Positions 1-64,000 of a stretch of DNA of 64,000 nt are shown in pieces (the first letter of the stretch is position 1; each line of letters starts with the position of its first letter). The DNA is from Nocardia asteroides. GTDB lineage: Bacteria; Actinomycetota; Actinomycetes; Mycobacteriales; Mycobacteriaceae. The stretch spans positions 558,001 through 622,000 of the forward strand of contig NZ_CP089214.1 in NCBI RefSeq assembly GCF_021183625.1, given 5' to 3'. The notes beneath the pieces were generated by a model. That model did not search any database and was not told where the DNA came from. It saw only the letters and a list, made by a program, of their open reading frames with translations. The translations under genes were made by a program, and so were the position numbers.

Positions 1-248
1 GCGCCCCGACCGCGCTCACCTTCAGCGCCACCCAGACCGGGGTGCGCGCAGCCAGCACCGCCACCACCGGCGGTTTGACCAACCCGATCGTCTCGATCGT
101 CGAGAACATCCTGACCTTCTGCACGGTCCTGCTCGCCATGGTGCTGCCGGTACTCATCCCGGTGTTGCTCGCCGGGTTGCTCTACCTCATGTGGCGGGTT
201 ACCCGCCGGTTCAGGCGGCGCCGCGCGGCGGTGGTCGCGGCCGCATAG
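1..248 (+). CDS. DUF4126 family membrane protein, C-terminal fragment
   Basis: The frame is open through the left edge, so only about the last 81 residues are visible. They match the usual end of DUF4126 proteins: a small-residue stretch (RAASTATTGGLTNP), then PIVSIVEN leading into one long hydrophobic helix, and a short arginine-rich tail (RRFRRRR) that should face the cytoplasm. The GTG at 42 is an internal valine, not a start. The family is an integral membrane protein of unknown function. The gene ends 236 bases before the NRPS and shows no link to it. The family call is by recognition of the C-terminal pattern; the N-terminal membrane segments lie outside the window. Confidence 0.7.
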   Translation, partial: APTALTFSATQTGVRAASTATTGGLTNPIVSIVENILTFCTVLLAMVLPVLIPVLLAGLLYLMWRVTRRFRRRRAAVVAAA

Positions 249-484
249 GCCACGCACCCCCGGCCGGGGGTCCGCGTACCGCGCACCGCACGCGAAGACC
301 GAATACGCTGGCGCTCCCGTACTCGAGTCGGTTCTGACCGGAAGTTTCGAACTTCGGCTCCGGGGCTGCTCCCCGAATTCGGTTCCGCGACAGTCGTTCG
401 AGTAGCTTGACCGCTTGCAGGATGGTCGCCGCGGCGTCGGCGGTGGAGTGAAGGAGTTCTTGGTCCGATGGCCTCGGTGTCCCG

Positions 485-3400
485 ATGACCCGTTCCGCTC
501 GTACCCGCCCGGCCCGGAACAGGGTGCCGCGCGCGATCCGGCTGCCGCAGCTGCTCGCCGCGGCTGCCGAGGCGAATCCCGGCGGGGTGGCGGTGGTCGC
601 CGCCGGGGCCGGGGCGAGCACGGAGCGGCTCACCTACGCCGAGCTGGACACGCGGTCGAGCCGGCTGGCCCGCTCGCTCATCGCGCGCGGGGTCGGCCCG
701 GAGGACCTGGTCGTGATCGGCATCCGGCGCTCGGTGGCGTCGGTGCTCGCGGTGTGGGCGGTCGCGAAGACCGGGGCCGGCTTCGTTCCGGTGGATCCGA
801 ACTACCCGCCGGATCGGGTGCGGCACATGCTCACCGACTGCGGCGCCGCGCTCGGGCTCACCGTCTCGGCGGCGCGGCCGGGGCTCACCGACGACATCGG
901 CTGGCTCACCCTGGACGACCCGGCGTTCCTGGCCGAGGTGGCGGGGTACTCGCCGGAGGCGGTCACGCACGGCGATCGGGTGCGGTTGCTGCGGGCCGGG
1001 CACCCGGCGTACGTCATCTACACCTCGGGATCGACCGGGCTGCCGAAGGGCGTGGTGGTGACCCAGGCCGGGCTGGCCGGGTTCTGCGCCGAGCAGCGCG
1101 AGCGGTACCGGGTGGAGCCGGACTCCCGGACGCTGCACTTCGCCTCGCCCTCGTTCGACGCCTCGGTGCTGGAGCTGCTGCTCGCGGTGGGTGGCGGGGC
1201 GACGATGGTGGTCGCCGACCCGGCCGTGTACGGCGGCGACGACCTGGCCCGGCTGCTGCGCCGGGAGCGGGTGACGCACGCCTTCGTCACCCCGGCCGCG
1301 CTGGCGTCGGTGGATCCGACGGGGTTGGACGAGCTGCGCGTGGTGGTCGCCGGGGGCGAAGCGTGCCCGCCGGAGCTGCTGCGCCGCTTGGCCTTCGGCG
1401 GCCGCGAGTTCTACAACGGCTACGGCCCCACCGAGACCACCATCATGACCAATATCAGCGCCCCGCTGCGCCCGGGCGAGGTCGTGACCATCGGCGGGCC
1501 GATCCGCGGGATCACCGAGTTCGTGCTGGACGAGCGGCTCGCGCCGATGCCGGGCGGGGTGGCCGGCGAGCTCTACATCACCGGCGCGCAGCTCGCGCGC
1601 GGGTATCACCGCAGGCCGGGGCTGACCGCGGCCCGCTTCGTGCCGAACCCGTTCGCGGCGGACGGCTCCCGCCTGTACCGGACCGGTGATCTGGTGCGGT
1701 CGCTCCCCGGTGGCGAGCTGCAGTATCTGGGCCGCAACGACTTCCAGGTCAAGATTCGCGGCTTCCGGATCGAGCTGGGTGAGATCGACGCGGTGCTCGC
1801 CGCCGACGAGTCGGTGGATCTGGCGGTCACCGTCGGGCACGAACACGGCGGCGGCACGGTGCTCGTCTCCTACGTGCACGCCGCCGATGGCGCGGTCATC
1901 GATGTCGACGCCCTGACCGAGCGGGCCCGCGCGCACCTGCCCGCGCACATGGTGCCCGCGGCGATCACGGTGCTCGATCGCATTCCGCTGACCCCGGTCG
2001 GCAAGCTGGACCGGGCCGCGCTACCCGCGCCGGTGCTGCGCGCCGCCGCCTACCGCGCCCCCACCACCCGGATGGAGGCGCTGGTCGCGGAGGCCTTCGC
2101 CGAGCTGCTCGCGCTCGAGCGGGCCGGTGCGGACGACGATTTCTTCGCGCTCGGCGGCAATTCGCTGATCGCCACCCGGCTCGCGGCCCGGCTGGGCGCG
2201 CGGCTCGACACCACGGTTCCCGCCCGGCTGGTGTTCGAGGGTTCCACGGTCGCCGGGCTGGCCGGGCGCCTGGCCGAGCTGGACGGCGCCGGGGCGCGGC
2301 CCGCGCTGACCGCGATGCCGCGGCCGGAGCGGATTCCGCTCTCCCCCGCGCAGCAGCGGATGTGGTTCCTGAACCAGTTCGACACCGCCTCGGTGACCGA
2401 CACCATCCCGGTGGCGCTGCGGCTGTGCGGCGCGGTCGACACCGCCGCCGTGGCCGCGGCCTTCGCCGATGTGCTCGACCGGCACGAGGCGCTGCGCACC
2501 GTCTACCCGGACGGTCGGCAGGTGGTCCGGCAGCTCGCGGTCGACCTGACTCCGCGCCCGGTGGAGCCCGCGGAGCTGCCCGAGCGGTTGGTGGCACTCA
2601 TGGGCGCGGGCTTCGACGTCACCACCGAGGTGCCGCTGCGCGCCGCGCTCTACGAGCTGGGTCCGGAGGAGTTCGTCTTCGCGCTGGTCCTGCACCACAT
2701 CGCCGCCGACGGCGCCTCCATCGCCCCGCTGGTCCGCGACCTCAGCACCGCCTACCTCGCCCGCGCCACCGGCCGCGAACCCGCTTGGACCCCGCTGCCG
2801 GTCCAGTACGCCGACTACACCCTCTGGCAACGCGAACTCCTCGGCGCCGAGACCGACCCCGACTCCCTGGCCGCCGCCCAGCTCACCTACTGGCAGCACG
2901 CCCTGCGCGGCATCCCCGCCCGCCTCGACCTGCCCGCCGACCACCCCCGCCCCACCGTCGCCACCGGCCGCGGCGCCCGCCACACCTTCACCATCCCCGC
3001 CGCCACCTACCGCGCCGTCGAAGAACTCGCCCGCCGCCACAACGCCTCGGCCTTCATGGTCACCCACGCCGCCTTCGCCGTCCTGCTCGCCCGGCTCACC
3101 GGCACCCGCGACATCACCGTCGGCACCCCCGTCGCCGGCCGCGGCGAAGCCGCGCTCGACGACCTGGTCGGCATGTTCGTCAACACCCTGGTCCTGCGCA
3201 CCCCCATCGACCCCGCCGAACCCTTCACCGACCTGCTCACCCGGGTCCGCGAAACCGACCTCGCCGCCTTCGCCAACGCCGAGCTGCCCTTCGAGCGCCT
3301 GGTCGAGGTCATCGACCCCGAACGCTCCGCCGCCCACCACCCCCTGTTCACCGTCGCCCTGTTCTTCCAGAACCTCGACCCCGTCGCCCTGGAACTCCCC

Positions 3401-6400
3401 GGCCTCACCGTGGCCGGGCTCGACGTCGACGGCGTCCGCGCCCGCTTCGACCTCCAGCTCACGATCACCCCGCGCGGCACCGATGCGGGCGCCGAATTCA
3501 CCTATGCCGCTGATCTGTTCGAGCCGGCGACCGTCGCGGGCTTCGCCGACCGGCTGCTGCGGGTACTGGATGCGCTGATCGCCCGGCCGGAGACGCCGGT
3601 CGGCGACATCCCGCTGCTGACCGCCGACGAACGATCCGCGGTACCGCGCTCGGGCCCCGCCCTCGAACTCCCCGCCGGACAGCTGCTGGACGGGTACCGG
3701 CGTGCCGTCACCGCCCGGCCGGACGCGATCGCGGTCGTCTTCGAGGATCGCACCCTGACCTACGCCGAGTTCGACGCCGCCGTCAACCGGCTCGCCCGGC
3801 TCCTCGTCGCGCGCGGCGCCGGACCGGAAAAGGTTGTCGCGCTGTCGATCCGGCGCTCCCCGGAGCTGGTGATCGCCATCTACGCGGTACTCACCGCGGG
3901 CGCCGCCTACCTGCCGCTGGACCCCGAGCACCCGGCCGAGCGGATCGGCTACGTGCTCGACACCGCCCGCCCGCTCTGCCTCCTCACCACCGGCGCCGAT
4001 CGGGTGCCGGTACCGGACGGGCTGCCGGTGCTGGAGCTGGACCGCATCGACCGCACCCACTACCCGGCGGGACCGCTCGACCGGCTGGGGCCGCACCCCG
4101 AACACCCGGCGTACATCCTGTTCACCTCCGGCTCCACCGGCCGGCCGAAGGGCGTCGCGGTGCCGCACCGCGCCATCCGGCAGCAGCTCTCCTGGATGCT
4201 GACCCGCTACCCGCTGCACCCGGGCGACCGCTACCTGCAGAAGACCGCCACCACGTTCGACGTCTCGCTCTGGGGCTGGCTGCTCCCGCTCGCCGCTGGC
4301 GCGCGCCTGGTGCTCGCCACCCCGGACGGGCACCGCGACCCGCGCTACCTGCTCGACACCATCGCCGCCAACGGCATCACGCACACCGACTTCGTGCCGT
4401 CCATGCTCACCGCCTTCGCCGCCGCGGCCGACCCCGCGACGGCCGGGCCGACGACGCTGCGCCAGGTGTTCGTGATCGGCGAGGCGCTGCCGCCGGAGAC
4501 GGTGGCGGCGACCGCCGCCGCGCTCCCCGCCGAGATCCAGAACCTGTACGGCCCCACCGAGGCCGCGGTCTCGATCACCGGCTGGACCGCGCGGCCCGGC
4601 GCGCCGACGGTGCCGATCGGCACCCCGCAGGGCGGCAGCCGGGTGTCGGTGCTGGACGAGCGGCTGCACCCGGTCCCGGACGGCGTGGTCGGCGAGCTCT
4701 ACCTGGCGGGCGGCCAGCTGGCCCGCGGCTACGTGGCCCGCCCCGACCTCACCGCCGACCGCTTCGTCGCCGACCCGTTCGGCCCGGCCGGTTCCCGCAT
4801 GTACCGCACCGGCGACCTGGTGCGCTGGACCCGCGACGGCGCCGAACCGGTGCTCGAGTACCGGGGCCGGGCCGACTTCCAGGTGAAGTTCCGCGGCCTG
4901 CGCATCGAACTCGGCGAGATCGAGGCCGCGCTGCTGGCCGCGCCCGAGGTGGTGCAGGCGGCGGTGCTTCCGGTGCCGGTCGCGGGCGAGGATCAGCTGG
5001 TCGGCTACGTGGTCGCCGCCGCGGGCGCGCACCCCGACCCGGCCGCGCTGCGCGCCGGGCTCGCCGAGCGGCTGCCCGGCTACATGGTGCCCGCCGCCGT
5101 GCTCGTTCTCGCGGCGCTGCCGCTCAACAGCTCCGGCAAGCTGGACCGCGGGGCGCTGCCGGTCCCCGAGTTCACCGCGCGCGCCTTCACCCCGCCGAGC
5201 GGACCGGTGGAGGAGCTGGTCGCCGCCGCCTACGCGGAGGTGCTGCACGGCGCCAGGATCGGCCGCGACGACGACTTCTTCGCGCTCGGCGGCAACTCGC
5301 TGGCGGCCATGCGGGTGGCGGGGCGGATCGGCGCGGCGCTGCGGCGCCGGGTGCCGGTGGCGCTGCTCTTCGAGCTGCCGGTGGTCTCCGCGCTCGCGGC
5401 CAGGCTGGCCGTCGGCGGCGGGCGCCCCGCGCTCACCGCGAGCCCGCGCCCGGAGCGGATCCCGCTCTCCCCCGCGCAGCAGCGCATGTGGTTCCTCAAC
5501 CGGTTCGACCCCGGCTCCACCGCCTACAACCTGCCGATCGCGGTGCGCTTCCGCGGCGACCTCGACGTCACCGCGCTGCGCGCCGCGCTCGCCGACCTGG
5601 TCGCCAGGCACGAAACGCTGCGCACCGTCTACCCGGAGACCGCGCAGGGGCCGGTGCAGACCGTGCTTCCCGCGGCCGTCGCGGTCCCCGACGTCGAGCT
5701 GCTCACCGTCGCCCCGGACGCGGTGGCCGATGCCGTGGCCGAGGTACTCGGCACGGTCTTCGACATCACCACCGAGGTACCGGTGCGGATGGCGGTGCTC
5801 GCGGCGGGCGGCGAGCACGTGCTGGCCGTCGTCGTGCACCACATCGCCGCCGACCGCTTCTCGCTCGGCCCGCTCACCCGCGACCTGGTGACCGCCTACC
5901 TCGCCAGGACCGGCGGCGCCGCACCCGCCCGGCCGCCACTGCCGGTGCAGTACGCCGACTACAGCCTGTGGCAGCGGGCGCTGCTCGGCAGCGAGGGCGA
6001 CCCGGACGCCGCCGTCACCCGCCAGCTCGCCTTCTGGCGCACCGAGCTCGCCGGGCTGCCCGACCAGCTCGAGCTGCCCGCCGACCGCCCGCGCCCCGCC
6101 GTGCAGTCGCTCGCGGGCGGCACCGTCCCGGTACGCGTCGACGCCGCGACGCACCGCGCGCTGGCCGAGCTCGCCGCGGCGGGCGGCGCCACGCTCTTCA
6201 TGCTGGTGCACACCGCGCTCGCGGTCTGGGCAGGCCGGGTGGCGGGCACCGACGACCTGGCCGTCGGCACCCCGGTCGCGGGCCGCGACGACGCCGCGCT
6301 CGACGACCTGATCGGCATGTTCGTCAACACCCTGGTCTTCCGCACCCGGCTGGAGCACGGACAGCCCTTCACCGAGCTGCTGAACCGGCAGCGCGACACC

Positions 6401-9364
6401 GACATCCGGGTCTTCGCGAACGCCGACGTGCCGTTCGAGCGGCTGGTCGAGGTGCTGAACCCGGCGCGCTCCACCGCCAGGCACCCGCTGTTCCAGCTCG
6501 GCCTCTCCTTCCAGAACCTCACCCCCGCCGTGCTGGAGCTGCCTGGCGTCACCGTCTCCTCGCTCGCCGTCGACACCGCCGTCTCCCAGTTCGACCTGCA
6601 CTGGATCATCGCCGACGGCTACGACGCCACCGGCGAGCCGACGGGCATCGACGGCGTCCTCACCTACGCCACCGCGCTCTTCGACGAGGCGACCGCGCGC
6701 TGGTTCGCCGACGGCTTCACCCGCCTCCTGCGGGCCGTCGCCGCCGCACCGCACACCCCCGTCGGCGACCTGCCGCTGCTCGAGCCACACGAGCGGCACC
6801 GCCTGCTCGTGACGCGCAATGCCACCGCCCGCCCGCTCGACGCCGCGAGCACACTCGCCGACCTGCTCGACATCGGCGACCCGGAGGCCACCGCACTCGT
6901 CGGCCCGGACGGAACGGTGGTCGACTACCGCACGCTCGGCGCCCGGGTCGCGCGGCTGGCCAGGCACCTGATCGCGCTCGGCGTCGGCCCGGAGCGGCGG
7001 GTCGCGCTGGCGCTGCCGCGCGGCATCGACCTGGTGGTCGCCGTGTACGCGGTCACCGCGGCGGGCGGCGCCTACGTACCGCTCGACCCCGGCCAGCCCC
7101 TGCGCCGCGCCGAGCACGTGCTCGACCTGGCCGCGCCGGTCTGCGTGCTCACCGATCGCGACACCGGCTTCCGCTCCGGCGCGGCGCCGGTCGTGCTCAT
7201 CGACGACCTCGACCTCACCGGCTACCCCGCCACGCCGGTGCGCGACGCCGAGCGGCGTGCCCCGCTGCGCCCGGCGAACACCGCCTACGTCATCTTCACC
7301 TCCGGCTCCACCGGGCTGCCGAAGGGCGTCGCGGTGCCGCACGCCGCGATCGTCAACCAGATGCTCTGGAAACGAACGGAATTCGGGCTGCTCCCGGACG
7401 ACGTCGTGCTGCTGAAGACCGTCGCGACCTTCGACCTCTCGGTCTGGGAGTTCTTCTCGGCGACGGCCTGCGGCGGCACCCTGGTGATCGCCGAGCCGGA
7501 GGGGCACCGCGACCCGGCCTACCTGCTCGAGCTCATGGCGCGGGAACGGGTCACCACCCTGCACGCGGTGCCGTCGGTGCTGGAGGCGCTGCTCGCCGCG
7601 GCCGACGGGGCACTGCCCCCGTCGCTGCGCCGGGTGCTCGCCATCGGCGAGGCGCTGCCGCCGGCGACGGCCACGCGCTTCCGGCGGGCGAACTACGCCG
7701 AGCTGTACAACCTGTACGGCCCCACCGAGGCCGCGGTCTCCGTCACCGCCCAGCGGGTGACCGACACCGGCCGCGGCACCGTCGGCATCGGCGGGCCGGA
7801 GTGGAACTGCCGGGTCTACGTGCTGGACCGGCGGCTCCGCCCGGTCCCCGCCGGGGTGCCCGGTGAGCTGTACCTCGCGGGCGCGCAGCTGGCCCGCGGG
7901 TACGTGGCCCGCCCGCAGCTCACCGCGGACCGCTTCGTCGCCGACCCGTTCGGCGCATCCGGCACCCGCATGTACCGCACCGGCGACCTGGTCGCCTGGG
8001 CGCGCTCCGGCGACGGCCTGGAGTACCTCGGCCGCACCGACTTCCAGGTGCAGCTGCGCGGCTTCCGGATCGAGCTCGGCGAGGTCGAGACCGCGCTGGC
8101 CGGGCACCCCGCGGTCGCGCGGGCCGTCGCGCTGGTGCGCGCGCCCGACCGGCTCGTCGCCTACGTGGTGCCCGCCGCGGGCGCCGCCGTCGAGCCCGCC
8201 GAGCTGCGCGACCACCTCGCGGCGCGGCTGCCCTCGTACATGGTGCCCGCCGCGGTGGTGCCGCTGGACCGCCTCCCGCTCACCGTCAACGGCAAGCTGG
8301 ATCGCGCCGCGCTCCCCGACCCGGTGTTCGCCGCGCTCGAATACCGCGCTCCCCGCACCGAAGTGGAGCGGCTGGTGTGCTCGGCCTTCGCCGCCGCCCT
8401 CGAGCTCGAGCGGGTCGGGCTGGACGACAACTTCTTCGAACGCGGCGGCACCTCACTGCGCGCCGTCTCCCTGGCCGGGCGCCTGGGACAACTGCTCGAC
8501 CAGCCGGTGCCGGTGGCCTGGCTCTTCTCCGCCCCGACGCCCGCGGGGATGGCCGAGCGCGCCGGAGCGGGCGAGCCGCACCTCGACGCCGCCTTCGACC
8601 TGCTGCTCCCGCTGCGCCCGGCGGGCTCCGCCGAGCCGCTGTTCTGTTTCGCACCGGCGGGCGGCGTCGCGTGGTCCTTCGCCGGACTCGCCGCGCACCT
8701 GGATCGGGAGCGGCCGCTGTACGGGCTGCAGTCGCCCGCGCTCACCGGCGCCGCGCTGCCGGAGTCGCTGGCGGCGTGGGCCCGGCTCTGCGTGCGCGAG
8801 ATCAGGGCCGTGCAGCCCGGCGGGCCGTACCACCTGCTCGGCTGGTCGCTGGGCGGCGTGCTCGCGCACGCCGTCGCCGTCGAGCTGCGGCGCGCGGACG
8901 CGGCGGTGGCGCTGCTCGGCATGCTGGACAGCTCGCTCGAGGTGCCCGCCGACCGCTCCGGCGCCCTCGCGCTCGCCGACCTGTTCGGCGGGCTGCTCGA
9001 CCCGGGCGAAGCGGCCGCGGACTCCGCCGACCTCGCCGCACGGCTGGAGGGGCTGCCCGAGCCCTTCCCCTCGCTCGGCGCGGCCAGGCTCAGGCACATC
9101 GTCGACGCGGGGCTGCGCTCGCTCGACCTGATCGCCGCCTACCGGCCGGACCCCTTCGACGGCGACCTGGTCTACTTCACCGCCGCCGCGCACGACCCCG
9201 CCGAATCCAGGGGCGCCGACAGCTGGAGCGCCGCGGTCACCGGAACCGTGCACAACCACCCGCTCCCGGTCGACCACTGGCACATGACCGCGGCCGAGGT
9301 GCTCCCGGTGATCGCCGAGACGCTCGCCCTCGACCGCGCCCCGGTGGGCGTCACCGCGTCCTGA
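485..9364 (+). CDS. non-ribosomal peptide synthetase, three modules (A-T-C-A-T-C-A-T-TE)
   Basis: A 2,959-residue cytoplasmic synthetase. Domain order by motif: A1 ([11 protein letters not shown] near residue 178), T1 (FFALGGNSL near 557), C1 (HHIAADG near 738), A2 ([10 protein letters not shown] near 1213), T2 (near 1603), C2 (HHIAADR near 1785), A3 (near 2269), T3 (FFERGGTSL near 2652), thioesterase (GWSLGG near 2788, later DHWHM). The protein begins directly with an A domain and ends with TE, so the predicted product is a tripeptide released by hydrolysis or cyclisation. There are no epimerisation, methylation or reductase domains. Eight-residue pocket readings by eye are A1 D-A-L-A-V-A-G-I-M, A2 D-V-W-S-F-I-L-V-S and A3 D-L-W-S-L-I-L-V-S; I do not recognise a certain substrate for any. 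A2 and A3 are so alike that they probably load the same or related residues. No MbtH-like gene is in the window. C2 has Arg in place of the usual Gly after HHxxxD. Confidence 0.96.
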
Positions 9365-9464
9365 AGCCGGGGCTCAGGGCCCGGTCGAACCGGCAAATTC
9401 GCCATTCACCCCCGGCCCTGTACCGTCGCTGAGGACATCGCGGGCGAGAGAGTGTGGAGGGTGC

Positions 9465-10436
9465 GTGGGCGAGTCGATGACCTGGGTGCAGGCTTTGGTA
9501 CTCGGGCTGGTGCAGGGGCTCACGGAGTTCCTGCCGGTCTCCTCGTCGGGGCATCTGCGGATCGTCTCGTCGGTCTTCTTCGGCGCGGACGCGGGCGCCT
9601 CCTTCACCGCCGTCACCCAGCTCGGCACCGAGGCCGCGGTGCTCGTCTACTTCGGCAAGGACATCGCGCGGATCATCGTGGCCTGGTTCGCCGGGGTCGG
9701 CGCACGGCTGCGCGGCAAGCGCGAGCCGGCCGAGCAGACGGTGCCGATCACCGACCAGGTGACCACGAAGCTCCCCGTCTACAACCCGAGCGACCCCGCG
9801 ACCATGAAGCTCCCGGTGCTCACCGCCGCCGCCGACGCGCAGCGCGACCTCGACTACCGGATGGGCTGGTACGTCATCATCGGCACCATCCCGATCGGGC
9901 TGCTCGGCTTCCTCTTCAAGGACGAGATCCGCACCGGCGCCAGGAACCTGTGGCTGGTCGCGATCATGCTCATCGTCTTCGCGCTGGTGATCGCCGCCGG
10001 TGAGCACTTCGGGCGCAAGGAGCGGCCGCTCGCGCAGCTCAGCACCAGGGACGGCATCGTCATGGGGCTGGCCCAGTGCCTCGCGCTCGTCCCCGGCGTC
10101 TCCCGCTCCGGCGCCACCGCCACCGCGGGGCTCTTCCTCGGCCTGGAGCGCGCCGCCGCCGTCCGCTTCTCCTTCCTGCTCGCCATCCCCGCGGTCACCG
10201 CCTCCGGGCTGTTCAGCCTCCCGGACGCCTTCGAACCGGCGGGCGAGGGGCTCAACGCCTCCGGCACCCAGCTGCTCGTCGCCACGATCCTGGCCTTCTT
10301 CGTCGGCTACGCCTCGATCGCCTGGCTGCTCAAGTTCGTCGCCGACCACTCGTTCTACTGGTTCGTCGGCTACCGCGTCATCCTCGGCTTCGTCCTCATC
10401 GGATTGCTCGCCACCGGGGTCGTCGCCGCCACCTGA
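9465..10436 (+). CDS. uppP: undecaprenyl-diphosphate phosphatase
   Basis: Integral membrane enzyme that dephosphorylates undecaprenyl pyrophosphate so that the lipid carrier of peptidoglycan and arabinogalactan synthesis is recycled; it also confers bacitracin tolerance. The N-terminus carries the family signature [18 protein letters not shown] with its catalytic glutamates and serines, and the second signature PGVSRSGAT is near residue 210. At 323 residues it is longer than the usual 265-290 because of a hydrophilic insertion at about residues 84-125, as seen in many corynebacterial relatives. The GTG at 9465 was chosen because GGAGG lies just upstream (9456-9460); an in-frame ATG at 9477 is the alternative. 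It follows the NRPS by 100 bases in the same direction, which may be co-transcription or coincidence. Confidence 0.95.
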
Positions 10437-10477
10437 GCCCCCACCGGTAGCCTCGCGCCGAGCGGAGGAGGTCCGGG

Positions 10478-10870
10478 GTGGTCGCGAGCATCGCCATGGG
10501 CGTATTCCAGATCGCGGTGGTGATCGCGGCGCTCCGGGCACGCGGGAACGCGGTCGGGTGGTACACCCTCGCCGCCCTCGGGCTCACCCTGGGCACGCTG
10601 CCGCTGTTCCTGATCGTGACCCCGATAGCGCTCGGCTTCACCGCGCCGCTGGTCGCCTACCCGCTGCTGATCGTCGCGGACGCGCTGCTGGTGCTCTTCG
10701 CGCTGACCTTCATGGACGTCGGCGACAACGGGCCGCTGGTCCCGCTGCTCACCGAGCGCGAGGCGGCAGGCGAGCGGGGCCGTCGGCTCGGCCGGATCGG
10801 CTTCCGCGCCGGTATCGCCTATGTCGCCGTCCTGGTGGCGCTGATCGTCTGGACCGTCGGCACCCGCTAG
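10478..10870 (+). CDS. small integral membrane protein, unknown function
   Basis: A 130-residue protein with about four hydrophobic segments (roughly residues 3-20, 29-48, 52-75 and 108-127) and one charged loop (EREAAGERGRRLGR) before the last helix. I do not recognise a family with confidence. It starts at GTG with a strong GGAGGAGG ribosome site about 10 bases upstream and lies 41 bases after uppP, so it is probably in the same transcript. It is followed at once by a strong hairpin terminator. Confidence 0.75.
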   Translation: MVASIAMGVFQIAVVIAALRARGNAVGWYTLAALGLTLGTLPLFLIVTPIALGFTAPLVAYPLLIVADALLVLFALTFMDVGDNGPLVPLLTEREAAGERGRRLGRIGFRAGIAYVAVLVALIVWTVGTR

Positions 10871-10874
10871 CGAC

Positions 10875-10916
10875 AACGAATCCCGCTCCCCCACAGCGGA
10901 GGGAGCGGGATTCGTT
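10875..10916. terminator. bidirectional hairpin terminator
   Basis: A perfect 16-base stem (AACGAATCCCGCTCCC at 10875-10890 and its complement at 10901-10916) with a 10-base loop lies exactly between the convergent stop codons at 10870 and 10918. Its flanks are not T-rich, but the outer stem is A/T-containing (AACGAA/TTCGTT), so either strand would give a short U stretch at the stem foot. Confidence 0.85.
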
Positions 10917-12511
10917 CATCCGCGGGCGAAGTCGGCCAGCAGCCCGGGCACCGCCGCGTCGAAACCGGCGACGTCGAGCATGCCGGCGTCGGACGGGTCC
11001 GCGATGCTGAAACCGGTCGCGGTCATGCCGACCACCACCAGCTTCGCGGCCGGGTTGACCTCGCGCCGGTACTGCTTCAGCGCCTGGAAGGGGTGCGTCT
11101 TCCCGGCCCAGGTCTCGTTGTCGGTGTACACGGAGAACACGTCGACCTCGAGGCCCGTGCGCAGCGCGTGCAGCATCGGCAGCGAGCAGTCGGTCGCGCC
11201 GAACGGCAGCTTCGCCGTGCCGGCGAGCACGTCGTCCAGCCGCTGCCGCGGCCCGATCCGCAGCGGCCGCAGCGCGGAGCCGTGCTGCCGGCGCTTCCCG
11301 GCGGCGGTGAAGCCGACGATGGTGTGCCGCTGCTCGGTGGCCGCGGTGACCATCGCGAGGGCGGCCGATGCCTCCCGCGCGGTGATCGGCAGCCCCGCGA
11401 TCGTGGCCCCCATCGACCCGGAGACGTCGAGCGCGAGCAGGTGCCGCTTCCCGGTCGGCCGGACCGCGTCGAACGCCGCGTAGAACGCGGCGTCCAGCGC
11501 GTCGATCACCGGCCGCGACGGCTGCCAGCTGCCGCCGCCGCGCGCCCCGTGCCCGGAGGCGTAGGTGCGCAGCGCGACCAGCACCGAGATCGGGTGCACC
11601 CGGCCGCGGCGCAGCCGCTCGCCGGCGGTGAGCTGCGCGCACACCGCCGCCGTGCGGTCACCCAGCGGGTCGAGCAGGCCGAGCCGGGTCAGCCGCGGCA
11701 GCTGCCGCAGCAGCGCCGTCTGCGGAATCCCGTTGTCCAGCAGCGCCTCCCACACCGCGCGCTCGCCGAGCGCGTGGTCGGGCAGCATCTCCCAGGACAG
11801 CCGGTACTCGCGGACGAGGCCGGGCAGCGCGGCGACCGGAGCCGTCCGCGCCCGCTCGAACCCCTCGACGATCCGCAGCCCGTCCAGCGCGGGCTCGCGC
11901 CCGCAGATCCAGTCGAAGAGCCGCGTGCGGTCGTCCTCGGTGGTCAGCGGGTGCGCCAGCCGCAGCAGGTCGCGGTGCGACCAGCCCTCGCGCTGCCGGT
12001 ACTTGACCGCCTGGAACGCGAGGTCGTCGACGGACTTGGCGGTGTACCAGTTCGCGACGCCGCGGCGCAGGCCGCGACCCCAGCCGCGGAACTGCTCGAT
12101 GTAGCGCGCGAACAGGAACAGGTGCGTGCCCGTGCGCGCCACCAGCGGCAGTGCCTCCAGCGCGGTGCGCCGCCCGTCCACGTCGCCGAGCGAGGCCGCC
12201 GCGGCGAGCGCGAACAGCGCCGGGTTCTGCTTCGGCGCGCGGCCGGCGGTCGAGATCGCGACGATCTCGCGCACCAGGTCGTCGGTGCGCTCGCGCGCGA
12301 AGCTCAGCACGATTTCGGCGTTGTCCGCGGTCAGCTCGCCCGGGCTCACGTAGAAGGTGCCGCCGTCGGTGCCGAGGGTCAGGAAGCGGCGCAGCCGGAC
12401 CTCGGGGGTCACCGCGAAGACGAAGCCACCCGCGGAGTTCGGCACCTGGTCCGGACGCGCCCGCTCGCCCTGTGGGGTCTTCCGGCGATTGATCTTCGAC
12501 AGCACGTCCAT
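10916..12511 (-). CDS. rsr: Ro60-type TROVE domain RNA-binding protein
   Basis: Bacterial orthologue of the Ro60 autoantigen, a ring of helical repeats that binds Y RNAs and, with exonucleases such as PNPase, takes part in structured-RNA decay and stress survival. The 531-residue protein has the N-terminal TROVE helical region (for example GTFYVSPGEL and RGLRRGVANWY near residue 145) and a C-terminal von Willebrand A domain with the metal-site motif DVSGSMGAT near residue 385. The ATG at 12511 is preceded by GGAGGAACCACA on the minus strand. Its 5' leader contains the candidate Y RNA, which fits the usual linkage of bacterial Ro and its RNA. Confidence 0.95.
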   Translation of the reverse strand: MDVLSKINRRKTPQGERARPDQVPNSAGGFVFAVTPEVRLRRFLTLGTDGGTFYVSPGELTADNAEIVLSFARERTDDLVREIVAISTAGRAPKQNPALFALAAAASLGDVDGRRTALEALPLVARTGTHLFLFARYIEQFRGWGRGLRRGVANWYTAKSVDDLAFQAVKYRQREGWSHRDLLRLAHPLTTEDDRTRLFDWICGREPALDGLRIVEGFERARTAPVAALPGLVREYRLSWEMLPDHALGERAVWEALLDNGIPQTALLRQLPRLTRLGLLDPLGDRTAAVCAQLTAGERLRRGRVHPISVLVALRTYASGHGARGGGSWQPSRPVIDALDAAFYAAFDAVRPTGKRHLLALDVSGSMGATIAGLPITAREASAALAMVTAATEQRHTIVGFTAAGKRRQHGSALRPLRIGPRQRLDDVLAGTAKLPFGATDCSLPMLHALRTGLEVDVFSVYTDNETWAGKTHPFQALKQYRREVNPAAKLVVVGMTATGFSIADPSDAGMLDVAGFDAAVPGLLADFARG

Positions 12512-12537
12512 TGTGGTTCCTCCTCCCGTGCGGTCAC

Positions 12538-12689
12538 GGCGATCCGGGTGGGCGGTCGTGGTGTGCCGACCGACAAAGTGCTCTGCCAGCTGAGCTACGG
12601 GAGCACGCGCTCCCGGCAGGACTCGAACCTGCGACCGCTCCATTGAAAGTGGTAACCGTTCGACTCCGGCCCGCCCACCTCGGATTGCC
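12538..12689 (-). ncRNA. candidate Y RNA (YrlA-like) with permuted tRNA-like module
   Basis: Read on the minus strand, the ends pair as a long stem: ATCCGAGGTGGGCGG (12685-12671) with CCGCCCACCCGGAT (12555-12542), 14 pairs with one bulged A, extendable by GGC/GCC. Inside is a tRNA-like fold in permuted order: T arm GCAGG-TTCGAGT-CCTGC (12632-12616), acceptor 3' strand CGGGAGC (12615-12609), 4-base loop, acceptor 5' strand GCTCCCG (12604-12598), then D arm GCTC-AGCTGGCA-GAGC (12595-12580). In known bacterial YrlA RNAs the anticodon-stem position leads into the Ro-binding stem and the acceptor end is closed, which gives just this order. It lies 27 bases upstream of the Ro60 start codon on the same strand. 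Ends are estimated from pairing; transcription is inferred. Confidence 0.85.
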
Positions 12690-12727
12690 TGGAATGAACT
12701 GTAGAGAACGGGCACCGGCCGCCGCCA

Positions 12728-13031
12728 ACCATTTTCGCCACGGTCCGCGCCGTCCGGCACACCGGGGTCAGCGTGCGGGGCAGGCCGCAGCTGCGGCTCG
12801 CGCTCACCGTCGACGCGGACGGGCGCCGCTTCGACGCCGAGACCGTGCTGGTGGCGCCGCTGAGCGAGCTGTCGCTGCTGCGCCCCGGCGTGGTCCTCCT
12901 TCCACACCAGCACCGAGCAGTACCTGCCCGCCGCCGCGCTCGGCGAGGTCGGGGTCGGGTGCGCGGTGCGGGTGCACTACCTGCCCTCCGCCGAGCGGGA
13001 GGTAGTGGTGTCGCTGCTGGTCAGCGCGTAG
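12728..13031 (+). pseudogene. frameshifted remnant of a small conserved protein
   Basis: From 12728 one frame reads TIFATVRAVRHTGVSVRG and continues with PQLRLALTVDADGR to LSELSLLRPGVV; near 12895 good coding sense passes to another frame, HTSTEQYLPAAALGEVGV and on to a TAG at 13029-13031. Joined, they resemble small actinobacterial proteins with the pattern TGxxVxxxPQxxLxLxV...LRPGVVLPVRxxP. No start codon and no ribosome site fit the 5' end, which runs into the upstream flank of the Y RNA. I read it as a decayed gene that lost its N-terminus and acquired a frameshift. A sequencing error at the shift could not explain the missing start. Confidence 0.45.
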
Positions 13032-13839
13032 TGGCGTGCACCAGGCGAATACCGGAGCCGATCGGGTGCGTGGTGTGTGACCCGTACTCGCGCAACAGGT
13101 CTCCGGCTGTGCGGTCCTCGATCCCGGCGAAGCCGAAGCCCTCGACCAGGGTGTGCACCTCGTCGGCGGTGAAGTAGCTGAGCCAGGGCTCGCCCGCGGC
13201 GGCGACCCGGTCGGCGCGGGCGCGCTGCTCGGCTGCGCTCTCCGGTGCGGGCGGGGCGGGGTAGTCGAAGACGAGGTCGGCGCGCTGACCGGCGATGAAG
13301 CCGAGGGTCTCGTCGATCGAGCCGCGGGTGAGGTAGACGACGACGCCGAGCCAGACGAAGATCGCCCCGGCCGTGCGGTCCAGCCCCGCGGCGGCGAGCC
13401 CGGCCGCGAGCGTCGACCGCTCGAAGTCGACCGGGGCGAAGGTCAGGGTCGGTGGTGGCTCGATTCCGGCCGCGCGCAGGCGGTTTCGCTTCCAGGACTG
13501 GGTGTCGGGGTGGTCCACCTCGAAGTAGCGGACGTCGGGGTGCTGGTTGCGGTAGGCGCTGGTGTCCAGCCCGGCGCCGAGGATCACCACCTGCCGGGTG
13601 CCGCGGGCGATCGCGGCGGCCACCCGATCGTCGGCGAAGCGGCTGCGGGCGGCGATGACGAGGCGGCGCACCCGGGCCACCTCGGGGTCGACGCCGTCGA
13701 ACTCGCCCGCGGCCGCGCTGTCGCCGACGATGCGGCTCGCGAAGGGGTCGGTGAAGATGCGCGGATCGTCCAGCGCCTGGTGCTCGGCCCGCGCCAGGGC
13801 GACGGCCAGCGCGGTCCGGCTCGGTTGCCCGGTCTCCAT
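13021..13839 (-). CDS. class I SAM-dependent methyltransferase, leucine carboxyl methyltransferase family
   Basis: A 272-residue member of the large actinobacterial TIGR00027/LCM family of putative S-adenosylmethionine-dependent methyltransferases. Visible signatures are the N-terminal substrate-region motif DPFASRIV, the SAM loop VVILGAGLDTSAYR near residue 90, the acidic ribose-binding position in YFEVDHPDTQ, and VWLGVVVYL further on. Substrates are unknown for nearly all members; family relatives in mycobacteria and nocardiae are numerous and often next to regulators. It lies 9 bases downstream of a tetR gene on the same strand, so the two are probably co-transcribed and the methyltransferase is likely under that regulator. 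Confidence 0.9.
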   Translation of the reverse strand: METGQPSRTALAVALARAEHQALDDPRIFTDPFASRIVGDSAAAGEFDGVDPEVARVRRLVIAARSRFADDRVAAAIARGTRQVVILGAGLDTSAYRNQHPDVRYFEVDHPDTQSWKRNRLRAAGIEPPPTLTFAPVDFERSTLAAGLAAAGLDRTAGAIFVWLGVVVYLTRGSIDETLGFIAGQRADLVFDYPAPPAPESAAEQRARADRVAAAGEPWLSYFTADEVHTLVEGFGFAGIEDRTAGDLLREYGSHTTHPIGSGIRLVHATTR

Positions 13840-13848
13840 CCCCCCACC

Positions 13849-14457
13849 TTACGAGCAGGCGGCGGTGAAGATCCGGTCCAGTTGCCGGTCGAGCAGCGCG
13901 ACCGCCTCGGCCGCGGGCAGTTGCCCGAGCAGCACCCGGTACTGCAGCCCGTCGGCGGCGGCGAGCAGGAGGGCGGCCTCGGCGGCGGCGTCGATCCGCG
14001 CCTCGGCTTCGCCCAGCGCGACGGCGTGCGTCAGCAGCTCCGTGACCAGCGCGGTCAGCGCCGGTGGGGCGTCCCGCGCCACGGCGGCGAGCGCGGGCTC
14101 GGTGAGGAAGCGGACGAAGTAGGCCGCGTACACGGTGTGCCTGCTCCGGCGCTCCTCGTCCAACGGCAGCATCTCCAGCACGACGCCGCGGACCACCGCG
14201 CGCAGGCCGGGATCCGGGCCGAGCGCGGCGAGCCGCTCCTTCGCGGTCGCCTCGGCGTCGGCATTGAGGAGCTCGAGCGCGCCGAGCAGCATCTGGTCCC
14301 TGGTGCCGAAGTAATACTGCAGCAGCCGCACCGACACCCCGGCCTCGGCGGCCACCTGGCGCAGCGTGACCTGCTCCAGGCCACCGCGGGCGGCCAGCCG
14401 CCACACGGCCTCCGCGATCTGGCGGCGGCGCAGGTCGTGATCGGCCAGGCGGGGCAT
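13849..14457 (-). CDS. TetR family transcriptional regulator
   Basis: A 202-residue regulator with an N-terminal helix-turn-helix (VTLRQVAAEAGVSVRLLQYYF, split here as VTLRQVAAEAGVS and VRLLQYYFGT) and an all-helical ligand domain. It is transcribed away from a small membrane protein gene, with a perfect 16-base palindrome in the 77-base gap, so it most likely represses both itself and the divergent gene. The methyltransferase 9 bases downstream shares its transcript. The ligand is unknown. Confidence 0.92.
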   Translation of the reverse strand: MPRLADHDLRRRQIAEAVWRLAARGGLEQVTLRQVAAEAGVSVRLLQYYFGTRDQMLLGALELLNADAEATAKERLAALGPDPGLRAVVRGVVLEMLPLDEERRSRHTVYAAYFVRFLTEPALAAVARDAPPALTALVTELLTHAVALGEAEARIDAAAEAALLLAAADGLQYRVLLGQLPAAEAVALLDRQLDRIFTAACS

Positions 14458-14481
14458 GGTGCGATCGTATCAACGATGTTA

Positions 14482-14497
14482 TGGTTCGATCGAACCA
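14482..14497. promoter_or_regulatory. palindromic TetR operator candidate
   Basis: TGGTTCGATCGAACCA is a perfect 16-base palindrome in the space between the divergent tetR (start 14457) and small membrane protein gene (start 14535). Position and symmetry are typical of a TetR operator. No other palindrome of this length is in the gap. Confidence 0.7.
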
Positions 14498-14534
14498 ACA
14501 AAATGCCGCCGCGGGGTGGCGGGAGGAGGGCACG

Positions 14535-14741
14535 ATGCGTGCGGTCATCGCCCTTGTGCTCGGAATGGTGCTGCTCGTACTGGGCGCGCAGGGGGCCGTC
14601 CGGCTACTCGCCGACCACGACAATGCGGGGTTGCTGAGCCGGCTACCCGGCGAGTTCGCCGTGCGGCTGGTCGTCTACGTCGCGGTGGCGGTCGTCGGCG
14701 CCGCGCTGGCCGGGCGGGGCAGCCGGGCGCTGCGGCCCTGA
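14535..14741 (+). CDS. small two-helix membrane protein
   Basis: A 68-residue protein with a hydrophobic helix at residues 2-24 and a second at about 44-61, separated by a short polar loop (LLADHDNAGLLSRLPGE). The ATG at 14535 is preferred to the upstream GTG/ATG because GGGAGGAGGG sits 5 bases before it, and because an earlier start would fall inside the palindromic operator. It is divergent from tetR and probably controlled by it; small membrane proteins next to TetR genes sometimes take part in efflux or envelope stress, but nothing in the sequence proves that. Confidence 0.65.
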   Translation: MRAVIALVLGMVLLVLGAQGAVRLLADHDNAGLLSRLPGEFAVRLVVYVAVAVVGAALAGRGSRALRP

Positions 14742-15269
14742 TCAAGGCTTCTTCCGGCCGGGGAGCGGGTGCGGGAGGAAGCCGTCGGCGAAGTAGAGCA
14801 GCGAGCCGCAGTCGTCGCAGCGGTAGGCGTGCTGCTGGTCGACCTGCTGGCCGAGCTCGCTCGGGGCATCGGACAGGAACCCGGTGTGGCCGGTGACGAA
14901 GCCGATCTGCCCGAGGTAGCGGCGCGGCCGCTCGCACCACAGGCAGTCCAGGTCGATCCGGGCCACCCGGCGCTCGATCTCGGCCGCGCGCTCGGCGATC
15001 CGCCGCACCGCCTGCCGCAGGTAGTACTGCCCCTCGGAGACGGTGATCCGGCTCGGCTCGCTCCACGGCGCCTCGTACCCGCTGTCCAACGCGGTGCGCA
15101 GGTGCGCGAACTCGGCCGCCGAAGCGGGCACGACCCGGCTGCCCCGGAAGCCGCCATCTACCCGAAAGGTGACCTCGGCGCGCGAGATCCCCTGCGGCAG
15201 GCCGTCGTACAGCCTGACCCGCCGCGGATCCCGCGCATCCGGGGTGTACTCGATCCCATGCTTCGCCAC
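14742..15269 (-). CDS. hypothetical protein with two CxxC pairs
   Basis: About 175 residues, starting at GTG 15269 (another GTG in frame lies 9 bases upstream). The C-terminal half carries CLWC near residue 109 and CDDC near 151, a spacing that suggests one zinc site, followed by a proline- and lysine-rich end. A conserved-looking N-terminal stretch (YTPDARDPRRVRLYDGLP) is unfamiliar to me. Its stop codon abuts the stop of the convergent small membrane protein gene. Function unknown; the zinc site is inferred from the cysteine pattern only. Confidence 0.7.
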   Translation of the reverse strand: MAKHGIEYTPDARDPRRVRLYDGLPQGISRAEVTFRVDGGFRGSRVVPASAAEFAHLRTALDSGYEAPWSEPSRITVSEGQYYLRQAVRRIAERAAEIERRVARIDLDCLWCERPRRYLGQIGFVTGHTGFLSDAPSELGQQVDQQHAYRCDDCGSLLYFADGFLPHPLPGRKKP

Positions 15270-15376
15270 GCTGGCCACGCTAGCGCCGCCCGGTGACCAC
15301 CACGGTAATTCCTGGGGTATACGAACAGTGCCGTTCTTGGATACCGTGACGGCACCGTTCGACGGAAGGACATCCG

Positions 15377-16312
15377 ATGCCAGCTCCACGCAGGGCAGCA
15401 CTCCTCGTGCTCGCCGTATTACTCGGCGCCGCAGTACTTCTCGTTCCCACCGCGCCCGCCTCGGCGAGCGGGATCGTGCGCTGGGAGAACCGGGTCAGCG
15501 ACCGCATCCTGGATATCGGGATCTCCTCGCCGAACCTGGAGGGGCCGGACTGGTCGGTCAAGGTGGTGCGGCTGCTGCTGCCGCCGGGCTGGTCCAAGGA
15601 CGCGAACCGCACCTGGCCGACGATCTGGGTGCTGCACGGCGGTTTCGACGACCACAAGTCGTGGAGTGATAAAGGGGATCTGACGACGCTGACCGCGGGC
15701 AAGGACGCGATCTTCGTACTGCCCGAGACCAGCTGGTGCAGCGCGTACTCGGACTGGCGGAACAACGGCAACGGCGGCCCCCCGGCCTGGGAGAAGTACC
15801 TGCTCGGCGATGTGCGGACGGTACTGGAGTCCACCTACAGGGCCAATACGACGCGCGCCGTCGCGGGGAATTCCATGGGCGGGCTCGGCGCGATGAAGTT
15901 CGCGGCGAAGAACCAGGGGTTCTTCCGGTCGGCGGCGTCGTTCAGCGGGAACGTGGACCCGCTGCACGAGTCCGGCGCGCCGGGCGACCCCGACCTGCCG
16001 GGGCAGGGGTGCGCCGCGGACTGGAAGCGGGTGTGGGGCGAGCTGCCCGCGCAGCGCGACGTCTGGCAGGCGAACAACCCGTACAGCCAGGTCGCCCGGC
16101 TCACCGGCATCCCGCTCTTCGTCTCCTACGGCAAGGGCGACGCGGTCGAGGAGAAGGTGTACGAGCAGAACTACCGCTTCGTCGACGCGCTCCAGGACGC
16201 ACACGCCCAGGTCGACGAGCGCTACGTGTCGGGTCAGGGCCACAACTGGAACGCCTGGAAGATCCAGATGGGCGATGCGCTGCCCATGCTCCTGTCCTCG
16301 GTCGGCGCCTGA
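15377..16312 (+). CDS. secreted alpha/beta hydrolase, esterase / antigen-85-like family
   Basis: A 311-residue exported esterase-like protein. A signal peptide is clear: a basic start, hydrophobic core LLVLAVLLGAAVLLV and a likely cleavage after APASA near residue 31. The nucleophile elbow is GNSMGG near residue 171, and the catalytic histidine is in GQGHNW near residue 290, arranged as in the esterase D / antigen 85 group. In mycolata such enzymes act on mycolyl or other acyl esters at the cell surface; the exact acyl substrate here is not shown. The oxyanion-side motif LHGGFDDHKSW near residue 88 is also present. The gene stands alone, with a MarR gene convergent and touching its stop codon. 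Confidence 0.88.
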   Translation: MPAPRRAALLVLAVLLGAAVLLVPTAPASASGIVRWENRVSDRILDIGISSPNLEGPDWSVKVVRLLLPPGWSKDANRTWPTIWVLHGGFDDHKSWSDKGDLTTLTAGKDAIFVLPETSWCSAYSDWRNNGNGGPPAWEKYLLGDVRTVLESTYRANTTRAVAGNSMGGLGAMKFAAKNQGFFRSAASFSGNVDPLHESGAPGDPDLPGQGCAADWKRVWGELPAQRDVWQANNPYSQVARLTGIPLFVSYGKGDAVEEKVYEQNYRFVDALQDAHAQVDERYVSGQGHNWNAWKIQMGDALPMLLSSVGA

Positions 16313-16780
16313 TCACGGGTCGACGCCCGCGACGGCGTCCGGGTTGGCGGCGTCGCGGACGATGCGCAACGCCTGCACCAGGCCCGCCAGCTGCTCCGGG
16401 GTGAGCAGCCCGGTGAACCAGCGCTCGACGGCGGCCAGGTACTCGGGGAGCACCTCGGTGAGGGTGCGGGCACCGGCGTCGGTGAGCACGGCGTGCGCGG
16501 CGCGGCGGTCGGCCTGGTCGAGCACCCGCTCGACCAGGCCGTTGCGGACCAGCCGGTCGACCAGCCTGGTGGCGCCGCTGGTGGAGAGCGAGACCTGCAC
16601 CGCCAGGTCGGTCATCCGCAGCCGTCGCTCCGGCGACCGGCTGAGCCGCATGAGCGCGTTCAGGTCGAGTCCGGAGAGCCCGCCCGCCCTCCAAGTCGGC
16701 TCCAGCCGCGCCACCAGCCCGTCGTGCGCCTCGAACAGCAGCCCCATGGCGGTGAGCCGGGGGTCATCGAACAGCGACAT
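16313..16780 (-). CDS. MarR family transcriptional regulator
   Basis: A 155-residue winged-helix protein with the MarR layout: N-terminal dimerisation helix, recognition region LRMTDLAVQVSLSTSGATRL near residues 54-73 and wing DQADRRAAHAVLTDAG near 88-103. It is divergent from the SGNH hydrolase gene starting at 16852, with about 70 bases between, and probably represses itself and that gene. I do not see a clear long palindrome in the gap. Ligand unknown. Confidence 0.9.
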   Translation of the reverse strand: MSLFDDPRLTAMGLLFEAHDGLVARLEPTWRAGGLSGLDLNALMRLSRSPERRLRMTDLAVQVSLSTSGATRLVDRLVRNGLVERVLDQADRRAAHAVLTDAGARTLTEVLPEYLAAVERWFTGLLTPEQLAGLVQALRIVRDAANPDAVAGVDP

Positions 16781-16851
16781 GCCCCGAACCTACCAGATAC
16801 TTGCTGTGCGGATAGTTGACGCGCGGAATATCTCGGGGTACACCTGGAGCG

Positions 16852-17958
16852 GTGAACACTTCCGCAGTATGGCTCGCCGGATTCCGCGGCGGCCTGATCA
16901 GTCCGCACGAGCAGATCCGGCTGGCCGAGCCGCTCACCTTCGCCGACGTCACGGTGCGCCAGACCCTCCGAATCGCCGGCGGCGGCAGCCGGTTCCGGGT
17001 GCGGATCAGCAACCGGTTCGGCCGCACGGCGCTCACCGTCGGCGCGGCCCGGGTGGGCGAGCACGCGCTGCTCTTCGACGGCGCCTCGACGGTCACCATT
17101 CCGTCGGGAGCCGAACTAGTCAGCGACGCAGTCGATCTCGCGGTCGAACCGGGCACTGATCTGGTCGTGAGCCTGTACCTGCCGGAGCCGACCGGTCCCG
17201 CGACGGCGGCCTCCCAGCCCGGGCAGACCGCGCTCGTCGCGCCCGGCGACCGCACCGCCGACGCCGACCTCCCGGCCGCCGAACCGCTCCCGTACCGGGT
17301 CTTCCTGGACGCCGTCGACGTCTTCGCCGAGCCGCAGCCGGTACTCGCCGCCTTCGGCGACTCCTGGTTCGAGGGCGTCGGCACCACGCCGGACGCCAAC
17401 CTGCGCAGCGTCGACGTGCTCAACCGGGAACTCGCCCGGGGCTGGGCGGTGAATCTCGGCATCGCCGGAAACCGCCTGCTGCGCAGCGAGGTCGGGCCGA
17501 GCGCGCTGGACCGCTTCGAGCACGACGTGCTCGCCCTCCCCGGCGTCTCCCGGGTGCTGGTGAACTTCGGCATCAACGACCTCATCCTCGGCGGCTACAC
17601 CGGGGAGCAACCACCCGCCGCAGGCGCGATGATCGCCGGCTACACCGAACTCGCGCGCCGCGCGCACGATGCCGGGCTGTCGATCCACGCCGCCACCATC
17701 GGCCCCTTCGCCGGCTGCGAGTACCCGAATCTCACCGTGGACGCGGGCATTCCGATCCGCCACGAGGTCAACGAATGGCTGCGCACCACGACGGTCTTCG
17801 ACTCGGTCGCCGACGTCGCGCGGACCGTCGAGGATCCCGCGCGCCCAGACCACCTCGCCCCCGAGCTCGACAGCGGCGACTGCATGCACCTCAACAATGC
17901 CGGCGCCCACCTCATGGCCCTCGAGTTCCTGGCCGCCCTACCGACCGCGGTGCACTGA
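16852..17958 (+). CDS. SGNH/GDSL hydrolase
   Basis: A 368-residue esterase-type hydrolase of the SGNH fold. Block I is AAFGDSWFEG near residue 167, block II the glycine of GIAGNRLL near 205, block III the asparagine of NFGINDL near 240, and block V the Asp-His pair in DCMHLN near 343. An N-terminal jelly-roll-like region of about 150 residues with SRFRVRISNRFG precedes the catalytic domain, as in XynE-like bacterial members that act on acylated carbohydrates. There is no signal peptide at the GTG start chosen (16852, with GGAG shortly before it), so the protein may be cytoplasmic. Substrate not determined. Confidence 0.88.
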   Translation: MNTSAVWLAGFRGGLISPHEQIRLAEPLTFADVTVRQTLRIAGGGSRFRVRISNRFGRTALTVGAARVGEHALLFDGASTVTIPSGAELVSDAVDLAVEPGTDLVVSLYLPEPTGPATAASQPGQTALVAPGDRTADADLPAAEPLPYRVFLDAVDVFAEPQPVLAAFGDSWFEGVGTTPDANLRSVDVLNRELARGWAVNLGIAGNRLLRSEVGPSALDRFEHDVLALPGVSRVLVNFGINDLILGGYTGEQPPAAGAMIAGYTELARRAHDAGLSIHAATIGPFAGCEYPNLTVDAGIPIRHEVNEWLRTTTVFDSVADVARTVEDPARPDHLAPELDSGDCMHLNNAGAHLMALEFLAALPTAVH

Positions 17959-18038
17959 ACGCGTGCCCCGCCGCTCACCACGCCGTGGACACCTGTCCGC
18001 GACTGGGTAATGTCGATCATCCCAGCACAGGAGGATCG

Positions 18039-18830
18039 ATGGTCAGCTTCTTCACACCGGACGGCGACGCGGTGATCCCGGAGCCGATCGCGCGCAGCGG
18101 CTGGGGCGGCGGCCACCTCGGCGGCCCCGGCGTGTGCGGGCTGATGGCGCGGGACGTCGAGCGGCACTGCCCGGAGGGGTTCGTGCCCGCCCGGATGACG
18201 GCCGACCTGTTCCGCCCGGTGCGGGACCGGCCGATCACCGTGCGGAGCGAGGTGGTGCGCTCGGGCAGGCGGATCACCGTCGCGGATGCCTGCATCGTGC
18301 AGGACGGCGAGGTGCGCGCCCGCTCGACCGTGGTCTTCCTGAGCACCGGCGCCGAGCCGCCGGGGCAGCTCTGGCGCCCGGAGCGCGAGCTGCCGGTGCC
18401 GCCGGTCGGCATCGTGCCGCCCGAGGGCGGGCGGCCGCTGTTCCGCAGCGGCGAGCGCGAGTGGTCCCGCGAGTACGGCGACCACCAGAACGCCGACCGG
18501 AAGATCTCCTGGCACGCCATGCCCGCGCTGGTCGCCGGGGAGAAGCTGACCCCGTTCCAGCACGCCGCCATGGTCGGCGACACCGCCAACCACATCTGCC
18601 ACTGGGGTTCGGCAGGCGCGGGCTACATCAACGCCGACATGACGCTGACGCTCTCCCGGCTGCCGATCGGCTTCGAGCTCGGGCTGCGCGCGGCGGACTC
18701 GCTCGCCGCCGACGGCGTCTCCATCGGCACCGCGACGATGTACGACCGCAGCGGCCCGCTCGGCACCTGCGTGGTGACCTCGCTGTCCAACGCGGACAAG
18801 CTGATCGACTACACCGCGCCGCGGCGCTGA
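18039..18830 (+). CDS. acyl-CoA thioesterase-like protein (double hotdog)
   Basis: A 263-residue protein that reads as two successive hotdog-fold halves of the TesB-like type: the first half has GGGHLGGPGVCGLMARD with substrate-pocket positions, the second has NHICHWGSAGAGYINADMTL near residue 188 and LGTCVVTSLSN near the end. Such proteins hydrolyse acyl-CoA thioesters in the cytoplasm. An AGGAGG ribosome site lies 5 bases before the ATG at 18039. It is a single gene 80 bases after the SGNH hydrolase; no pathway link is visible, although the hotdog dehydratases of the biosynthetic locus begin less than 1 kb downstream. Confidence 0.8.
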   Translation: MVSFFTPDGDAVIPEPIARSGWGGGHLGGPGVCGLMARDVERHCPEGFVPARMTADLFRPVRDRPITVRSEVVRSGRRITVADACIVQDGEVRARSTVVFLSTGAEPPGQLWRPERELPVPPVGIVPPEGGRPLFRSGEREWSREYGDHQNADRKISWHAMPALVAGEKLTPFQHAAMVGDTANHICHWGSAGAGYINADMTLTLSRLPIGFELGLRAADSLAADGVSIGTATMYDRSGPLGTCVVTSLSNADKLIDYTAPRR

Positions 18831-18945
18831 CCGGCGCGGGACACAACCGGATTCAGTTGTGCCAGTTGTCATCTCGGTTACCGATAGTTTCGGACCGAGT
18901 GCGCTTCGGGCTGCCGGAGCGGCCCGCAGCGGATACCCTGGAGGG

Positions 18946-19635
18946 GTGACCAGACGGATTATCCGAGCCGGTTCGGCGGTGGCGATCACCGCGTTCCTGG
19001 CAGTGGGGTGTGGCGATGGGTCCGGGGGGCTGCCCGATCCGCAGTTCCTGCTCCGCGGCGCGACCGCGGCCAGCGCGGCGGTGACCAGTGCACACGTGGA
19101 GATGAGCAGCGAGGGCAGCCTCTCCGGGTTCAGCGCCAGGGAGCTGAACGCGGATGTCAGAGCGCGCGGCAAGAGCGGTCCGGGAGCCTCCGTGGGGACG
19201 GCCGAGGTCGCCGGCGCCACGCTGGCCTTCGTCGAACAGGAGGGCAGGTTCTACTCGCGCGGCGCGGACGGGCGGTACAGCGCGGCGCAGCTGCCCGGCG
19301 GCGCGGCGCTGCCGCGGCCGTCGGAGCTGCTCGATCCCGAGCGCGGGCTGGCGAAGCTGCTCGGCGGGCTGCGCGATGTGCGCACCGAGGTGCGGGAGGA
19401 GCACGAGGGGGTGCTCTCCTTCCGGGTGGCCGGGACGGTGCCGCGGGCCGACGCCGCGGTCTGGCTGCCGGGCACCGCGGGCGATCCGAGACTGACGGTG
19501 TGGTTCGCGGCGCAGGGCAGGCACCTGCCGGTCGGCACCCGGCTCGCCACCGTCAACGACACCGGGGAGCCGGTCACCATCGACTTCGCGCTGAGCGAGC
19601 TGAACGAGAAGGTGCAGATCCCGGCGGTCGACTGA
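18946..19635 (+). CDS. LprG/LppX-like lipoprotein
   Basis: A 229-residue lipoprotein. The lipobox LAVGC near residue 22 follows a short hydrophobic signal, so the mature protein should be acylated on cysteine and anchored outside the membrane. The body matches the LppX/LprAFG group: an early helix (LLRGATAASAAVTSAHVEM), a run of beta strands with ARELNADVRARG, and a WLPG...LTVWF strand pair near residue 185. Members of the group carry lipids such as triacylglycerol or glycolipids across the mycolata envelope. Function in lipid transport here is by family, not shown by context. GTG start with GGAGGG immediately upstream. Confidence 0.82.
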   Translation: MTRRIIRAGSAVAITAFLAVGCGDGSGGLPDPQFLLRGATAASAAVTSAHVEMSSEGSLSGFSARELNADVRARGKSGPGASVGTAEVAGATLAFVEQEGRFYSRGADGRYSAAQLPGGAALPRPSELLDPERGLAKLLGGLRDVRTEVREEHEGVLSFRVAGTVPRADAAVWLPGTAGDPRLTVWFAAQGRHLPVGTRLATVNDTGEPVTIDFALSELNEKVQIPAVD

Positions 19636-19640
19636 GCGCG

Positions 19641-19663
19641 CGGCCCCCGCCCGGCGGGGGCCG
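19641..19663. terminator. hairpin terminator between convergent genes
   Basis: CGGCCCCCGCC at 19641-19651 pairs perfectly with GGCGGGGGCCG at 19653-19663; sterically the loop will open by a pair or two. It lies between the lipoprotein stop (19635) and the stop of the minus-strand hotdog gene (19674). No T tract follows on either strand. Confidence 0.65.
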
Positions 19664-19673
19664 CTCCGGCAGC

Positions 19674-20045
19674 TCAGCGCCCGACCCGCAGGGCGGCCAC
19701 GACCGCGGCGACCTCACCGGCCACCTCGGCCCGCAACTCCCACTCGTCGGGCTCGTCGCGTCGGCGCACCGTCAGCCGCACCTGGTCACCGGGCACGACG
19801 AAGCGCCGGAACCGCAGGCCGCGCGCCTCGCGCAACCGCAGCAGCGGCTCCGCCGCCGTCGCCCGGATCAACGCGATCCCGCTCTCCAACAGCAGCATTC
19901 CGGGCAGCGTCGGGTAGCGCGGGAAGTGCGCGGTGAACACCGGCAGCGTGCCGGTGACGTTCAGCACCGCGGTGCCGCACTCCCCCGGCCGCACGATCTC
20001 GACCGCGTCGAAGGCGGGCGCACCGTAGGTCGCCGCCGCCGTCAC
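19674..20045 (-). CDS. FabZ-like hotdog dehydratase
   Basis: A 123-residue single-hotdog protein of the beta-hydroxyacyl-ACP dehydratase type. It keeps the hallmark HFPRYPTLPGMLLLES at residues 40-55, with the catalytic histidine and the acidic residue of FabZ (H...LLLES). Expected reaction: dehydration of 3-hydroxyacyl-ACP, or a related acyl-ACP step. The GTG start at 20045 overlaps the upstream gene's TGA (GTGA), so the pair is translationally coupled. It is the last gene of a four-gene minus-strand operon divergent from the ACP/ketosynthase operon, and I infer it supplies tailored acyl chains to that pathway. Primary FAS in mycolata uses FAS-I and HadABC, so this is an accessory copy. Confidence 0.75.
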   Translation of the reverse strand: MTAAATYGAPAFDAVEIVRPGECGTAVLNVTGTLPVFTAHFPRYPTLPGMLLLESGIALIRATAAEPLLRLREARGLRFRRFVVPGDQVRLTVRRRDEPDEWELRAEVAGEVAAVVAALRVGR

Positions 20046-20515
20046 GACGCGCTCCGCACCGGCGCGTCCAGCGGGCCGGCGCCGAGCAGGATCCCCGCGG
20101 TCCGCGCGGTCTCCGCCGGGTCGTCGAAGCGGTCGGCGTCGACGAAGGCGCACATGATCCGGCGGGCGACCAGGATCGGCTCGCCGTCCACCCGCACCGT
20201 GCCGTCCACGCTCGCCGTGCGGGATCCCGCCTGGGTCACCTCGACCTCCAGCTGCAGCACGGCGCCGCGCCCGGCATCGCGCAGCACCGACACCTCGGCG
20301 ATGTTCAGCAGCGCGGCCCGCTTCCGGTGCTCCGAGCTGAGCAGCACCAGCCAGGCGCCTGCCTGGCACAGCGCCTCCAGCACGATGCCCGCGGGCAGCA
20401 CCGGCCCGGCCGCCGACGGCTGCCAGTAGTCCTCGTACACCGAGGTCGCCTTACGAGCGCGCAGCGTCCGCATCGGCTCCCACGACTCGATGCGATCGAT
20501 CAGCTGGAACTTCAC
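20042..20515 (-). CDS. hotdog-fold dehydratase-like protein lacking the catalytic histidine
   Basis: A 157-residue FabA/FabZ-like hotdog protein. The start matches the family (VKFQLIDRIESWEP, then LRARKATSVYEDYW), and the central helix is PVLPAGIVLEALCQAGAWL, equivalent to the PVMPGVLxxEAxAQ helix. Where active FabZ proteins have GHFPGxP, this protein has QPSAAGP, so the catalytic histidine is missing while the helix glutamate is kept. It may be a structural partner of the neighbouring 123-residue hotdog protein, in the way that inactive and active hotdog subunits pair in HadABC-type dehydratases. GTGA overlaps join it to both neighbours. Confidence 0.7.
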   Translation of the reverse strand: MKFQLIDRIESWEPMRTLRARKATSVYEDYWQPSAAGPVLPAGIVLEALCQAGAWLVLLSSEHRKRAALLNIAEVSVLRDAGRGAVLQLEVEVTQAGSRTASVDGTVRVDGEPILVARRIMCAFVDADRFDDPAETARTAGILLGAGPLDAPVRSAS

Positions 20516-21144
20516 GGCGCCTCCGCCCCGAGCAGCGCCCGGAGCCGCTCCGCCAGCTCCGGTGGTGCCGAGTCGGCGACGCGGGCGATTGATTCCGGCC
20601 CGGATAGCAGCTCCGCGGCGGATGCGAGTACGGCGGGATCCAGCTCGGCCAGACAGCCGCGGAGCTGGGCGGCGGTCGCGATGTCCAGCATGCCGGCGAG
20701 GGTGGGGTGGTCGGCGGCGGTCACGAGTTCGCGCGCCACCTCGACGGCGAGTGGCACCGGGAGCGCGGCGATCACCGCGCCGGAGCGCGCCAGATCCAGG
20801 TACGTCGCCACCCGGGCCAGGTACTGCGGGGTGAGCCGCTGGGCCACCGCGGCGGCCCTGGCCGGCTCCATCACCGCCGCCAGGTGCGCGGTCATCAGCG
20901 GGCTGTCGTTGCGGGTCGCGACCTTGGCCGCTATCTGCGGCGGTACCAGCCGGGTCGCGGCGGCGACCGAGCTCAGCCCGGCCTCCTCGGTGATGCCGAA
21001 GATACGGTCCGACACCAGGATTCGCAGCGCGGCGAGGTCGGCGGCGGGAACGTCGGTGAGGTAGCCGATGCGCTCGGCGGTGACCCCGAGCAGCCGGGCC
21101 AGCGCGGTGACCGCGGCCCGCCGGACGGCCGGTGTGTCGTTCAC
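20512..21144 (-). CDS. hypothetical helical protein of the hotdog operon
   Basis: A 210-residue protein predicted to be almost wholly alpha-helical, with repeating units of about 20-25 residues (for example MTAHLAAVMEPARAAAVAQ, then LTPQYLARVATYLDLARSG, then LAGMLDIATAAQLRGCL). The rhythm resembles the right-handed helical superhelix of MgtE N-domains or HEAT-like repeats; that is an impression, not a family assignment. No membrane segment or signal peptide. It starts at GTG 21144 inside a GTGA overlap with the gene before and ends in a GTGA overlap with the hotdog gene after. Likely an accessory or scaffold protein of the same pathway. Confidence 0.7.
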   Translation of the reverse strand: MNDTPAVRRAAVTALARLLGVTAERIGYLTDVPAADLAALRILVSDRIFGITEEAGLSSVAAATRLVPPQIAAKVATRNDSPLMTAHLAAVMEPARAAAVAQRLTPQYLARVATYLDLARSGAVIAALPVPLAVEVARELVTAADHPTLAGMLDIATAAQLRGCLAELDPAVLASAAELLSGPESIARVADSAPPELAERLRALLGAEAP

Positions 21145-21386
21145 CGCCCCACCGCCCGCCGGATCGCCGGGCGGAGGAATGCGGGGATGGCATCGAGCGC
21201 GTCCTCCGCGGCGCTGGTCAGCTCCTCGATCCGCCGCGCGCAGGCGGCGTCGACCAGCTCGGCGAGGTCGGCCCGGTGCGCCGCGGGCAGCGCGGCGACA
21301 CCGGCGGGCAGCGGCGCGGCGAAGAGGCCGGGCAACCGGTCCTCCGGCACAACGGGATCTTCGGATTGCGTCAACACGACCTCCAC
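21141..21386 (-). CDS. small hypothetical protein, first gene of the hotdog operon
   Basis: An 81-residue protein from GTG 21386, rich in Ala, Leu and charged residues, with one likely helical segment (AHRADLAELVDAACARRIEEL). No recognised domain. It overlaps the next gene by GTGA, which strongly supports translation. The first gene of the divergent ACP operon starts about 560 bases away on the other strand. Confidence 0.55.
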   Translation of the reverse strand: MEVVLTQSEDPVVPEDRLPGLFAAPLPAGVAALPAAHRADLAELVDAACARRIEELTSAAEDALDAIPAFLRPAIRRAVGR

Positions 21387-21942
21387 GGCGACAGGGCAGC
21401 GCTACATCCGCATCCACACCGATGCGGAACGGGGACAGGGGTTTTCGGACGATCCGAGCTGAGGAGCGGACCACCGTGGTCCGACGGCCGGAGCGTAACA
21501 CGGCGCGCCGGGAGCCGCCCGAAGATCGGGTTCACCGAGCGGTCACTCGGTAAATGCAATTCTCGGGCAATTCGGGCAGCGCGCTGGACCGTCGCGAATG
21601 AATTGCGCGGTCGACGCCCGGAGGACTGGATAGCTCGTGGTGTGCGGCGTGGCCGTTTCGGCCATCCGAATGCAAATAGTCGCCCGTCCAGTTCTGTGCA
21701 TTTTCACATGCTTGCCGAGACCTGTTGACGCTGAAGCGCTCTCGATCTAATCTCGAACCCGGCACCCGGCCGGTCGGCATGTTGCGAGGATTGGGAATCC
21801 TCCGTGCCGGCAGTTGTGAAATTCGACATCGCTGTCGAAGGGTGATCCCGGTACTCGTCGTCGCCGACGAGGTTGCATACTCTCCTTGGCTACCCGCGCT
21901 ACGCAGTATCGCTGCGCTGATGCGGGGAAAGGTCGGTCAATC
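21387..21942. other. 556-base divergent intergenic region of the biosynthetic locus
   Basis: This is the longest non-coding stretch in the window and is visibly less GC-rich than its surroundings (about 21540-21900). No convincing gene was found in it on either strand. On the plus strand it holds a good promoter (21725-21753), then a 7-pair hairpin GAGGATT-GGG-AATCCTC (21786-21802) and an inverted repeat TTCGAC-N6-GTCGAA (21822-21839), all upstream of the acyl carrier protein start at 21943. The transcript leader would be about 180 bases. The regulator is not encoded in the adjacent operons. Confidence 0.6.
21725..21753 (+). promoter_or_regulatory. predicted sigma-70-type promoter for the ACP/DarB/DarA operon
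   Basis: TTGACG at 21725-21730, a 17-base spacer and TAATCT at 21748-21753 give a near-consensus vegetative promoter, the only good one in the divergent region facing the acyl carrier protein gene. Transcription would begin near 21760. Confidence 0.55.
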
Positions 21943-22194
21943 ATGTCTGTCGACGTATCCATCCGCGACGATATCGCCGAATTCCTGCGTGCCCATTACG
22001 ACGTCGATCTGGACGTCGTCTCGCCCGATTCGACGCTGGATGACCTCGGCCTCGATTCCCTCGGCGTCCTCTCGGTCGCCGATCTCATCGAGAACAAGTA
22101 CGGCATCTCGCTGGACGACGAGCGAATCGCGTCGGTGCGCACCTTCACCGATCTCATGGGGCTGATCCGGCTCAAGGCCGCCGAAGCCTCCTGA
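21943..22194 (+). CDS. acyl carrier protein (DarC-like)
   Basis: An 83-residue acyl carrier protein. The phosphopantetheine attachment serine is in DLGLDSLGVL near residue 36, with the acidic helix II (VADLIENKYG) that ketosynthases recognise. The ATG at 21943 is used; GGGGAAAGG lies about 12 bases upstream. It is the first gene of the plus-strand operon, directly before a DarB-type ketosynthase and a DarA-type flavoprotein, the same trio that makes dialkylresorcinols in Gram-negative bacteria. I infer that it carries the beta-ketoacyl chain, or receives one from the FabF-like enzyme encoded further down. Confidence 0.93.
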   Translation: MSVDVSIRDDIAEFLRAHYDVDLDVVSPDSTLDDLGLDSLGVLSVADLIENKYGISLDDERIASVRTFTDLMGLIRLKAAEAS

Positions 22195-22261
22195 TCGGCG
22201 CGTCCTCCTTTCCTCGCGTTTCCGCACAGCCCCGGTCACCGATCCGAAAAGGCACGACTCC

Positions 22262-23413
22262 ATGGACGCTTACATCACCGCAACCGGCCGCTTCCTCCCC
22301 GGCGAGCCCATCACGAACGACGAGATCGAGGAGTACATCGGCAAGGCGGGTCGCGCCTCGTCGGATCTGAAGGACCAGATCCTGCAGAACAGCGGCATCA
22401 AGACGAGGCACTATGCCATCGACAAGGACCAGAACACGGTCTACTCCAATGCCCGCATGGCTGCCGAGGCGGTGCGCGCGGCGGTCGACCGGGCCGGCCT
22501 GACGCCGGAGGGCGTGGAGATGCTGGCCGCCGCCACCACGCTCCCCGACCTGATGGGGCCGGGCCACGCCAGCATGGTGCACGGCGAGCTCGGCTATCCG
22601 CCCATGGAGATCGTCACCACGCACGGCATCTGCAGCTCCGGAATGATGGCGTTGAAGAATGCCTATCTGCAGGTGAAGGTCGGCGAGAAGCGAACCGCGC
22701 TCGCGGTGGCGAGCGAGCTGGCCAGCCGCGGCTTCAAGCACACGCGCTACGCCGAGATGAAGACCACGACCGAAGACGGCTCGCTGCCGATGGAGACCGC
22801 CTTTCTGCGGTACATGCTCTCGGACGGAGCCGGTGCGGCGGTGGTCTCGGATACCGCGCCCGCGGATCGCACGAGCCTGCGGATCGATTGGATCTCGCTG
22901 ACCTCGTACGCGAACACCGAGAACGCCTGCATGTACTTCGGCAGCACCAAGAATTCCTGCGAGAAGACCTGGGGCGATTACCCCTCGGCGTCGGAGGCCG
23001 CCGCGGCGGGCGCCCTCGCGCCGCGGCAGAAATTGTCGCTGCTACCGCATCTGGTGCGGGTCGGAATCGACGAGTACGAAAAACTCGCCAATGCCGGGAA
23101 ATTCGATCCGGATACCGTCACCTGGTTTCCCGCGCACTACTACAGCGAACGCATGAAAACGATGCTGACCGGAGAATTGAAACGGCGCGGCGTCTCCGCG
23201 GGCCGCCCGGAGGCGTGGTTCAGCAACCTTACGCAGGTGGGGAATATCGGCAGTGCGAGTATCTATGTCATTCTGGACGAAATGCTCACGCAGAATCTGG
23301 TGCAGCCCGGTGACACCCTGCTCTGCATGGTGCCGGAATCGGGACGATTCGCCATCTCGTTCATGCACCTGACCGCGGTGCGCGGCCCGATCGAACATTC
23401 GGGCGCCGCATGA
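22262..23413 (+). CDS. DarB-type beta-ketoacyl synthase III (dialkylresorcinol / cyclohexanedione condensation)
   Basis: A 383-residue thiolase-fold ketosynthase. The N-terminus GRFLPGEPITNDEIEEYIG followed by NSGIKTRHYAIDK is characteristic of DarB proteins of flexirubin and dialkylresorcinol clusters rather than of primary-metabolism FabH. The catalytic cysteine is in HGICSSGM near residue 123, the histidine in FPAHYYSERM near 297 and the asparagine in QVGNIGSAS near 330, so all three are intact. DarB enzymes condense and cyclise two beta-ketoacyl-derived chains to a cyclohexanedione. Stop and next start overlap as ATGA, and the neighbours before and after are ACP and a DarA homologue, which makes the assignment firm at family level. 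The chains used here are unknown. Confidence 0.88.
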   Translation: MDAYITATGRFLPGEPITNDEIEEYIGKAGRASSDLKDQILQNSGIKTRHYAIDKDQNTVYSNARMAAEAVRAAVDRAGLTPEGVEMLAAATTLPDLMGPGHASMVHGELGYPPMEIVTTHGICSSGMMALKNAYLQVKVGEKRTALAVASELASRGFKHTRYAEMKTTTEDGSLPMETAFLRYMLSDGAGAAVVSDTAPADRTSLRIDWISLTSYANTENACMYFGSTKNSCEKTWGDYPSASEAAAAGALAPRQKLSLLPHLVRVGIDEYEKLANAGKFDPDTVTWFPAHYYSERMKTMLTGELKRRGVSAGRPEAWFSNLTQVGNIGSASIYVILDEMLTQNLVQPGDTLLCMVPESGRFAISFMHLTAVRGPIEHSGAA

Positions 23414-24363
23414 CGGGACATACCGGAATCCGGGCGGTGCGGCCCGGTGGCGCCGTCGGCGCCGACACCAGGCCGGTCGTGGTCTTCGAGTACTCGCAGA
23501 CCGGCCAGCTCACCGAGGTGGCCGATGCGCTGGTCGCCCCGCTCGAGGCGGCGGGCAGGCCGGTGCGCCGGGTGCGCTACGCCCCGGCCGAGCCGTACCC
23601 GTTCCCCTGGCCGGTCGCCCGGTTCTTCGGCGTATTCCCCTCTGCCACAGACGAATCGGCGCGGGTCGCGCTCACCGTCGATCCCTCCGAGCTGTACACC
23701 GGGCCGGACGAACTGGTGATCCTGGCCTACCAGGTGTGGTATCTGGCGCCGTCGGTACCGGTGCGCTCGCTGCTCGCCGCGCACCCGGAGCTGTTCGCCG
23801 GGCGCGATGTCGTCACCCTGGTCGCCTGCCGGAACATGTGGTACTCGGCGGCCGCCGAGGTGCGCCGCACGCTCACCGCGGCAGGCGCCGCGGCGGTCGG
23901 CACCGTCGCCGCGATCGACACCAGGCCGCAGGGCATCACGCTGGTCACCACGCTGCGCTGGCTGTTGCTCGGCTCCAGGGACGGGTTCCTGGGCAGGGCC
24001 GGGGTCGGCGCCGACGAGCTGCGCCGGGTCGGCGCGGTCGGCGAGAGGCTCGCGGCGGCCACCGGGCCGGACGAGACCGCACAGGCGCTGGCGGGTGCGG
24101 CACCGGTGGTCCCGGTGCTCGCCGCCGCGGATCTCGTCGCCGGACAGGTCTTCCGGCGCGCGGGTGCGGTCATCCGCCCAGCGCGCGGTGCGGCCAGGGC
24201 AGCCGGGCTGCTCGGCTTCGCGCTGACGCTCGGCGTCGCCATCGTGACCGGGCTGCCCGCGCTGGTGGCGGCCCGGCTGCTGCTCGGCAAGCGGTTCGAC
24301 CGGGTGGTGCAGGCCCGGCTGACCGGGGTGGGCGCCGCTGCGAGTGCGGGAGCAGCGCGGTGA
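23410..24363 (+). CDS. DarA-type flavodoxin-like protein (dialkylresorcinol aromatase family)
   Basis: A 317-residue protein annotated elsewhere as dialkylresorcinol condensing enzyme DarA. The flavodoxin-like phosphate loop is EYSQTGQLTE near residue 30, followed by the family landmarks PFPWPVARFFGVFP near 69, LAYQVWYLAPSVPV near 107 and VACRNMWYSAAAEV near 138. Work on the Photorhabdus pathway assigned DarA to the oxidation (aromatisation) of the DarB-made cyclohexanedione to a resorcinol. A hydrophobic stretch near the C-terminus (GFALTLGVAIVTGLPALVAA, about residues 270-289) suggests membrane contact. The gene overlaps darB-like by ATGA and the FAD monooxygenase by GTGA. Family call strong; the flavin cofactor is inferred from the loop. 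Confidence 0.85.
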   Translation: MTGHTGIRAVRPGGAVGADTRPVVVFEYSQTGQLTEVADALVAPLEAAGRPVRRVRYAPAEPYPFPWPVARFFGVFPSATDESARVALTVDPSELYTGPDELVILAYQVWYLAPSVPVRSLLAAHPELFAGRDVVTLVACRNMWYSAAAEVRRTLTAAGAAAVGTVAAIDTRPQGITLVTTLRWLLLGSRDGFLGRAGVGADELRRVGAVGERLAAATGPDETAQALAGAAPVVPVLAAADLVAGQVFRRAGAVIRPARGAARAAGLLGFALTLGVAIVTGLPALVAARLLLGKRFDRVVQARLTGVGAAASAGAAR

Positions 24364-26012
24364 GCGCCCGCGTCGCCGTGGTCGGGGCGGGCCCGGCCGG
24401 GTTGGCCGCCGCGTACGCGCTCGGGCGGCACGGCGTCGAGACCGTCGTGCTGGAGAAGCGCACCCGGCCCTCGACCCACCCGCAGGCCACCCTGGTCAAT
24501 GTCCGCACCACGGAGATCCTCCGCGAGTTCGGGCTCTTCGACGCCGCGCTCACCGCGGGCACCCCGCTGGAGCAGGCCGCGCGAGTGCGCTTCCTGACCG
24601 CGGTCGCAGGCACCGAACTCGGCCGCCTCGAGCTGATCGAGGACACCGACAAGCTCATGCGGCTCGCCGCGCAGAGCCCGGCCCGGCCGATGCTCTGCCC
24701 GCAGAACCGGTTGCAGGAGGTGCTCGCCGCCGGGCTCGCCGGGCTCCCCGAGGTCACGCTGATCACCGGCGCGACCGTCGAGGCGGTCTCGACCGGAGCG
24801 GACGGCACCGTGCTGGAGTACACCGACGGCGCGGGAGCACACCGGCTGGCCGCCGACTACGTGCTGCTGGCCGAGGGGATGCACGGCGCGCTGCGCGAGC
24901 AGGTCGGCATCACCGGGACGGCCGGTCCCCCGCTCGGCAGCCTGCTCGACGTGCACTTCCACGCCGACCTCGGGGACTGGCTCGGCGGCGCCGAGAGCGT
25001 GCTCTCCTGGATCGTCAACCGGGAGCTGCGCGGCGTCCTCATCACCGTCTCCCCGGAGCAGGACGAGTGGCTGCTGGAGATCCCGCTCACCGCCGCCGAC
25101 GGCGACCGTACCGGTGACGCCGCGGCCCTGGTCGCCGCTGCCATCGGCGCTCCGGTCGAGGTCGACATCACCGGCGTCCGCACCTGGACCATGGGCAGCA
25201 CCGGGATCGACCGCTGGCGGGACCGCTCGGGCCGGGTCTTCGCGCTCGGCGACGCCGCGCACACCTTCCCGCCCACCGGGGGGTTCGGCATGAACACCGG
25301 CATCCAGGACGCGCACAACCTGGCCTGGAAGCTGGCGGCGGTCCTGGCCGGCTGGGCGGACGACCGGCTGCTCGACACCTACCGGCCCGAGCGGGAACCG
25401 GTGGCCGGGTTCAATGCCGCGCAGAGCGAGCACAATGCCCGCGCGATGGCCGAGTTCGGGGCACTGGCGCTGGCCGCGCCGGACGCGGCGGCGCTCTCGA
25501 CCGGGATCGAGGAGCAGCGCCCGCACTTCGATTTCTACGGCCAGGCACTGGGTTTCCGGTACGGGGTGGAGCCGGTGGTCGACGACGTCATCGACTACAC
25601 CCCGGAGGTGCGCCGGGGCAGCCGGGTGCCGCACCACTGGCTGCGCGCCGCCGACGGCACCCCGATCTCCACGCTCGACCTGGCGGGCAGCGGCTTCGCG
25701 CTGCTCGCCGCCGAACCGGCGGGCGCGGCGTGGGCGGACGCGGTCGGGTACGCGCACCTGATGAACACCGTGCCGGTCACCGCGGTCACCGTGCTGGCCG
25801 GCCGCCGAACCGGCAGCGGGACCACGGGATTCGGCGATCCCTCCGGCGCGGCGACGGCGGCGCTGTTCGCCGAGCCGGGGCAGGCCGTGCTGATCCGGCC
25901 GGACGGCCATGTGGCGGCCGTGCTGCCGGGCCGCGACCCCTACAACGAACTCATCGCGGCCGTGATCCGCGCCGTCACCGACGGTTCCAGTACAGCGGAG
26001 GTATTCGTATGA
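24360..26012 (+). CDS. FAD-dependent aromatic-ring monooxygenase (class A)
   Basis: A 550-residue flavoprotein hydroxylase of the kind that hydroxylates polyketide phenols. The dinucleotide-binding GAGPAG is at residues 9-14, the second FAD motif RVFALGDAAHTFPP near 297, and the third, NTGIQDAHNLAWKL, near 317. A C-terminal thioredoxin-like domain ending in LIRPDGHVAAVLPG is present, as in PgaE- and phenol-hydroxylase-like enzymes. The usual DG motif of the family reads EG here (LLAEGMHGALR). The start GTG 24360 overlaps the DarA-like stop, and the end overlaps the next gene by ATGA. I infer that it oxidises the resorcinol ring, for instance to a trihydroxybenzene or quinone. Confidence 0.9.
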   Translation: MSARVAVVGAGPAGLAAAYALGRHGVETVVLEKRTRPSTHPQATLVNVRTTEILREFGLFDAALTAGTPLEQAARVRFLTAVAGTELGRLELIEDTDKLMRLAAQSPARPMLCPQNRLQEVLAAGLAGLPEVTLITGATVEAVSTGADGTVLEYTDGAGAHRLAADYVLLAEGMHGALREQVGITGTAGPPLGSLLDVHFHADLGDWLGGAESVLSWIVNRELRGVLITVSPEQDEWLLEIPLTAADGDRTGDAAALVAAAIGAPVEVDITGVRTWTMGSTGIDRWRDRSGRVFALGDAAHTFPPTGGFGMNTGIQDAHNLAWKLAAVLAGWADDRLLDTYRPEREPVAGFNAAQSEHNARAMAEFGALALAAPDAAALSTGIEEQRPHFDFYGQALGFRYGVEPVVDDVIDYTPEVRRGSRVPHHWLRAADGTPISTLDLAGSGFALLAAEPAGAAWADAVGYAHLMNTVPVTAVTVLAGRRTGSGTTGFGDPSGAATAALFAEPGQAVLIRPDGHVAAVLPGRDPYNELIAAVIRAVTDGSSTAEVFV

Positions 26013-26518
26013 ACGCAGTGGAGACGGCGGCGCGGCTCGCCGCCGACACCGGGAAGGCGAGCCGCGCCCAGATCGAGGATCTGCTCTCCGGTGAGCGGGC
26101 GCGGGTGCGCCGGGTGGTCGAGGTGCTGCCCGCCGATGATCTGAGCTGGGCGCTCGGCACCGAGGTCGGGGCGCAGGCGCTGCGCAACGCCATCGCGCTG
26201 ATGCCCGAGTACTACCTGCCCGGCCGGTTCGACCGCGAGGTCGCCGTCCGGTTCGAGATCACCCGCCCGCCCGGCGAGACCGTGGTGGACACCGTCTCCT
26301 TCGGCCCGCAGACCTGCCGCGTGCTCGGCCCGGAGCATCCGGGCGCGGTGGCGCTGACGGTGTACCTGGACGGCGCCGGCTTCGCCCGCATCGCCACGGG
26401 CCTGGACAAGGGCATGGAGCTGATGATGCGCGGCGAACTGCGGGTGCAGGGCGACGTGCAGGTCGCGATGAAGATGGAGGCCTTCTTCGGCCTCGACCCG
26501 AAGGGGAAGAAGCGATGA
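26009..26518 (+). CDS. SCP2-like lipid-binding protein
   Basis: A 169-residue protein whose second half is a sterol-carrier-protein-2 domain: LMPEYYLPGRFDREVAVRFE, then a strand pair ending in ALTVYLDGAGFARIATG and the helix and turn GELRVQGDVQVAMKMEAFFG. SCP2 domains hold a hydrophobic ligand in a tunnel. The gene overlaps its neighbours on both sides by ATGA. In this operon the likely ligand is the alkyl-chained pathway intermediate, so a shuttle or substrate-presenting role is plausible; no catalytic residues are seen. Confidence 0.85.
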   Translation: MNAVETAARLAADTGKASRAQIEDLLSGERARVRRVVEVLPADDLSWALGTEVGAQALRNAIALMPEYYLPGRFDREVAVRFEITRPPGETVVDTVSFGPQTCRVLGPEHPGAVALTVYLDGAGFARIATGLDKGMELMMRGELRVQGDVQVAMKMEAFFGLDPKGKKR

Positions 26519-27762
26519 ACGGCGACCGCAAGCGGGTGGCGATCACCGGGATCGGGCTGGTCACGCCGATCGGCATCGGCACCGAGCTGTACTGGAAGCA
26601 GCTCACGGCCGGGGTCAGCGGCGCCCGGCTGATCGAATCCTTCGATGCCTCGTTCAACCGGGTCCGGATCGGCGCGGAGGTCACCGGCTTCGACCCGTCG
26701 GACTGGCTGGAGTACAAGGACGCCAGGCGCTTCGACCGGGTGGGGCACCTCGCGGTCGCCGCCTCCGACCTGGCGCTGAACGACCAGGGCATCGACGGGC
26801 TCGACCGCTCGGAGATGGCCACCGTGATCAGCTCCGCGCTCGGCGGCACCGCCACCGCGGTGCAGAACATCGAGGCGCGGGCCGGGGGCCGCAATGCCTC
26901 ACCGCTGTTCATCCCGATGACGATGGCGAACTTCGCGGCCTCCGCGGTCGCCTTCCGGCACAAGCTGGGCGGGCCGAGCTACGCCCCGCTCAGCGCGTGC
27001 TCCTCGTCCGCGGACGCGGTGGGCCAGGGCTACCGGATGATCCGCGACGGGTACGCGGAGTCGGCGCTGGTCGGCGGCGCCGAGGCGGCCATGAGCCCGG
27101 TCGTGCTCTCCGGTTTCACCAGCATGCGGGCGCTCTCCGCGCGCAACGACGACCCGAAGGGCGCGGGCCGCCCGTTCGCCGCGGACCGGGACGGCTTCGT
27201 GCTCGGCGAGGGCGCGGGCATGCTGGTGCTGGAATCGCTGGAGTCGGCGCGCGCCCGCGGCGTGCACGTCTACGCCGAGATCTGCGGCTACGGCCAGGTC
27301 GTCGACACCCACCACGTCACCGCGCCGCGCGCGGACGGCGCCTGCGCGGCCAAGGCCATGCGGCTGGCGCTGCGCGAGGCCGGCGCCGAGCCCGAGCAGG
27401 TCGGCTACATCAACGCGCACGGCACCGGCACCATCCTGTCCGACCCGGCCGAGACCAAGGCGGTGCACACCGCGCTCGGCGCGCACGCCCGCTCGGTCGC
27501 GATCAGCTCGACCAAGCCGATGACCGGGCACATGCTCGGCGCCACCGGCGCGGTGGAGGCGGCGACCTGCGCGCTGGCCATCGATCGCGGCCAGCTCCCG
27601 CCCACCATCAACCACACCGTCCCCGATCCCGAGTGCGACCTGGATTACATCCCGAACGTCGCGCGCTCGGCGAATGTCGAACTCGCGCTGTCGAATTCGA
27701 TCGCGTTCGGCGGGCACAACGTGACCCTTGCCTTCCGTCGCCCCGCTGACGAGGAGAACTGA
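26515..27762 (+). CDS. FabF-like beta-ketoacyl-ACP synthase II
   Basis: A 415-residue condensing enzyme. The catalytic cysteine is in LSACSSSADAV near residue 162, the two histidines in NAHGTGT near 299 and GHMLGATGA near 335, so the Cys-His-His triad is complete and the enzyme should be an elongating, decarboxylating ketosynthase rather than a chain-length factor. It starts with ATG 26515 inside an ATGA overlap. The operon has only this one KS besides the DarB type and no chain-length-factor partner, ketoreductase or malonyl transferase. I infer that it makes or extends the beta-ketoacyl chain for the DarB step and borrows the rest from fatty acid synthesis. Confidence 0.92.
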   Translation: MNGDRKRVAITGIGLVTPIGIGTELYWKQLTAGVSGARLIESFDASFNRVRIGAEVTGFDPSDWLEYKDARRFDRVGHLAVAASDLALNDQGIDGLDRSEMATVISSALGGTATAVQNIEARAGGRNASPLFIPMTMANFAASAVAFRHKLGGPSYAPLSACSSSADAVGQGYRMIRDGYAESALVGGAEAAMSPVVLSGFTSMRALSARNDDPKGAGRPFAADRDGFVLGEGAGMLVLESLESARARGVHVYAEICGYGQVVDTHHVTAPRADGACAAKAMRLALREAGAEPEQVGYINAHGTGTILSDPAETKAVHTALGAHARSVAISSTKPMTGHMLGATGAVEAATCALAIDRGQLPPTINHTVPDPECDLDYIPNVARSANVELALSNSIAFGGHNVTLAFRRPADEEN

Positions 27763-27764
27763 CC

Positions 27765-28238
27765 GTGGAACTCACCCGCATCGGCACCGTCACCGCGCAC
27801 CTCAAGCCACCGCAGATGATCGGCCCCGGCCCGTACGGCATCCGGATGTTCATCGAGATCATGGACGGCACGCTGGAGGGCGACCCCTCGGTGCCCGAGG
27901 TGAACTCGATCGCGGGCACGGTGCTCCCCGGCGGCGGCGACTGGGTGCTCATCGGCGCCGACGGCTGGGCCCGGCTCGACGTCCGGGTCCAGTTCCTGAC
28001 CTCGAACGGCGCGGTGGTCTTCGCCGAGTTCTTCGGGCTGATCGAGATGACCGACAAGGTGCAGGACGCGCTCATGTCCGGCGCCGCCACCGAGTTCGAC
28101 GATCAGTACTTCCGGGTCACCCCGCGGCTGGAGACCGGTGACCCGCAGCTGGAGTGGGTGAACCAGGCGGTCTTCCTCGGCGAGGGCCGCTTCGTCGAGG
28201 GCTTCGGCCTGCAGTACGTGATGTACCGGGTCGGCTGA
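27765..28238 (+). CDS. DUF3237 family protein
   Basis: A 157-residue DUF3237 protein: a small beta-barrel fold with GGGDWVLIGADGWARLDVRV near residues 51-70 and the C-terminal motif TPRLETGDPQLEWVNQ near 130. The family's biochemical role is not established; members are found in polyketide and aromatic-catabolism clusters and may bind or rearrange small hydrophobic acids. GTG start two bases after the ketosynthase stop, with GAGGAG upstream in the end of that gene. Position in the operon suggests cyclisation, binding or tailoring of the product, but this is guesswork. Confidence 0.8.
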   Translation: MELTRIGTVTAHLKPPQMIGPGPYGIRMFIEIMDGTLEGDPSVPEVNSIAGTVLPGGGDWVLIGADGWARLDVRVQFLTSNGAVVFAEFFGLIEMTDKVQDALMSGAATEFDDQYFRVTPRLETGDPQLEWVNQAVFLGEGRFVEGFGLQYVMYRVG

Positions 28239-28242
28239 GCCG

Positions 28243-28998
28243 ATGGCCGCACCGGAGAACGCCGCCGTGGTCGTCGACGACCTGCGGGTGCGGCGCGGGG
28301 AGACGGAGGTCCTGCGCGGCCTGTCGTTCACCGTGCCGCCCGGGGCCGTCACCGGCCTGCTCGGGCCGAGCGGCTGCGGCAAGACAACCCTGATCCGCTC
28401 GATCGTCGGCGTCCAGCAGCTCGGGTCGGGCAGCATCACGGTGCTCGGCGCACCGGGCGGCAGCGCGTCGCTGCGCGCCAGGATCGGCTACGTCACCCAG
28501 TCACCGTCGGTGTACGGCGACCTCACGGTGCGCCAGAACGTGCGCTACTTCGGCGCGGTGTACGGAGTTTCGGCGGCGGCCGCGGACGCGGCCGTCGCCG
28601 ACGTCGGGCTGACCGAGCACCGCGGCAGGCTGGTGGACAAGCTCTCCGGCGGCCAGCAGGCCCGGGTCTCGCTGGCCTGCGCGCTGGTCGGCAAACCCGA
28701 GCTGCTCGTGCTCGACGAACCGACCGTCGGGCTGGACCCGGTGCTGCGCCGGGATCTGTGGCAGCACTTCGCCGAACTCGCGGCCGGCGGCGCCACCCTG
28801 CTGGTCTCCAGCCACGTCATGGACGAGGCGGACCGCTGCGACCGCCTGCTGCTCATGCGCGAGGGCAGGCTGCTCGCCGACCAGACCCCCGGCGAGCTGC
28901 GCGCCGCGACCGGCACCGCCAACCTCGACGAGGCCTTCCTCGAGCTGGTGCTCGCCAGTGACCGCGCGCCGGAATCCGAGACGACAGGAGCACAGTGA
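28243..28998 (+). CDS. ABC transporter ATP-binding protein (exporter)
   Basis: A 251-residue ATPase with Walker A GPSGCGKTT near residue 44, the signature LSGGQQARVSLA near 135, Walker B LLVLDEPTVGLDP near 155 and the switch histidine in VSSHVMDEADRC near 187. The helix layout is that of the ABC-2 (DrrA-like) export family. It is 4 bases after the DUF3237 gene and runs into the permease gene, so it should power export of the pathway's product. Confidence 0.95.
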   Translation: MAAPENAAVVVDDLRVRRGETEVLRGLSFTVPPGAVTGLLGPSGCGKTTLIRSIVGVQQLGSGSITVLGAPGGSASLRARIGYVTQSPSVYGDLTVRQNVRYFGAVYGVSAAAADAAVADVGLTEHRGRLVDKLSGGQQARVSLACALVGKPELLVLDEPTVGLDPVLRRDLWQHFAELAAGGATLLVSSHVMDEADRCDRLLLMREGRLLADQTPGELRAATGTANLDEAFLELVLASDRAPESETTGAQ

Positions 28999-29735
28999 TG
29001 TCACCCCGGCTGACCTGGTGGACCGTGCGGCGGGTACTCACCCAGCTGCGCCACGACCGCCGCACGATCGCGCTGATCCTGGTGGTGCCGAGCGTGCTGC
29101 TCACCCTGCTGCGCTACGTCTTCGACGGCCGCCCCGACATCTTCGACCAGGTCGGGCTGCTTCTGCTCGGCATCTTCCCGTTCACCTCCATGTTCCTGAT
29201 CACCAGCGTCGCCATGCTGCGCGAGCGCACCACCGGCACCCTCGAGCGGCTGCTGAGCATGCCGCTGCACAAGCTGGACCTGCTGCTCGGCTACGGCATC
29301 GCCTTCGCCCTCGTGGCCATGGTGCAGGCGGCGGTGGCGGCGACGGTGGCCTACGGGTTCCTCGGGTTGCAGACCCAGGGCGCGATCGGGGTGGTGCTGC
29401 TGATCGTGGTCGCCACCGCCGTCCTCGGCTCCTCCACCGGGCTGTTCACCAGCGCCTTCGCCCGCACCGAGTTCCAGGCGCTGCAGTTCGCGCCGTCGAT
29501 CATCATTCCGCAGCTGCTGCTCTGCGGGCTGATCTGGCCGCGTGAGGAGATGGCGGGCCCGCTGCGCGCGGTGTCGGACGTGGTGCCGCTGCGCTACGCC
29601 GCCGAGGCGCTCGGCGAGGTCGGCACCTACCCGCTGCCGACCACCCTGCTCTGGCGCGATCTCGCCGTCGTGCTCGCCTTCGGCCTGGTGCTGCTCGCGC
29701 TCGGTGCGGTCACGCTGCGCCGCAAGGCGCGCTGA
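28998..29735 (+). CDS. ABC-2 type transporter permease
   Basis: A 245-residue membrane protein with about six transmembrane helices (first near residues 25-42, last near 220-240) and the ABC-2 family features LRERTTGTLERLLSMPL near residue 75 and LQFAPSIIIPQLLLCG near 163. ATG 28998 is preferred over the GTG at 28995 because GGAG is 7 bases upstream. It overlaps the ATPase stop. DrrB-like partners export hydrophobic natural products. Confidence 0.93.
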   Translation: MSPRLTWWTVRRVLTQLRHDRRTIALILVVPSVLLTLLRYVFDGRPDIFDQVGLLLLGIFPFTSMFLITSVAMLRERTTGTLERLLSMPLHKLDLLLGYGIAFALVAMVQAAVAATVAYGFLGLQTQGAIGVVLLIVVATAVLGSSTGLFTSAFARTEFQALQFAPSIIIPQLLLCGLIWPREEMAGPLRAVSDVVPLRYAAEALGEVGTYPLPTTLLWRDLAVVLAFGLVLLALGAVTLRRKAR

Positions 29736-29798
29736 GCGACCAGCTTCCGCCGCCGCCGTCGACGCGGCACCCCTCCGACGATCCCGAGGTGAACCACC

Positions 29799-30794
29799 AT
29801 GATCACCGCGCTCGGCGTCGCCAGGCACCTGGTGCCCGCGCCGTCGATGAAGGACATGCTCTTCCACACCCGCCGCTTCCCGGTCACCGCGGGCCCGCTG
29901 GCCCGGCGGTACGAGGGCGTGCCGCGCGCCGTGCTGGAGGGCTTCGAGTACGGCGCCGACATCGCCGACCCGGCCGAGATCGCGGAGCGGCTGGAGTGGA
30001 TCGATCCGCTCTACCGCAGCCTCGCCTGCGAGGGAGCGGTCGCCGCGCTCGCCATCCGGGACCTGATGTCGCCCCGCAAGCAGAGCCGCGCGATCGAATT
30101 CACCCGCGGCCCCGGGGCGCCGCACGCCATGCTGGCCTATATCGGGTTCGGGCTCGTACTCTCCCGGCTGCCCCGCCCGCTCTGGCGGCGAGCGCTGCCC
30201 CGGCTCGAGCAGGCCGAGCCGCTGCTGGCGCACCTGAGCTGGCTCGCGGTCGACGGTTACGGCTTCGACCTCGCCTTCTTCGATCCGGAGCGCTGGATCG
30301 TGCGCCGCGAGCCGGCGCCCCGCTACCGCTGGGAGGGCCGCACCGACTACTTCGATCGCGCCTTCGATCAGGGCATCGGCCGGGCCGTCGCCTTCTATCA
30401 CGCGGGCGACTACGACGCGGCCGCCGCCACGGTGCGCACCTTCGCGCCGGAGCGCAGGGCGGATCTGTGGAGCGGCGTCGGCACGGTCGCCTGCTACCTG
30501 GGCGGGATCGACCGCGCCGCGCTGCTGCGGCTCCTCGCCGCCGCGGGCCCGCACCTCCCCGACCTCGCCATCGGCGTGGTGATGGCGGCCGAGGCCAGGC
30601 AGCACGCCGGATTCGTCCCGGAGAACACCGAACTGGCGTCCGAGGTGGTCTGCGGCGCGAACGCGGCAACGGTCGCCGCGCTGGCGGTGCAGACCGCGCA
30701 GGCGCCACCCGCCCCGGAGGGGCCGCCCGCCTACGAGCAGTGGCGGCTGCGGATCCGCGCGAACTTCGCCGAGCGCGTGGCGGTGGCGCCGTGA
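29799..30794 (+). CDS. DUF1702 family protein
   Basis: A 331-residue protein clearly of the DUF1702 family: FEYGADIADPAEIAERLE, YRSLACEGAVAALAI, WLAVDGYGFDLAFF near residue 152, FDQGIGRAVAFYHAG near 190 and ADLWSGVGTVACYLGGID near 223. DUF1702 genes recur in polyketide loci, including enediyne clusters, with no established activity. No signal peptide or membrane helix is evident. It follows the permease by 63 bases and overlaps the kinase-like gene by GTGA. Its presence is a strong sign that the operon is for secondary metabolism. Confidence 0.88.
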   Translation: MITALGVARHLVPAPSMKDMLFHTRRFPVTAGPLARRYEGVPRAVLEGFEYGADIADPAEIAERLEWIDPLYRSLACEGAVAALAIRDLMSPRKQSRAIEFTRGPGAPHAMLAYIGFGLVLSRLPRPLWRRALPRLEQAEPLLAHLSWLAVDGYGFDLAFFDPERWIVRREPAPRYRWEGRTDYFDRAFDQGIGRAVAFYHAGDYDAAAATVRTFAPERRADLWSGVGTVACYLGGIDRAALLRLLAAAGPHLPDLAIGVVMAAEARQHAGFVPENTELASEVVCGANAATVAALAVQTAQAPPAPEGPPAYEQWRLRIRANFAERVAVAP

Positions 30795-32182
30795 GCGCCG
30801 CGCCGCTGCGGCTGGTCAGCGAGCCGCTGGTGGAGCGGCCGCCGCTGGACCGCTTCGGGGTGCGCGAGGCGGCCAGGGTGCTGGTGATCGGGCTGGTGCT
30901 CGGCGGCAGCCTGCTCGCCGGGCTCGGCCGCCACAGCGCACGGAGGCTGCTGCGCGGCAGCGACTCGAGCTGGCAGGAGGCAGCCGCGGAAGCCACCGTC
31001 GACGCCTTCGAGCGGCTCGGCCCGCTCTTCGTCAAGCTGGGCCAGCTCATCGCCTCCTCCTCCGGCGCCTTCCCGCCCGCGCTCTCCGCGGCCTGCCTGC
31101 GCTGCCTGGACCGGGTGCGGCCGTTCCCGGCCGCCGAGGCGCGCCGGATCGTGGGTGCCGATCTCGGGCACCCGGTGGACGAGCTCTTCCGCTCCTTCGA
31201 CGACGCCCCGCTCTCCGCCGCCTCGGTGGCCCAGGTGCACGCCTGCGTGCTCCCGGACGGCCGCGAGGCGGTGCTCAAGGTGCAGCGCCCCGGGATCGCG
31301 GGCCGGATGATCGTCGACCTGCGCGCCGCGCTGCGCACCGCCCGGCTGCTACAGCGGTTCTCGCACGCGGCGCGGGTCGCCAATGCCGTCGGCGTGGTGC
31401 ACGACCTCTACGAGGCCACCGTGAGCGAGCTGAACTTCCTGGTGGAGGCCGAGAACCAGCGCCGCATCCGGGCCGATCTCGGCGCCTTCGGCGACAACGG
31501 GGGCGTCATGGTTCCCGAGGTGTACAGCGAGCACTGCGGCCCGCGGGTGCTGTGCATGGAACGGGTGCGCGGGGTGCCGCTGGACCGCTTCGACGTCACC
31601 GCCGCCCACCCCGACCCCGAACTGCTCATCCGCAGGCTGGTGAAGGTGTGGCTGGAGGGGGTGACCGTGCACGGCATCTTCCACGGCGACGTGCACGCGG
31701 GCAACCTCTGGCTGCTCGACGACGGCAGGCTCGCCCTGCTCGACTTCGGCATCGTCGGGCGGATGACCGCGCCCTGGCGGCAGCTGGTGCGGAACATGTT
31801 CCATGCCAGCGCCTTCGACGGCGACTTCACCCCGGTCGCCACCTCGCTGCGCGAACTCGACCTGTTCCCGGACCAGAGCAGCGACGACGCCGCCATCGGG
31901 AGCCAGCTGGCCATGGTGCTCGGCCCGATCCTCTCCGGCGAGCTCGCCGAGCTGGATCTGAAGACGGTCACCGGCCTGATGCTCGACTTCGGCACCGACA
32001 GCGGGATGAGCGGCCCGCAGCAACTCATCCTGATGGGTAAGCAGCTGGGCTACTTCGAGCGCTACGCCGTCACCCTCGCCCCGGACTGGCGCCTCGGAAC
32101 CGACCTGTTCCTGCTGCGCAATGTCTTCCCCGACGAGGTGGCCGCGGCGCTGGCCGAGCGCGGAGCCACGCTGCCTGCCTGA
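30791..32182 (+). CDS. AarF/UbiB-family (ABC1) atypical kinase-like protein
   Basis: A 463-residue member of the ABC1/UbiB family. It shows the extended KxGQ motif GPLFVKLGQLIA near residue 78, the alanine-rich loop SAASVAQVH near 142, the ATP-site lysine in VLKVQRPG near 162, and the catalytic/metal motifs GDVHAGNLW near 299 and LLDFGIVGR near 318. UbiB proteins have ATPase activity that supports coenzyme Q lipid synthesis, probably by extracting hydrophobic intermediates from the membrane. A hydrophobic segment near residue 28 may be a membrane anchor. As the last gene of this operon it fits a pathway that makes a long-chain phenol or quinone. Confidence 0.9.
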   Translation: MSAAPLRLVSEPLVERPPLDRFGVREAARVLVIGLVLGGSLLAGLGRHSARRLLRGSDSSWQEAAAEATVDAFERLGPLFVKLGQLIASSSGAFPPALSAACLRCLDRVRPFPAAEARRIVGADLGHPVDELFRSFDDAPLSAASVAQVHACVLPDGREAVLKVQRPGIAGRMIVDLRAALRTARLLQRFSHAARVANAVGVVHDLYEATVSELNFLVEAENQRRIRADLGAFGDNGGVMVPEVYSEHCGPRVLCMERVRGVPLDRFDVTAAHPDPELLIRRLVKVWLEGVTVHGIFHGDVHAGNLWLLDDGRLALLDFGIVGRMTAPWRQLVRNMFHASAFDGDFTPVATSLRELDLFPDQSSDDAAIGSQLAMVLGPILSGELAELDLKTVTGLMLDFGTDSGMSGPQQLILMGKQLGYFERYAVTLAPDWRLGTDLFLLRNVFPDEVAAALAERGATLPA

Positions 32183-32288
32183 GCGCTCCGGTTAACAGCG
32201 GGCGCGCGCGGGGATATCTTCGAGCGGAACCCGCCGCGCGCCCGGACCCGGACCACGCCGGACGGATTCGCACTTCCTGGAGGCAGCT

Positions 32289-33233
32289 GTGCCCACTCCC
32301 CTCGTCCGGATCTCCGCAACCGCGGCGGCGCTCGCCATCGCCGTGCTCTCCCTGACCGCCTGCAACGACGAGGTCGGCACCGCCACCCCGGCCTCTCCGT
32401 CGGCCACCGCCACCCCCGCGGCTGGCGCGCCGGCGCCCGGCGGCCGCTCGGCGCAGTCCACCGTGCGCACCATCGGCAAGACCGGCTGGTACGACGACTT
32501 CACCATCACCGTCGACCGGGCCACCGTGGTCCCTGACCAGTACGGCGGCGCCGAGGTGACCGTCGACCTCACCTACGCCAACACCGGCCTCACCGACCGC
32601 ATGCTCGGCCTCACCCCGACCCTGCTGGTCGACGGCGAACTCGACGGCGGCGCGACCTTCGACAGCCCCACCGTCGCCGCGGGCGGCAAGGGCAAGGGCA
32701 AGGCCAACACCCCGGTGCGGTCGCTGGACGACGCCGAGCACCTGATCGACACCCTGACCATCGTCTACGGCACCGCCACCGACAACCAGACCATCATCCC
32801 GCTGGAGGCGGACGAGAAGGTGCAGAGCGTGCAGCCGCGCAGCTTCCCGATCTCGGCCACGCTCACCCAGGGCGACACCACCGCCACGATCACCGGCGCC
32901 ACCCTGCACCCCAGCTACAGCACCGGCGACCGCGGCAGGTCCGATCTCTCGCTGCACGTCACGCTCACCGGCGGCTCCGGCATCCCCGCGGGCGGCGCGA
33001 ACATCTACTACCAGTACTTCAGCGTGCGCACCCCGGACGGCCGCACGGTGCCCGCCGACTTCAAGGGCCCGATCAACGAGCTGCTCGAAGCGGGCCAGAC
33101 CATCGACAAGCCGGACAACTTCGCGGTCTTCGTGGTCGACTCCCCCGGCACCGGCGCCTACACGCTCTCCTACAACGCCATCGGCGCCGAGGGCGAGGGC
33201 TCGGCCCCGACCGCGCCGTTCACGCTGAACTGA
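32289..33233 (+). CDS. secreted lipoprotein, unknown function
   Basis: A 314-residue lipoprotein: signal with lipobox SLTAC near residue 25, then a low-complexity Ala/Pro/Thr linker (residues 30-55) and a beta-rich body with three Ig-like strand groups (for example YGGAEVTVDLTYANTG near 86 and LTPTLLVDGEL). Related DUF4352-like proteins bind or shield unknown ligands at the cell surface. GTG start with GGAGGCAG shortly before. The gene is separated from the biosynthetic operon by 106 bases and ended by a strong hairpin, so it is probably not part of it. Confidence 0.7.
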   Translation: MPTPLVRISATAAALAIAVLSLTACNDEVGTATPASPSATATPAAGAPAPGGRSAQSTVRTIGKTGWYDDFTITVDRATVVPDQYGGAEVTVDLTYANTGLTDRMLGLTPTLLVDGELDGGATFDSPTVAAGGKGKGKANTPVRSLDDAEHLIDTLTIVYGTATDNQTIIPLEADEKVQSVQPRSFPISATLTQGDTTATITGATLHPSYSTGDRGRSDLSLHVTLTGGSGIPAGGANIYYQYFSVRTPDGRTVPADFKGPINELLEAGQTIDKPDNFAVFVVDSPGTGAYTLSYNAIGAEGEGSAPTAPFTLN

Positions 33234-33246
33234 CCCCGGAAACGCC

Positions 33247-33284
33247 GACGGCGGCCCCGCACCTCATCGGGCGGGGCCGCCGTC
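33247..33284. terminator. hairpin terminator
   Basis: GACGGCGGCCCCGC at 33247-33260 and its exact complement at 33271-33284 form a perfect 14-pair stem with a 10-base loop, 14 bases after the lipoprotein stop and before the convergent stop at 33296. It can serve both strands; no T tract follows. Confidence 0.8.
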
Positions 33285-33295
33285 GCCTGCTGCCG

Positions 33296-33577
33296 CTACC
33301 TGCCCGCGGAGCCGGAGCCGATCAGGTTGCCCAGCCCGGTCAGCAGGTTCGACGAACCGGCCGACCACCCGTCCAGGTACGGGTTGGGGTAGCCATCGAC
33401 GATCGGCGTCGGCAGCGGCTTCACCCCGCCCGAGCCGGTGACCAGCAGCTTGGTCAGGCCATCGGCGAAGTTGGCCGAACCGGTGCCGACGTCGGTCTGC
33501 GCCGACGCCACGCCGGAGCCGCCGAGCACGATGCCCGCCGCGATCGCGGCCACACCGAACGCACGAATTGTGCTCAT
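33296..33577 (-). CDS. small secreted protein
   Basis: A 93-residue protein with a clean signal peptide (hydrophobic core AFGVAAIAAGIVLGGSG, likely cleavage after VASA near residue 26). The mature part, about 67 residues, is glycine- and asparagine-rich (GYPNPYLDGWSAGSSNLLTG) with no cysteine. I do not recognise the family. It is transcribed toward the convergent terminator at 33247-33284. Likely an envelope or extracellular protein. Confidence 0.65.
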   Translation of the reverse strand: MSTIRAFGVAAIAAGIVLGGSGVASAQTDVGTGSANFADGLTKLLVTGSGGVKPLPTPIVDGYPNPYLDGWSAGSSNLLTGLGNLIGSGSAGR

Positions 33578-33767
33578 ACATTCCCTCTTCTCGAAAATCG
33601 CGCCGGCAGCTCAGCTACCGCCGGGCCAATGTCTAGGCAGCCGATGCCGCCATCGGACGACGGGCGGGTGAACGCGGGGGCAATGGCCGATGTCCACCGC
33701 TTCCGAGCCCGCTCGACCGGACAATTCCGGCGCATTCTGCGCGGTCACGGTGCGGTACGCACAGCAG

Positions 33768-33791
33768 CGGCCCCGTCCGTGGACGGGGCCG
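33768..33791. terminator. hairpin terminator downstream of the cutinase gene
   Basis: CGGCCCCGTCC at 33768-33778 pairs exactly with GGACGGGGCCG at 33781-33791. It lies 15 bases beyond the stop codon of the minus-strand cutinase-family gene. The 2-base gap means that the innermost pairs open. No T tract. Confidence 0.7.
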
Positions 33792-33806
33792 CCGGTTCAG
33801 CCGGGC

Positions 33807-35450
33807 TCAGCGCGCGGCGGTGGTGGTCGAGGTCGCCGATCCGGTCGTGGTGGTGACGGATCCGGTCGTCGTCGGAGCCGGGGGCGTCGTGGTGGGCGGC
33901 TCCGCGACCTGCGGGGTAGTCGTCGCCGCGGCGGGCGGTGTCGTGGTCACCGCTGCCGCGCCGGGGTTCGTGGTCCCCGGGGTGGTGGTCGGCGTGGTGG
34001 TCGTGCCGGTCGGCTTGGGGGTGGTGGTCGCGGTCGGCTTGGCCGTGGTGCTCTGGACGGCGGCCTGGACGGTGGCGAAGTCCTCGGGCTGCGGCTTGGC
34101 CTTGGTCTCCACCGGCTCCCCGGCCTGGGCCTGCTTGGCCAGGTGGGTCAGCCAGGCGGCGGCGTACTGGGCCGAGGTGAGCGGCCGGTCGTTGTTCGGG
34201 TCGGCGTCGTCCCAGTAGTCGAAGTGGTGACCGGTGTGGTCGGGGCCGAGGGTGAGCTGGTACGGATCGCTCATGACCACCGGGATGGTGTTCTCGTTGG
34301 TGGCGATCAGCCCGACGATCTCGTCCAGGATCTTCTGCGGCAGGTAGGCCAGCGGCGACAGCTTGTCCGAGGCGATGGCGTCGGCCTTGGCCGGCTTCTG
34401 CGGCGCGGCCTTCGGGTCGTACTGCGGATCGGAGACCCGGAGCAGCACGTCGAGGAAGGTCTCGTCGCTCTGCATCCAGGTGCCGAGGCCCTGGGCCTGG
34501 ATGTCGGCGAAGGCGGCCAGCGCGATCCGGCCGAGCGCCACCGCGACGTCGCCGCCGGTGGCCGGGGTCAGCCCCTCGGCCTGCAGCCGGTCCACGTCGA
34601 GCTGCCTGCCCACGTTCACCACGAGCTGCAGCAGCGAGATGTTCTCCGGGGCGGCGCAGGTCAGGTCGCCGTCCGAGCAGAAGGAGGCGATCTTGCCGTC
34701 GAGCGCGCCGAAGCCGCCGAGGGTGCCGGCGACCGCGCCCTGCCCGTCGGCCGGGGTGCAGGTGGCGCCCTGGTACTTCTGGTCGAAGCCGTCGGGGTTG
34801 CTGCAGGCGTTGTCCGCGCCGATGAACGGGCCGTCGCCGGGCGAGCGGCCGGAGTCGGCGAGGATCACCACGCCGACCACGTCGGCCGGGTCGACGATGC
34901 CGTACTCGCCGTCGGCGCCCGGCTGCTGGTTGCCGATCTCCATGGCGACGCGGCGCACCACGTCGGCGCCCTCGCTGTAGCCGACGATGGCGAAGCGGGT
35001 GTCCGGGCAGGCGGCGCTGATCTCGGTCATGACCTGCTTGGTGTTCGCCACCCCGGTCTCGACCGCGGCCTCGTAGCTGGACATGTCCGCCGGGTAGGCG
35101 ATGTAGACGGCGGCGTAGGAGTCCGGGTCGACGGCGCCGTCGGGCGCGTTGACCACCGGGTCGACCCACTCGCTGTTGTGGTCGCCCGCGAGCGCGGCGG
35201 GCAGCGGCTTGCCGTCGGCGTCGACCAGCAGTTTCGTGCTGTCCTCGGCGGGCGCGTCGTTGCGGCCCGCGACCGAGATGGTCACCATGTCGTGGCACTC
35301 GGTGACCGAGCTGGTGAGCTGGGTGGCGTCGTCGCGCCCCGGCGCGCTGATGGCCCAGGTGGCCGCCACGATGGCGACCACGCCGAGCGTGGCGGGCGCG
35401 ATCACCGCGGTGGCGATGCGGTGGCGCGCGAAGAAATCCCTGAGAGGCAT
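33807..35450 (-). CDS. membrane-anchored cutinase-family hydrolase with Thr/Pro tail
   Basis: A 547-residue protein. An N-terminal hydrophobic segment (TAVIAPATLGVVAIVAATWA, about residues 13-32) exports or anchors it. The cutinase-type catalytic domain follows, with the nucleophile elbow VGYSEGADVV near residue 150, the acidic residue of CSDGDLTC near 237 and a histidine in GPDHTGHHFDYW near 386. The last 90 or so residues are low-complexity Thr/Pro/Ala and should be disordered or wall-associated. Mycobacterial and nocardial members act as esterases, lipases or phospholipases. A single-gene transcript ends in the hairpin at 33768-33791. Ester substrate unknown. Confidence 0.85.
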   Translation of the reverse strand: MPLRDFFARHRIATAVIAPATLGVVAIVAATWAISAPGRDDATQLTSSVTECHDMVTISVAGRNDAPAEDSTKLLVDADGKPLPAALAGDHNSEWVDPVVNAPDGAVDPDSYAAVYIAYPADMSSYEAAVETGVANTKQVMTEISAACPDTRFAIVGYSEGADVVRRVAMEIGNQQPGADGEYGIVDPADVVGVVILADSGRSPGDGPFIGADNACSNPDGFDQKYQGATCTPADGQGAVAGTLGGFGALDGKIASFCSDGDLTCAAPENISLLQLVVNVGRQLDVDRLQAEGLTPATGGDVAVALGRIALAAFADIQAQGLGTWMQSDETFLDVLLRVSDPQYDPKAAPQKPAKADAIASDKLSPLAYLPQKILDEIVGLIATNENTIPVVMSDPYQLTLGPDHTGHHFDYWDDADPNNDRPLTSAQYAAAWLTHLAKQAQAGEPVETKAKPQPEDFATVQAAVQSTTAKPTATTTPKPTGTTTTPTTTPGTTNPGAAAVTTTPPAAATTTPQVAEPPTTTPPAPTTTGSVTTTTGSATSTTTAAR

Positions 35451-35587
35451 CCCGGTATCCGTTCCTGATTCGACAAGCGGACGGACAGGCCCCCCGACGG
35501 GCCGTATGTCACCAGGCACGTCGGGATCCGAGGGGTTGGTGTTACGGGTGGTTCTCGGACGACCTTCCGTCACCCCGGTCACACCCG

Positions 35588-35612
35588 TATAGTCGAACTC
35601 GGTTATTCGACT
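35588..35612. promoter_or_regulatory. promoter -10 and inverted repeat upstream of padR
   Basis: TATAGT at 35588-35593 looks like a -10 element, overlapped by the inverted repeat AGTCGAA-N8-TTCGACT at 35591-35612. The padR start is 18 bases downstream, so the repeat is well placed as an autorepression operator. Confidence 0.55.
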
Positions 35613-35630
35613 TCGACCGAAGGGCAGTGG

Positions 35631-36212
35631 ATGCCGCCCCGTGCCGCCCGCACCCCGCTCACCCTCGCGGTGCTGAGCCTGCTCGCCGAGTGCCCGCGGC
35701 ACCCGTACGAGATGCAGGCGCTGATCCGGCAGCGCCACGTCGGCGACGTGGTGCGGCTGCGCGGCGGCTCGCTCTACGACGCCATCGCCCGCCTCGACGG
35801 CATCGGACTGATCGAGGCGGTGGGCTCGGATCGCAACGGCGCCCGCCCGGAGCGCACCGTCTACGCCATCACCGCGGCGGGCCGGGTGCAGCTCACCGAG
35901 CAGCTGCGCGAGTACCTGGCCGAGCAGGCGGAGGAGTTCCCGGTGTTCCCGGCCGGGCTCGCGCACGCCCCGCACCTGTCCGCCGCCGAGGTGGTGGCGC
36001 TGCTGCGCCGCCGGGCGGCGGCGCTCACCACCCGGATCGCGGATGTCGACGCCGATCTGGGGGTGGCAACGGCCGCCGCGGTCCCGCGCGCGGTGCTGCT
36101 CGAAGCCGAGTACGCCCAGGCCGTGCGCCGCGCCGAACTGGCGTGGCTGGACGGCATCGTCACCGAATTGGAGTCGGGCGTGCTCGCCTGGCCGGAGCTG
36201 GAGGAAGAATGA
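35631..36212 (+). CDS. PadR family transcriptional regulator
   Basis: A 193-residue winged-helix repressor with the PadR N-terminal domain (LTLAVLSLLAECPRHPYEMQ near residue 10, GGSLYDAIARLDGIGLIEAV near 44) and a long helical C-terminal dimerisation region typical of the larger subgroup. It overlaps the next gene, a Ddn-like oxidoreductase, by ATGA, so the two are one operon. An inverted repeat just upstream supports autoregulation. Inducer unknown. Confidence 0.92.
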   Translation: MPPRAARTPLTLAVLSLLAECPRHPYEMQALIRQRHVGDVVRLRGGSLYDAIARLDGIGLIEAVGSDRNGARPERTVYAITAAGRVQLTEQLREYLAEQAEEFPVFPAGLAHAPHLSAAEVVALLRRRAAALTTRIADVDADLGVATAAAVPRAVLLEAEYAQAVRRAELAWLDGIVTELESGVLAWPELEEE

Positions 36213-36649
36213 ATCAGGTCGCGCTGCCCCGCAAGGTGCGGTTCTTCAACGTCGTCGTCAAGGGGTTGCAGCGGGTGGGCATCGCGCTGGGCCCGGTCAC
36301 CGTGCTGACGGTGCGGGGCCGCAAGAGCGGGCAGCCGCGAAGCACCCCGGTGACCCCGTTCCTGGTGGACGGCGCCGAGTACGTGCTGAGCGGCATCCCC
36401 GGCTCGGCGTGGGCGCACAACGTGCGCGCCGCGGAGACCGTCGAGCTGCGCAGCGGGCGGCGCAGCCGCACCGCGCGCATGGTGGAGGTGCCGGTCGCCG
36501 AGCGCGGGCCGATCCTGCGCGCCTTCGCCGAGCAGGTGCCGCGCGGGGTGGCGATGATGCTGGACGCCGGGGTGGTGCGGACCGGCTCGGCCGATGAACT
36601 GGCGGCCGCCGCCGACCGGCTCGCCCCCTTCCGCATCGACCCGGCCTGA
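36209..36649 (+). CDS. F420-dependent nitroreductase (Ddn-like) family protein
   Basis: A 146-residue split beta-barrel flavin/deazaflavin oxidoreductase of the Ddn family: VLTVRGRKSGQPRSTPVTPF near residues 33-52, VLSGIPGSAWAHNVRAA near 60-76 and RMVEVPVAERGPILRAF near the end. Members use reduced F420 on quinones, nitroaromatics or enones; Ddn itself activates pretomanid. The exact substrate is unknown. The gene is translated from an ATGA overlap with padR, which probably controls it. Confidence 0.85.
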   Translation: MNQVALPRKVRFFNVVVKGLQRVGIALGPVTVLTVRGRKSGQPRSTPVTPFLVDGAEYVLSGIPGSAWAHNVRAAETVELRSGRRSRTARMVEVPVAERGPILRAFAEQVPRGVAMMLDAGVVRTGSADELAAAADRLAPFRIDPA

Positions 36650-36662
36650 AAGGCGCTGCGGC

Positions 36663-36947
36663 TCAGTCGAAGACGACCGGGCGCAGCCGTCCGGTGTACT
36701 CCCCCGCGCGGTGCAGCGCGTCCGCGGCGGCGGCCAGTTCGATGGCCGCCTCCTCGAGCACCTCGCGGGCGCCGGCGACGCAGTAGCCGGGGGTCATCAG
36801 CGCGCCGATGCCCGGGGTGTCGAGCAGCACGCCCTGCTCGGGCAGGGCCAGGTAGCCCGCGGCCAGCTCGGCCACCCCGGCGCGCAGCGCCTCCAGCTCG
36901 GCCGCGAGCCGCGCGCGCCTGGTCTCCAACTCGATCGGGTCGCTCAT
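36663..36947 (-). CDS. hypothetical protein
   Basis: A 94-residue acidic, mainly helical protein: a coiled-coil-like start (LETRRARLAAELEALRAGVAELA) followed by a short loop (TPGIGALMTPGYCVAGA) and a second helix. No known domain. It begins 4 bases after the HxlR stop on the same strand and is likely its operon partner. Confidence 0.55.
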   Translation of the reverse strand: MSDPIELETRRARLAAELEALRAGVAELAAGYLALPEQGVLLDTPGIGALMTPGYCVAGAREVLEEAAIELAAAADALHRAGEYTGRLRPVVFD

Positions 36948-36951
36948 CGGC

Positions 36952-37350
36952 TCAGTCTGCCGCGCGGCGGCGCCGCCCGGGGCCGCGTTCGCGCTGCGCG
37001 AAATCGTAGGCGCCGCGGGCCCGCTCGACGGCGGCCAGATTCGGCGACCACTCGGCCAGCGCGGCGAACAGCGGCGCGAGACTCGTTCCCAGCGCGGTGA
37101 TCTCGTACACCACCCGGGGCGGCACCTCGGCGAAGTACGTGCGCGAGATCAAACCGTCGCGCTCCAGGTGCCGGAGCCGCTCGGTGAGCACCTTCGGGGT
37201 GATGCTGCCGATGCGCTGCTGCAACTCCACGAAGCGGTGCGGGCCGTACTCGTGCAGTGACCAGAGGATGGGCGTGGTCCACCGGGAGAAGACCACGTCG
37301 ACGACCGGCGCGATCGGGCAGGCCAGTTCGGGCGACGAATTCTGCTGCAT
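36952..37350 (-). CDS. HxlR family transcriptional regulator
   Basis: A 132-residue winged-helix regulator of the HxlR type: cysteine near the start (ELACPIAPVVDVVFSRW), HTH core GPHRFVELQQRIGSITPKVL near residue 37 and wing RTYFAEVPPRVVYEITALG near 70. The single cysteine in the CPI motif is the usual redox or electrophile sensor of the family. It is divergent from an NAD(P)-binding protein gene with an inverted repeat between, so it most likely represses both directions. Confidence 0.92.
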   Translation of the reverse strand: MQQNSSPELACPIAPVVDVVFSRWTTPILWSLHEYGPHRFVELQQRIGSITPKVLTERLRHLERDGLISRTYFAEVPPRVVYEITALGTSLAPLFAALAEWSPNLAAVERARGAYDFAQRERGPGRRRRAAD

Positions 37351-37374
37351 GGCCGATACTTTCGTCTAGGTACC

Positions 37375-37393
37375 TACTATCTCCAGGATAGTA
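37375..37393. promoter_or_regulatory. inverted-repeat operator candidate for HxlR
   Basis: TACTATC-N5-GATAGTA at 37375-37393, flanked by GGTACC on the left, lies in the 76-base gap between the divergent hxlR-like gene and the NAD(P)-binding protein gene. Symmetry, spacing and position suit a winged-helix dimer. Confidence 0.65.
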
Positions 37394-37426
37394 CCGTCCT
37401 CTCGACCCCGAACGAGAGGAACGACC

Positions 37427-38245
37427 ATGATCGTGGTGACCGGAGCGACTGGCAACGTGGGAGCCCCGCTGGTGCGCGCGCTGACGACGGCGGGCGCGCG
37501 GGTGACGGGGGTGTCCCGCGGCGCACCCGCCGACCCCGTCCCCGGCGTGACCTACCGGCAGGCCGATCTCATCGACCCGGAATCCCTGCCGCTCGACGGC
37601 GCGACGGGGCTCTTCCTGCTCACCGCCGCCGACTTCCTGGCGAGCGGCACCGGGCTCACCCGCACCCTGGAGCGCGCCGCGGCGGCCGGGGCGCGCCGAG
37701 TGGTGCTGCTCTCCTCGCAGGGCGTGCGCACCGGGAGGCATCCGGCGCAGCTGGAGGCGGAGGTGTTCGCCTCCGGGCTGGAGTGGACCGTGCTGCGCCC
37801 CGGCGGCTTCGCCTCCAACGCACTGCAGTGGGCCGAGTCGGTGCGCGCGCACCGGACCGTCGCCGCGCCGTTCGCGGATGTCGCGCTGCCCGTCGTCGAC
37901 CCCGGCGACATCGCCGCCATGGCCGCCGCGGCACTGCTGACCGACGGCCACGCCGGGCAGCGCTACGAACTGACCGGACCGGCCGCGATCACCCCGCGCG
38001 AGCAGGCGGCCGCGCTCGCCGCCGCACTGGGCGAGCCGCTCCGGTTCCTCGAGCTCACCCGCGCGGAGGCGGCCGGGCAGCTGAGCGCCTTCATGCCCGC
38101 CCCGGTGGCCGAGGCGACGCTGGACATCCTGGGCAGCCCGACACCGGAGGAGCAGCGCGTGAACCCCGATATCGAGCGAGTGCTCGGCCGCCCGGCCGCC
38201 TCCTTGGCCGAGTGGGCGGCCCGGAGCACCGCCGCCTTCCGCTGA
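37427..38245 (+). CDS. NmrA-like NAD(P)-binding oxidoreductase
   Basis: A 272-residue atypical short-chain reductase of the NmrA/SDR-a5 type: VVTGATGNVGAPLVRAL at the N-terminus, RRVVLLSSQGVRT near residue 87, WTVLRPGGFASN near 121 and LPVVDPGDIAAMA near 152. Divergent HxlR genes usually control quinone or electrophile reductases of this kind (QorR-like units); that role is inferred from context. The GAGAGGAACGACC before the ATG is a good ribosome site. Confidence 0.9.
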   Translation: MIVVTGATGNVGAPLVRALTTAGARVTGVSRGAPADPVPGVTYRQADLIDPESLPLDGATGLFLLTAADFLASGTGLTRTLERAAAAGARRVVLLSSQGVRTGRHPAQLEAEVFASGLEWTVLRPGGFASNALQWAESVRAHRTVAAPFADVALPVVDPGDIAAMAAAALLTDGHAGQRYELTGPAAITPREQAAALAAALGEPLRFLELTRAEAAGQLSAFMPAPVAEATLDILGSPTPEEQRVNPDIERVLGRPAASLAEWAARSTAAFR

Positions 38246-38248
38246 CCC

Positions 38249-38791
38249 TCACTCGATCCGGTGGTCGGTGACCGGTGCGCTCAGGTCGGTGCCGTTCAGC
38301 GCGATGTAGAGCACGTCCTCGGTCACCGACACGCTCAGCGTGTTGCGCCGCTGCACCAGCCCGGCGGCGGCGTCGACGAACGCGCGGTCGAAGGCGCGGA
38401 TCGGGATCTCCGCCGCCCGGTGCACCTTCTTGCCGGTGAGCTGGGCGAGCACCTTGGCCGGGTCGCGGTGGGTGTAGACGGCGACCCGCTCGGCGAGTTT
38501 GCTGCCCCGGTGCACCCGCTCGGCGTCCGGGGCGCCGACCTCGATCCAGGCGGTGATCCGGCCGGTGTGGTCGCGGGCGAGCACGGCGGGTTCGTCGGTG
38601 GAGGAGACGCCGCCGTCGCTGAACGCGATCCCCTCCCGGTACTCCAGGCAGTAGGCGAGCAGCCGGGTGATCATGAACTCGGCGGTCTCGGAGGGATGCC
38701 GCGCCACGCGCGTCTCCCACTCCTCGTAGACGCCGCGGTCGACATCGGCCAGGTGCACCGCGAAGGTGTGCAGGGTCGCGCTCAGTGCCAT
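38249..38791 (-). CDS. yaeQ: YaeQ family protein
   Basis: A 180-residue YaeQ protein (PD-(D/E)XK-like fold): MALSATLHTFAVHLADVDRG at the start, the YCLEYREGIAFSDGG segment near residue 47 and AWIEVGAPDAERVHRGSK near 80, which keeps the acidic and lysine residues of the fold. E. coli YaeQ suppresses loss of RfaH, but the molecular activity is unknown. Its stop codon is 3 bases from that of the convergent NmrA-like gene. Confidence 0.9.
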   Translation of the reverse strand: MALSATLHTFAVHLADVDRGVYEEWETRVARHPSETAEFMITRLLAYCLEYREGIAFSDGGVSSTDEPAVLARDHTGRITAWIEVGAPDAERVHRGSKLAERVAVYTHRDPAKVLAQLTGKKVHRAAEIPIRAFDRAFVDAAAGLVQRRNTLSVSVTEDVLYIALNGTDLSAPVTDHRIE

Positions 38792-38803
38792 GAACGCAGC
38801 AGC

Positions 38804-38902
38804 CTAGCCGGTGCCGAGCACCTGCTCGCGCACCTCGGTACTCCACTCGACGTATTCGACCCATGCGCCGTCCGGATGCCGGGCGTAGAGGAACGCGCTC
38901 AC
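38804..38902 (-). CDS. possible 32-residue microprotein or gene remnant
   Basis: A short frame from GTG 38902 encodes 32 residues with GAWVEYVEWSTEVREQ near the middle. The aromatic and charged pattern is more protein-like than chance reading of this GC-rich DNA, and codon third positions are G/C-rich. It ends 12 bases upstream of the YaeQ start on the same strand. It could be a leader peptide, a microprotein or the C-terminus of a lost gene. No family recognised. Confidence 0.25.
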   Translation of the reverse strand: MSAFLYARHPDGAWVEYVEWSTEVREQVLGTG

Positions 38903-38942
38903 CCCGGCCGGGCGCGACCCGCTCGCCCCCTGACCTGCGAAA

Positions 38943-38968
38943 CGGCCCCGGCGTGCTCGCCGGGGCCG
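38943..38968. terminator. hairpin terminator after msrA
   Basis: CGGCCCCGGCG at 38943-38953 and CGCCGGGGCCG at 38958-38968 pair perfectly around a 4-base loop, 18 bases beyond the msrA stop codon (minus strand). Confidence 0.8.
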
Positions 38969-38985
38969 CCGCCGTCCTATGCGGA

Positions 38986-39495
38986 TCAGGCGTTCGCGCG
39001 CTTGGGCAGCTTCCAGCCCGGACGCGGGAAGTGGCAGGTGTAGCCGTTGGGGTAGCGGACCAGGTAGTCCTGGTGCTCCGGCTCGGCCTCCCAGAACTCG
39101 CTCGCCTGCGTCACCTCGGTGACGACCTTGCCCGGCCAGAGCCCGGAGGCGTCGACGTCGGCGATGGTGTCGAGCGCGACCTGCTTCTGATCGTCGTCCA
39201 GGTAGAAGATGGCCGACCGGTAGCTGGTGCCGATGTCGTTGCCCTGCCGGTCCTTCGTGGACGGATCGTGGATCTGGAAGAAGAACTCCAGCAGCGCCCG
39301 GTAGTCGGTCTGCTCCGGGTCGTAGACGATCTCCAGCGCCTCGGCGTGGCCCGGGTGGTTGCGGTAGGTGGGGTGGTCGTTGCGGCCGCCGGTGTAGCCG
39401 ACGCGGGTCGACAGCACCCCCGGCTGCTTGCGGACCAGGTCCTCCATGCCCCAGAAGCACCCGCCTGCCAGAATCGCCCTACGCGTGTCGGTCAC
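38986..39495 (-). CDS. msrA: peptide-methionine (S)-S-oxide reductase
   Basis: A 169-residue MsrA that reduces the S epimer of methionine sulfoxide in proteins. The catalytic cysteine is in [10 protein letters not shown] near residue 13; the substrate-site tyrosines and acid follow in VGYTGG and [14 protein letters not shown]. The GTG start overlaps the msrB stop (GTGA), so msrB and msrA form one translationally coupled operon that repairs both sulfoxide epimers, ended by the hairpin at 38943-38968. Confidence 0.95.
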
Positions 39496-39947
39496 GCCTC
39501 CTCCTTCGTGAACAGAGCGGTGTACTGCCCGTACCCCTCCGCCTCGAGCCGGTCGAGGTGGACGAAGCGCAGCGCCGCCGAGTTGATGCAGTACCGCAGA
39601 CCGCCCTCGTCGCGAGGGCCGTCGGTGAACAGATGGCCGAGGTGGCTGTCGCCGTGCGCCGAGCGCACCTCGGTGCGGATCATCAGGTGGCTGAAGTCCT
39701 TCTTCTCGACGACGTTGTGCGCGTCGATCGGTCGGGTGAAACTCGGCCACCCGCTCCCGCTCTCGAACTTGTCGACCGAGGCGAACAGCGGCTCACCGGA
39801 GACGACGTCCACGTAGAGCCCGGGTTCGTGGTTGTCCCAGTACTCGCCGGTGAACGCACGCTCGGTGCCGTTCTCCTGGGTCACACGGTACTGCTCCGGC
39901 GAGAGCGCCGACAGTGCCGCGGGGTTGCGGTTGTACTCCTGTGCCAC
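39492..39947 (-). CDS. msrB: peptide-methionine (R)-S-oxide reductase, zinc-less type
   Basis: A 151-residue MsrB that reduces methionine-R-sulfoxide. The SGSGWPSF substrate motif is near residue 65 and the catalytic cysteine is in [11 protein letters not shown] near residue 120. Neither of the two CxxC zinc pairs of the metal-binding subgroup is there: the equivalents read [13 protein letters not shown] and [16 protein letters not shown] 39947 is preferred because AGGAGGT lies directly upstream on this strand. Confidence 0.95.
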
Positions 39948-40137
39948 ACGACCTCCTCGTTCAGGCTCCCCGTACAACCGCGGAGCGGCCGGGAAAAGTC
40001 CCGTCGGTCCCGTTCGGCGCGCACGCGGCTACTGTGGCTGGGGTGACTGCGCCGACACCGTGCCCCCACCCCGGAGAAACCGCGCTGAACTGGTCATTTC
40101 GGACACGGCGGTGCGGTATCGGGGCCGCGCGCGGCGC

Positions 40138-40821
40138 GTGAGCGGGGCGGCGGGCAGGCTCCGGGTGCTGGCGAATCCGGGTGTCGCGGTGTCGATCGCC
40201 CGGTTCCACCTGCGGCCGCTGCGCCGCCTGGCGCAGGCGGCGGGGGGCGCGGGGCTCGCACTCGACGCCACCGAGGTCGCGCCGTGCGGCAGCACCGTGC
40301 ACGTGCGGCCGCCGCGGCTCACCGACGCGCCCGCCTGGCGCCGGGCGCGGCTGCGCAACCGGGAGGCGATCGAGCCGTACTGGGTGAGCACCGGCCGCGG
40401 CTGGGGCTCCCAGCACACCGACCGCGCCTGGACCGGACACTGGCTGGCCGCGCGCTGGGGTGCTCGGCTCGGCACCCTGCTGAGCGTGGTGATCGAGGTC
40501 GACGGGCGGTTCGCCGGGCAGTGCGAACTGCGGGTCGAGGAGCACGACCGGCGCGGCGAGGCCGGGATCTGGATGGATGCCGGGCTGGCCGAGCCGGGCA
40601 CCGCGCTGGTCGCGGGGCGGCTGGTGCTCGCCTACGCGTTCGGCCCGCTCGGGCTGGTCCGGGTGGCGGCGCCGGTGAGCGTGCAGAACGAGCGCGCGGC
40701 GCGGTTCGCGGCCCGGCTCGGGCTCGTCCGCGAGGGAACCATGGCCGGCTACCTGACCGTCGGCGGGCAGCGCCGCGACCACGACCTGTGGGCCGTCACC
40801 GTGGACAACTGGCGCCCGTAA
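40138..40821 (+). CDS. GNAT acetyltransferase, RimJ-like
   Basis: About 227 residues; the start is uncertain (GTG 40138, with another in-frame GTG at 40111). The protein is close to RimJ-type N-acetyltransferases found in mycolata: an N-terminal VHVRPPRLTDAPAWRRARLR, a middle EAGIWMDAGLAEPGTALVAG and the acetyl-CoA-side motif VQNERAARFAARLGLVREGT. The expected reaction is transfer of acetyl to a protein N-terminus or small amine. It is followed 41 bases later by a second, unrelated GNAT gene. Confidence 0.8.
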   Translation: MSGAAGRLRVLANPGVAVSIARFHLRPLRRLAQAAGGAGLALDATEVAPCGSTVHVRPPRLTDAPAWRRARLRNREAIEPYWVSTGRGWGSQHTDRAWTGHWLAARWGARLGTLLSVVIEVDGRFAGQCELRVEEHDRRGEAGIWMDAGLAEPGTALVAGRLVLAYAFGPLGLVRVAAPVSVQNERAARFAARLGLVREGTMAGYLTVGGQRRDHDLWAVTVDNWRP

Positions 40822-40862
40822 ACCCGTGGCGCCCCGCCGATGCCGCTCGCTACCGTCGACCC

Positions 40863-41741
40863 ATGGAGCTGGAGTTCACGCCGGACGCCGCCGCCTTCCG
40901 CACCGCGGCGGGGCGCTACCTCGCCGCCGACCCGGTCCGCAGCACGGTGGTGACCACGCTCGCCGACCGTCAGGTGGCGCAGCGCGCCGACGGTGTCCCG
41001 CTCCCGGACGACCAGTGGTTCCTGACCGTCCGGAACGGGGCCGGGGTCGTCGGGGCCGCGATGCGCACCGCGACGTTCGGCCGCCGCCCCGCCTACCTGC
41101 TCTCCATGCCCGCCGCCGCCACGCTGGAGCTCGCGCGGGTGCTGCACGCGCGCGGCGAGCGGCTCACCGCCGCCCACGGCGTCCTGCCGGTCGCCGCCGA
41201 CCTGCTCACCGAGCTGGCCCGGCTGGCGGGGCGCGGCACGGTCCGGACCCGGGTGCGGACCCGGCTCTTCGAACTGGGCACCCTCGAACCGCCGCTCGGC
41301 GTCCCCGGCGCGCTGCGGGCCGTGCGGCCGGACGAGGCGGAGCTCGCCGCGAGGTGGCTCCGCGCGTTCAACGCCGATATCGCCGCCGAGTCCGGGCACG
41401 GGCCGGACGAGGAGCGCGGCGAGCCGGTCGCGGACGACATCCGCTACCGGATCGCGAAGGGCAGGCTCTGGTTCTGGGAGCACGCCGGGCAGCCGGTGCA
41501 GCTGACCGGCGTCAATCCCCCGGCCTCCGGCGTAGCCCGGATCGGCCCGGTCTACACCCCGCCCGAGCAGCGCGGTCGCGGCTGGGCCTCGGCCGCCGTC
41601 GCCGAGGCGTCCCGCGTGCTCGCCGCGGGCGGTGCCAGGGTCTGCCTCTTCACCGACCTCGCCAACCCCACCTCGAACAAGATCTACCAGCGCATCGGCT
41701 ACCGGCCGGTGACCGATATGGTCGAGCTGGTCCTGGACTGA
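40863..41741 (+). CDS. GNAT family N-acetyltransferase
   Basis: A 292-residue protein with a C-terminal GNAT domain: RIGPVYTPPEQRGRGWASA near residue 222 (the acetyl-CoA pyrophosphate loop RGRGWA) and LFTDLANPTSNKIYQRIGYR near 260. The N-terminal half is an AAC-like non-catalytic GNAT fold. Substrate unknown. ATG 40863 is 41 bases after the preceding GNAT gene. Confidence 0.88.
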   Translation: MELEFTPDAAAFRTAAGRYLAADPVRSTVVTTLADRQVAQRADGVPLPDDQWFLTVRNGAGVVGAAMRTATFGRRPAYLLSMPAAATLELARVLHARGERLTAAHGVLPVAADLLTELARLAGRGTVRTRVRTRLFELGTLEPPLGVPGALRAVRPDEAELAARWLRAFNADIAAESGHGPDEERGEPVADDIRYRIAKGRLWFWEHAGQPVQLTGVNPPASGVARIGPVYTPPEQRGRGWASAAVAEASRVLAAGGARVCLFTDLANPTSNKIYQRIGYRPVTDMVELVLD

Positions 41742-41766
41742 CGCGGGCCGCGGTCACACTGAACCC

Positions 41767-42684
41767 ATGCGGACGACGGCGTGGGCGCGCGAACTCGGGT
41801 TGCGAATTCCGGTGGTGAATGCCCCGATGGGCGGGGTGGCGGGCGGGCGGCTGGCCGCGGCGGTGCGCGCGGCAGGCGGGCTCGGCATGATCGGCATGGG
41901 CAGCGCGGGTTCGGCGGCGGCGCTGCGGACCGAGCTGGCGCTCGCGGGCGACGGCGTCGGAATCGGCGTCGTGGACTGGGTGCTCCGCGCCGAACCGGAG
42001 CTGCTCGAGCAGGCGCTGGCCGCGCGGCCCTGGCTGCTCTCGGTGAGCTTCGGCACCGACCTGTCCTGGGTGGCCGCGGCCCGCGCGCACGGCATCCGCA
42101 CCGCCACCCAGGTGTACTCCGCCGACGAGGCGAAGCGCGCGCACGACGCCGGAATCGACGTCCTGGTGGCGCGCGGCGCGGCGGGCGGCGGCCACGGGAC
42201 GGCCGCCCCCGAGCTGCGGCCGCTGCTGGACGAGGTGCTCGCCGCCGTCCCGATCCCGGTTCTGGCGGCGGGCGGCATCGCCACCGCGGCCGACTTGGCG
42301 GCGGTCCTGGCCGCCGGGGCATCCGGGGCGTGGATCGGCACCCGCTTCGCGGCCTGCGCCGAATCACTTCTTCCCGAACCCGGCCGGAACGCCCTGATCG
42401 CCGCCACCGCCGACGACACCGTCCTGACCAGTGCCTACGACATCGCGGCCGGTCTCCCCTGGCCCGCCAGGTTCCCGTCCCGGGTGCTGCGCGACCCCGC
42501 CACCGACCGCTGGGCCGGGCACGAGGACGACCTCCGCGGCGACCCGGTGGCCCGCGCCGAACTCCGCTCGCGCGCCGCCGATCCGGCGACCGCGCCGGTG
42601 GACGCGGGGCGTGGCGTCGGGGCGATCACCCGGGTGGAGACCGCCGCCGAGATTCTCGAATCGCTCGGCGCGGCAGCGGAATGA
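41767..42684 (+). CDS. nitronate monooxygenase
   Basis: A 305-residue FMN TIM-barrel enzyme of the nitronate monooxygenase / 2-nitropropane dioxygenase family, which oxidises alkyl nitronates. Landmarks are PVVNAPMGGVAGGRLAAAV near residue 15, LVARGAAGGGHGTAA near 137 (the catalytic-side GGHG), PVLAAGGIATAADLAAVLAAG near 162 and GAWIGTRFAACAES near 185. Its last 56 bases are the left copy of a direct repeat whose right copy is next to the convergent LLM gene. Confidence 0.9.
   Translation: MRTTAWARELGLRIPVVNAPMGGVAGGRLAAAVRAAGGLGMIGMGSAGSAAALRTELALAGDGVGIGVVDWVLRAEPELLEQALAARPWLLSVSFGTDLSWVAAARAHGIRTATQVYSADEAKRAHDAGIDVLVARGAAGGGHGTAAPELRPLLDEVLAAVPIPVLAAGGIATAADLAAVLAAGASGAWIGTRFAACAESLLPEPGRNALIAATADDTVLTSAYDIAAGLPWPARFPSRVLRDPATDRWAGHEDDLRGDPVARAELRSRAADPATAPVDAGRGVGAITRVETAAEILESLGAAAE
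42629..42684 (+). repeat. 56-bp direct repeat, left copy (3' end of nitronate monooxygenase gene)
   Basis: This segment, from CCCGGGTGGAGACC to GCGGAATGA, recurs at 44294-44349 with 54 of 56 bases identical (differences G to A at 42667/44332 and 42672/44337). It includes the stop codon of the monooxygenase gene. The two copies bound a 1.6-kb segment carrying the O-methyltransferase and AraC genes, which indicates insertion with duplication of the gene end. Confidence 0.95.
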
Positions 42685-42849
42685 GCGCCAAGCTGTTCTC
42701 CGCCCAGCAGTCCGGGCGGCTGGGCGGCGCGTCGGCCCGCCGCTCGATCACGGTGTGGCTGACCGTTCTGGTTCCGGCCGTCCCGGCCAGGTCGCTGTCG
42801 GGCTCGCACGCGGCCTGCGCGAGGCCGGGCCGCCGATCTGGGCGCCGGG
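42685..42849. other. short non-coding segment inside the repeat-bounded insertion
   Basis: About 165 bases between the left repeat and the O-methyltransferase stop. One frame overlapping the monooxygenase stop (ATGAGCGCCAAG) reads on for some 60 codons and another has QVAVGLARGLREAGPPIW, which may be debris of one or two former genes. Nothing here can be called a gene with confidence. Confidence 0.3.
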
Positions 42850-43482
42850 TCAGGTGCGCAGCAGCACCTGGTGGTCGTGTCTGGTGCCGAGCGCTTCGGT
42901 CGAGAAGGTCGCGCGGAGATAGCCCGGGGTCTGGTCGCGGAACTCGCTGGCGTCGGCGAAGTCGACGTTGTCGCCGACGATCAGGCTCCCCGGGCGCAGC
43001 GCGGGTTCCAGTTGCCGCAGCAGCGCGAGGTACAGCGATTTCTCTCCGTCGAGGAACAGCAGGTCGACGGAGTCGGCGGGAAGGTCACGCAGGGTCTCGC
43101 GGGCGTCGCCGACGCGGAACTCCACGTGCGAGTCCAACCGCGCCGCGCGCAGATTCGCCCGCGCCCGCGCCACCTTGCCCGGCTCGAGCTCGGTGGTGAC
43201 GACGCGGCCCGCGCCGTTGTCGCGCAGCGCGGCGGCGATGAACAGGGTGGAGACGCCGAACGAGGTCCCGAACTCCACGACCAGGGACGGCCGCCGGCAG
43301 GCGACGAGCAGGTAGAGCAGGCGGCCGAAGTCCGGTGTGACCGGCATGTACGCCTCCCGCATCGCCGCGTAGAAGCCGGGGCTGCCTTCGGTCAGGCGGT
43401 GGCGGGCTCGCACTTCGGGATCGACGCGCAGCGTCTCCGCGTAGAGGGTGTCGAGCAGGTTCTGAATCCGGTCGAGGGGCAT
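42850..43482 (-). CDS. class I SAM-dependent O-methyltransferase-like protein
   Basis: A 210-residue methyltransferase of the catechol-O-methyltransferase-like type: EFGTSFGVSTLFIAAALRD (SAM loop) near residue 71, VVTTELEPGKVARARANL near 94, FRVGDARETLRDLP near 121 and DLLFLDGEKSLYLALL near 139 (metal-site aspartate in the LDGEK position), then GSLIVGDNVDFAD. It is encoded within the segment bounded by 56-bp repeats, divergent from the AraC gene 65 bases away, which is probably its regulator. Acceptor substrate unknown. Confidence 0.88.
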   Translation of the reverse strand: MPLDRIQNLLDTLYAETLRVDPEVRARHRLTEGSPGFYAAMREAYMPVTPDFGRLLYLLVACRRPSLVVEFGTSFGVSTLFIAAALRDNGAGRVVTTELEPGKVARARANLRAARLDSHVEFRVGDARETLRDLPADSVDLLFLDGEKSLYLALLRQLEPALRPGSLIVGDNVDFADASEFRDQTPGYLRATFSTEALGTRHDHQVLLRT

Positions 43483-43547
43483 TGCTCGAGGTTGCCCGCC
43501 GCGGCGCGGTACGCCTTGTACGGTCGCGCCACCGTTAGGCTCGCGAG

Positions 43548-44393
43548 GTGGCCAAGAGCTATCACCTGCTGAGCACGTGCGCGGCGCCGCCGACCGGCGG
43601 TGCCCGAGCCGCCTTCGCGCGCAGCGTGCGCACGGTCGTGGACGGGTTCGTCGAGCACGAAGCGTATGTCGCCGCGGCGGAGCGCTCTTCGGTCCGTGCG
43701 GCCGATCTGGCTACCTGGGCGCCGCTGGATGTGAATCCGGTCATCGAACTGCTGCGATGCGCGCCCGAGCGGGCGGCCGTGGTGTCGCGATTCAACGCGT
43801 TCAACGCCGCCGCGCCGCTCGGCGTGGTCTCGCGCGTGGACGGCTCACGGCTCGAGCGCAGCTCCGGCGATGAGCGGCGCGCGGCGATCATGGCGCTCGC
43901 CTTCGACTGGCTGACCCGCAATCGCGCGCCCGACGAACCGCGGCGGCTGCTCACACTCCAGGACGACCTCGGCGGGAGCGCCGACGTCGTGCGGGACGTG
44001 GTCACCCGGCTCTACGACACCCCGTGGGCGAGCGTGGAGGAGGTCGTCGCGGCGCTGGGGTGCCGCCGGCGTTCGTTGCAGCGCGCGCTCACGACCGAGC
44101 AGGTGACCTTTCGGGCGCTGCGCCAGGCGGTCCGGCTCACGACGGCCGGGTACCGGCTCCGCAACAGCGGTGACTCCATGACCCGCATTGCCCACGACGC
44201 CGGGTTCTTCGACTCCGCGCACTTCTGTCGCGCGTGGCGCACGGCGTGCGGAGTGTCTCCCTCGCTCTACCGCAGCTGGGCCGCGGGCGACCGCCCGGGT
44301 GGAGACCGCCGCCGAGATTCTCGAATCGCTCAGCGCAGCAGCGGAATGACCGGGGCGAAGGTCTCCATGCTGTCCTCCAGCACGGTGATATAG
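43548..44393 (+). CDS. AraC-type transcriptional regulator with a repeat-derived C-terminus
   Basis: A 281-residue protein. The C-terminal AraC HTH pair is near residues 170-245 (RRRSLQRALTTEQVTFRALR, then MTRIAHDAGFFDSAHFCRAW and GVSPSLYRSW). Such proteins normally stop just after YRxxxG. Here the frame runs on into the right-hand 56-bp repeat and into the convergent LLM gene, adding about 35 unrelated residues (GDRPGGDRRRDSRIAQRSSG). The junction near 44293 thus seems to have removed the natural stop. GTG start at 43548. It is divergent from the O-methyltransferase gene. Confidence 0.75.
   Translation: MAKSYHLLSTCAAPPTGGARAAFARSVRTVVDGFVEHEAYVAAAERSSVRAADLATWAPLDVNPVIELLRCAPERAAVVSRFNAFNAAAPLGVVSRVDGSRLERSSGDERRAAIMALAFDWLTRNRAPDEPRRLLTLQDDLGGSADVVRDVVTRLYDTPWASVEEVVAALGCRRRSLQRALTTEQVTFRALRQAVRLTTAGYRLRNSGDSMTRIAHDAGFFDSAHFCRAWRTACGVSPSLYRSWAAGDRPGGDRRRDSRIAQRSSGMTGAKVSMLSSSTVI
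44294..44349 (+). repeat. 56-bp direct repeat, right copy
   Basis: Near-identical (54/56) to 42629-42684. Within it, the first 36 or so bases supply part of the extended AraC C-terminus, and its last 20 bases are the 3' end and stop codon of the minus-strand LLM gene. The ancestral monooxygenase and LLM genes were therefore probably convergent with overlapping ends. Confidence 0.95.
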
Positions 44394-45214
44394 CCGAAAC
44401 CCCAGCGCTCCCTGCGCTCGCGCAGCCGCTCGGCCATCTCGCGCGGGGTGCCGACCAGCAGGATCGGCAGCTCTTCCGGCCTGCCCGCGATCTCGGCGGG
44501 CAGCATGGCGCCGAACTGCTCGAGCAGCGCCTCCCGCTCGCCGGGCGCGGCGACCTTCTGGATGAGCAGGTTGAACTCGACGTCGTCGGCGCGCGCACCG
44601 AGCAGTTCGCGCGCGGTGCCGATCCGCTCCCCGTAGGCGGCCGGGCCCGCGGCCACCAGCGGGCCGCCGTGGGTGGCGGCGGCCGCGCCGGTGAAGCCGA
44701 TGATGTCGGCGTGCTCGGCGGCGAGGCCGAGCAGCTTGTCGCCCCAGCCCGCGATCAGCACCGGAGGGCCGCCGGGGCGGGCGGGGCGCGGCTGGTAGCC
44801 GGGGTCGGCGAGCAGTTCCCCGATGGTGCGGAGTGCCTCGGCCAGCTGCGCGATCCTGGCGCCGCCGGTGCCGAACGGGATGGCGGCGGCGTCGAACTCC
44901 TCGCGCACGTAGCCCGCGCCGACGCCGAGCTCCAGCCGCCCGCCGGTGATCCCGTCGACCGTGGCGATCTCCCTGGCGAGCAGCACCGGGTTGTAGAACG
45001 GAGTGTTCAGCACGAAGGTGGTGAGCCGAGGGGTCTCGGTCACCTCGGCGGCCAGCACCAGCGAGGGGAACGGCGCGGGCATGCCGAGGTGGTCGGCGAC
45101 GCCGAGCACGTCGAAGCCGAGCTCCTCGGCCCGCCTGCACTTGGCGGCCCACTCGGCCCGCGACCCCGAGGCGATCATGTTGACACCGAACCGGAACGAT
45201 CGTTGTGCGCCCAC
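44330..45214 (-). CDS. LLM class F420-dependent oxidoreductase
   Basis: A 294-residue luciferase-like TIM-barrel enzyme of the TIGR03621 type. Features are FRFGVNMIASGSRAEWAAK at the start, LGVADHLGMPAPFPSL near residue 36, PFYNPVLLAREIATVDGITG near 72, RLELGVGAGYVREEF near 93 and PVLIAGWGDKLLGLAAEHAD near 150. These use reduced deazaflavin F420 as hydride donor; substrate not known. The last codons lie in the right 56-bp repeat. Confidence 0.9.
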   Translation of the reverse strand: MGAQRSFRFGVNMIASGSRAEWAAKCRRAEELGFDVLGVADHLGMPAPFPSLVLAAEVTETPRLTTFVLNTPFYNPVLLAREIATVDGITGGRLELGVGAGYVREEFDAAAIPFGTGGARIAQLAEALRTIGELLADPGYQPRPARPGGPPVLIAGWGDKLLGLAAEHADIIGFTGAAAATHGGPLVAAGPAAYGERIGTARELLGARADDVEFNLLIQKVAAPGEREALLEQFGAMLPAEIAGRPEELPILLVGTPREMAERLRERRERWGFGYITVLEDSMETFAPVIPLLR

Positions 45215-45246
45215 CCGACCTGTCTACCGCACGGGCGGTGCGGTGG

Positions 45247-47430
45247 TCATCCCGCGTCCACCGGCTCGGCCTGTTTCGGCGCGGCGGGCACCCATTCGCG
45301 CAGCGGCTGCACCACGGCGCCGTAGAAGGCGTCGGTCGCGGTGGTGACCCCGGTGACGAAGCCGGCGGCGGTGCCGGAGCGCCGCGCGCCCATGGGGAAG
45401 CTCTGGCGCAGGGTGAAGGCGACGACGGTGCCTGCGCGGCCCTGGGTGAGCACCTTGGGGTTCGCGCGCACGGTGTCGAGCCGCTCGCACGCCTCGTTGC
45501 CGCGCTCGGAGAACATCGCCTCCACGGTGATGTCGGCGGGGGCGTCCCCGAGCTGCCGCAGCAGCCAGGCCACGCGGCGTCCGGCGGCGCCCTCGTCGGG
45601 GGCGTCCAGGGAGACCGCGCAGCGGATCTTGGCGGTGCGCACGTCGGCGGCGACCACCAGGTCGCCCGCGGTCTCCGGAATCCGCAGCACCGCCTCGAAG
45701 ACGCCGTCGGCGGCGAGCCGCTCGGCGACGGCGGCACTGCGCGCGGCGGGGTCGGTGGTGTGTCTGCGCGGCAGGACGTGTTTCACCGTGACACCGAGCT
45801 CGGCGGTGAGCCGCAGCGCGAGGTGGCGGGAGAGCGAGGTCCAGGTGTCGGCGACGGCGAGCGCCTTCTGGTCGCTCGCGCGCAGGGTGCCGGCGGTGAC
45901 GGCGTCGCGCACCGCGACCCAGTGCCTGCCCATGTCGACGAACTCGCTCGCGCCGGAGCGGGGATGCTCCAGGTAGCGCAGGAATTCGGCGAGCAGCCAG
46001 GCGCGCAGCTCGTCCTCGATGCCGCCGTGCGCGAGCAGCATCCGCGCCTCGTGCGCGACCTCGGCCCAGGAGAGGTGGCGCAGCGCGACCTTGGCGAGCT
46101 TGCGCCGGTCCACCTCGACCGGCAGCTCGCCCGGGCCTGCGGGGACGTCGTTGGAGAGGCTGACCACGACGTCGTATTTCCGGCGGCGCGCGACGTCGAG
46201 GTAGTTCTCCAGCTGGTCCCGGCGCAGTCTGCCGTTGCCGGTCTTGACCTCGAGCAGTGCGGTCCAGATCTTGCCGCCGCGCTGCACGCGCAGCACCGCA
46301 TCGGGCACCACCTTGCCGTCGCCGCGTTCGTACTGCACCTCGAGGTAGCCCTCGAACGCGCCGACGGGTGCGCCGATCCGGGCGCAGATCGCCCGCGCGA
46401 ACGGCTTCACCGCCTGCATGGTGGCGACGAATGCCGAGGTGGCGCGGCGCTCCTGCTCGTCCCCCGCGCCGATGCCGGCGACCGAGAAGAGGCGGGCGGT
46501 CTGCCAGCCGTCCTCGCCGAGGGCGAAGGTCATGGGCTCGGCGCGTTTGACCGCCGCGCGTTTGGCGGTGCGCACTCCCCGGCGGGCGACGGTGCGCACC
46601 GGTTCGGGTGCGGCGGTGGTCGCAGTGCTGGTCGCAGTGCTGGTCGCGGCGGTGACAGCGGCTTCCGCCGCGGTGATCGCGGTGGTCGCGGCATCGACGG
46701 CGGTGACCACGGCAGCCGCGACAGCGCGGTTACCCGAGGCAGCCGCGGCGGCCCGGTCACCCGAGGCAGCCACGTCCGTCCGGTCACCGGGGGCGGGCAC
46801 CACGGCGTCCGTCCGGTCACCGGGAGCGGTGACGACGGTGTCCGTCCGATCGTGGGTCTGCGGGAGCGCGTCGTCTTCCGGGCCCGGCTCGGTCCCGTCC
46901 TCGTCGATATCGACGCCGAAGGCGGTGGCGAGCCCGGCCAGCCCGGAGTCCCACCCCTGCCCGACCGTGCGCACCTTCCACTCGGCCCCGCGCCGGTAGA
47001 TCTCGCCGAAGACGAAGGCCGACTCGGTGGTGGCGTCGGCGGTGACGTACTCGGCCAGCGAACCGCCCGCACCGTCCACCACCCGCAGCGCGAGCTTGCC
47101 GAGGTCGCCGAAGGCGCCGGTGCCGACGCTGCCAGCCAGCGCGATCGTGTGCACCTCGGCGGGCACCGCCGCGAGGTCGACCGCGATCCGCGCCTGGGCC
47201 CCCTCCTCGGTGGCGCCGGTGCCGAGGAAGACCACCGAGCCGTCGGCCGATTCCGGCTGGTTGTAGAAGACGAAGTCGCTGTCCCCCTGTACCTTCCGGT
47301 CGGCGCCGAGGAGCAGGGCCGAGGCGTCGACCTCGACCTCGTTCTCGGTCCAGCCGAGCACGACGTCGATGCGCTCGACATCACCGGGCAACGCGATGTT
47401 CTGCCCCTTGGACAGCATCGGAGACGTCAC
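45247..47430 (-). CDS. TerD-domain protein fused to a PD-(D/E)XK nuclease-like domain
   Basis: A 727-residue fusion. Residues 5-178 are a TerD domain (ALPGDVERIDVVLGW, SDFVFYNQPES, then AEYVTADATTESAFVFGEIY), a calcium-binding tellurite-resistance/stress fold. Residues 180-300 are a low-complexity Ala/Thr/Asp linker with repeated PGDRTD units. The C-terminal part has an endonuclease-like core: PDAVLRV at 376-382 and LLEVKTGNG at 392-400 (E394 and K396), followed by Q406 in RRDQLENYLDVARRRKYDV, the usual PD-(D/E)XK layout. Such TerD fusions are thought to act in membrane-linked stress or defence systems; the nuclease role is inferred. Start GTG 47430; an in-frame ATG is at 47418. Confidence 0.82.
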   Translation of the reverse strand: MTSPMLSKGQNIALPGDVERIDVVLGWTENEVEVDASALLLGADRKVQGDSDFVFYNQPESADGSVVFLGTGATEEGAQARIAVDLAAVPAEVHTIALAGSVGTGAFGDLGKLALRVVDGAGGSLAEYVTADATTESAFVFGEIYRRGAEWKVRTVGQGWDSGLAGLATAFGVDIDEDGTEPGPEDDALPQTHDRTDTVVTAPGDRTDAVVPAPGDRTDVAASGDRAAAAASGNRAVAAAVVTAVDAATTAITAAEAAVTAATSTATSTATTAAPEPVRTVARRGVRTAKRAAVKRAEPMTFALGEDGWQTARLFSVAGIGAGDEQERRATSAFVATMQAVKPFARAICARIGAPVGAFEGYLEVQYERGDGKVVPDAVLRVQRGGKIWTALLEVKTGNGRLRRDQLENYLDVARRRKYDVVVSLSNDVPAGPGELPVEVDRRKLAKVALRHLSWAEVAHEARMLLAHGGIEDELRAWLLAEFLRYLEHPRSGASEFVDMGRHWVAVRDAVTAGTLRASDQKALAVADTWTSLSRHLALRLTAELGVTVKHVLPRRHTTDPAARSAAVAERLAADGVFEAVLRIPETAGDLVVAADVRTAKIRCAVSLDAPDEGAAGRRVAWLLRQLGDAPADITVEAMFSERGNEACERLDTVRANPKVLTQGRAGTVVAFTLRQSFPMGARRSGTAAGFVTGVTTATDAFYGAVVQPLREWVPAAPKQAEPVDAG

Positions 47431-47541
47431 TGCCGCACACCCCTCATCCACGCGATTCGGAAGACCCCCGTCGCCCACCCGGGCAACGCAGCACATGTCG
47501 CGCGAACTGTGGTCGCCGTTACAGACGCTAGGTGCGGGACA

Positions 47542-48564
47542 TCACGCGGGCACCGCTTCGGGTGCGGGGGCGAGCCCGGCGCGGATGAGGCTCTCGGCGG
47601 TGTCGACGATGGATTCGCGCACCGGCCGCATGCTCCAGCCCAGCTCGGTGCGGGCCTTCTCCGCACTGACCTGTTCGCGGATACCGAGATTCGGCACCGT
47701 GAGCCGGACGCCGCGGTCGAAGAGCGCGACGGTGCGCACCACCAGGTCCGGGATGGTCCGGCTCGGGATGCGGTAGCCACGCGGGCCGAACTCCTCGTCC
47801 AGCACCCGCGCGATGTCGGCGAAGGAGAGCGAATCGCCAGCGCAGATATAGCGGTTGCCCGCGGCGGCGGGGGTCTCCAGGGCGAGCCGGTGCGCCACGG
47901 CGAGGTCGCGGACGTCGACCGGAACCCAGCCCACCTTCGGCATGCCCGGCATCTCGCGGGCCAGCAGCCTGCGCACCGGCTCGTGCGAGGTGCTGGTGGC
48001 GGCGCCGAGCAGCGGGCCGAGGATCATGCCGGGGTTGAGCACGACCAGCTCGGGGCCGTCCGGGTGCGCGGCGGCGAAATCCCAGGCGGCGCGCTCGGCG
48101 AGCACCTTGCTCTTGGGGTAGGCGGTCGCCTTCTCGACCACGGTCCAGTCGGCCTCGGTGCGCACCCCGTCGTCACCGTGGCCGTAGACGATGGCGGCGG
48201 TGGACGAGGTCTGCACCACCCGGCGCACCCCGGCGGCCGCGGCGTGGCGCAGTACCCGCAGCGTGCCGTCGACCGCGGGGCGGATCAGGTCGTCCTCGTG
48301 CTTCGGCGGCGCGGCGGGGAACGGCGAGGCGACGTGCAGCACGCCCTCGACTCCGGTCATCGCCTCGGCCCAGCCCGCGTCGGTGAGCAGGTCGGCCTCG
48401 GCGAATTCGAGGTCGCCGCCGAGCGCGGTCAGGTGTTCGCGCCTGCCGGTGGCGGCGGCGTCGCGCACCGTGGCGCGGACCGCGTACCCGGCGCGCAGGA
48501 GTTCGGCGACGCAGTGTCCGGCGAGGAATCCGGTCGCGCCGGTGACGAGGATGCGGGGGCTCAT
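47542..48564 (-). CDS. NAD-dependent epimerase/dehydratase family (extended SDR) protein
   Basis: A 340-residue extended SDR: ILVTGATGFLAGHCVAELL at the N-terminus, DLEFAEADLL near residue 52, LHVASPFPAAPP near 76, the catalytic tyrosine and lysine in AYPKSK near 149 and LNPGMILGP near 176. It is close to dihydroflavonol/cinnamoyl reductase-like enzymes of unknown substrate in actinobacteria. Divergent from a tetR gene, with two operator-like repeats in the gap, so probably repressed by it. Confidence 0.9.
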   Translation of the reverse strand: MSPRILVTGATGFLAGHCVAELLRAGYAVRATVRDAAATGRREHLTALGGDLEFAEADLLTDAGWAEAMTGVEGVLHVASPFPAAPPKHEDDLIRPAVDGTLRVLRHAAAAGVRRVVQTSSTAAIVYGHGDDGVRTEADWTVVEKATAYPKSKVLAERAAWDFAAAHPDGPELVVLNPGMILGPLLGAATSTSHEPVRRLLAREMPGMPKVGWVPVDVRDLAVAHRLALETPAAAGNRYICAGDSLSFADIARVLDEEFGPRGYRIPSRTIPDLVVRTVALFDRGVRLTVPNLGIREQVSAEKARTELGWSMRPVRESIVDTAESLIRAGLAPAPEAVPA

Positions 48565-48598
48565 CGGGGTCTCCTTCGGTACGCTGGCGGCGACGATC

Positions 48599-48631
48599 TG
48601 AGCGCCGCTCAATTAATCTAAGCATCGCTCA
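48599..48631. promoter_or_regulatory. tandem TetR operator sites
   Basis: TGAGCGCCGCTCA (48599-48611, perfect 6-1-6 inverted repeat) and TAAGCATCGCTCA (48619-48631, one mismatch) lie 7 bases apart in an A/T-rich gap (AATTAATC) between the divergent epimerase and tetR genes. Similar half-sites GCTCA repeated twice suggest two dimers of the same regulator. Confidence 0.7.
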
Positions 48632-48657
48632 GACGCGCTGTCCACTACGCTGATCGG

Positions 48658-49275
48658 GTGCGGCGGACCACCTATCACCACGGAGCGCTCCGCGATGCCC
48701 TGATGGCGGCCTGCCTGCGGCTGCTGGAGTCCGAGGGGCTGGCGGCGGTGAGCCTGCGCCGGGTCGCGCGCGAGGCCGGGGTCAGCACCGGCGCGCCCTA
48801 CCACCACTTCCCCGACCGCTCCGCGCTGCTCTCCGCGCTCTCGGTGCAGGGCTTCGAGCTGCTGGCGGGCGAACTCGCCGCGGCGCGCGCCGCCGCCCCC
48901 GGCCCGCTGGCCGCGCTCACCGCGCTGACGAGCGCCTACGTCGGCTTCTCCCGCGACCACCCGGCACACTTCCGGCTCATGTTCCGCCCCGAGCTCTCCC
49001 AGCCGGAGAAGCACCCGGACGCCACCGTGGCCGGTGACGCCGCCTTCGCCGTACTCACCGACACCATCGCCGAGTGTGTCGCGGCCGGGGCGGTGCCCGA
49101 GCGCGGCGCGGAGACCCTGGCGGTGACCTTCTGGGCGCTGGCGCACGGCCTCGCCTCGCTCTGGCTGGACGGGCAGCTCGCCGAGCGCAGCGATCAGCTC
49201 GGTACCAGCGCCGAGGAGCTGGTCGCCGAGATCCTGCGCGGCTTCGCCGCGCTCGCCACCCCGGCCCCGGGCTGA
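48658..49275 (+). CDS. TetR family transcriptional regulator
   Basis: A 205-residue regulator: HTH in LRRVAREAGVSTGAPYHHFP near residues 37-56 and a WHG-type C-terminal domain (YVGFSRDHPAHFRLMFRPEL near 98). It starts at GTG 48658 and is divergent from the extended SDR gene; the tandem sites at 48599-48631 are its probable operators. The following phosphodiesterase gene begins 14 bases later and may be co-transcribed. Ligand unknown. Confidence 0.93.
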   Translation: MRRTTYHHGALRDALMAACLRLLESEGLAAVSLRRVAREAGVSTGAPYHHFPDRSALLSALSVQGFELLAGELAAARAAAPGPLAALTALTSAYVGFSRDHPAHFRLMFRPELSQPEKHPDATVAGDAAFAVLTDTIAECVAAGAVPERGAETLAVTFWALAHGLASLWLDGQLAERSDQLGTSAEELVAEILRGFAALATPAPG

Positions 49276-49289
49276 CTACAGTCGGCGCC

Positions 49290-50441
49290 GTGCTGCTGAC
49301 CCCCCGCTACGGCGCAGGCGCCCTGGCCGACCTGCTGCCCTCGGTCCTCGCCGCGCTCGGCGTGCCCGGCGAGACCGACGCACTCGACCTCGGCCTCGAC
49401 CCCGCGATCGACCGGATCTGCGTGCTGCTGGTCGACGGCCTCGGCAGCCACCAGCTGGCCGGGCACGCCGCCGACGCCCCGACCCTGACCGCGCTGCCCC
49501 GGCGCACCCTCACCGCCGGTTTCCCCAGCACCACCGCCACCAGCCTGGCCTCCTTCGGCACCGGGCTACCGCCCGGCGAACACGGCCTGGTCGGCTACCT
49601 CATCCGGGTCCCCGGCTTCGACCGCGCGGTGAGCACGCTGCGCTGGACCCTGCACGGCGACGGCGAGCGAACCGACCTGCTGAAGGCGCTCCCCCCGGAG
49701 GAATTCCAGCCGCGCCCAACGGCTTTCGAGCGAGCGGCGGCGCACGGGGTCACCGTGACCCAGGTGGCGCCCGGCTACCAGAACAACTCGGGGCTGAGCC
49801 GGGCGGTGCTGCGCGGCTGCGAATTCCGGCTGGAGGTGTCGGTCGGCGACCTGGTGGACGGGGTGCTCACCGCGCTGGAGGCGGGGCCGCGCGCGCTGGT
49901 CTACGCCTACCACGCCGACCTGGACAGCACCGGGCACCTGCGCGGGCCCGGCTCGCGGGCGTGGCGCGGGGAGCTCGCGCACACCGACCGGATCGTGGCC
50001 GAGATCGCCGAGCGGCTGCCGCCGCGCTCGGCGCTGCTGGTCACCGCCGATCACGGCATGATCGCGCACACCGGCAGCGTGGACGCCGACACCGAGCCCG
50101 CGCTGCGCGCCGGGGTGACGCTGCTGGCCGGCGAGCCGCGCGCCAGGTACGTCTACACCGCCGACGGCGCCACCGCGGATGTCGCCGCGGCCTGGACCGC
50201 CACCCTCGGCGCGGATTTCACCGTGCTCACCGGGGACGAGGCGATCGACCGCGGCTGGTTCGGGCCGGTCGTCTCCGACGCCGTGCGGCCCCGGATCGGC
50301 GACCTGGTGGTGGTCGCGACCGGCACCCGCGGCGTGGTGCGCACCGGCGCGGAGCCGATCCAGTCGGCCATGCTCGGCCACCACGGCTCGCTCACCCCGG
50401 CGGAGCTGGAGATTCCGCTCGCCGTGGCCGCCGCGCTCTAG
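49290..50441 (+). CDS. alkaline phosphatase family protein (type I phosphodiesterase/nucleotide pyrophosphatase-like)
   Basis: A 383-residue metal-dependent phosphodiesterase. Metal and nucleophile motifs are LLVDGLGSH near residue 54, the nucleophile in FPSTTATSLASFGTG near 77, YHADLDSTGHLRG near 208, TADHGMIAHTG near 253 and GHHGSLTPAE near 362. These two-zinc enzymes hydrolyse phosphodiester or pyrophosphate bonds of nucleotides or lipids; no signal peptide is seen, so it is probably cytoplasmic. Start GTG 49290, 14 bases after the tetR stop. Confidence 0.88.
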   Translation: MLLTPRYGAGALADLLPSVLAALGVPGETDALDLGLDPAIDRICVLLVDGLGSHQLAGHAADAPTLTALPRRTLTAGFPSTTATSLASFGTGLPPGEHGLVGYLIRVPGFDRAVSTLRWTLHGDGERTDLLKALPPEEFQPRPTAFERAAAHGVTVTQVAPGYQNNSGLSRAVLRGCEFRLEVSVGDLVDGVLTALEAGPRALVYAYHADLDSTGHLRGPGSRAWRGELAHTDRIVAEIAERLPPRSALLVTADHGMIAHTGSVDADTEPALRAGVTLLAGEPRARYVYTADGATADVAAAWTATLGADFTVLTGDEAIDRGWFGPVVSDAVRPRIGDLVVVATGTRGVVRTGAEPIQSAMLGHHGSLTPAELEIPLAVAAAL

Positions 50442-50450
50442 GCTCACCCC

Positions 50451-50768
50451 ATGCAGACCATCCCGGCCGCCCGCTGCGCGCTCGCGGCCGCCGCGCTCAC
50501 GCTCACCCTCACCGGTTGCACCGACGTGGAGCGCTTCCTGAACAAGGGTGGCGACACCCCGTGCAGCGAGTACATCCGCCAGGATCAGGACACCAAGCGC
50601 ACGACCATCACCAAGTTCGTGCAGGAGCAGCAGAAGACCGACGCGCAGCCCTCCGGCACCGCGGTCGACGCCACCATGATCTCGGTCGACCTGCTCTGCG
50701 GGGCCCAGCGCAATGTCGAGACCCCGATCAAGAACGCCGACGTCGCCGGGATCTTCCTGCAGCGCTAG
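50451..50768 (+). CDS. small lipoprotein
   Basis: A 105-residue lipoprotein: signal with lipobox TLTGC near residue 23 and a mature domain with two cysteines (DTPCSEYIRQD and DLLCGAQ) that may form a disulfide. The layout recalls HdeA-like small actinobacterial proteins, but I am not sure of the family. Ten bases after the phosphodiesterase; its TAG overlaps the convergent dehydrogenase stop by 4 bases. Confidence 0.7.
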   Translation: MQTIPAARCALAAAALTLTLTGCTDVERFLNKGGDTPCSEYIRQDQDTKRTTITKFVQEQQKTDAQPSGTAVDATMISVDLLCGAQRNVETPIKNADVAGIFLQR

Positions 50769-52318
50769 CGGCCGGGCAGGAAGCGCAGCCCGCGGGTGAT
50801 GCCCATCAGCACCCGCTGCCACACCGCGGCGGGCACCAGCGGCGGGGTGTCCAGGTTCAGGAACCGGGTCACCACGACGGTCTGCGGCTCGGTGTACTCG
50901 AGCAGCCCGTCCGCGCCGTGCCTGCGGCCGACCCCGGAGCTGCCCATGCCGCCCATCGGCGCGCCGGTCGTTCCCCAGGCGGGCGCGTACCCCTCGTCCA
51001 CGCACACCGTCCCGGCTCGCAACCGGGCGGCGATCCGCTCGCCGTCGGCCTTGGTGCGCGCCCAGACACTGGCGTTGAGCCCGTACTCGGTGTCGTTGGC
51101 CAGCCGGACCGCCTCGTCCACGCTGTCCACCGGGTAGATCGAGACCAGCGGGCCGAAGGTCTCGGCGCGGCCGCACTCCATCTCGTCGGTGACGTCGGCG
51201 AGCACGGTCGGCTCGAAGAACAGCGGGCCGAGATCGGGGCGGGCCCTGCCGCCTGCCAGGACGGTGGCGCCCTTGGAGGTGGCGTCGGCGACGTGCTTGG
51301 TCACCGTCTCCAGCTGCGCGGCCGAGATGAGCGAGCCGATCTCGGCGGTGTAGCCGTAGCCCGCGCCGAGCCGGGCGGCGCCGACCGCGCGCAGGAACTT
51401 CTCGGTGAACTCGTCGGCGACCGAGCGCTCCACGTAGAGCCGCTCGATCGAGATGCAGAGCTGCCCGGCGTTGGAGAAGCAGGCGCGCACCGCGGCCTTG
51501 GCGGCGCGGTCCAGGTTCGCCCCGCGCGCGACGATCATCGGGTTCTTGCCGCCGAGCTCGGCGGAGAAGCCGATCAACCGGCGCCCGGCCCGCTCGGCCA
51601 GGGTGCGGCCGGTGGCCGACGACCCGGTGAACATGAGGTAGTCGCAGAAGTCGGCGATGGCGGTGCCGACCTCGGTGCCGGGGCCGGGCACCACCTGCAG
51701 CAGCCCGCGCGGCAGCCCGGCGCGGTAGAGCAGGTCGGCGGCGGCCAATGCCGAGAACGGGGTCTGGCTGTCCGGCTTGACCACGACGGCATTGCCCGCG
51801 AGCAGCGCGGGGATCGCGTCGCCGACCGAGAGCAGCATCGGGTAGTTCCAGGGTGCGATCACCCCGACGACGCCCTTGGGCTGGGTCCGCACGCTCGCCC
51901 GGTTCAGCAGCGGGAAGGCGCCCGGCACCGACTGCGGGCGCAGCAGGGCGGGGGCGTTGCGGGTGAACCAGCGGGCCGCGAAGAGCATGCCCATGATCTC
52001 CTCCTGGGCCGCCCAGCGCGCCTTCCCGGTCTCGGCCTGGATGATGTCCATGAGCTCGTCGCGGTGCCGGACCAGCAGCCCGCGGAACCGGTCGAGCACG
52101 GCGGCGCGCTCGGTGGCGTCCCTGGCGGCCCAGCGGGGCTGCGCGGCGCGGGCGGTGCCGAAGGCGGCCTCGACGTCGGCGGCGGTGCCGACCGGGACGG
52201 TGCCGAGCGGCTCGCCGGTGAAGGTCTCCGGGATGGCGCGGGTGCCGCGGGCGTCGGCATCGTCGATCGCGGCGAGATCGCTGAGGCGGGTGAACACGGC
52301 GGGCGCGGGAGCGGGCAT
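50765..52318 (-). CDS. gabD2: succinic semialdehyde dehydrogenase-type aldehyde dehydrogenase
   Basis: A 517-residue NAD(P)-dependent aldehyde dehydrogenase. NAD site GVIAPWNYPMLLSVG near residue 142, glycine loop MFTGSSATGRTLAERAG near 233, the base glutamate in AELGGKNPM near 257, and the nucleophilic cysteine in NAGQLCISIERLYV near 289. The sequence is closest in memory to GabD2 of mycobacteria, which oxidises succinic semialdehyde to succinate in the GABA shunt/alternative TCA route. The ATG at 52318 is preferred to upstream in-frame codons that are not protein-like. Divergent from the conservon. Confidence 0.9.
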   Translation of the reverse strand: MPAPAPAVFTRLSDLAAIDDADARGTRAIPETFTGEPLGTVPVGTAADVEAAFGTARAAQPRWAARDATERAAVLDRFRGLLVRHRDELMDIIQAETGKARWAAQEEIMGMLFAARWFTRNAPALLRPQSVPGAFPLLNRASVRTQPKGVVGVIAPWNYPMLLSVGDAIPALLAGNAVVVKPDSQTPFSALAAADLLYRAGLPRGLLQVVPGPGTEVGTAIADFCDYLMFTGSSATGRTLAERAGRRLIGFSAELGGKNPMIVARGANLDRAAKAAVRACFSNAGQLCISIERLYVERSVADEFTEKFLRAVGAARLGAGYGYTAEIGSLISAAQLETVTKHVADATSKGATVLAGGRARPDLGPLFFEPTVLADVTDEMECGRAETFGPLVSIYPVDSVDEAVRLANDTEYGLNASVWARTKADGERIAARLRAGTVCVDEGYAPAWGTTGAPMGGMGSSGVGRRHGADGLLEYTEPQTVVVTRFLNLDTPPLVPAAVWQRVLMGITRGLRFLPGR

Positions 52319-52488
52319 CGTCGGCCTCCTACTAGTCGGTAACCCCGTTCGACCAGAATCTACGCCCCGCCGGGCGCGATGCCCATTTTCAGAAAGAAGG
52401 CCGACCAGTTCGCTGCGGGTTGTCAACTCCAGTCCCGTTCAGCGGGACAGAATCGGACTACGAGTAGGTAACTGGCTAGTTTTAGCCG

Positions 52489-54951
52489 ATGTTCACTGCG
52501 AGACTCGGTGTCCGCACCAGAGTGTTGGCAATCGCGCTCGTCCCGAGTCTGTCACTGCTGGCGGTCGGTGTCGGGACGACGTCGTACCTGGTGTCGGAGT
52601 CCAACCGGACCCACGAGTGGGCGGTTCAGACGCAGGCCGCCCTGGCAGGCACCCGCGACCTCGTCGAAGGCGCGCAGGCCGAGCGGCTGGCCTCGATGGC
52701 CCGGCTCACCGGCAATGCCGAGGCCGCGGCCGGTCTCGCGGCCGCCCGCGCGAAGCTCGACGGCTCGGTGCGCGCGCTGGAATCGGCGAAGACCTCGCTC
52801 GGCGCGGTCGAGGACGACCTGGGCGACGTCGGCGGCATCGACGCGATGATGAAGTACCTCTCCCAGCTGCGCACCGCCATCGACGCGGGCCAGCTGCCCG
52901 CCGCGGACGCCTACAACTTCTTCAACCAGGTGATCGACGGCATCGTCCTCGGGTCGCAGATCTCCCAGCAGCTCGCGCCGGACGCCGAGATCGGCGTCGA
53001 GCTCGCCGAGGCCATGCAGATCCTCAAGTCGGCCGAGGCCATGTCGCGGGCCACCGCGCTCGCCGTCGCGCTGGAGTCCGGGCAGGACGCGCCCGCGGTT
53101 CCGGTCGAGGAGTTCGCCCGCCAGGTCGGCTACTACCGCATCGAGATCGGCAACCTGAGCCGGGACGTCGATCCCGAGCAGAAGGAGGTCGCGGCCGCGC
53201 TCACCAACAGCGTCTCCTGGCAGAAGCTGGACGTGGTGGAGAACGTCATCGGCTGGCGCGCGGTCACCCGGGCCGCCGCCGCGGCCGAGGGCGGCGCGGG
53301 GAGCTCGTCGGCGCGGGCGTCCGCGCTGCCGCCGCTGCCGATGCCGAACGCCGAGTGGCAGGCCGCCGCCGCGGACGTGAACCGGCAGCTGGTCGACATG
53401 TGGATCGCGCAGAGTGCGCGCACCAACGGCATCGCCGAGAACAAGGCCGACGAGGACTCGGAGAACGCGCTGCTCGCCGGGATCGGCGTCGGCACGATCA
53501 GCCTGCTCGCCATCGGCGTCTCGGTGCTGCTCGCCAACCGGATCATCCGCCGCCTCAAGCGGCTCCGCTCCGAGACGCTCACCCTGGCCGACGTCACGCT
53601 GCCGGAGATGATGCGCAAGCTGGAGAACAACGAGCCGGTCGATCCGGCGACGGAGATGCCCAAGCTGGACTTCGGCACCGACGAGATCGGCGAGGTCGCC
53701 AAGGCCTTCGAGCACGCCGCCAACGCGGCGGTCAACGCCGCCGTGGCCGAGGCCCGCACCCGCGAGGGCGTGAAGTCGGTGTTCCTGAACATCGCGCACC
53801 GCAGCCAGGTCGTCGTGCACCGGCAGCTGGAGATCCTGGACGAGGCCGAGCGCAAGCAGGAGGATCCGGCGCTGCTGGACACCCTGTTCCGCCTCGACCA
53901 CCTGGCCACCCGCGAGCGCCGCAACGCCGAGAACCTGATCATCCTCGGCGGCGGCCAGGTCGGGCGGCAGTGGCGCAACCCGGTCGCCATGATCGACCTG
54001 GTGCGCTCGGCGGTCGGTGAGACGCTGGACTACTCGCGCGTCCGCGTCGCGCGGATGCCCCAGGTGCACGTCCTCGGCGGCGTGGTCGCCGACCTCGTGC
54101 ACCTGCTCGCCGAGCTGGTCGACAACGCCACCACCTTCTCCCCGCCGCAGTCGCGGGTCGAGGTCACCGGCAATGTCGTCGGGCGCGGCGTCGTGGTCGA
54201 GATCGAGGACCAGGGCATGGGCATGCCGACCGGCGACATCGTGCGCACCAACCAGATGATGGCCGACCCGCCGGACTTCGGCGTCGCCTCGCTCTCCGGC
54301 GACTCCCGGCTCGGGCTCTTCGTGGTCGCGCGGCTGGCGGTGCGGCACGACATCGCGGTCAAGCTCGCCGAGTCCGACTACGGCGGGATCAGGGCCATCG
54401 TGCTGATCCCGTCCGCACTGCTCGCCGGCGCGGTGCCGGACGGCCAGCCCACCTCGACCGCCGCCGTCGGCCGCCCGGTCCCGATCCCGGCGCTGGAATC
54501 GCCGGTGCGGCACGCGGAGTCGGCGGCGAGCGCCCCGCTCCCGGCCGCCACCCTGGTCGCCGACCCGCCGATGGACACGCAGAGCTTCCGCCCGCCGGTC
54601 GAGTCGCAGCCCTACCGGCCCCCGGAGCAGCCCTCCTACACCGGCGAGCGGCCGCAGCCGTACAACCCGAACACCCCCGCGCCGTCCCGGCCCGCGGTCT
54701 CGCAGCCCCCTGCCGCCCAGCCGCTGCTGCAGGACGGCAGGCCCGCGCTGCCGCGCCGCAACCGGCAGACGAATCTGAACCCGCAGCTCGACCGCGACCC
54801 GGAACCGACGACGCAGACCCGTGCGCCGGAACGTCCTCGGCTCACCGCGGACCAGGCCCGAGATCTGATCTCGGCCATCGAGAACGGAACCCGACAGGGC
54901 CGCAAGCCGCTCAGCGGTGACGCGTCCGGTAACGACAGACAGGAAGGCTGA
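52489..54951 (+). CDS. cvnA: conservon sensor histidine kinase-like protein CvnA
   Basis: An 820-residue membrane sensor. Transmembrane helix 1 is residues 12-34, followed by an extracellular nitrate/nitrite-sensor-like helical domain (about 40-320), helix 2 near 327-350, a HAMP-like linker (LTLADVTLPEMMRKLEN) and an HATPase_c domain with ELVDNATTFSPP near 543 and EDQGMGMP near 575. The canonical phospho-acceptor H-box is replaced by the conservon variant IAHRSQVVVHRQLEILD. The last 190 residues are Pro-rich and probably disordered. In Streptomyces, CvnA with CvnB-D acts as a membrane-linked GPCR-like GTPase complex. First gene of the operon; CvnB starts one base after its stop. Confidence 0.93.
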   Translation: MFTARLGVRTRVLAIALVPSLSLLAVGVGTTSYLVSESNRTHEWAVQTQAALAGTRDLVEGAQAERLASMARLTGNAEAAAGLAAARAKLDGSVRALESAKTSLGAVEDDLGDVGGIDAMMKYLSQLRTAIDAGQLPAADAYNFFNQVIDGIVLGSQISQQLAPDAEIGVELAEAMQILKSAEAMSRATALAVALESGQDAPAVPVEEFARQVGYYRIEIGNLSRDVDPEQKEVAAALTNSVSWQKLDVVENVIGWRAVTRAAAAAEGGAGSSSARASALPPLPMPNAEWQAAAADVNRQLVDMWIAQSARTNGIAENKADEDSENALLAGIGVGTISLLAIGVSVLLANRIIRRLKRLRSETLTLADVTLPEMMRKLENNEPVDPATEMPKLDFGTDEIGEVAKAFEHAANAAVNAAVAEARTREGVKSVFLNIAHRSQVVVHRQLEILDEAERKQEDPALLDTLFRLDHLATRERRNAENLIILGGGQVGRQWRNPVAMIDLVRSAVGETLDYSRVRVARMPQVHVLGGVVADLVHLLAELVDNATTFSPPQSRVEVTGNVVGRGVVVEIEDQGMGMPTGDIVRTNQMMADPPDFGVASLSGDSRLGLFVVARLAVRHDIAVKLAESDYGGIRAIVLIPSALLAGAVPDGQPTSTAAVGRPVPIPALESPVRHAESAASAPLPAATLVADPPMDTQSFRPPVESQPYRPPEQPSYTGERPQPYNPNTPAPSRPAVSQPPAAQPLLQDGRPALPRRNRQTNLNPQLDRDPEPTTQTRAPERPRLTADQARDLISAIENGTRQGRKPLSGDASGNDRQEG

Positions 54952-54952
54952 G

Positions 54953-55360
54953 GTGAACTCTCCCAACCCCGGCGATCTCAACTGGCTTCTCGACGACCTC
55001 GTCGACCGACTCGCCGGTGTGCGGCACGTGGTGGTGCTCTCCACCGACGGCCTCCTGCTCGGGCGCTCGAACGCGCTGACCCAGGAGGACGCCGAGCACT
55101 TCGCCGCCATGTCGTCCACGCTCTACGGCCTCGCGCGCAGCGCGGGAGCCCGCTTCGAGGGTGGCGGAGTCCGCCAGGCCATGATCGAGCTCGACCGGGC
55201 CGTTCTGTTCGTGACCTCGGCGGGCAGCAACGCGTGTCTCGCGCTCCAGGCGAATGATTCCGCAAATCTCGGTATGGTCGCTTACGAAATGAACCTCACC
55301 GTCCAGCGGGTCGGCAACTACCTGTCGACCACACCGCGCCATAGATTGGCCGAGCTCTAG
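54953..55360 (+). CDS. cvnB: roadblock/LC7 domain protein CvnB
   Basis: A 135-residue roadblock/LC7 protein: NWLLDDLVDRLAGVRHVVVL at the start, STDGLLLGRSNAL near residue 29, and FVTSAGSNACLALQANDSAN near 88. It is the expected GTPase-activating/scaffold partner of CvnD. GTG 54953 with AGGAAGG upstream. Confidence 0.93.
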   Translation: MNSPNPGDLNWLLDDLVDRLAGVRHVVVLSTDGLLLGRSNALTQEDAEHFAAMSSTLYGLARSAGARFEGGGVRQAMIELDRAVLFVTSAGSNACLALQANDSANLGMVAYEMNLTVQRVGNYLSTTPRHRLAEL

Positions 55361-55367
55361 GACCGAG

Positions 55368-55742
55368 ATGACACGACACGGCGAGCACTGGTTCGACGAC
55401 GCGGCCGGTCCGCTGGTCCGGCCCTACGCACTCACTCGGGGCCGCACCATGGGTGCGGCCCACGACCTGGACATGCTGACGGTAGTCGTGGTCACGCACC
55501 CGGCACCGATCCTGCGCCGGGTCGAGCCCGAATACGCGGAAATCGTTCGCCTGTGCGCGGTTCCGCAATCCGTGGCCGAGGTCTCTGCAACACTGAAGCT
55601 ACCCCTGGCTGTGACGAAGATCCTCGTCGGTGATCTGATCAGCGAAAACCACCTGATCTTCCGGGCGCCGGTTCAAGCCGACGCCGGGCCCGGCGACATC
55701 AACATTTTGCGAGCGGTGCTGGATGGAATCCGAAGAATTTGA
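55368..55742 (+). CDS. cvnC: DUF742 protein CvnC
   Basis: A 124-residue DUF742 protein: EHWFDDAAGPLVRPYALTRG near the start, a winged-helix-like core (YAEIVRLCAVPQSVAEVSAT, then LPLAVTKILVGDLISENHL). Members bind the conservon GTPase and may contact DNA or effectors. It overlaps cvnD by 20 bases. Confidence 0.93.
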   Translation: MTRHGEHWFDDAAGPLVRPYALTRGRTMGAAHDLDMLTVVVVTHPAPILRRVEPEYAEIVRLCAVPQSVAEVSATLKLPLAVTKILVGDLISENHLIFRAPVQADAGPGDINILRAVLDGIRRI

Positions 55743-56334
55743 CCCGAGCCGGCAGAACGCCGGTGTCCCGAACCTGGCGGCCTCCGTCAAGATCCTGATC
55801 GCGGGAGGGTTCGGCGTCGGTAAGACGACGATGGTCTCCGCGATCAGCGAGATCGCGCCGCTGCGCACCGAGGAGCTGATCACCGAGGTCAGCTCCGGGG
55901 TGGACGATCTGTCCGGGGTGGAGCAGAAGTCGACCACCACGGTGGCGCTGGACTTCGGCCGCATCTCGATCGACCGGGACCTGGTGCTCTACCTGTTCGG
56001 TACGCCGGGGCAGGACCGGTTCTGGTTCCTCTGGGACGAGCTGGCCCGCGGCGCGCTCGGCGCCGTGGTGCTGGCCGACACCCGCCGGCTCGGCAACTCG
56101 TTCGCCGCCATCGACTACTTCGAGCGGCGCGGGCTGCCGTTCATCGTCGGCGTGAACTGCTTCGACGGGGCGCCCAGCTACAGCGAGGACGAGGTGCGCG
56201 ACGCGCTCGACCTCGACCCGGGCACCCCGGTGCTGCTGTGCGACGCGCGCAGCAGGCAGTCGTCCAAGACGGTGCTGCTCACGCTCGTCGAGCACCTGAT
56301 CGCGCGGGCGAACCGAGCGCCGGTCCCGAGCTGA
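55723..56334 (+). CDS. cvnD: conservon GTPase CvnD
   Basis: A 203-residue small GTPase: P-loop GGFGVGKTT near residue 28, switch-like TTTVALDFGRIS near 71, FGTPGQDRFWF near 91 (the G3 DxxG equivalent is TPGQ) and GVNCFDG near 147 as a base-recognition motif. It should cycle under CvnA/B control. ATG 55723 lies inside cvnC, giving translational coupling. Confidence 0.94.
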   Translation: MESEEFDPSRQNAGVPNLAASVKILIAGGFGVGKTTMVSAISEIAPLRTEELITEVSSGVDDLSGVEQKSTTTVALDFGRISIDRDLVLYLFGTPGQDRFWFLWDELARGALGAVVLADTRRLGNSFAAIDYFERRGLPFIVGVNCFDGAPSYSEDEVRDALDLDPGTPVLLCDARSRQSSKTVLLTLVEHLIARANRAPVPS

Positions 56335-56406
56335 CCGGCCGCTCGGCCCGCGGCGGGACGGCGCAGCCGATCGCGCGGGCCAACCGCGCGCCGGCCCGGG
56401 CTAGCG
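56299..56406 (+). repeat. imperfect tandem duplication of the cvnD 3' end
   Basis: The segment ATCGCGCGGGCGAACCG... at 56299 recurs at 56370 (ATCGCGCGGGCCAACCG...), period 71 bases, ending in a TAG in the second copy where the first has TGA. The duplication fills the gap to the convergent Nudix gene and overlaps its last bases. Confidence 0.6.
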
Positions 56407-56790
56407 GAGTTCGCCGCCGGCGGCCAGTTCGTCGAAGAGGAGCTGGTCGACCGGCGGCACCCGCGGCCGGTCGGCGTAGCCGAACCAGGCCACCTCGGCG
56501 ATCTCCGCGCTGGCGGTGATGGTGCCGCGGTACGCGGCGGTGTAGCAGGCCATCCGCACCAGCGCGGCGCCGTCGGCGGCCTCGTAGGTGCCGACGTGGC
56601 GCAGGCTCTCCGGCAGCAGCGCGACGGTGAGCTCCTCGTCGATCTCGCGGAGCAGCGTCTGCTCGTCGCTCTCCCCCGGCTCGCGCTTGCCGCCCGGCAC
56701 GTAGAAGACGTCCTTGCCGCGCGGCCGCGCGCAGAGCACCCTGCCCTCCCGCACCAGGATCCAGGCCACGGTGTCGATCAGCTGCGTCAC
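56401..56790 (-). CDS. Nudix hydrolase
   Basis: A 129-residue Nudix protein. The Nudix box runs from GGKREPGE near residue 33 through LLREIDEELT near 46, with all four metal-site glutamates present. Substrate would be a nucleoside diphosphate derivative; MutT-like or other specificity cannot be told. Ten bases downstream of the PLP enzyme on the same strand, likely one operon. Confidence 0.92.
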   Translation of the reverse strand: MTQLIDTVAWILVREGRVLCARPRGKDVFYVPGGKREPGESDEQTLLREIDEELTVALLPESLRHVGTYEAADGAALVRMACYTAAYRGTITASAEIAEVAWFGYADRPRVPPVDQLLFDELAAGGELR

Positions 56791-56799
56791 CGGTGCAGC

Positions 56800-57864
56800 C
56801 TAGCGGCCCGCTTCCCGGAGCACGGCCAGCGCCCGCTCGACGTCGGCGCCGGTGTTGTAGAGGTGGAACGACACCCGCAGCCCGCCGCCGCGCGCGGAGC
56901 CGACCACGCCGCCCGCGGCGAGCGCGGTGGCGTGCGCGGCGGCGCCCGGGACGGTGACGATGGGCGTATCACCGGGCACCGCCGCCAGTCCCAGCTCCGC
57001 GAGCCCGGCCCGGAAGGCCGCGGCCAGCGTCCGGTCGTGCGCGCCGATCGCCGCGACCCCGAGTTCGTGCACGAGTCCGAGCCCGGCGATGGCGGCGGCG
57101 ACGCCGAGCCAGTCGGGGGTGTCGTCGAGGCGGTGTGCGGTCGCGGCGAGCGGGCCCGCGCCGTACATGTCGCCCCAGGGATCGGCGCCCGCGTACCAGC
57201 CCGCGCCGACCGGCACCGCGCCGTCCAGCGCCTCCGGCTGCACGGCGAGCAGGCTGACCGAGCGGGCGCCGAGCAGCCACTTGAAGGAGGCGCAGACCCA
57301 GAAGTCGGCGTCGGCGAAGCGCAGCGGCAGCCAGCCCGCGGCCTGGGTGGCGTCGATCAGCAGGCGGGCGCCGTTCGCGTGCGCGGCCGCGCGCAGGGCG
57401 GCGGGGTCGACGGTGCGGCCGTCGGCGGACTGGGTGAGGCTGACCGCGATCAGCGCGGTCTCCGCGCGCACCTCGACGGCGAGCTTCTCCAGCGGGACCG
57501 CGCGCACGTCCAGGTCGCCGCGGAAGCGGAACGGGTTCGGCACCGAGGCGAAATCGCCCTCGGCGACCAGTACTTCGGCGCCGGCGGGCAGTGCGGCGGC
57601 GACCCGGCCGATCAGCCCGGCGACGGTGCCGCCGATCGCGATGTCGTCGGCAGTGGCGCCGGTGAGCAGCCGGGCGAAGCTCGCGCGCAGCTCGGGGACG
57701 AGGTGGTCGTAGTCGCCCGGGGTGCTGCGCCCGGAGCTCCAGCCGGCCTGCACCGTCTCCAGGACGGCCCGGCCGCGGGCGGGCAGCAGCCCGTGCGAGG
57801 CGGTGTTCAGGTAGGTGACCTCAGGGGCGTACTCACCGGGGGCCAGCGGATCGGCGGGCGTCAT
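56800..57864 (-). CDS. aminotransferase class V-fold PLP enzyme
   Basis: A 354-residue fold-type I PLP enzyme: LNTASHGLLP near residue 19, DDIAIGGTVAGLIGRVAAA near 71, LLIDATQAAGWLPL near 168 (PLP aspartate) and the Schiff-base lysine in VCASFKWLLGARS near 195. Relatives are selenocysteine-lyase/isopenicillin-epimerase-like proteins. Substrate unknown. ATG 57864 chosen; upstream codons are not protein-like. Followed by the Nudix gene. Confidence 0.86.
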   Translation of the reverse strand: MTPADPLAPGEYAPEVTYLNTASHGLLPARGRAVLETVQAGWSSGRSTPGDYDHLVPELRASFARLLTGATADDIAIGGTVAGLIGRVAAALPAGAEVLVAEGDFASVPNPFRFRGDLDVRAVPLEKLAVEVRAETALIAVSLTQSADGRTVDPAALRAAAHANGARLLIDATQAAGWLPLRFADADFWVCASFKWLLGARSVSLLAVQPEALDGAVPVGAGWYAGADPWGDMYGAGPLAATAHRLDDTPDWLGVAAAIAGLGLVHELGVAAIGAHDRTLAAAFRAGLAELGLAAVPGDTPIVTVPGAAAHATALAAGGVVGSARGGGLRVSFHLYNTGADVERALAVLREAGR

Positions 57865-58006
57865 GGTACCCAGTGTCCGGGGCGGGCCGGACGCGGGTCC
57901 ATAACCACCTGGGCGGCGCTGGACCGATTTCACCCGGCGCCCGCGCGCTCCCGGAGGGCCGTGCCCGTGGGCAGGCTGCTCATCCCGGCGGACCCGATTC
58001 CCGGGC

Positions 58007-59110
58007 TCAGCCGATGCGCGCCCGCAGTTTCGCGCCGGTGGCGGCGGCGAGCCGCGCGGCGGCGGGCGCGAGTTCCTTCGTCGTCGGCGCCTTCCCGAAC
58101 GGGGTGACGACGATGTCGTCGCCGTCCCGCTCCCAGGTGCCGGTGACCCGCCCGCCCTGCACCAGCACCGGCGAGATCCACCCGCCGGGGCGGCTGACCG
58201 CGGCCCGGTGCGCGGCGGGAACCAGGGCGGTGTCGGTGGTGCCGGGGCCGAGCACGTACTGGTCGAAGCCGCCGAGCAGCAACACCTCGCGGAGCGGCCG
58301 CGCGGCGGCGAGCCCGTCCAGGTCCTCGGTGCGGGCGAAGCAGCCGCGCCCGTCCACCTCCACGCGCGTCAGCGCGGGGCCGAGCTCGGCGAACCAGCGC
58401 CGAACCACGGTCTTGCGCAGCGAGTTCCGGCTCAGCCAGGCGTCGAAGGTCTCGGGTGTGGCCGGGCCGTGGGCGCCGAGGTAGGCCAAAATGAGGGTGG
58501 CGGCGGCCGCGTCCGGCTCGGGTAGCCCGGGCCAGTCGGTGACGGCCCGCGCCGGGCTGGTGAAGGTGACCCGGCTCCCCCGCGCGGGCCCGTGGCACAG
58601 GATCCCCTGCCAGGCCAGCGGTTTGAGCACCGCACCCCAGCCGGAGCGCAGCTGCTCGTCCAGGTGCGCGAGCCCGGGCCGGGCGATGACCGCGGCGACC
58701 AGCTCCTCCCGGGAGAGCGCGGCGTCGGCCAGGATCTCTTCTACGGCCGCGCCGAGCGCGGTGATCTGCTCCGGCGTCGCGCCGAAGTTCCGCGTCCACA
58801 CCGGCTTCTCCCAGGTGCGCGCGGAGGCGACGAGCGCGAGCGCGGCGGCCGCCTGCTCGGCGGTGAGCACGTGCAGCGTCCCGCGCATGGCCCAGGTGCG
58901 CAGCACCTTTCGCGCCCCGAGCGCCGCCGCCACGCCATCGGCAGCCGGTTCGGCCGAGCGCAGCGCGACCGCCAGCTCGGCGGCCGAGGCCACCTGGGCC
59001 TGCACCCCGGCCAGCCGCCGCACGACCTCGACCGCGGAGTCCGCCGGTTCGACCAGGAACTGCCTGCGCGACCGCCACGCGAACACCTGCTCGGCGGTCA
59101 GCCGGATCAC
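58007..59110 (-). CDS. winged-helix DNA-binding protein (YcaQ/AlkX-like)
   Basis: A 367-residue member of the HTH_42 family: TAEQVFAWRSRRQFL at the start, VLRTWAMRGTLHVL near residue 69, EQLRSGWGAVLKPLAWQGIL near 148 and LLGGFDQYVLGPG near 277. Relatives include DNA glycosylases that unhook crosslinks or release bulky lesions; many actinobacterial members are uncharacterised. The GTG start overlaps the stop of the BlaI-type repressor gene (GTGA), so it is the second gene of that operon. Confidence 0.85.
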   Translation of the reverse strand: MIRLTAEQVFAWRSRRQFLVEPADSAVEVVRRLAGVQAQVASAAELAVALRSAEPAADGVAAALGARKVLRTWAMRGTLHVLTAEQAAAALALVASARTWEKPVWTRNFGATPEQITALGAAVEEILADAALSREELVAAVIARPGLAHLDEQLRSGWGAVLKPLAWQGILCHGPARGSRVTFTSPARAVTDWPGLPEPDAAAATLILAYLGAHGPATPETFDAWLSRNSLRKTVVRRWFAELGPALTRVEVDGRGCFARTEDLDGLAAARPLREVLLLGGFDQYVLGPGTTDTALVPAAHRAAVSRPGGWISPVLVQGGRVTGTWERDGDDIVVTPFGKAPTTKELAPAAARLAAATGAKLRARIG

Positions 59111-59487
59111 GGAATCCCCGGCGTCCGGCGTGCCGCCAGCCCGCGCAGCGCGGCCCGCAGCCCGGCGCTCTGCTCGGCGTCGACCAGCTCGACGAAATGA
59201 CTGAACACCAGGTCGGCACGGCCGCCGGAGCCGAGCGCGTCCGCCATCACCCTGGCGCTGTGCTCCTCGCGGGTGAGGGTGGGCCAGTAGCGGTAGGCCT
59301 TGCCCGCGCGCTCCCTGGCCAGCCAGCCCTTGCGGTGCAGGTTGTCCATGGTCGACATGACGGTGGTGTAGGCGATGTCGCGTTCGGCGGCGAGCTCCCC
59401 GTGGAGCTCCCTGACCGTGGTCGACTCGGTATCGCGATCCCAGAGCCGATCCATGACGACCGCCTCCAGCTCGCCGAGACCCCGCAC
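59107..59487 (-). CDS. BlaI/MecI/CopY family repressor
   Basis: A 126-residue winged-helix repressor: GELEAVVMDRLWDRD, the recognition region AYTTVMSTMDNLHRKGWL near residue 40 and YRYWPTLTREEH near 64, followed by a dimerisation helix. GTG 59487 has GAGGAGAAG upstream on this strand. No BlaR partner is nearby. It heads an operon with the YcaQ-like gene and is divergent from dinB. Confidence 0.9.
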   Translation of the reverse strand: MRGLGELEAVVMDRLWDRDTESTTVRELHGELAAERDIAYTTVMSTMDNLHRKGWLARERAGKAYRYWPTLTREEHSARVMADALGSGGRADLVFSHFVELVDAEQSAGLRAALRGLAARRTPGIP

Positions 59488-59586
59488 CGCTCTTCTCCTC
59501 CCGCCGGGCCGCTCCAGTGCCGGATCAGCGTACCGGGCAGCACCGCCGGATCCGCCCGCACGGCGGACATCAGACCATCTGGTATG

Positions 59587-59600
59587 CGAACATATGTTCG
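59587..59600. promoter_or_regulatory. LexA (SOS) box over the dinB start
   Basis: CGAACATATGTTCG is a perfect 14-base palindrome matching the actinobacterial LexA consensus CGAAC-N4-GTTCG. It covers the candidate ATG at 59594 and abuts the GTG at 59600, between the divergent BlaI and dinB genes. Confidence 0.85.
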
Positions 59601-60841
59601 TGTCCGGCGACGGCGATATTTCTCCGGCGACGCCACGGCAACGGATCAGCACCCGGGCCGAGGCGTCGATCCTGCACGCCGACCTGGACTCCTTCTACGC
59701 CTCGGTGGAGCAGCGCGACGATCCCGCGCTGCGCGGCAAACCGGTGATCGTCGGCGGCGGGGTGGTGCTGGCCGCGAGCTACGAGGCCAAGGCGCGCGGC
59801 ATCCGGACCCCGATGGGCGGCGCGCAGGCGCGCGCGCTCTGCCCCGAGGCGATCACCGTCCCGCCGCGGATGGCGGCGTACGCGGAGGCGAGCAGGCTGG
59901 TCTTCGAGATCTTCCACGACACCACGCCGGTGGTCGAGGGCATCTCGATCGACGAGGCGTTCCTGGACGTGGGCGGGTTGCGCCGGATCGCGGGCGAGCC
60001 GGTCGGCATCGCGGAGCGGCTGCGGGCCAGGGTGGCGGGCGAGGTGGGGCTGCCGATCTCGGTCGGGATCGCGCGCACCAAGTTCCTGGCCAAGGTGGCC
60101 AGCGCGGTCGCCAAGCCGGACGGGCTGCGCGAGGTGCCGCCCGGCGGCGAGCTGGAGTTCCTGCACCCGCTGCCGGTCGAGCGGCTCTGGGGCGTCGGCG
60201 CGGTGACCGCCCGCACCCTGCACGAGCACCGGATCACCCGGGTCGGCGACCTGGCCGAGCTCGGCGAGCGCGGGCTGCGCGGCATCCTCGGCCCGGCCGC
60301 CGCGCGGCACCTGCACGCCCTGTCCATGGCCCGCGATCCGCGCCGGGTCGAGACCGGCCGCAGGCGCCGCTCGATCGGGGCGCAGCGCGCGCTCGGGTCC
60401 CGTCCGCGCCCGCCGGAGGAGATCGCGGCCTACCTGCACGGCCTCACCGACCGGCTCGGGCGCAGGCTGCGCGGGGCGAACCGGGTCTGCCGGACGGTCG
60501 TGCTCCGCCTGCGCTTCGCCGACTTCTCCCGCGCCACCCGCTCGCACACGCTCCCCGAGGCCACCGACGACGGCGCGGTGCTCCTGCACGCGGCCCGGCT
60601 GCTGCTGCACGCCGCGGCCCCGCTGATCGCCGACCGCGGCATCACCCTGATCGGGGTCGCGCTCACCAACCTCGGCGACGCCGAGACCGTGCAGCTCGCG
60701 CTGCCCTTCGAGCCCCGCGCCGGGCACACCCTCGACGCCACCCTGGACGACCTGCGCCGCCGCTTCGGCAGCACCGCCGTCACCAGGGCGGCGCTGCTGC
60801 ACCGCGGCGAGGGGGTCTCGGTGCCGATCCTGCCGGACTGA
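59594..60841 (+). CDS. dinB: DNA polymerase IV (Y-family)
   Basis: About 415 residues. Y-family translesion polymerase: catalytic ILHADLDSFYASVEQ near residue 26, YEAKARGI near 55, the second metal motif SIDEAFLDV near 109, helix-hairpin-helix region RLWGVGAVTARTL near 190, little-finger domain after residue 240 and ALPFEP before the end. It bypasses lesions with loss of fidelity. The start is uncertain: ATG 59594 or GTG 59600, both at the LexA box, so translation is likely leaderless or nearly so. A hairpin at 60840-60868 ends the gene. Confidence 0.93.
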   Translation: MFVSGDGDISPATPRQRISTRAEASILHADLDSFYASVEQRDDPALRGKPVIVGGGVVLAASYEAKARGIRTPMGGAQARALCPEAITVPPRMAAYAEASRLVFEIFHDTTPVVEGISIDEAFLDVGGLRRIAGEPVGIAERLRARVAGEVGLPISVGIARTKFLAKVASAVAKPDGLREVPPGGELEFLHPLPVERLWGVGAVTARTLHEHRITRVGDLAELGERGLRGILGPAAARHLHALSMARDPRRVETGRRRRSIGAQRALGSRPRPPEEIAAYLHGLTDRLGRRLRGANRVCRTVVLRLRFADFSRATRSHTLPEATDDGAVLLHAARLLLHAAAPLIADRGITLIGVALTNLGDAETVQLALPFEPRAGHTLDATLDDLRRRFGSTAVTRAALLHRGEGVSVPILPD

Positions 60842-60868
60842 GGAGGGGGCCGAAGTAGCCCCCTCCTC
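60840..60868. terminator. hairpin terminator overlapping the dinB stop
   Basis: GAGGAGGGGGC at 60840-60850 and GCCCCCTCCTC at 60858-60868 pair perfectly with a 7-base loop; the stem begins inside the TGA stop codon of dinB. No T tract follows. Confidence 0.75.
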
Positions 60869-61012
60869 CACTCCGGCCGCCCGCCAAGTCGACCCTAGGG
60901 GCCGCCGCTCGGGCGCCGCGACCCTTTTCCTGCCGGATGGCAGTCGTTTACCGCACGCGAGACCGACCGGTAAATTCGTCGCCGAGGGCACGGTGCGGGA
61001 AGGGACGGTGGG

Positions 61013-62017
61013 GTGGCGGAGTACTGCGCGGAGGAGTTCGCCGCCGATGCCGAGGATCCGACCGGCTCCTGGGTCACCTATGTGGAAGCCAGGCAGGGAT
61101 CGATCGGGCTGAGCTTTCCCGCCGACGAGTTCCGATCGGAGGCGTCGGCGCGCGATGTCGGCAGGTTGCAGACGGTCCGGTTCAGCACCGGAGCAATCGG
61201 GTACCGGCGCTCGGCGCGGCACATCCGCCGGGGCGACGGCGAGAACAGCCATCGCCTGCTCATCCCGCTGCGCGGGCGGTTCCGGATCGAGCAGGGCGAG
61301 GCGCGCGAGTTCATGCAGCCGGGGAAGGTGGCGTTCTTCCACTGGGGCAGCCCGCTCGCCATCACGCACGACGAGGAGATCAGCGCGCTGATCCTCACCG
61401 TCCCCGAGGGCATGGTGGACGCCGCCCGCGCCGCGAAGGCGCCGCTGGCACTGGATGATCGGCGCCCGCTGGTGCGGGGGCTCGTTGCCCAGGCGCGGTG
61501 GCTCGACGAGGCCGACGGCTGGACCGCCGCGGACTTCAGCATCGCCTACACCACCGTGCTGGCCCAGCTGGACGGGGCACTCAACCCGCACCCCGCGATC
61601 ACCACCGGCCGCCTCGCGGAGCAGGTCGAGCAGGCCATGGCCCTGATCGAGGAGCACGCCGACGACCGCGAACTCACCCCGGCCGTCATCGCGGGCCGGG
61701 TCGGGGTGGCCGAGCGGACCCTGTACCGCGCCTTCGAACAGGCCGGATACCCGGCGCCGGGGATGGTGCTGCGAAGCGCGCGGCTCGCCCGAGCCCACCG
61801 GCGGCTGTGCGAAGCGCTGCCGGTCGATCTCACCGAGCTGGCGCGCGAGACCGGCTTCCCCAGCCTGCGCCGGTTCCGCGAGGCGTATCGGGCACAGTAC
61901 GGCCGCTCCCCCGCGGAGTTCCGCGCGGAGCTGCTCGGCGAGCGCGTCCCGCGGGCCACCGCGTCCCCGGGAAGCCGTGCTCCGGCCGGGCTCGACGCGC
62001 CTAGAGCCGCTCGATGA
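61013..62017 (+). CDS. AraC family transcriptional regulator
   Basis: A 334-residue regulator with an N-terminal cupin-like ligand domain (RRSARHIRRGDGENSHRLLI near residue 64, VAFFHWGSPLAITHDEE near 107) and a C-terminal double HTH (VIAGRVGVAERTLYRAFEQ near 225, LTELARETGFPSLRRFREAY near 273). The layout resembles the AraC-binding-like (AraC_binding_2) group that controls aromatic or steroid catabolism. GTG start preceded by GGGAAGGGACGG. Its 3' end overlaps the convergent thiolase gene by 17 bases. Effector unknown. Confidence 0.9.
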   Translation: MAEYCAEEFAADAEDPTGSWVTYVEARQGSIGLSFPADEFRSEASARDVGRLQTVRFSTGAIGYRRSARHIRRGDGENSHRLLIPLRGRFRIEQGEAREFMQPGKVAFFHWGSPLAITHDEEISALILTVPEGMVDAARAAKAPLALDDRRPLVRGLVAQARWLDEADGWTAADFSIAYTTVLAQLDGALNPHPAITTGRLAEQVEQAMALIEEHADDRELTPAVIAGRVGVAERTLYRAFEQAGYPAPGMVLRSARLARAHRRLCEALPVDLTELARETGFPSLRRFREAYRAQYGRSPAEFRAELLGERVPRATASPGSRAPAGLDAPRAAR

Positions 62018-63167
62018 CGGTGGCGTTGGCCAGCCCGCCCGCCTCGCACATGGTCTGCAGGCCGTAGCGGCCGCCGGTCTGCTCCAGGTGGTTCACCAGG
62101 GTGGCCAGGATGCGGGTGCCGGAGGCGCCGAGCGGGTGGCCGAGGGCGATGGCACCGCCGCGCGGGTTCAGCTTGGCCGGGTCGGCGGCGAGGTCGTGCT
62201 GCCACACCAGCGGGACCGGGGCGAACGCCTCGTTCACCTCGTAGGCGTCGATGTCGTCGATGCCGAGCCCGGCGCGGCCGAGCACCTTGCGGGTGGCCGG
62301 GATGACGGCGGTGAGCATGAGCAGCGGGTCGTCGCCGGTGACGGCGAAGGAGTGGAAGCGGGCGCGCGGGCGCAGGCCGAGCGCGCTCGCCTTCTCCTCG
62401 CTCATGATGAGCGCGGCCGAGGCGCCGTCGGTGAGCGGGGAGGAGTTGCCCGGGGTGATCGACCACTCGATCTCGGGGAAGCGCGCCTTGTGCTCGTCGT
62501 CGGCGAACGCGGGGCGGAGCCCGGCCAGCTTCTCGGCGGTGGTGCCGGGGCGGATGGTCTCGTCGGCGGTGAGCGTGCCCGCGGCGACGATTTCGTTGTC
62601 GAAGCCACCGGCGGCGGCGGTCTCGGCGGCGAGGCGGTGCGAGCGGGCGGCGAAGGCGTCGAGGGTGTCGCGGTCCAGCTTCCAGCGCGCGGCCAGGATC
62701 TCGGCGGCGGTGCCCTGCTGGATCAGCCCCTCGGGGTAGCGGTGCGCGAGCGGGGCGCCGTTGGCGTCCTTGCCCTGCGCGTTGGAGAACATCGGCGCGC
62801 GGCTCATGGACTCGACGCCGCAGGCGATGGCGATGTCGTAGGCGCCGGCGATGACGCCCTGCGCGGCGAAGTGCGCGGCCTGCTGGCTGGAGCCGCACTG
62901 CCGGTCGACCGTGGTGGCGGGCACCGATTCGGGCAGCCCGGCGGCGAGCGCGGCGGTGCGGGTGATGTTGAACGCCTGCTCGCCCGCCTGGGTGACGCAA
63001 CCGCCGATCACATCGTCGATCAGCGCCGGGTCGATGCCGGTCCGCTCGAGCAGCGTGGCGAGCACGCCCGCCAGCAGCGTGGCCGGGTGCACGTCGGCCA
63101 GCCCGCCTCCGGCTTTCCCCTTGCCGGACGGGGTGCGGACAATGTCGACGATGACTGCGGACGTCAT
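62001..63167 (-). CDS. acetyl-CoA acyltransferase (thiolase)
   Basis: A 388-residue thiolase: the acyl-enzyme cysteine in VDRQCGSSQQA near residue 91, the histidine in GGAIALGHPLGAS near 345 and the second cysteine in QTMCEAGGLANA near 375 are all intact. It should cleave or condense 3-ketoacyl-CoA in beta-oxidation. FadA-like assignments in mycolata need family comparison to give a number. ATG 63167, with GGAGCCGCC upstream. Possibly controlled by the convergent AraC gene, but not shown. Confidence 0.92.
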   Translation of the reverse strand: MTSAVIVDIVRTPSGKGKAGGGLADVHPATLLAGVLATLLERTGIDPALIDDVIGGCVTQAGEQAFNITRTAALAAGLPESVPATTVDRQCGSSQQAAHFAAQGVIAGAYDIAIACGVESMSRAPMFSNAQGKDANGAPLAHRYPEGLIQQGTAAEILAARWKLDRDTLDAFAARSHRLAAETAAAGGFDNEIVAAGTLTADETIRPGTTAEKLAGLRPAFADDEHKARFPEIEWSITPGNSSPLTDGASAALIMSEEKASALGLRPRARFHSFAVTGDDPLLMLTAVIPATRKVLGRAGLGIDDIDAYEVNEAFAPVPLVWQHDLAADPAKLNPRGGAIALGHPLGASGTRILATLVNHLEQTGGRYGLQTMCEAGGLANATVIERL

Positions 63168-63269
63168 GGCGGCTCCTCGCTCCGAGGCACTGCGTTTCGA
63201 TCCGAACACGCGAATGCCGATTAACTTACTGGCACTGTACGCGCCGCGGCCGCCGGTGCGGAAGGGTGC

Positions 63270-64000
63270 TCAGGACTGGTGCGGGGAGTCGAAGGTGCAG
63301 ACCCGGCCGCCGAGCAGCAGCTGGGTGCCGGGCGCGAGCGTCATGGGGTGGCCGGGGACGGCGCGGGTCCATTCGTGGTGGCCTGCGGCGCGCAGGTGGG
63401 TGCCGTTGGTGGAGCCGCCGTCGACCACGGTGACGTCCCAGGCGATGAGCCGGATCTCGGCGTGCGCGCGCGACATGCCGCCGGAGGGGTCGGCGATCCG
63501 GATGGGCCTGGCGCCGCGCGCGGCGACGGCCTCGTGGTGTTCGGGTTCGCGGCCGAGGACCAGGTCGCCGTCGAGGACCAGGGTCCGGCCGTCGTCGAGG
63601 AGCAGGATGCCGAGCGGGGGGCGCAGGCCGTCGGTGAGGCTGCGGCCGGGGTGGTCCATGGAGAGGCCGCAGACCGCGCAGTAGGAGACCCGCGGGTCGT
63701 TGAGGTGCCTGCGCGGGCACGGAAAGCCCTGCACGACGACGCCGCCGATGCGGTCGGCGGTCGGCGCGGGCGGGGCCGGGTTGCGGACCGCCTCGGCGGC
63801 GCTCGGGACGACGGTGTCCTCGAGGTCGGCGGGGATCAGGGGGCGCGGGGCGGTGGTGCGGCGGGGGTCGGGGCGCTCGGTCGGGGCATTGGCCTTGTCC
63901 AGCACGACGCCGGTGCGGAGCCGGGGTTCGGTCGTCGGCCGGAGCAGGGCGGGGCCGTGCCCGTCGCCGTCGGTCCAGAGCACCGCGGCGGCGCCGGGGA
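63270..64000 (-). CDS. FHA-domain protein, C-terminal part
   Basis: The frame is open past the right window edge (codons before 63983 still read PGAAA), so the N-terminus is missing. The visible C-terminus has a FHA domain near its last 110 residues: LVLDGDLVLGREPE, GGMSRAHAEIRL and GGSTNGTHLRAAG, with the phosphothreonine-binding arginine, serine-histidine and asparagine. A zinc-ribbon-like CPRRH...SYCAVCGLSM segment comes before it. Such proteins read phosphothreonine marks set by Ser/Thr kinases in the envelope or secretion systems. Confidence 0.85.
   Translation of the reverse strand, partial: PGAAAVLWTDGDGHGPALLRPTTEPRLRTGVVLDKANAPTERPDPRRTTAPRPLIPADLEDTVVPSAAEAVRNPAPPAPTADRIGGVVVQGFPCPRRHLNDPRVSYCAVCGLSMDHPGRSLTDGLRPPLGILLLDDGRTLVLDGDLVLGREPEHHEAVAARGARPIRIADPSGGMSRAHAEIRLIAWDVTVVDGGSTNGTHLRAAGHHEWTRAVPGHPMTLAPGTQLLLGGRVCTFDSPHQS

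Follow-up and report, generated by a model that had tools for sequence, protein, structure and literature searches.

What does an actinobacterium make with a DarB-like ketosynthase, a DarA homologue and an acyl carrier protein (ACP) that are followed by genes for ring oxidation, lipid handling and export? The locus lies in a window of 64,000 nucleotides from Nocardia asteroides (the whole stretch of DNA analysed here), and all of the genes named by an earlier, sequence-only reading were found between positions 19674 and 32182 (Table 1). Our preferred answer, which we hold with modest confidence, is a predicted 2,5-dialkylresorcinol lipid, with likely oxidation of the ring, to a hydroxyhydroquinone or a quinone, and likely export to the mycolic-acid outer membrane.

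Table 1. Features of the locus, with positions counted from the first letter of the window.
Feature	Position	Strand	Support
LprG/LppX-family lipoprotein	18859..19635	+	PF07161 71.8 bits, cut-off 24
HD1, FabA/FabZ-like hotdog dehydratase subunit, HFP and Glu motifs	19674..20045	-	PF07977 33.8 bits
HD2, FabA/FabZ-like hotdog partner without the His	20042..20515	-	PF07977 30 bits
ORFX, conserved protein	20512..21144	-	MgtE_N 23.1 bits, below cut-off 25.9
ORFY, small conserved protein	21141..21386	-	kin in 5 other loci with the window's arrangement
Divergent intergenic region, 556 bp	21387..21942	.	presumed promoter region
Acyl carrier protein (ACP)	21943..22194	+	PF00550 40.6 bits
StlD/DarB-like ketosynthase III	22262..23413	+	NF005293 371.9 bits, cut-off 450
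DarA homologue	23410..24363	+	profile match to dialkylresorcinol condensing enzyme family, E 2e-67
FAD-dependent aromatic hydroxylase family protein (FMO)	24360..26012	+	PF01494 242 bits, PF21274 42.4
SCP2 lipid-binding family protein	26009..26518	+	PF02036 40.3 bits
FabF-type ketosynthase II	26515..27762	+	TIGR03150 495.1 bits, cut-off 493.75
DUF3237 protein	27765..28238	+	PF11578 125.6 bits
ABC ATPase, DrrA-like	28243..28998	+	PF00005; TIGR01188 174.4 bits, cut-off 312.45
ABC-2 permease, DrrB-like	28995..29735	+	PF01061; TIGR00025 108.6 bits, cut-off 146.9
DUF1702 protein	29799..30794	+	PF08012 330 bits
ABC1/COQ8-family (UbiB-like) atypical kinase/ATPase	30791..32182	+	PF03109 188 bits, cut-off 22.9

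Eleven genes run in one direction from 21943 to 32182, namely ACP, the DarB-like ketosynthase, DarA, FMO, SCP2, FabF, DUF3237, the ABC pair, DUF1702 and the ABC1/UbiB-like ATPase, and the hotdog genes HD1 and HD2 diverge from them together with two small open reading frames, ORFX and ORFY. The 4-bp overlaps ascribed to this run occur at six of its ten joints but not at ACP/DarB (a 67-bp gap), FabF/DUF3237 (2 bp), DUF3237/ATPase (4 bp) and permease/DUF1702 (63 bp). The left edge had been drawn too short, because the lipoprotein gene outside it is conserved alongside the locus in other Nocardia. In four other Nocardia loci, the divergent intergenic region holds a second SCP2-like gene, which was not found in the window. 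The ORFX family is common in the genus (119 of 150 genomes).

Homologies and gene order are observed directly, and the gene set is more than a chance association because the core ACP-DarB-DarA-FMO-SCP2-FabF keeps its order and strand in 13 of the 24 other loci that carry DarA, with 33-88% identical proteins and with representatives in Nocardia, Streptomyces, Streptacidiphilus and Paractinoplanes. The longer gene order put forward earlier is partly conserved. Mycolata in general do not carry the locus: DarA is found in 16 of 150 Nocardia genomes, and 6 of these 16 share the arrangement seen in the window. Among these six, G103 retains the biosynthetic genes without the exporter, lipoprotein and hotdog pair beside the locus. 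The Streptomyces versions are adjoined by genes for a phenylalanine aminomutase and an AMP-binding protein.

In the DarB-like ketosynthase, the catalytic Cys124, His292 and Asn328 are intact; among solved structures, StlD (5gk0) matches it with 243 bits compared with 54 for the best FabH, and in a tree it clusters with StlD, apart from FabH. Because it remains under the NCBIfam cut-offs both for the StlD/DarB family (NF005293) and for DarB proper (323.8 of 550 bits), we name it StlD/DarB-like and not DarB proper. DarA matched no Pfam or NCBIfam model, the Pfam flavodoxin families included, and its profile match to the dialkylresorcinol condensing enzymes indicates that it is not an unrelated flavodoxin. 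The predicted model of the protein has a flavodoxin fold over residues 20-223, followed by a hydrophobic helical C-terminus, and a conserved Q-T-G-Q loop is present; DarA is likely an FMN-dependent aromatase. The window therefore holds what marks a cluster of the dialkylresorcinol (DAR) type: a ketosynthase III with Cys-His-Asn that is closer to StlD/DarB than to FabH, an adjoining DarA homologue and an ACP. Profile comparison bears out the dialkylresorcinol-type identity claimed for both proteins, and for DarB the tree does so as well. Neither of the two sequence-based tests that could have refuted the earlier reading did so.

If the proteins act as their families suggest, a 3-ketoacyl chain would come from FabF and the ACP and a 2-enoyl chain from the HD1/HD2 dehydratase pair, with a ketoreductase borrowed from primary metabolism; none occurs among the cluster genes. 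The DarB-like enzyme would join both chains to a 2,5-dialkylcyclohexane-1,3-dione carboxylate, like its studied kin, and DarA, with FMN, its predicted flavodoxin fold and its hydrophobic tail, would take two electrons to yield the resorcinol. Ring oxidation would fall to the FAD hydroxylase; for this, the SCP2 protein would offer the greasy substrate and the UbiB-like ATPase would extract or handle it. Outward transfer of the lipid would be the task of the Drr-like ABC pair together with the LprG/LppX-type lipoprotein. We infer each of these chemical steps in the host, as well as the hydroxylated resorcinol or quinone product and its export.

Judged by sequence, the hotdog pair is kin to the dehydratases of highly reducing type II polyketide synthase (PKS) clusters, in which relatives of HD1 and HD2 are 45-63% identical (six loci inspected), and it could be a source of the 2-enoyl partner required by DarB. 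This link to DarB is not absolute, because some genomes that lack DarA have HD2 kin (E 1e-10; 24 of 150 Nocardia genomes, compared with 16 for DarA) and because the pair of G103 is located approximately 1 Mb from the DarA locus, within a cluster holding several ketosynthase genes. A hotdog pair encoded on a Streptomyces plasmid shows a weak or nonsignificant relation to HD1/HD2.

The fate of the ring is less certain. The closest solved kin of the FMO are RubL (7ouj) and GrhO5, which go beyond simple hydroxylation and perform extensive oxidative rearrangement of aromatic polyketides; therefore, a quinone product is not certain. The FMO might rearrange or open the ring to leave a non-aromatic oxidised lipid, perhaps finished by the DUF3237 protein, and in agreement with such a role DUF3237 follows FabF in all eight other loci of both Nocardia arrangements and also in Dactylosporangium. 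However, DUF3237 was not found in five non-Nocardia loci that keep the hydroxylase (L002, L003, L010, L011 and L013), and the FMO matches in the PDB also include 2-hydroxybiphenyl 3-monooxygenase and 2,4-dichlorophenol 6-monooxygenase, by name plain ring hydroxylases. We regard ring rearrangement as unlikely, and ring oxidation to a hydroxyhydroquinone or quinone remains our preferred reading.

Export to the outer membrane would depend on the ABC pair and the lipoprotein. The permease is named Drr-like because it does not reach the DrrB cut-off (TIGR00025). The lipoprotein, for which a later GTG near 18946 may be the true start, has LprG (3mh9, E 3.5e-14) and LppX (2byo, 3e-8) as kin in the PDB and is likely a lipid carrier. 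In 7 of the 24 other DarA loci, the operon includes the ABC pair downstream of DUF3237, and a lipoprotein gene adjoins the same seven; as counted over the related loci, the lipoprotein belongs to the locus and is present or absent together with the ABC pair, the joint absence being one case (G103), in which the genome-wide search covered the permease only. This association argues against a redox-active lipid or antioxidant that is retained in the inner membrane, with the ABC pair and lipoprotein serving another lipid. A membrane redox cofactor would suit the UbiB-like ATPase, SCP2 and flavin enzymes, and G103 carries the biosynthetic genes alone, but we consider an internal lipid improbable and continue to favour export.

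A third possibility, to which we give little credence, is that the product is a toxic secreted antibiotic and that the ATPase is a putative self-protection or drug-binding ATPase and no quinone helper. In favour of this, a macrolide-binding ATPase model matches the protein with 127 bits, the two solved structures closest to it (5yjz and 7cy2) are of the ABC1 type and rank above COQ8B/COQ8A, and DB-2073, a known dialkylresorcinol, is called an antibiotic in a title among the references of PMC3949708. However, the UbiB model fits better at 249 bits, although this lies under its cut-off of 487.55; the label AarF/UbiB-like used earlier therefore holds for membership in the ABC1/COQ8 superfamily but is loose with respect to UbiB itself. 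Moreover, type B loci keep the ABC pair but have an AMP ligase in place of the ATPase (scanned in L026; L027 and L028 have an open reading frame of equal length at the same place), and thus the ATPase is not tied to the exporter. Finally, it is very unlikely that the DarB-like protein acts as an ordinary ketosynthase for chain initiation and that the product is a polyene or fatty compound with no DAR ring, because, despite its scores under the curated cut-offs and the kinship of HD1/HD2 to highly reducing type II PKS dehydratases, StlD is by far its nearest solved relative and DarB stands next to DarA in 23 of 24 loci, with the exception lying on a 12-kb contig (L015).

In other phyla, dialkylresorcinols are parts of pigments or bioactive compounds. 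If our reading is true, a conserved actinobacterial version of this pathway that includes genes for oxidation and envelope export would bring a new lipid class to the mycomembrane and offer a testable case of UbiB/SCP2 helper logic beyond isoprenoid quinones. A broader proposal, which we advance tentatively as possible but doubtful, is that mycolic-acid bacteria rebuilt the pathway as a ubiquinone-style assembly line (ring hydroxylase, SCP2 and UbiB-like ATPase) joined to PDIM-style export (Drr-type ABC pair and LprG/LppX), so that a non-isoprenoid redox-active quinone lipid coats the mycomembrane. The locus also leads to the prediction that DarA acts as an FMN aromatase tethered to the membrane; it hints at a stilbene-type version carried by Streptomyces plasmids and gives a context beyond enediynes for DUF1702, here a predicted all-helical protein, some of whose kin are named enediyne biosynthesis protein.

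StlD and its partners are the isopropylstilbene genes of Photorhabdus, and the locus resembles them in its ketosynthase but lacks, among its genes, the phenylalanine ammonia-lyase and aryl ligase. Like the flexirubin DarA/DarB of Chitinophaga and Flavobacterium and the dar genes of Azoarcus, it pairs a DarB-like ketosynthase III with DarA; unlike these clusters, it adds the FAD hydroxylase, SCP2, FabF, DUF3237, DUF1702, the UbiB-like ATPase and the lipoprotein, shows no aryl polyene partner and resides in an actinobacterium. The actinobacterial alkylresorcinol/alkylhydroquinone clusters agq of Actinoplanes and srs of Streptomyces griseus use a type III PKS. As proposed here for Nocardia, an alkyl phenol lipid becomes a hydroquinone in both by hydroxylation steps, but the Nocardia ring would come from two acyl chains through a DarB-type ketosynthase and not from a type III PKS. 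The agq product is an alkylhydroquinone (PMC7692728, in excerpt), and the Azoarcus arcuflavin dar table also includes an ACP and ABC transporter parts (excerpts of PMC3949708 and PMC3992019). A dialkylresorcinol from an actinobacterium, 2-hexyl-5-methylresorcinol, is listed as a metabolomics annotation for Streptomyces sp. LZZY-S40, in an excerpt that names no genes (PMC13127372). Our literature search found no report of a product of the Nocardia locus, and the earlier reading knew of none from mycolata for this gene set. DAR-type loci in actinobacteria are not without precedent: antiSMASH had already marked a 'T1pks-Resorcinol' cluster in a Mycobacterium genome (PMC6351551, in excerpt). Highly reducing type II PKS clusters share the HD1/HD2 relatives, whereas the locus genes scanned include a single FabF but neither a second ketosynthase II or chain-length factor nor an AT or a KR. 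The helper set of E. coli ubiquinone synthesis, in which UbiB, UbiJ (SCP2) and the O2-dependent flavin hydroxylases UbiI/H/F act on a lipid phenol (PMC6747719, in excerpt), is paralleled by the ABC1 ATPase, SCP2 protein and flavin ring hydroxylase, although the ATPase stays under the UbiB cut-off, the FMO reaches 76 of the 224.65 bits of the Ubi-OHases model, and neither a prenyltransferase nor a methyltransferase belongs to the locus. Mycobacterial PDIM export by DrrABC with LppX (PMC11539658, in excerpt) differs in having DrrB and DrrC where Nocardia has one permease, in the MmpL that is absent among the locus genes and in the lipid concerned, but the two systems are alike in the combination of a Drr-like ABC pair and an LprG/LppX-type lipoprotein, which in Nocardia stand within one locus.

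The genes considered here lie on a single-contig host genome of 6.99 Mb and form two divergently transcribed sets, which are listed below together with their neighbors in the window. Consecutive genes overlap by 4 bp at six of the ten joints of the larger set and at all three joints of the smaller one, and no regulator gene is present among the 15 genes of the locus.

Features of the DAR-type locus and neighboring genes, in window coordinates
Feature	Position	Strand	Content
NRPS gene	485-9361		2959 aa; three adenylation and two condensation matches, thioesterase
BacA-family gene	9465-10433		adjoins the NRPS gene
LppX	18859-19635		LprG/LppX-type (PF07161) lipoprotein
Four-gene set	21386 down to 19674	-	ORFY, ORFX, HD2, HD1 (the last two FabA/FabZ-like hotdog proteins)
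Eleven-gene set	21943-32182	+	ACP, StlD/DarB-like ketosynthase, DarA homologue, FMO, SCP2, FabF, DUF3237, ABC ATPase, ABC permease, DUF1702, ABC1/UbiB-like ATPase, in this order
FMO	24360-26012	+	FAD-dependent aromatic hydroxylase family protein
DUF1702	29799-30794	+

The sequence-only reading had noted DarB landmarks in the ketosynthase and had named grouping with primary FabH as a refuting outcome; the DarB-like identity is borne out by its placement on the StlD side of the tree and by its nearest solved relative, which is StlD of the Photorhabdus isopropylstilbene genes (243 bits, against 54 for the top FabH). The NCBIfam StlD/DarB and DarB models give 371.9 and 323.8 bits, below their curated cut-offs of 450 and 550, and the FabH models give 82.5 and 90.5 bits. 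Three other proteins of the host genome pass the FabH cut-off (378, 342 and 321 bits), compared with 78.5 for the locus ketosynthase. In a tree of 34 rows, 28 DarB-like rows, including StlD, are split from six FabH/KSIII rows, which carry very long branches, by a branch with support of 84/91 that recurs in 87% of 200 bootstrap trees. One Nocardia (G143) groups with StlD, Pseudoalteromonas and two Bacteroidetes at 100/100 support; the tree does not fix the place of this group relative to the remaining actinobacterial rows. Cys, His and Asn (Cys124, His292 and Asn328 in the window) are conserved in all 28 DarB-like rows.

DarA is present in 16 of 150 Nocardia genomes (G numbers), and the nearest named relatives of the window's DarA are from Nocardia. 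Six of the 16 (G000, G103, G023, G065, G068 and G145) have the window's arrangement, which is found among others in N. aurea, N. inohanensis, N. jiangxiensis and N. wallacei. An AMP ligase takes the place of the UbiB-like gene in three (G120, G141 and G142; domain scan of G141, locus L026, only); an ACP-DarB pair adjoins a long KS-bearing, PKS-like gene, with DarA divergent, in five (G010, G013, G043, G135 and G137); and DarA is solitary in G030 and G143. Counting the window's genome, DarA occurs in at least 4 of 397 genomes sampled from the order (E < 1e-60) and at least 3 of 394 sampled from the class (1e-15), both lower bounds with five first-look candidates scored per listed genome. Eleven weak order-wide matches (E 1e-8 to 2e-4) were not counted as DarA.

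The conservation of gene order that the sequence-only reading had proposed as a check holds in part. The core ACP-DarB-DarA-FMO-SCP2-FabF is kept in identical order and strand in 13 of 24 DarA-bearing loci (L numbers) besides the window, including Streptomyces, Streptacidiphilus and Paractinoplanes; Dactylosporangium (L012) falls outside this count solely because its ACP score was slightly below the cut. Among the five other loci that share the window's arrangement, three (L005, L007 and L014) contain matches to all 16 genes sought. In L006, which has this arrangement, the contig ends before DUF1702. DUF1702 is conserved in DAR loci of the window type, and some of its kin carry the source name enediyne biosynthesis protein; its predicted model is all-helical, and no structure in the PDB matched it by Foldseek at E ≤ 0.001.

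HD1 retains the HFP and Glu motifs and HD2 is without the His, a pattern as in a dehydratase pair. Because DarB requires a 2-enoyl thioester in addition to a beta-keto chain (PMC5515871), HD1/HD2 together with FabF and ACP would form a coherent substrate supply and could provide the 2-enoyl chain. The tie between the dehydratase pair and DarB is not strict. Of the 150 Nocardia genomes, 24 encode relatives of HD2 (E 1e-10), and at six of these places (L064-L069) HD1 and HD2 kin with 45-63% identity lie amid three FabF-like genes and one KSIII-like gene. We read these places as putative highly reducing type II PKS loci; the one scanned, L064, contains AT, ACP, KR, KS and KSIII. The HD1/HD2 pair of G103 is in such a place, approximately 1 Mb away from DarA.

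Other DAR-type loci have different partners. On the Streptomyces plasmids NBC_00008 and NBC_01260, the neighbors of the DAR core are an ACP, a dehydratase pair, chorismate-pathway genes and genes annotated as a phenylalanine aminomutase and an AMP-binding protein, and these clusters look like a cinnamoyl-primed, stilbene-type version of the DAR pathway. On NBC_00008, the plasmid compared, one hotdog protein is weakly related to HD1 (E 1e-7) and the other is not significantly related to HD2 (E 0.04). On Streptomyces plasmids NZ_CP108315.1 (L002/L070) and NZ_CP108465.1 (L003/L071), a P450 accompanies the DAR core along with the annotated aminomutase, the AMP-binding protein and the chorismate-pathway genes, probably as a plasmid-borne stilbene-type cluster. 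In Mycolicibacterium and other Nocardia (L008, L009 and L030-L034), a long gene with a KS lies close to DarB, and every locus except L009 also has an ACP match; KS-AT-ACP domains of the long gene were shown in L008 only, and DarA is divergent in the Nocardia members. Our reading of their gene content is that these loci may represent a second, distinct DAR-type pathway in mycolata.

The FMO is a flavin enzyme of families PF01494 and PF21274 whose nearest PDB kin are RubL and GrhO5, and it may go beyond hydroxylation. SCP2 is encoded directly 3′ of it. A second SCP2-like gene occurs elsewhere in Nocardia, in the divergent gap of L005, L006, L007 and L014 and beside LppX in L026-L028, and was not found in the window, including the gap at 21387-21942, or in the rest of its genome. 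The product of the final gene is an ATPase of the ABC1/COQ8 family, which has 15 matches in the genome, five of them, this one included, near full length; it scores 249 bits with the UbiB model, below the cut-off of 487.55, and 127 bits with a macrolide-binding ATPase model. Ubiquinone synthesis has UbiB and UbiJ, an SCP2 protein, as accessory factors, UbiJ for the O2-dependent form only (PMC6747719). The locus resembles this helper set in its parts (UbiB-like ATPase, SCP2 and FMO) but not in its membership.

The ABC pair is Drr-like, with scores below the family cut-offs, and LppX adjoins HD1, outside the locus as delimited by the sequence-only reading. The pair and the lipoprotein are jointly present in 7 of 24 loci and jointly absent in 17, as counted over stretches of 12 to 29 kb and with the seven positives belonging to two related groups. 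The position of the lipoprotein gene differs between the two Nocardia arrangements, and it is inverted in L014. Because DrrABC and LppX serve PDIM export in mycobacteria (PMC11539658), we propose by analogy that the lipid product would be carried to the mycomembrane by the Drr-like pair and the lipoprotein. G103 is a natural test case for export, with a DAR locus (L063) in which the ABC pair, LppX, HD1 and HD2 were not found over the 20 kb covered. A permease orthologue was not found in its genome: the sole hit at E 1e-20 is a paralogue with 54% identity, and both other genomes searched have proteins of this type as well. The lipoprotein likewise has no match there at 1e-10.

Resorcinol-type annotations exist in related bacteria: an antiSMASH T1pks-Resorcinol call in a Mycobacterium (PMC6351551), a resorcinol cluster family in an actinobacterial survey listing (PMC10134820), and 2-hexyl-5-methylresorcinol in a metabolomics table for Streptomyces sp. 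LZZY-S40 (PMC13127372). In the available portions of these sources, no product is tied to DarA/DarB genes. The Mycobacterium call is consistent with the locus type of L008, in which ACP-DarB is combined with a PKS. Among the titles and abstract openings searched, no product of such a locus in Nocardia was found. DAR clusters were already known (PMC3992019, PMC3949708), and we regard the present locus as a variant of this cluster type.
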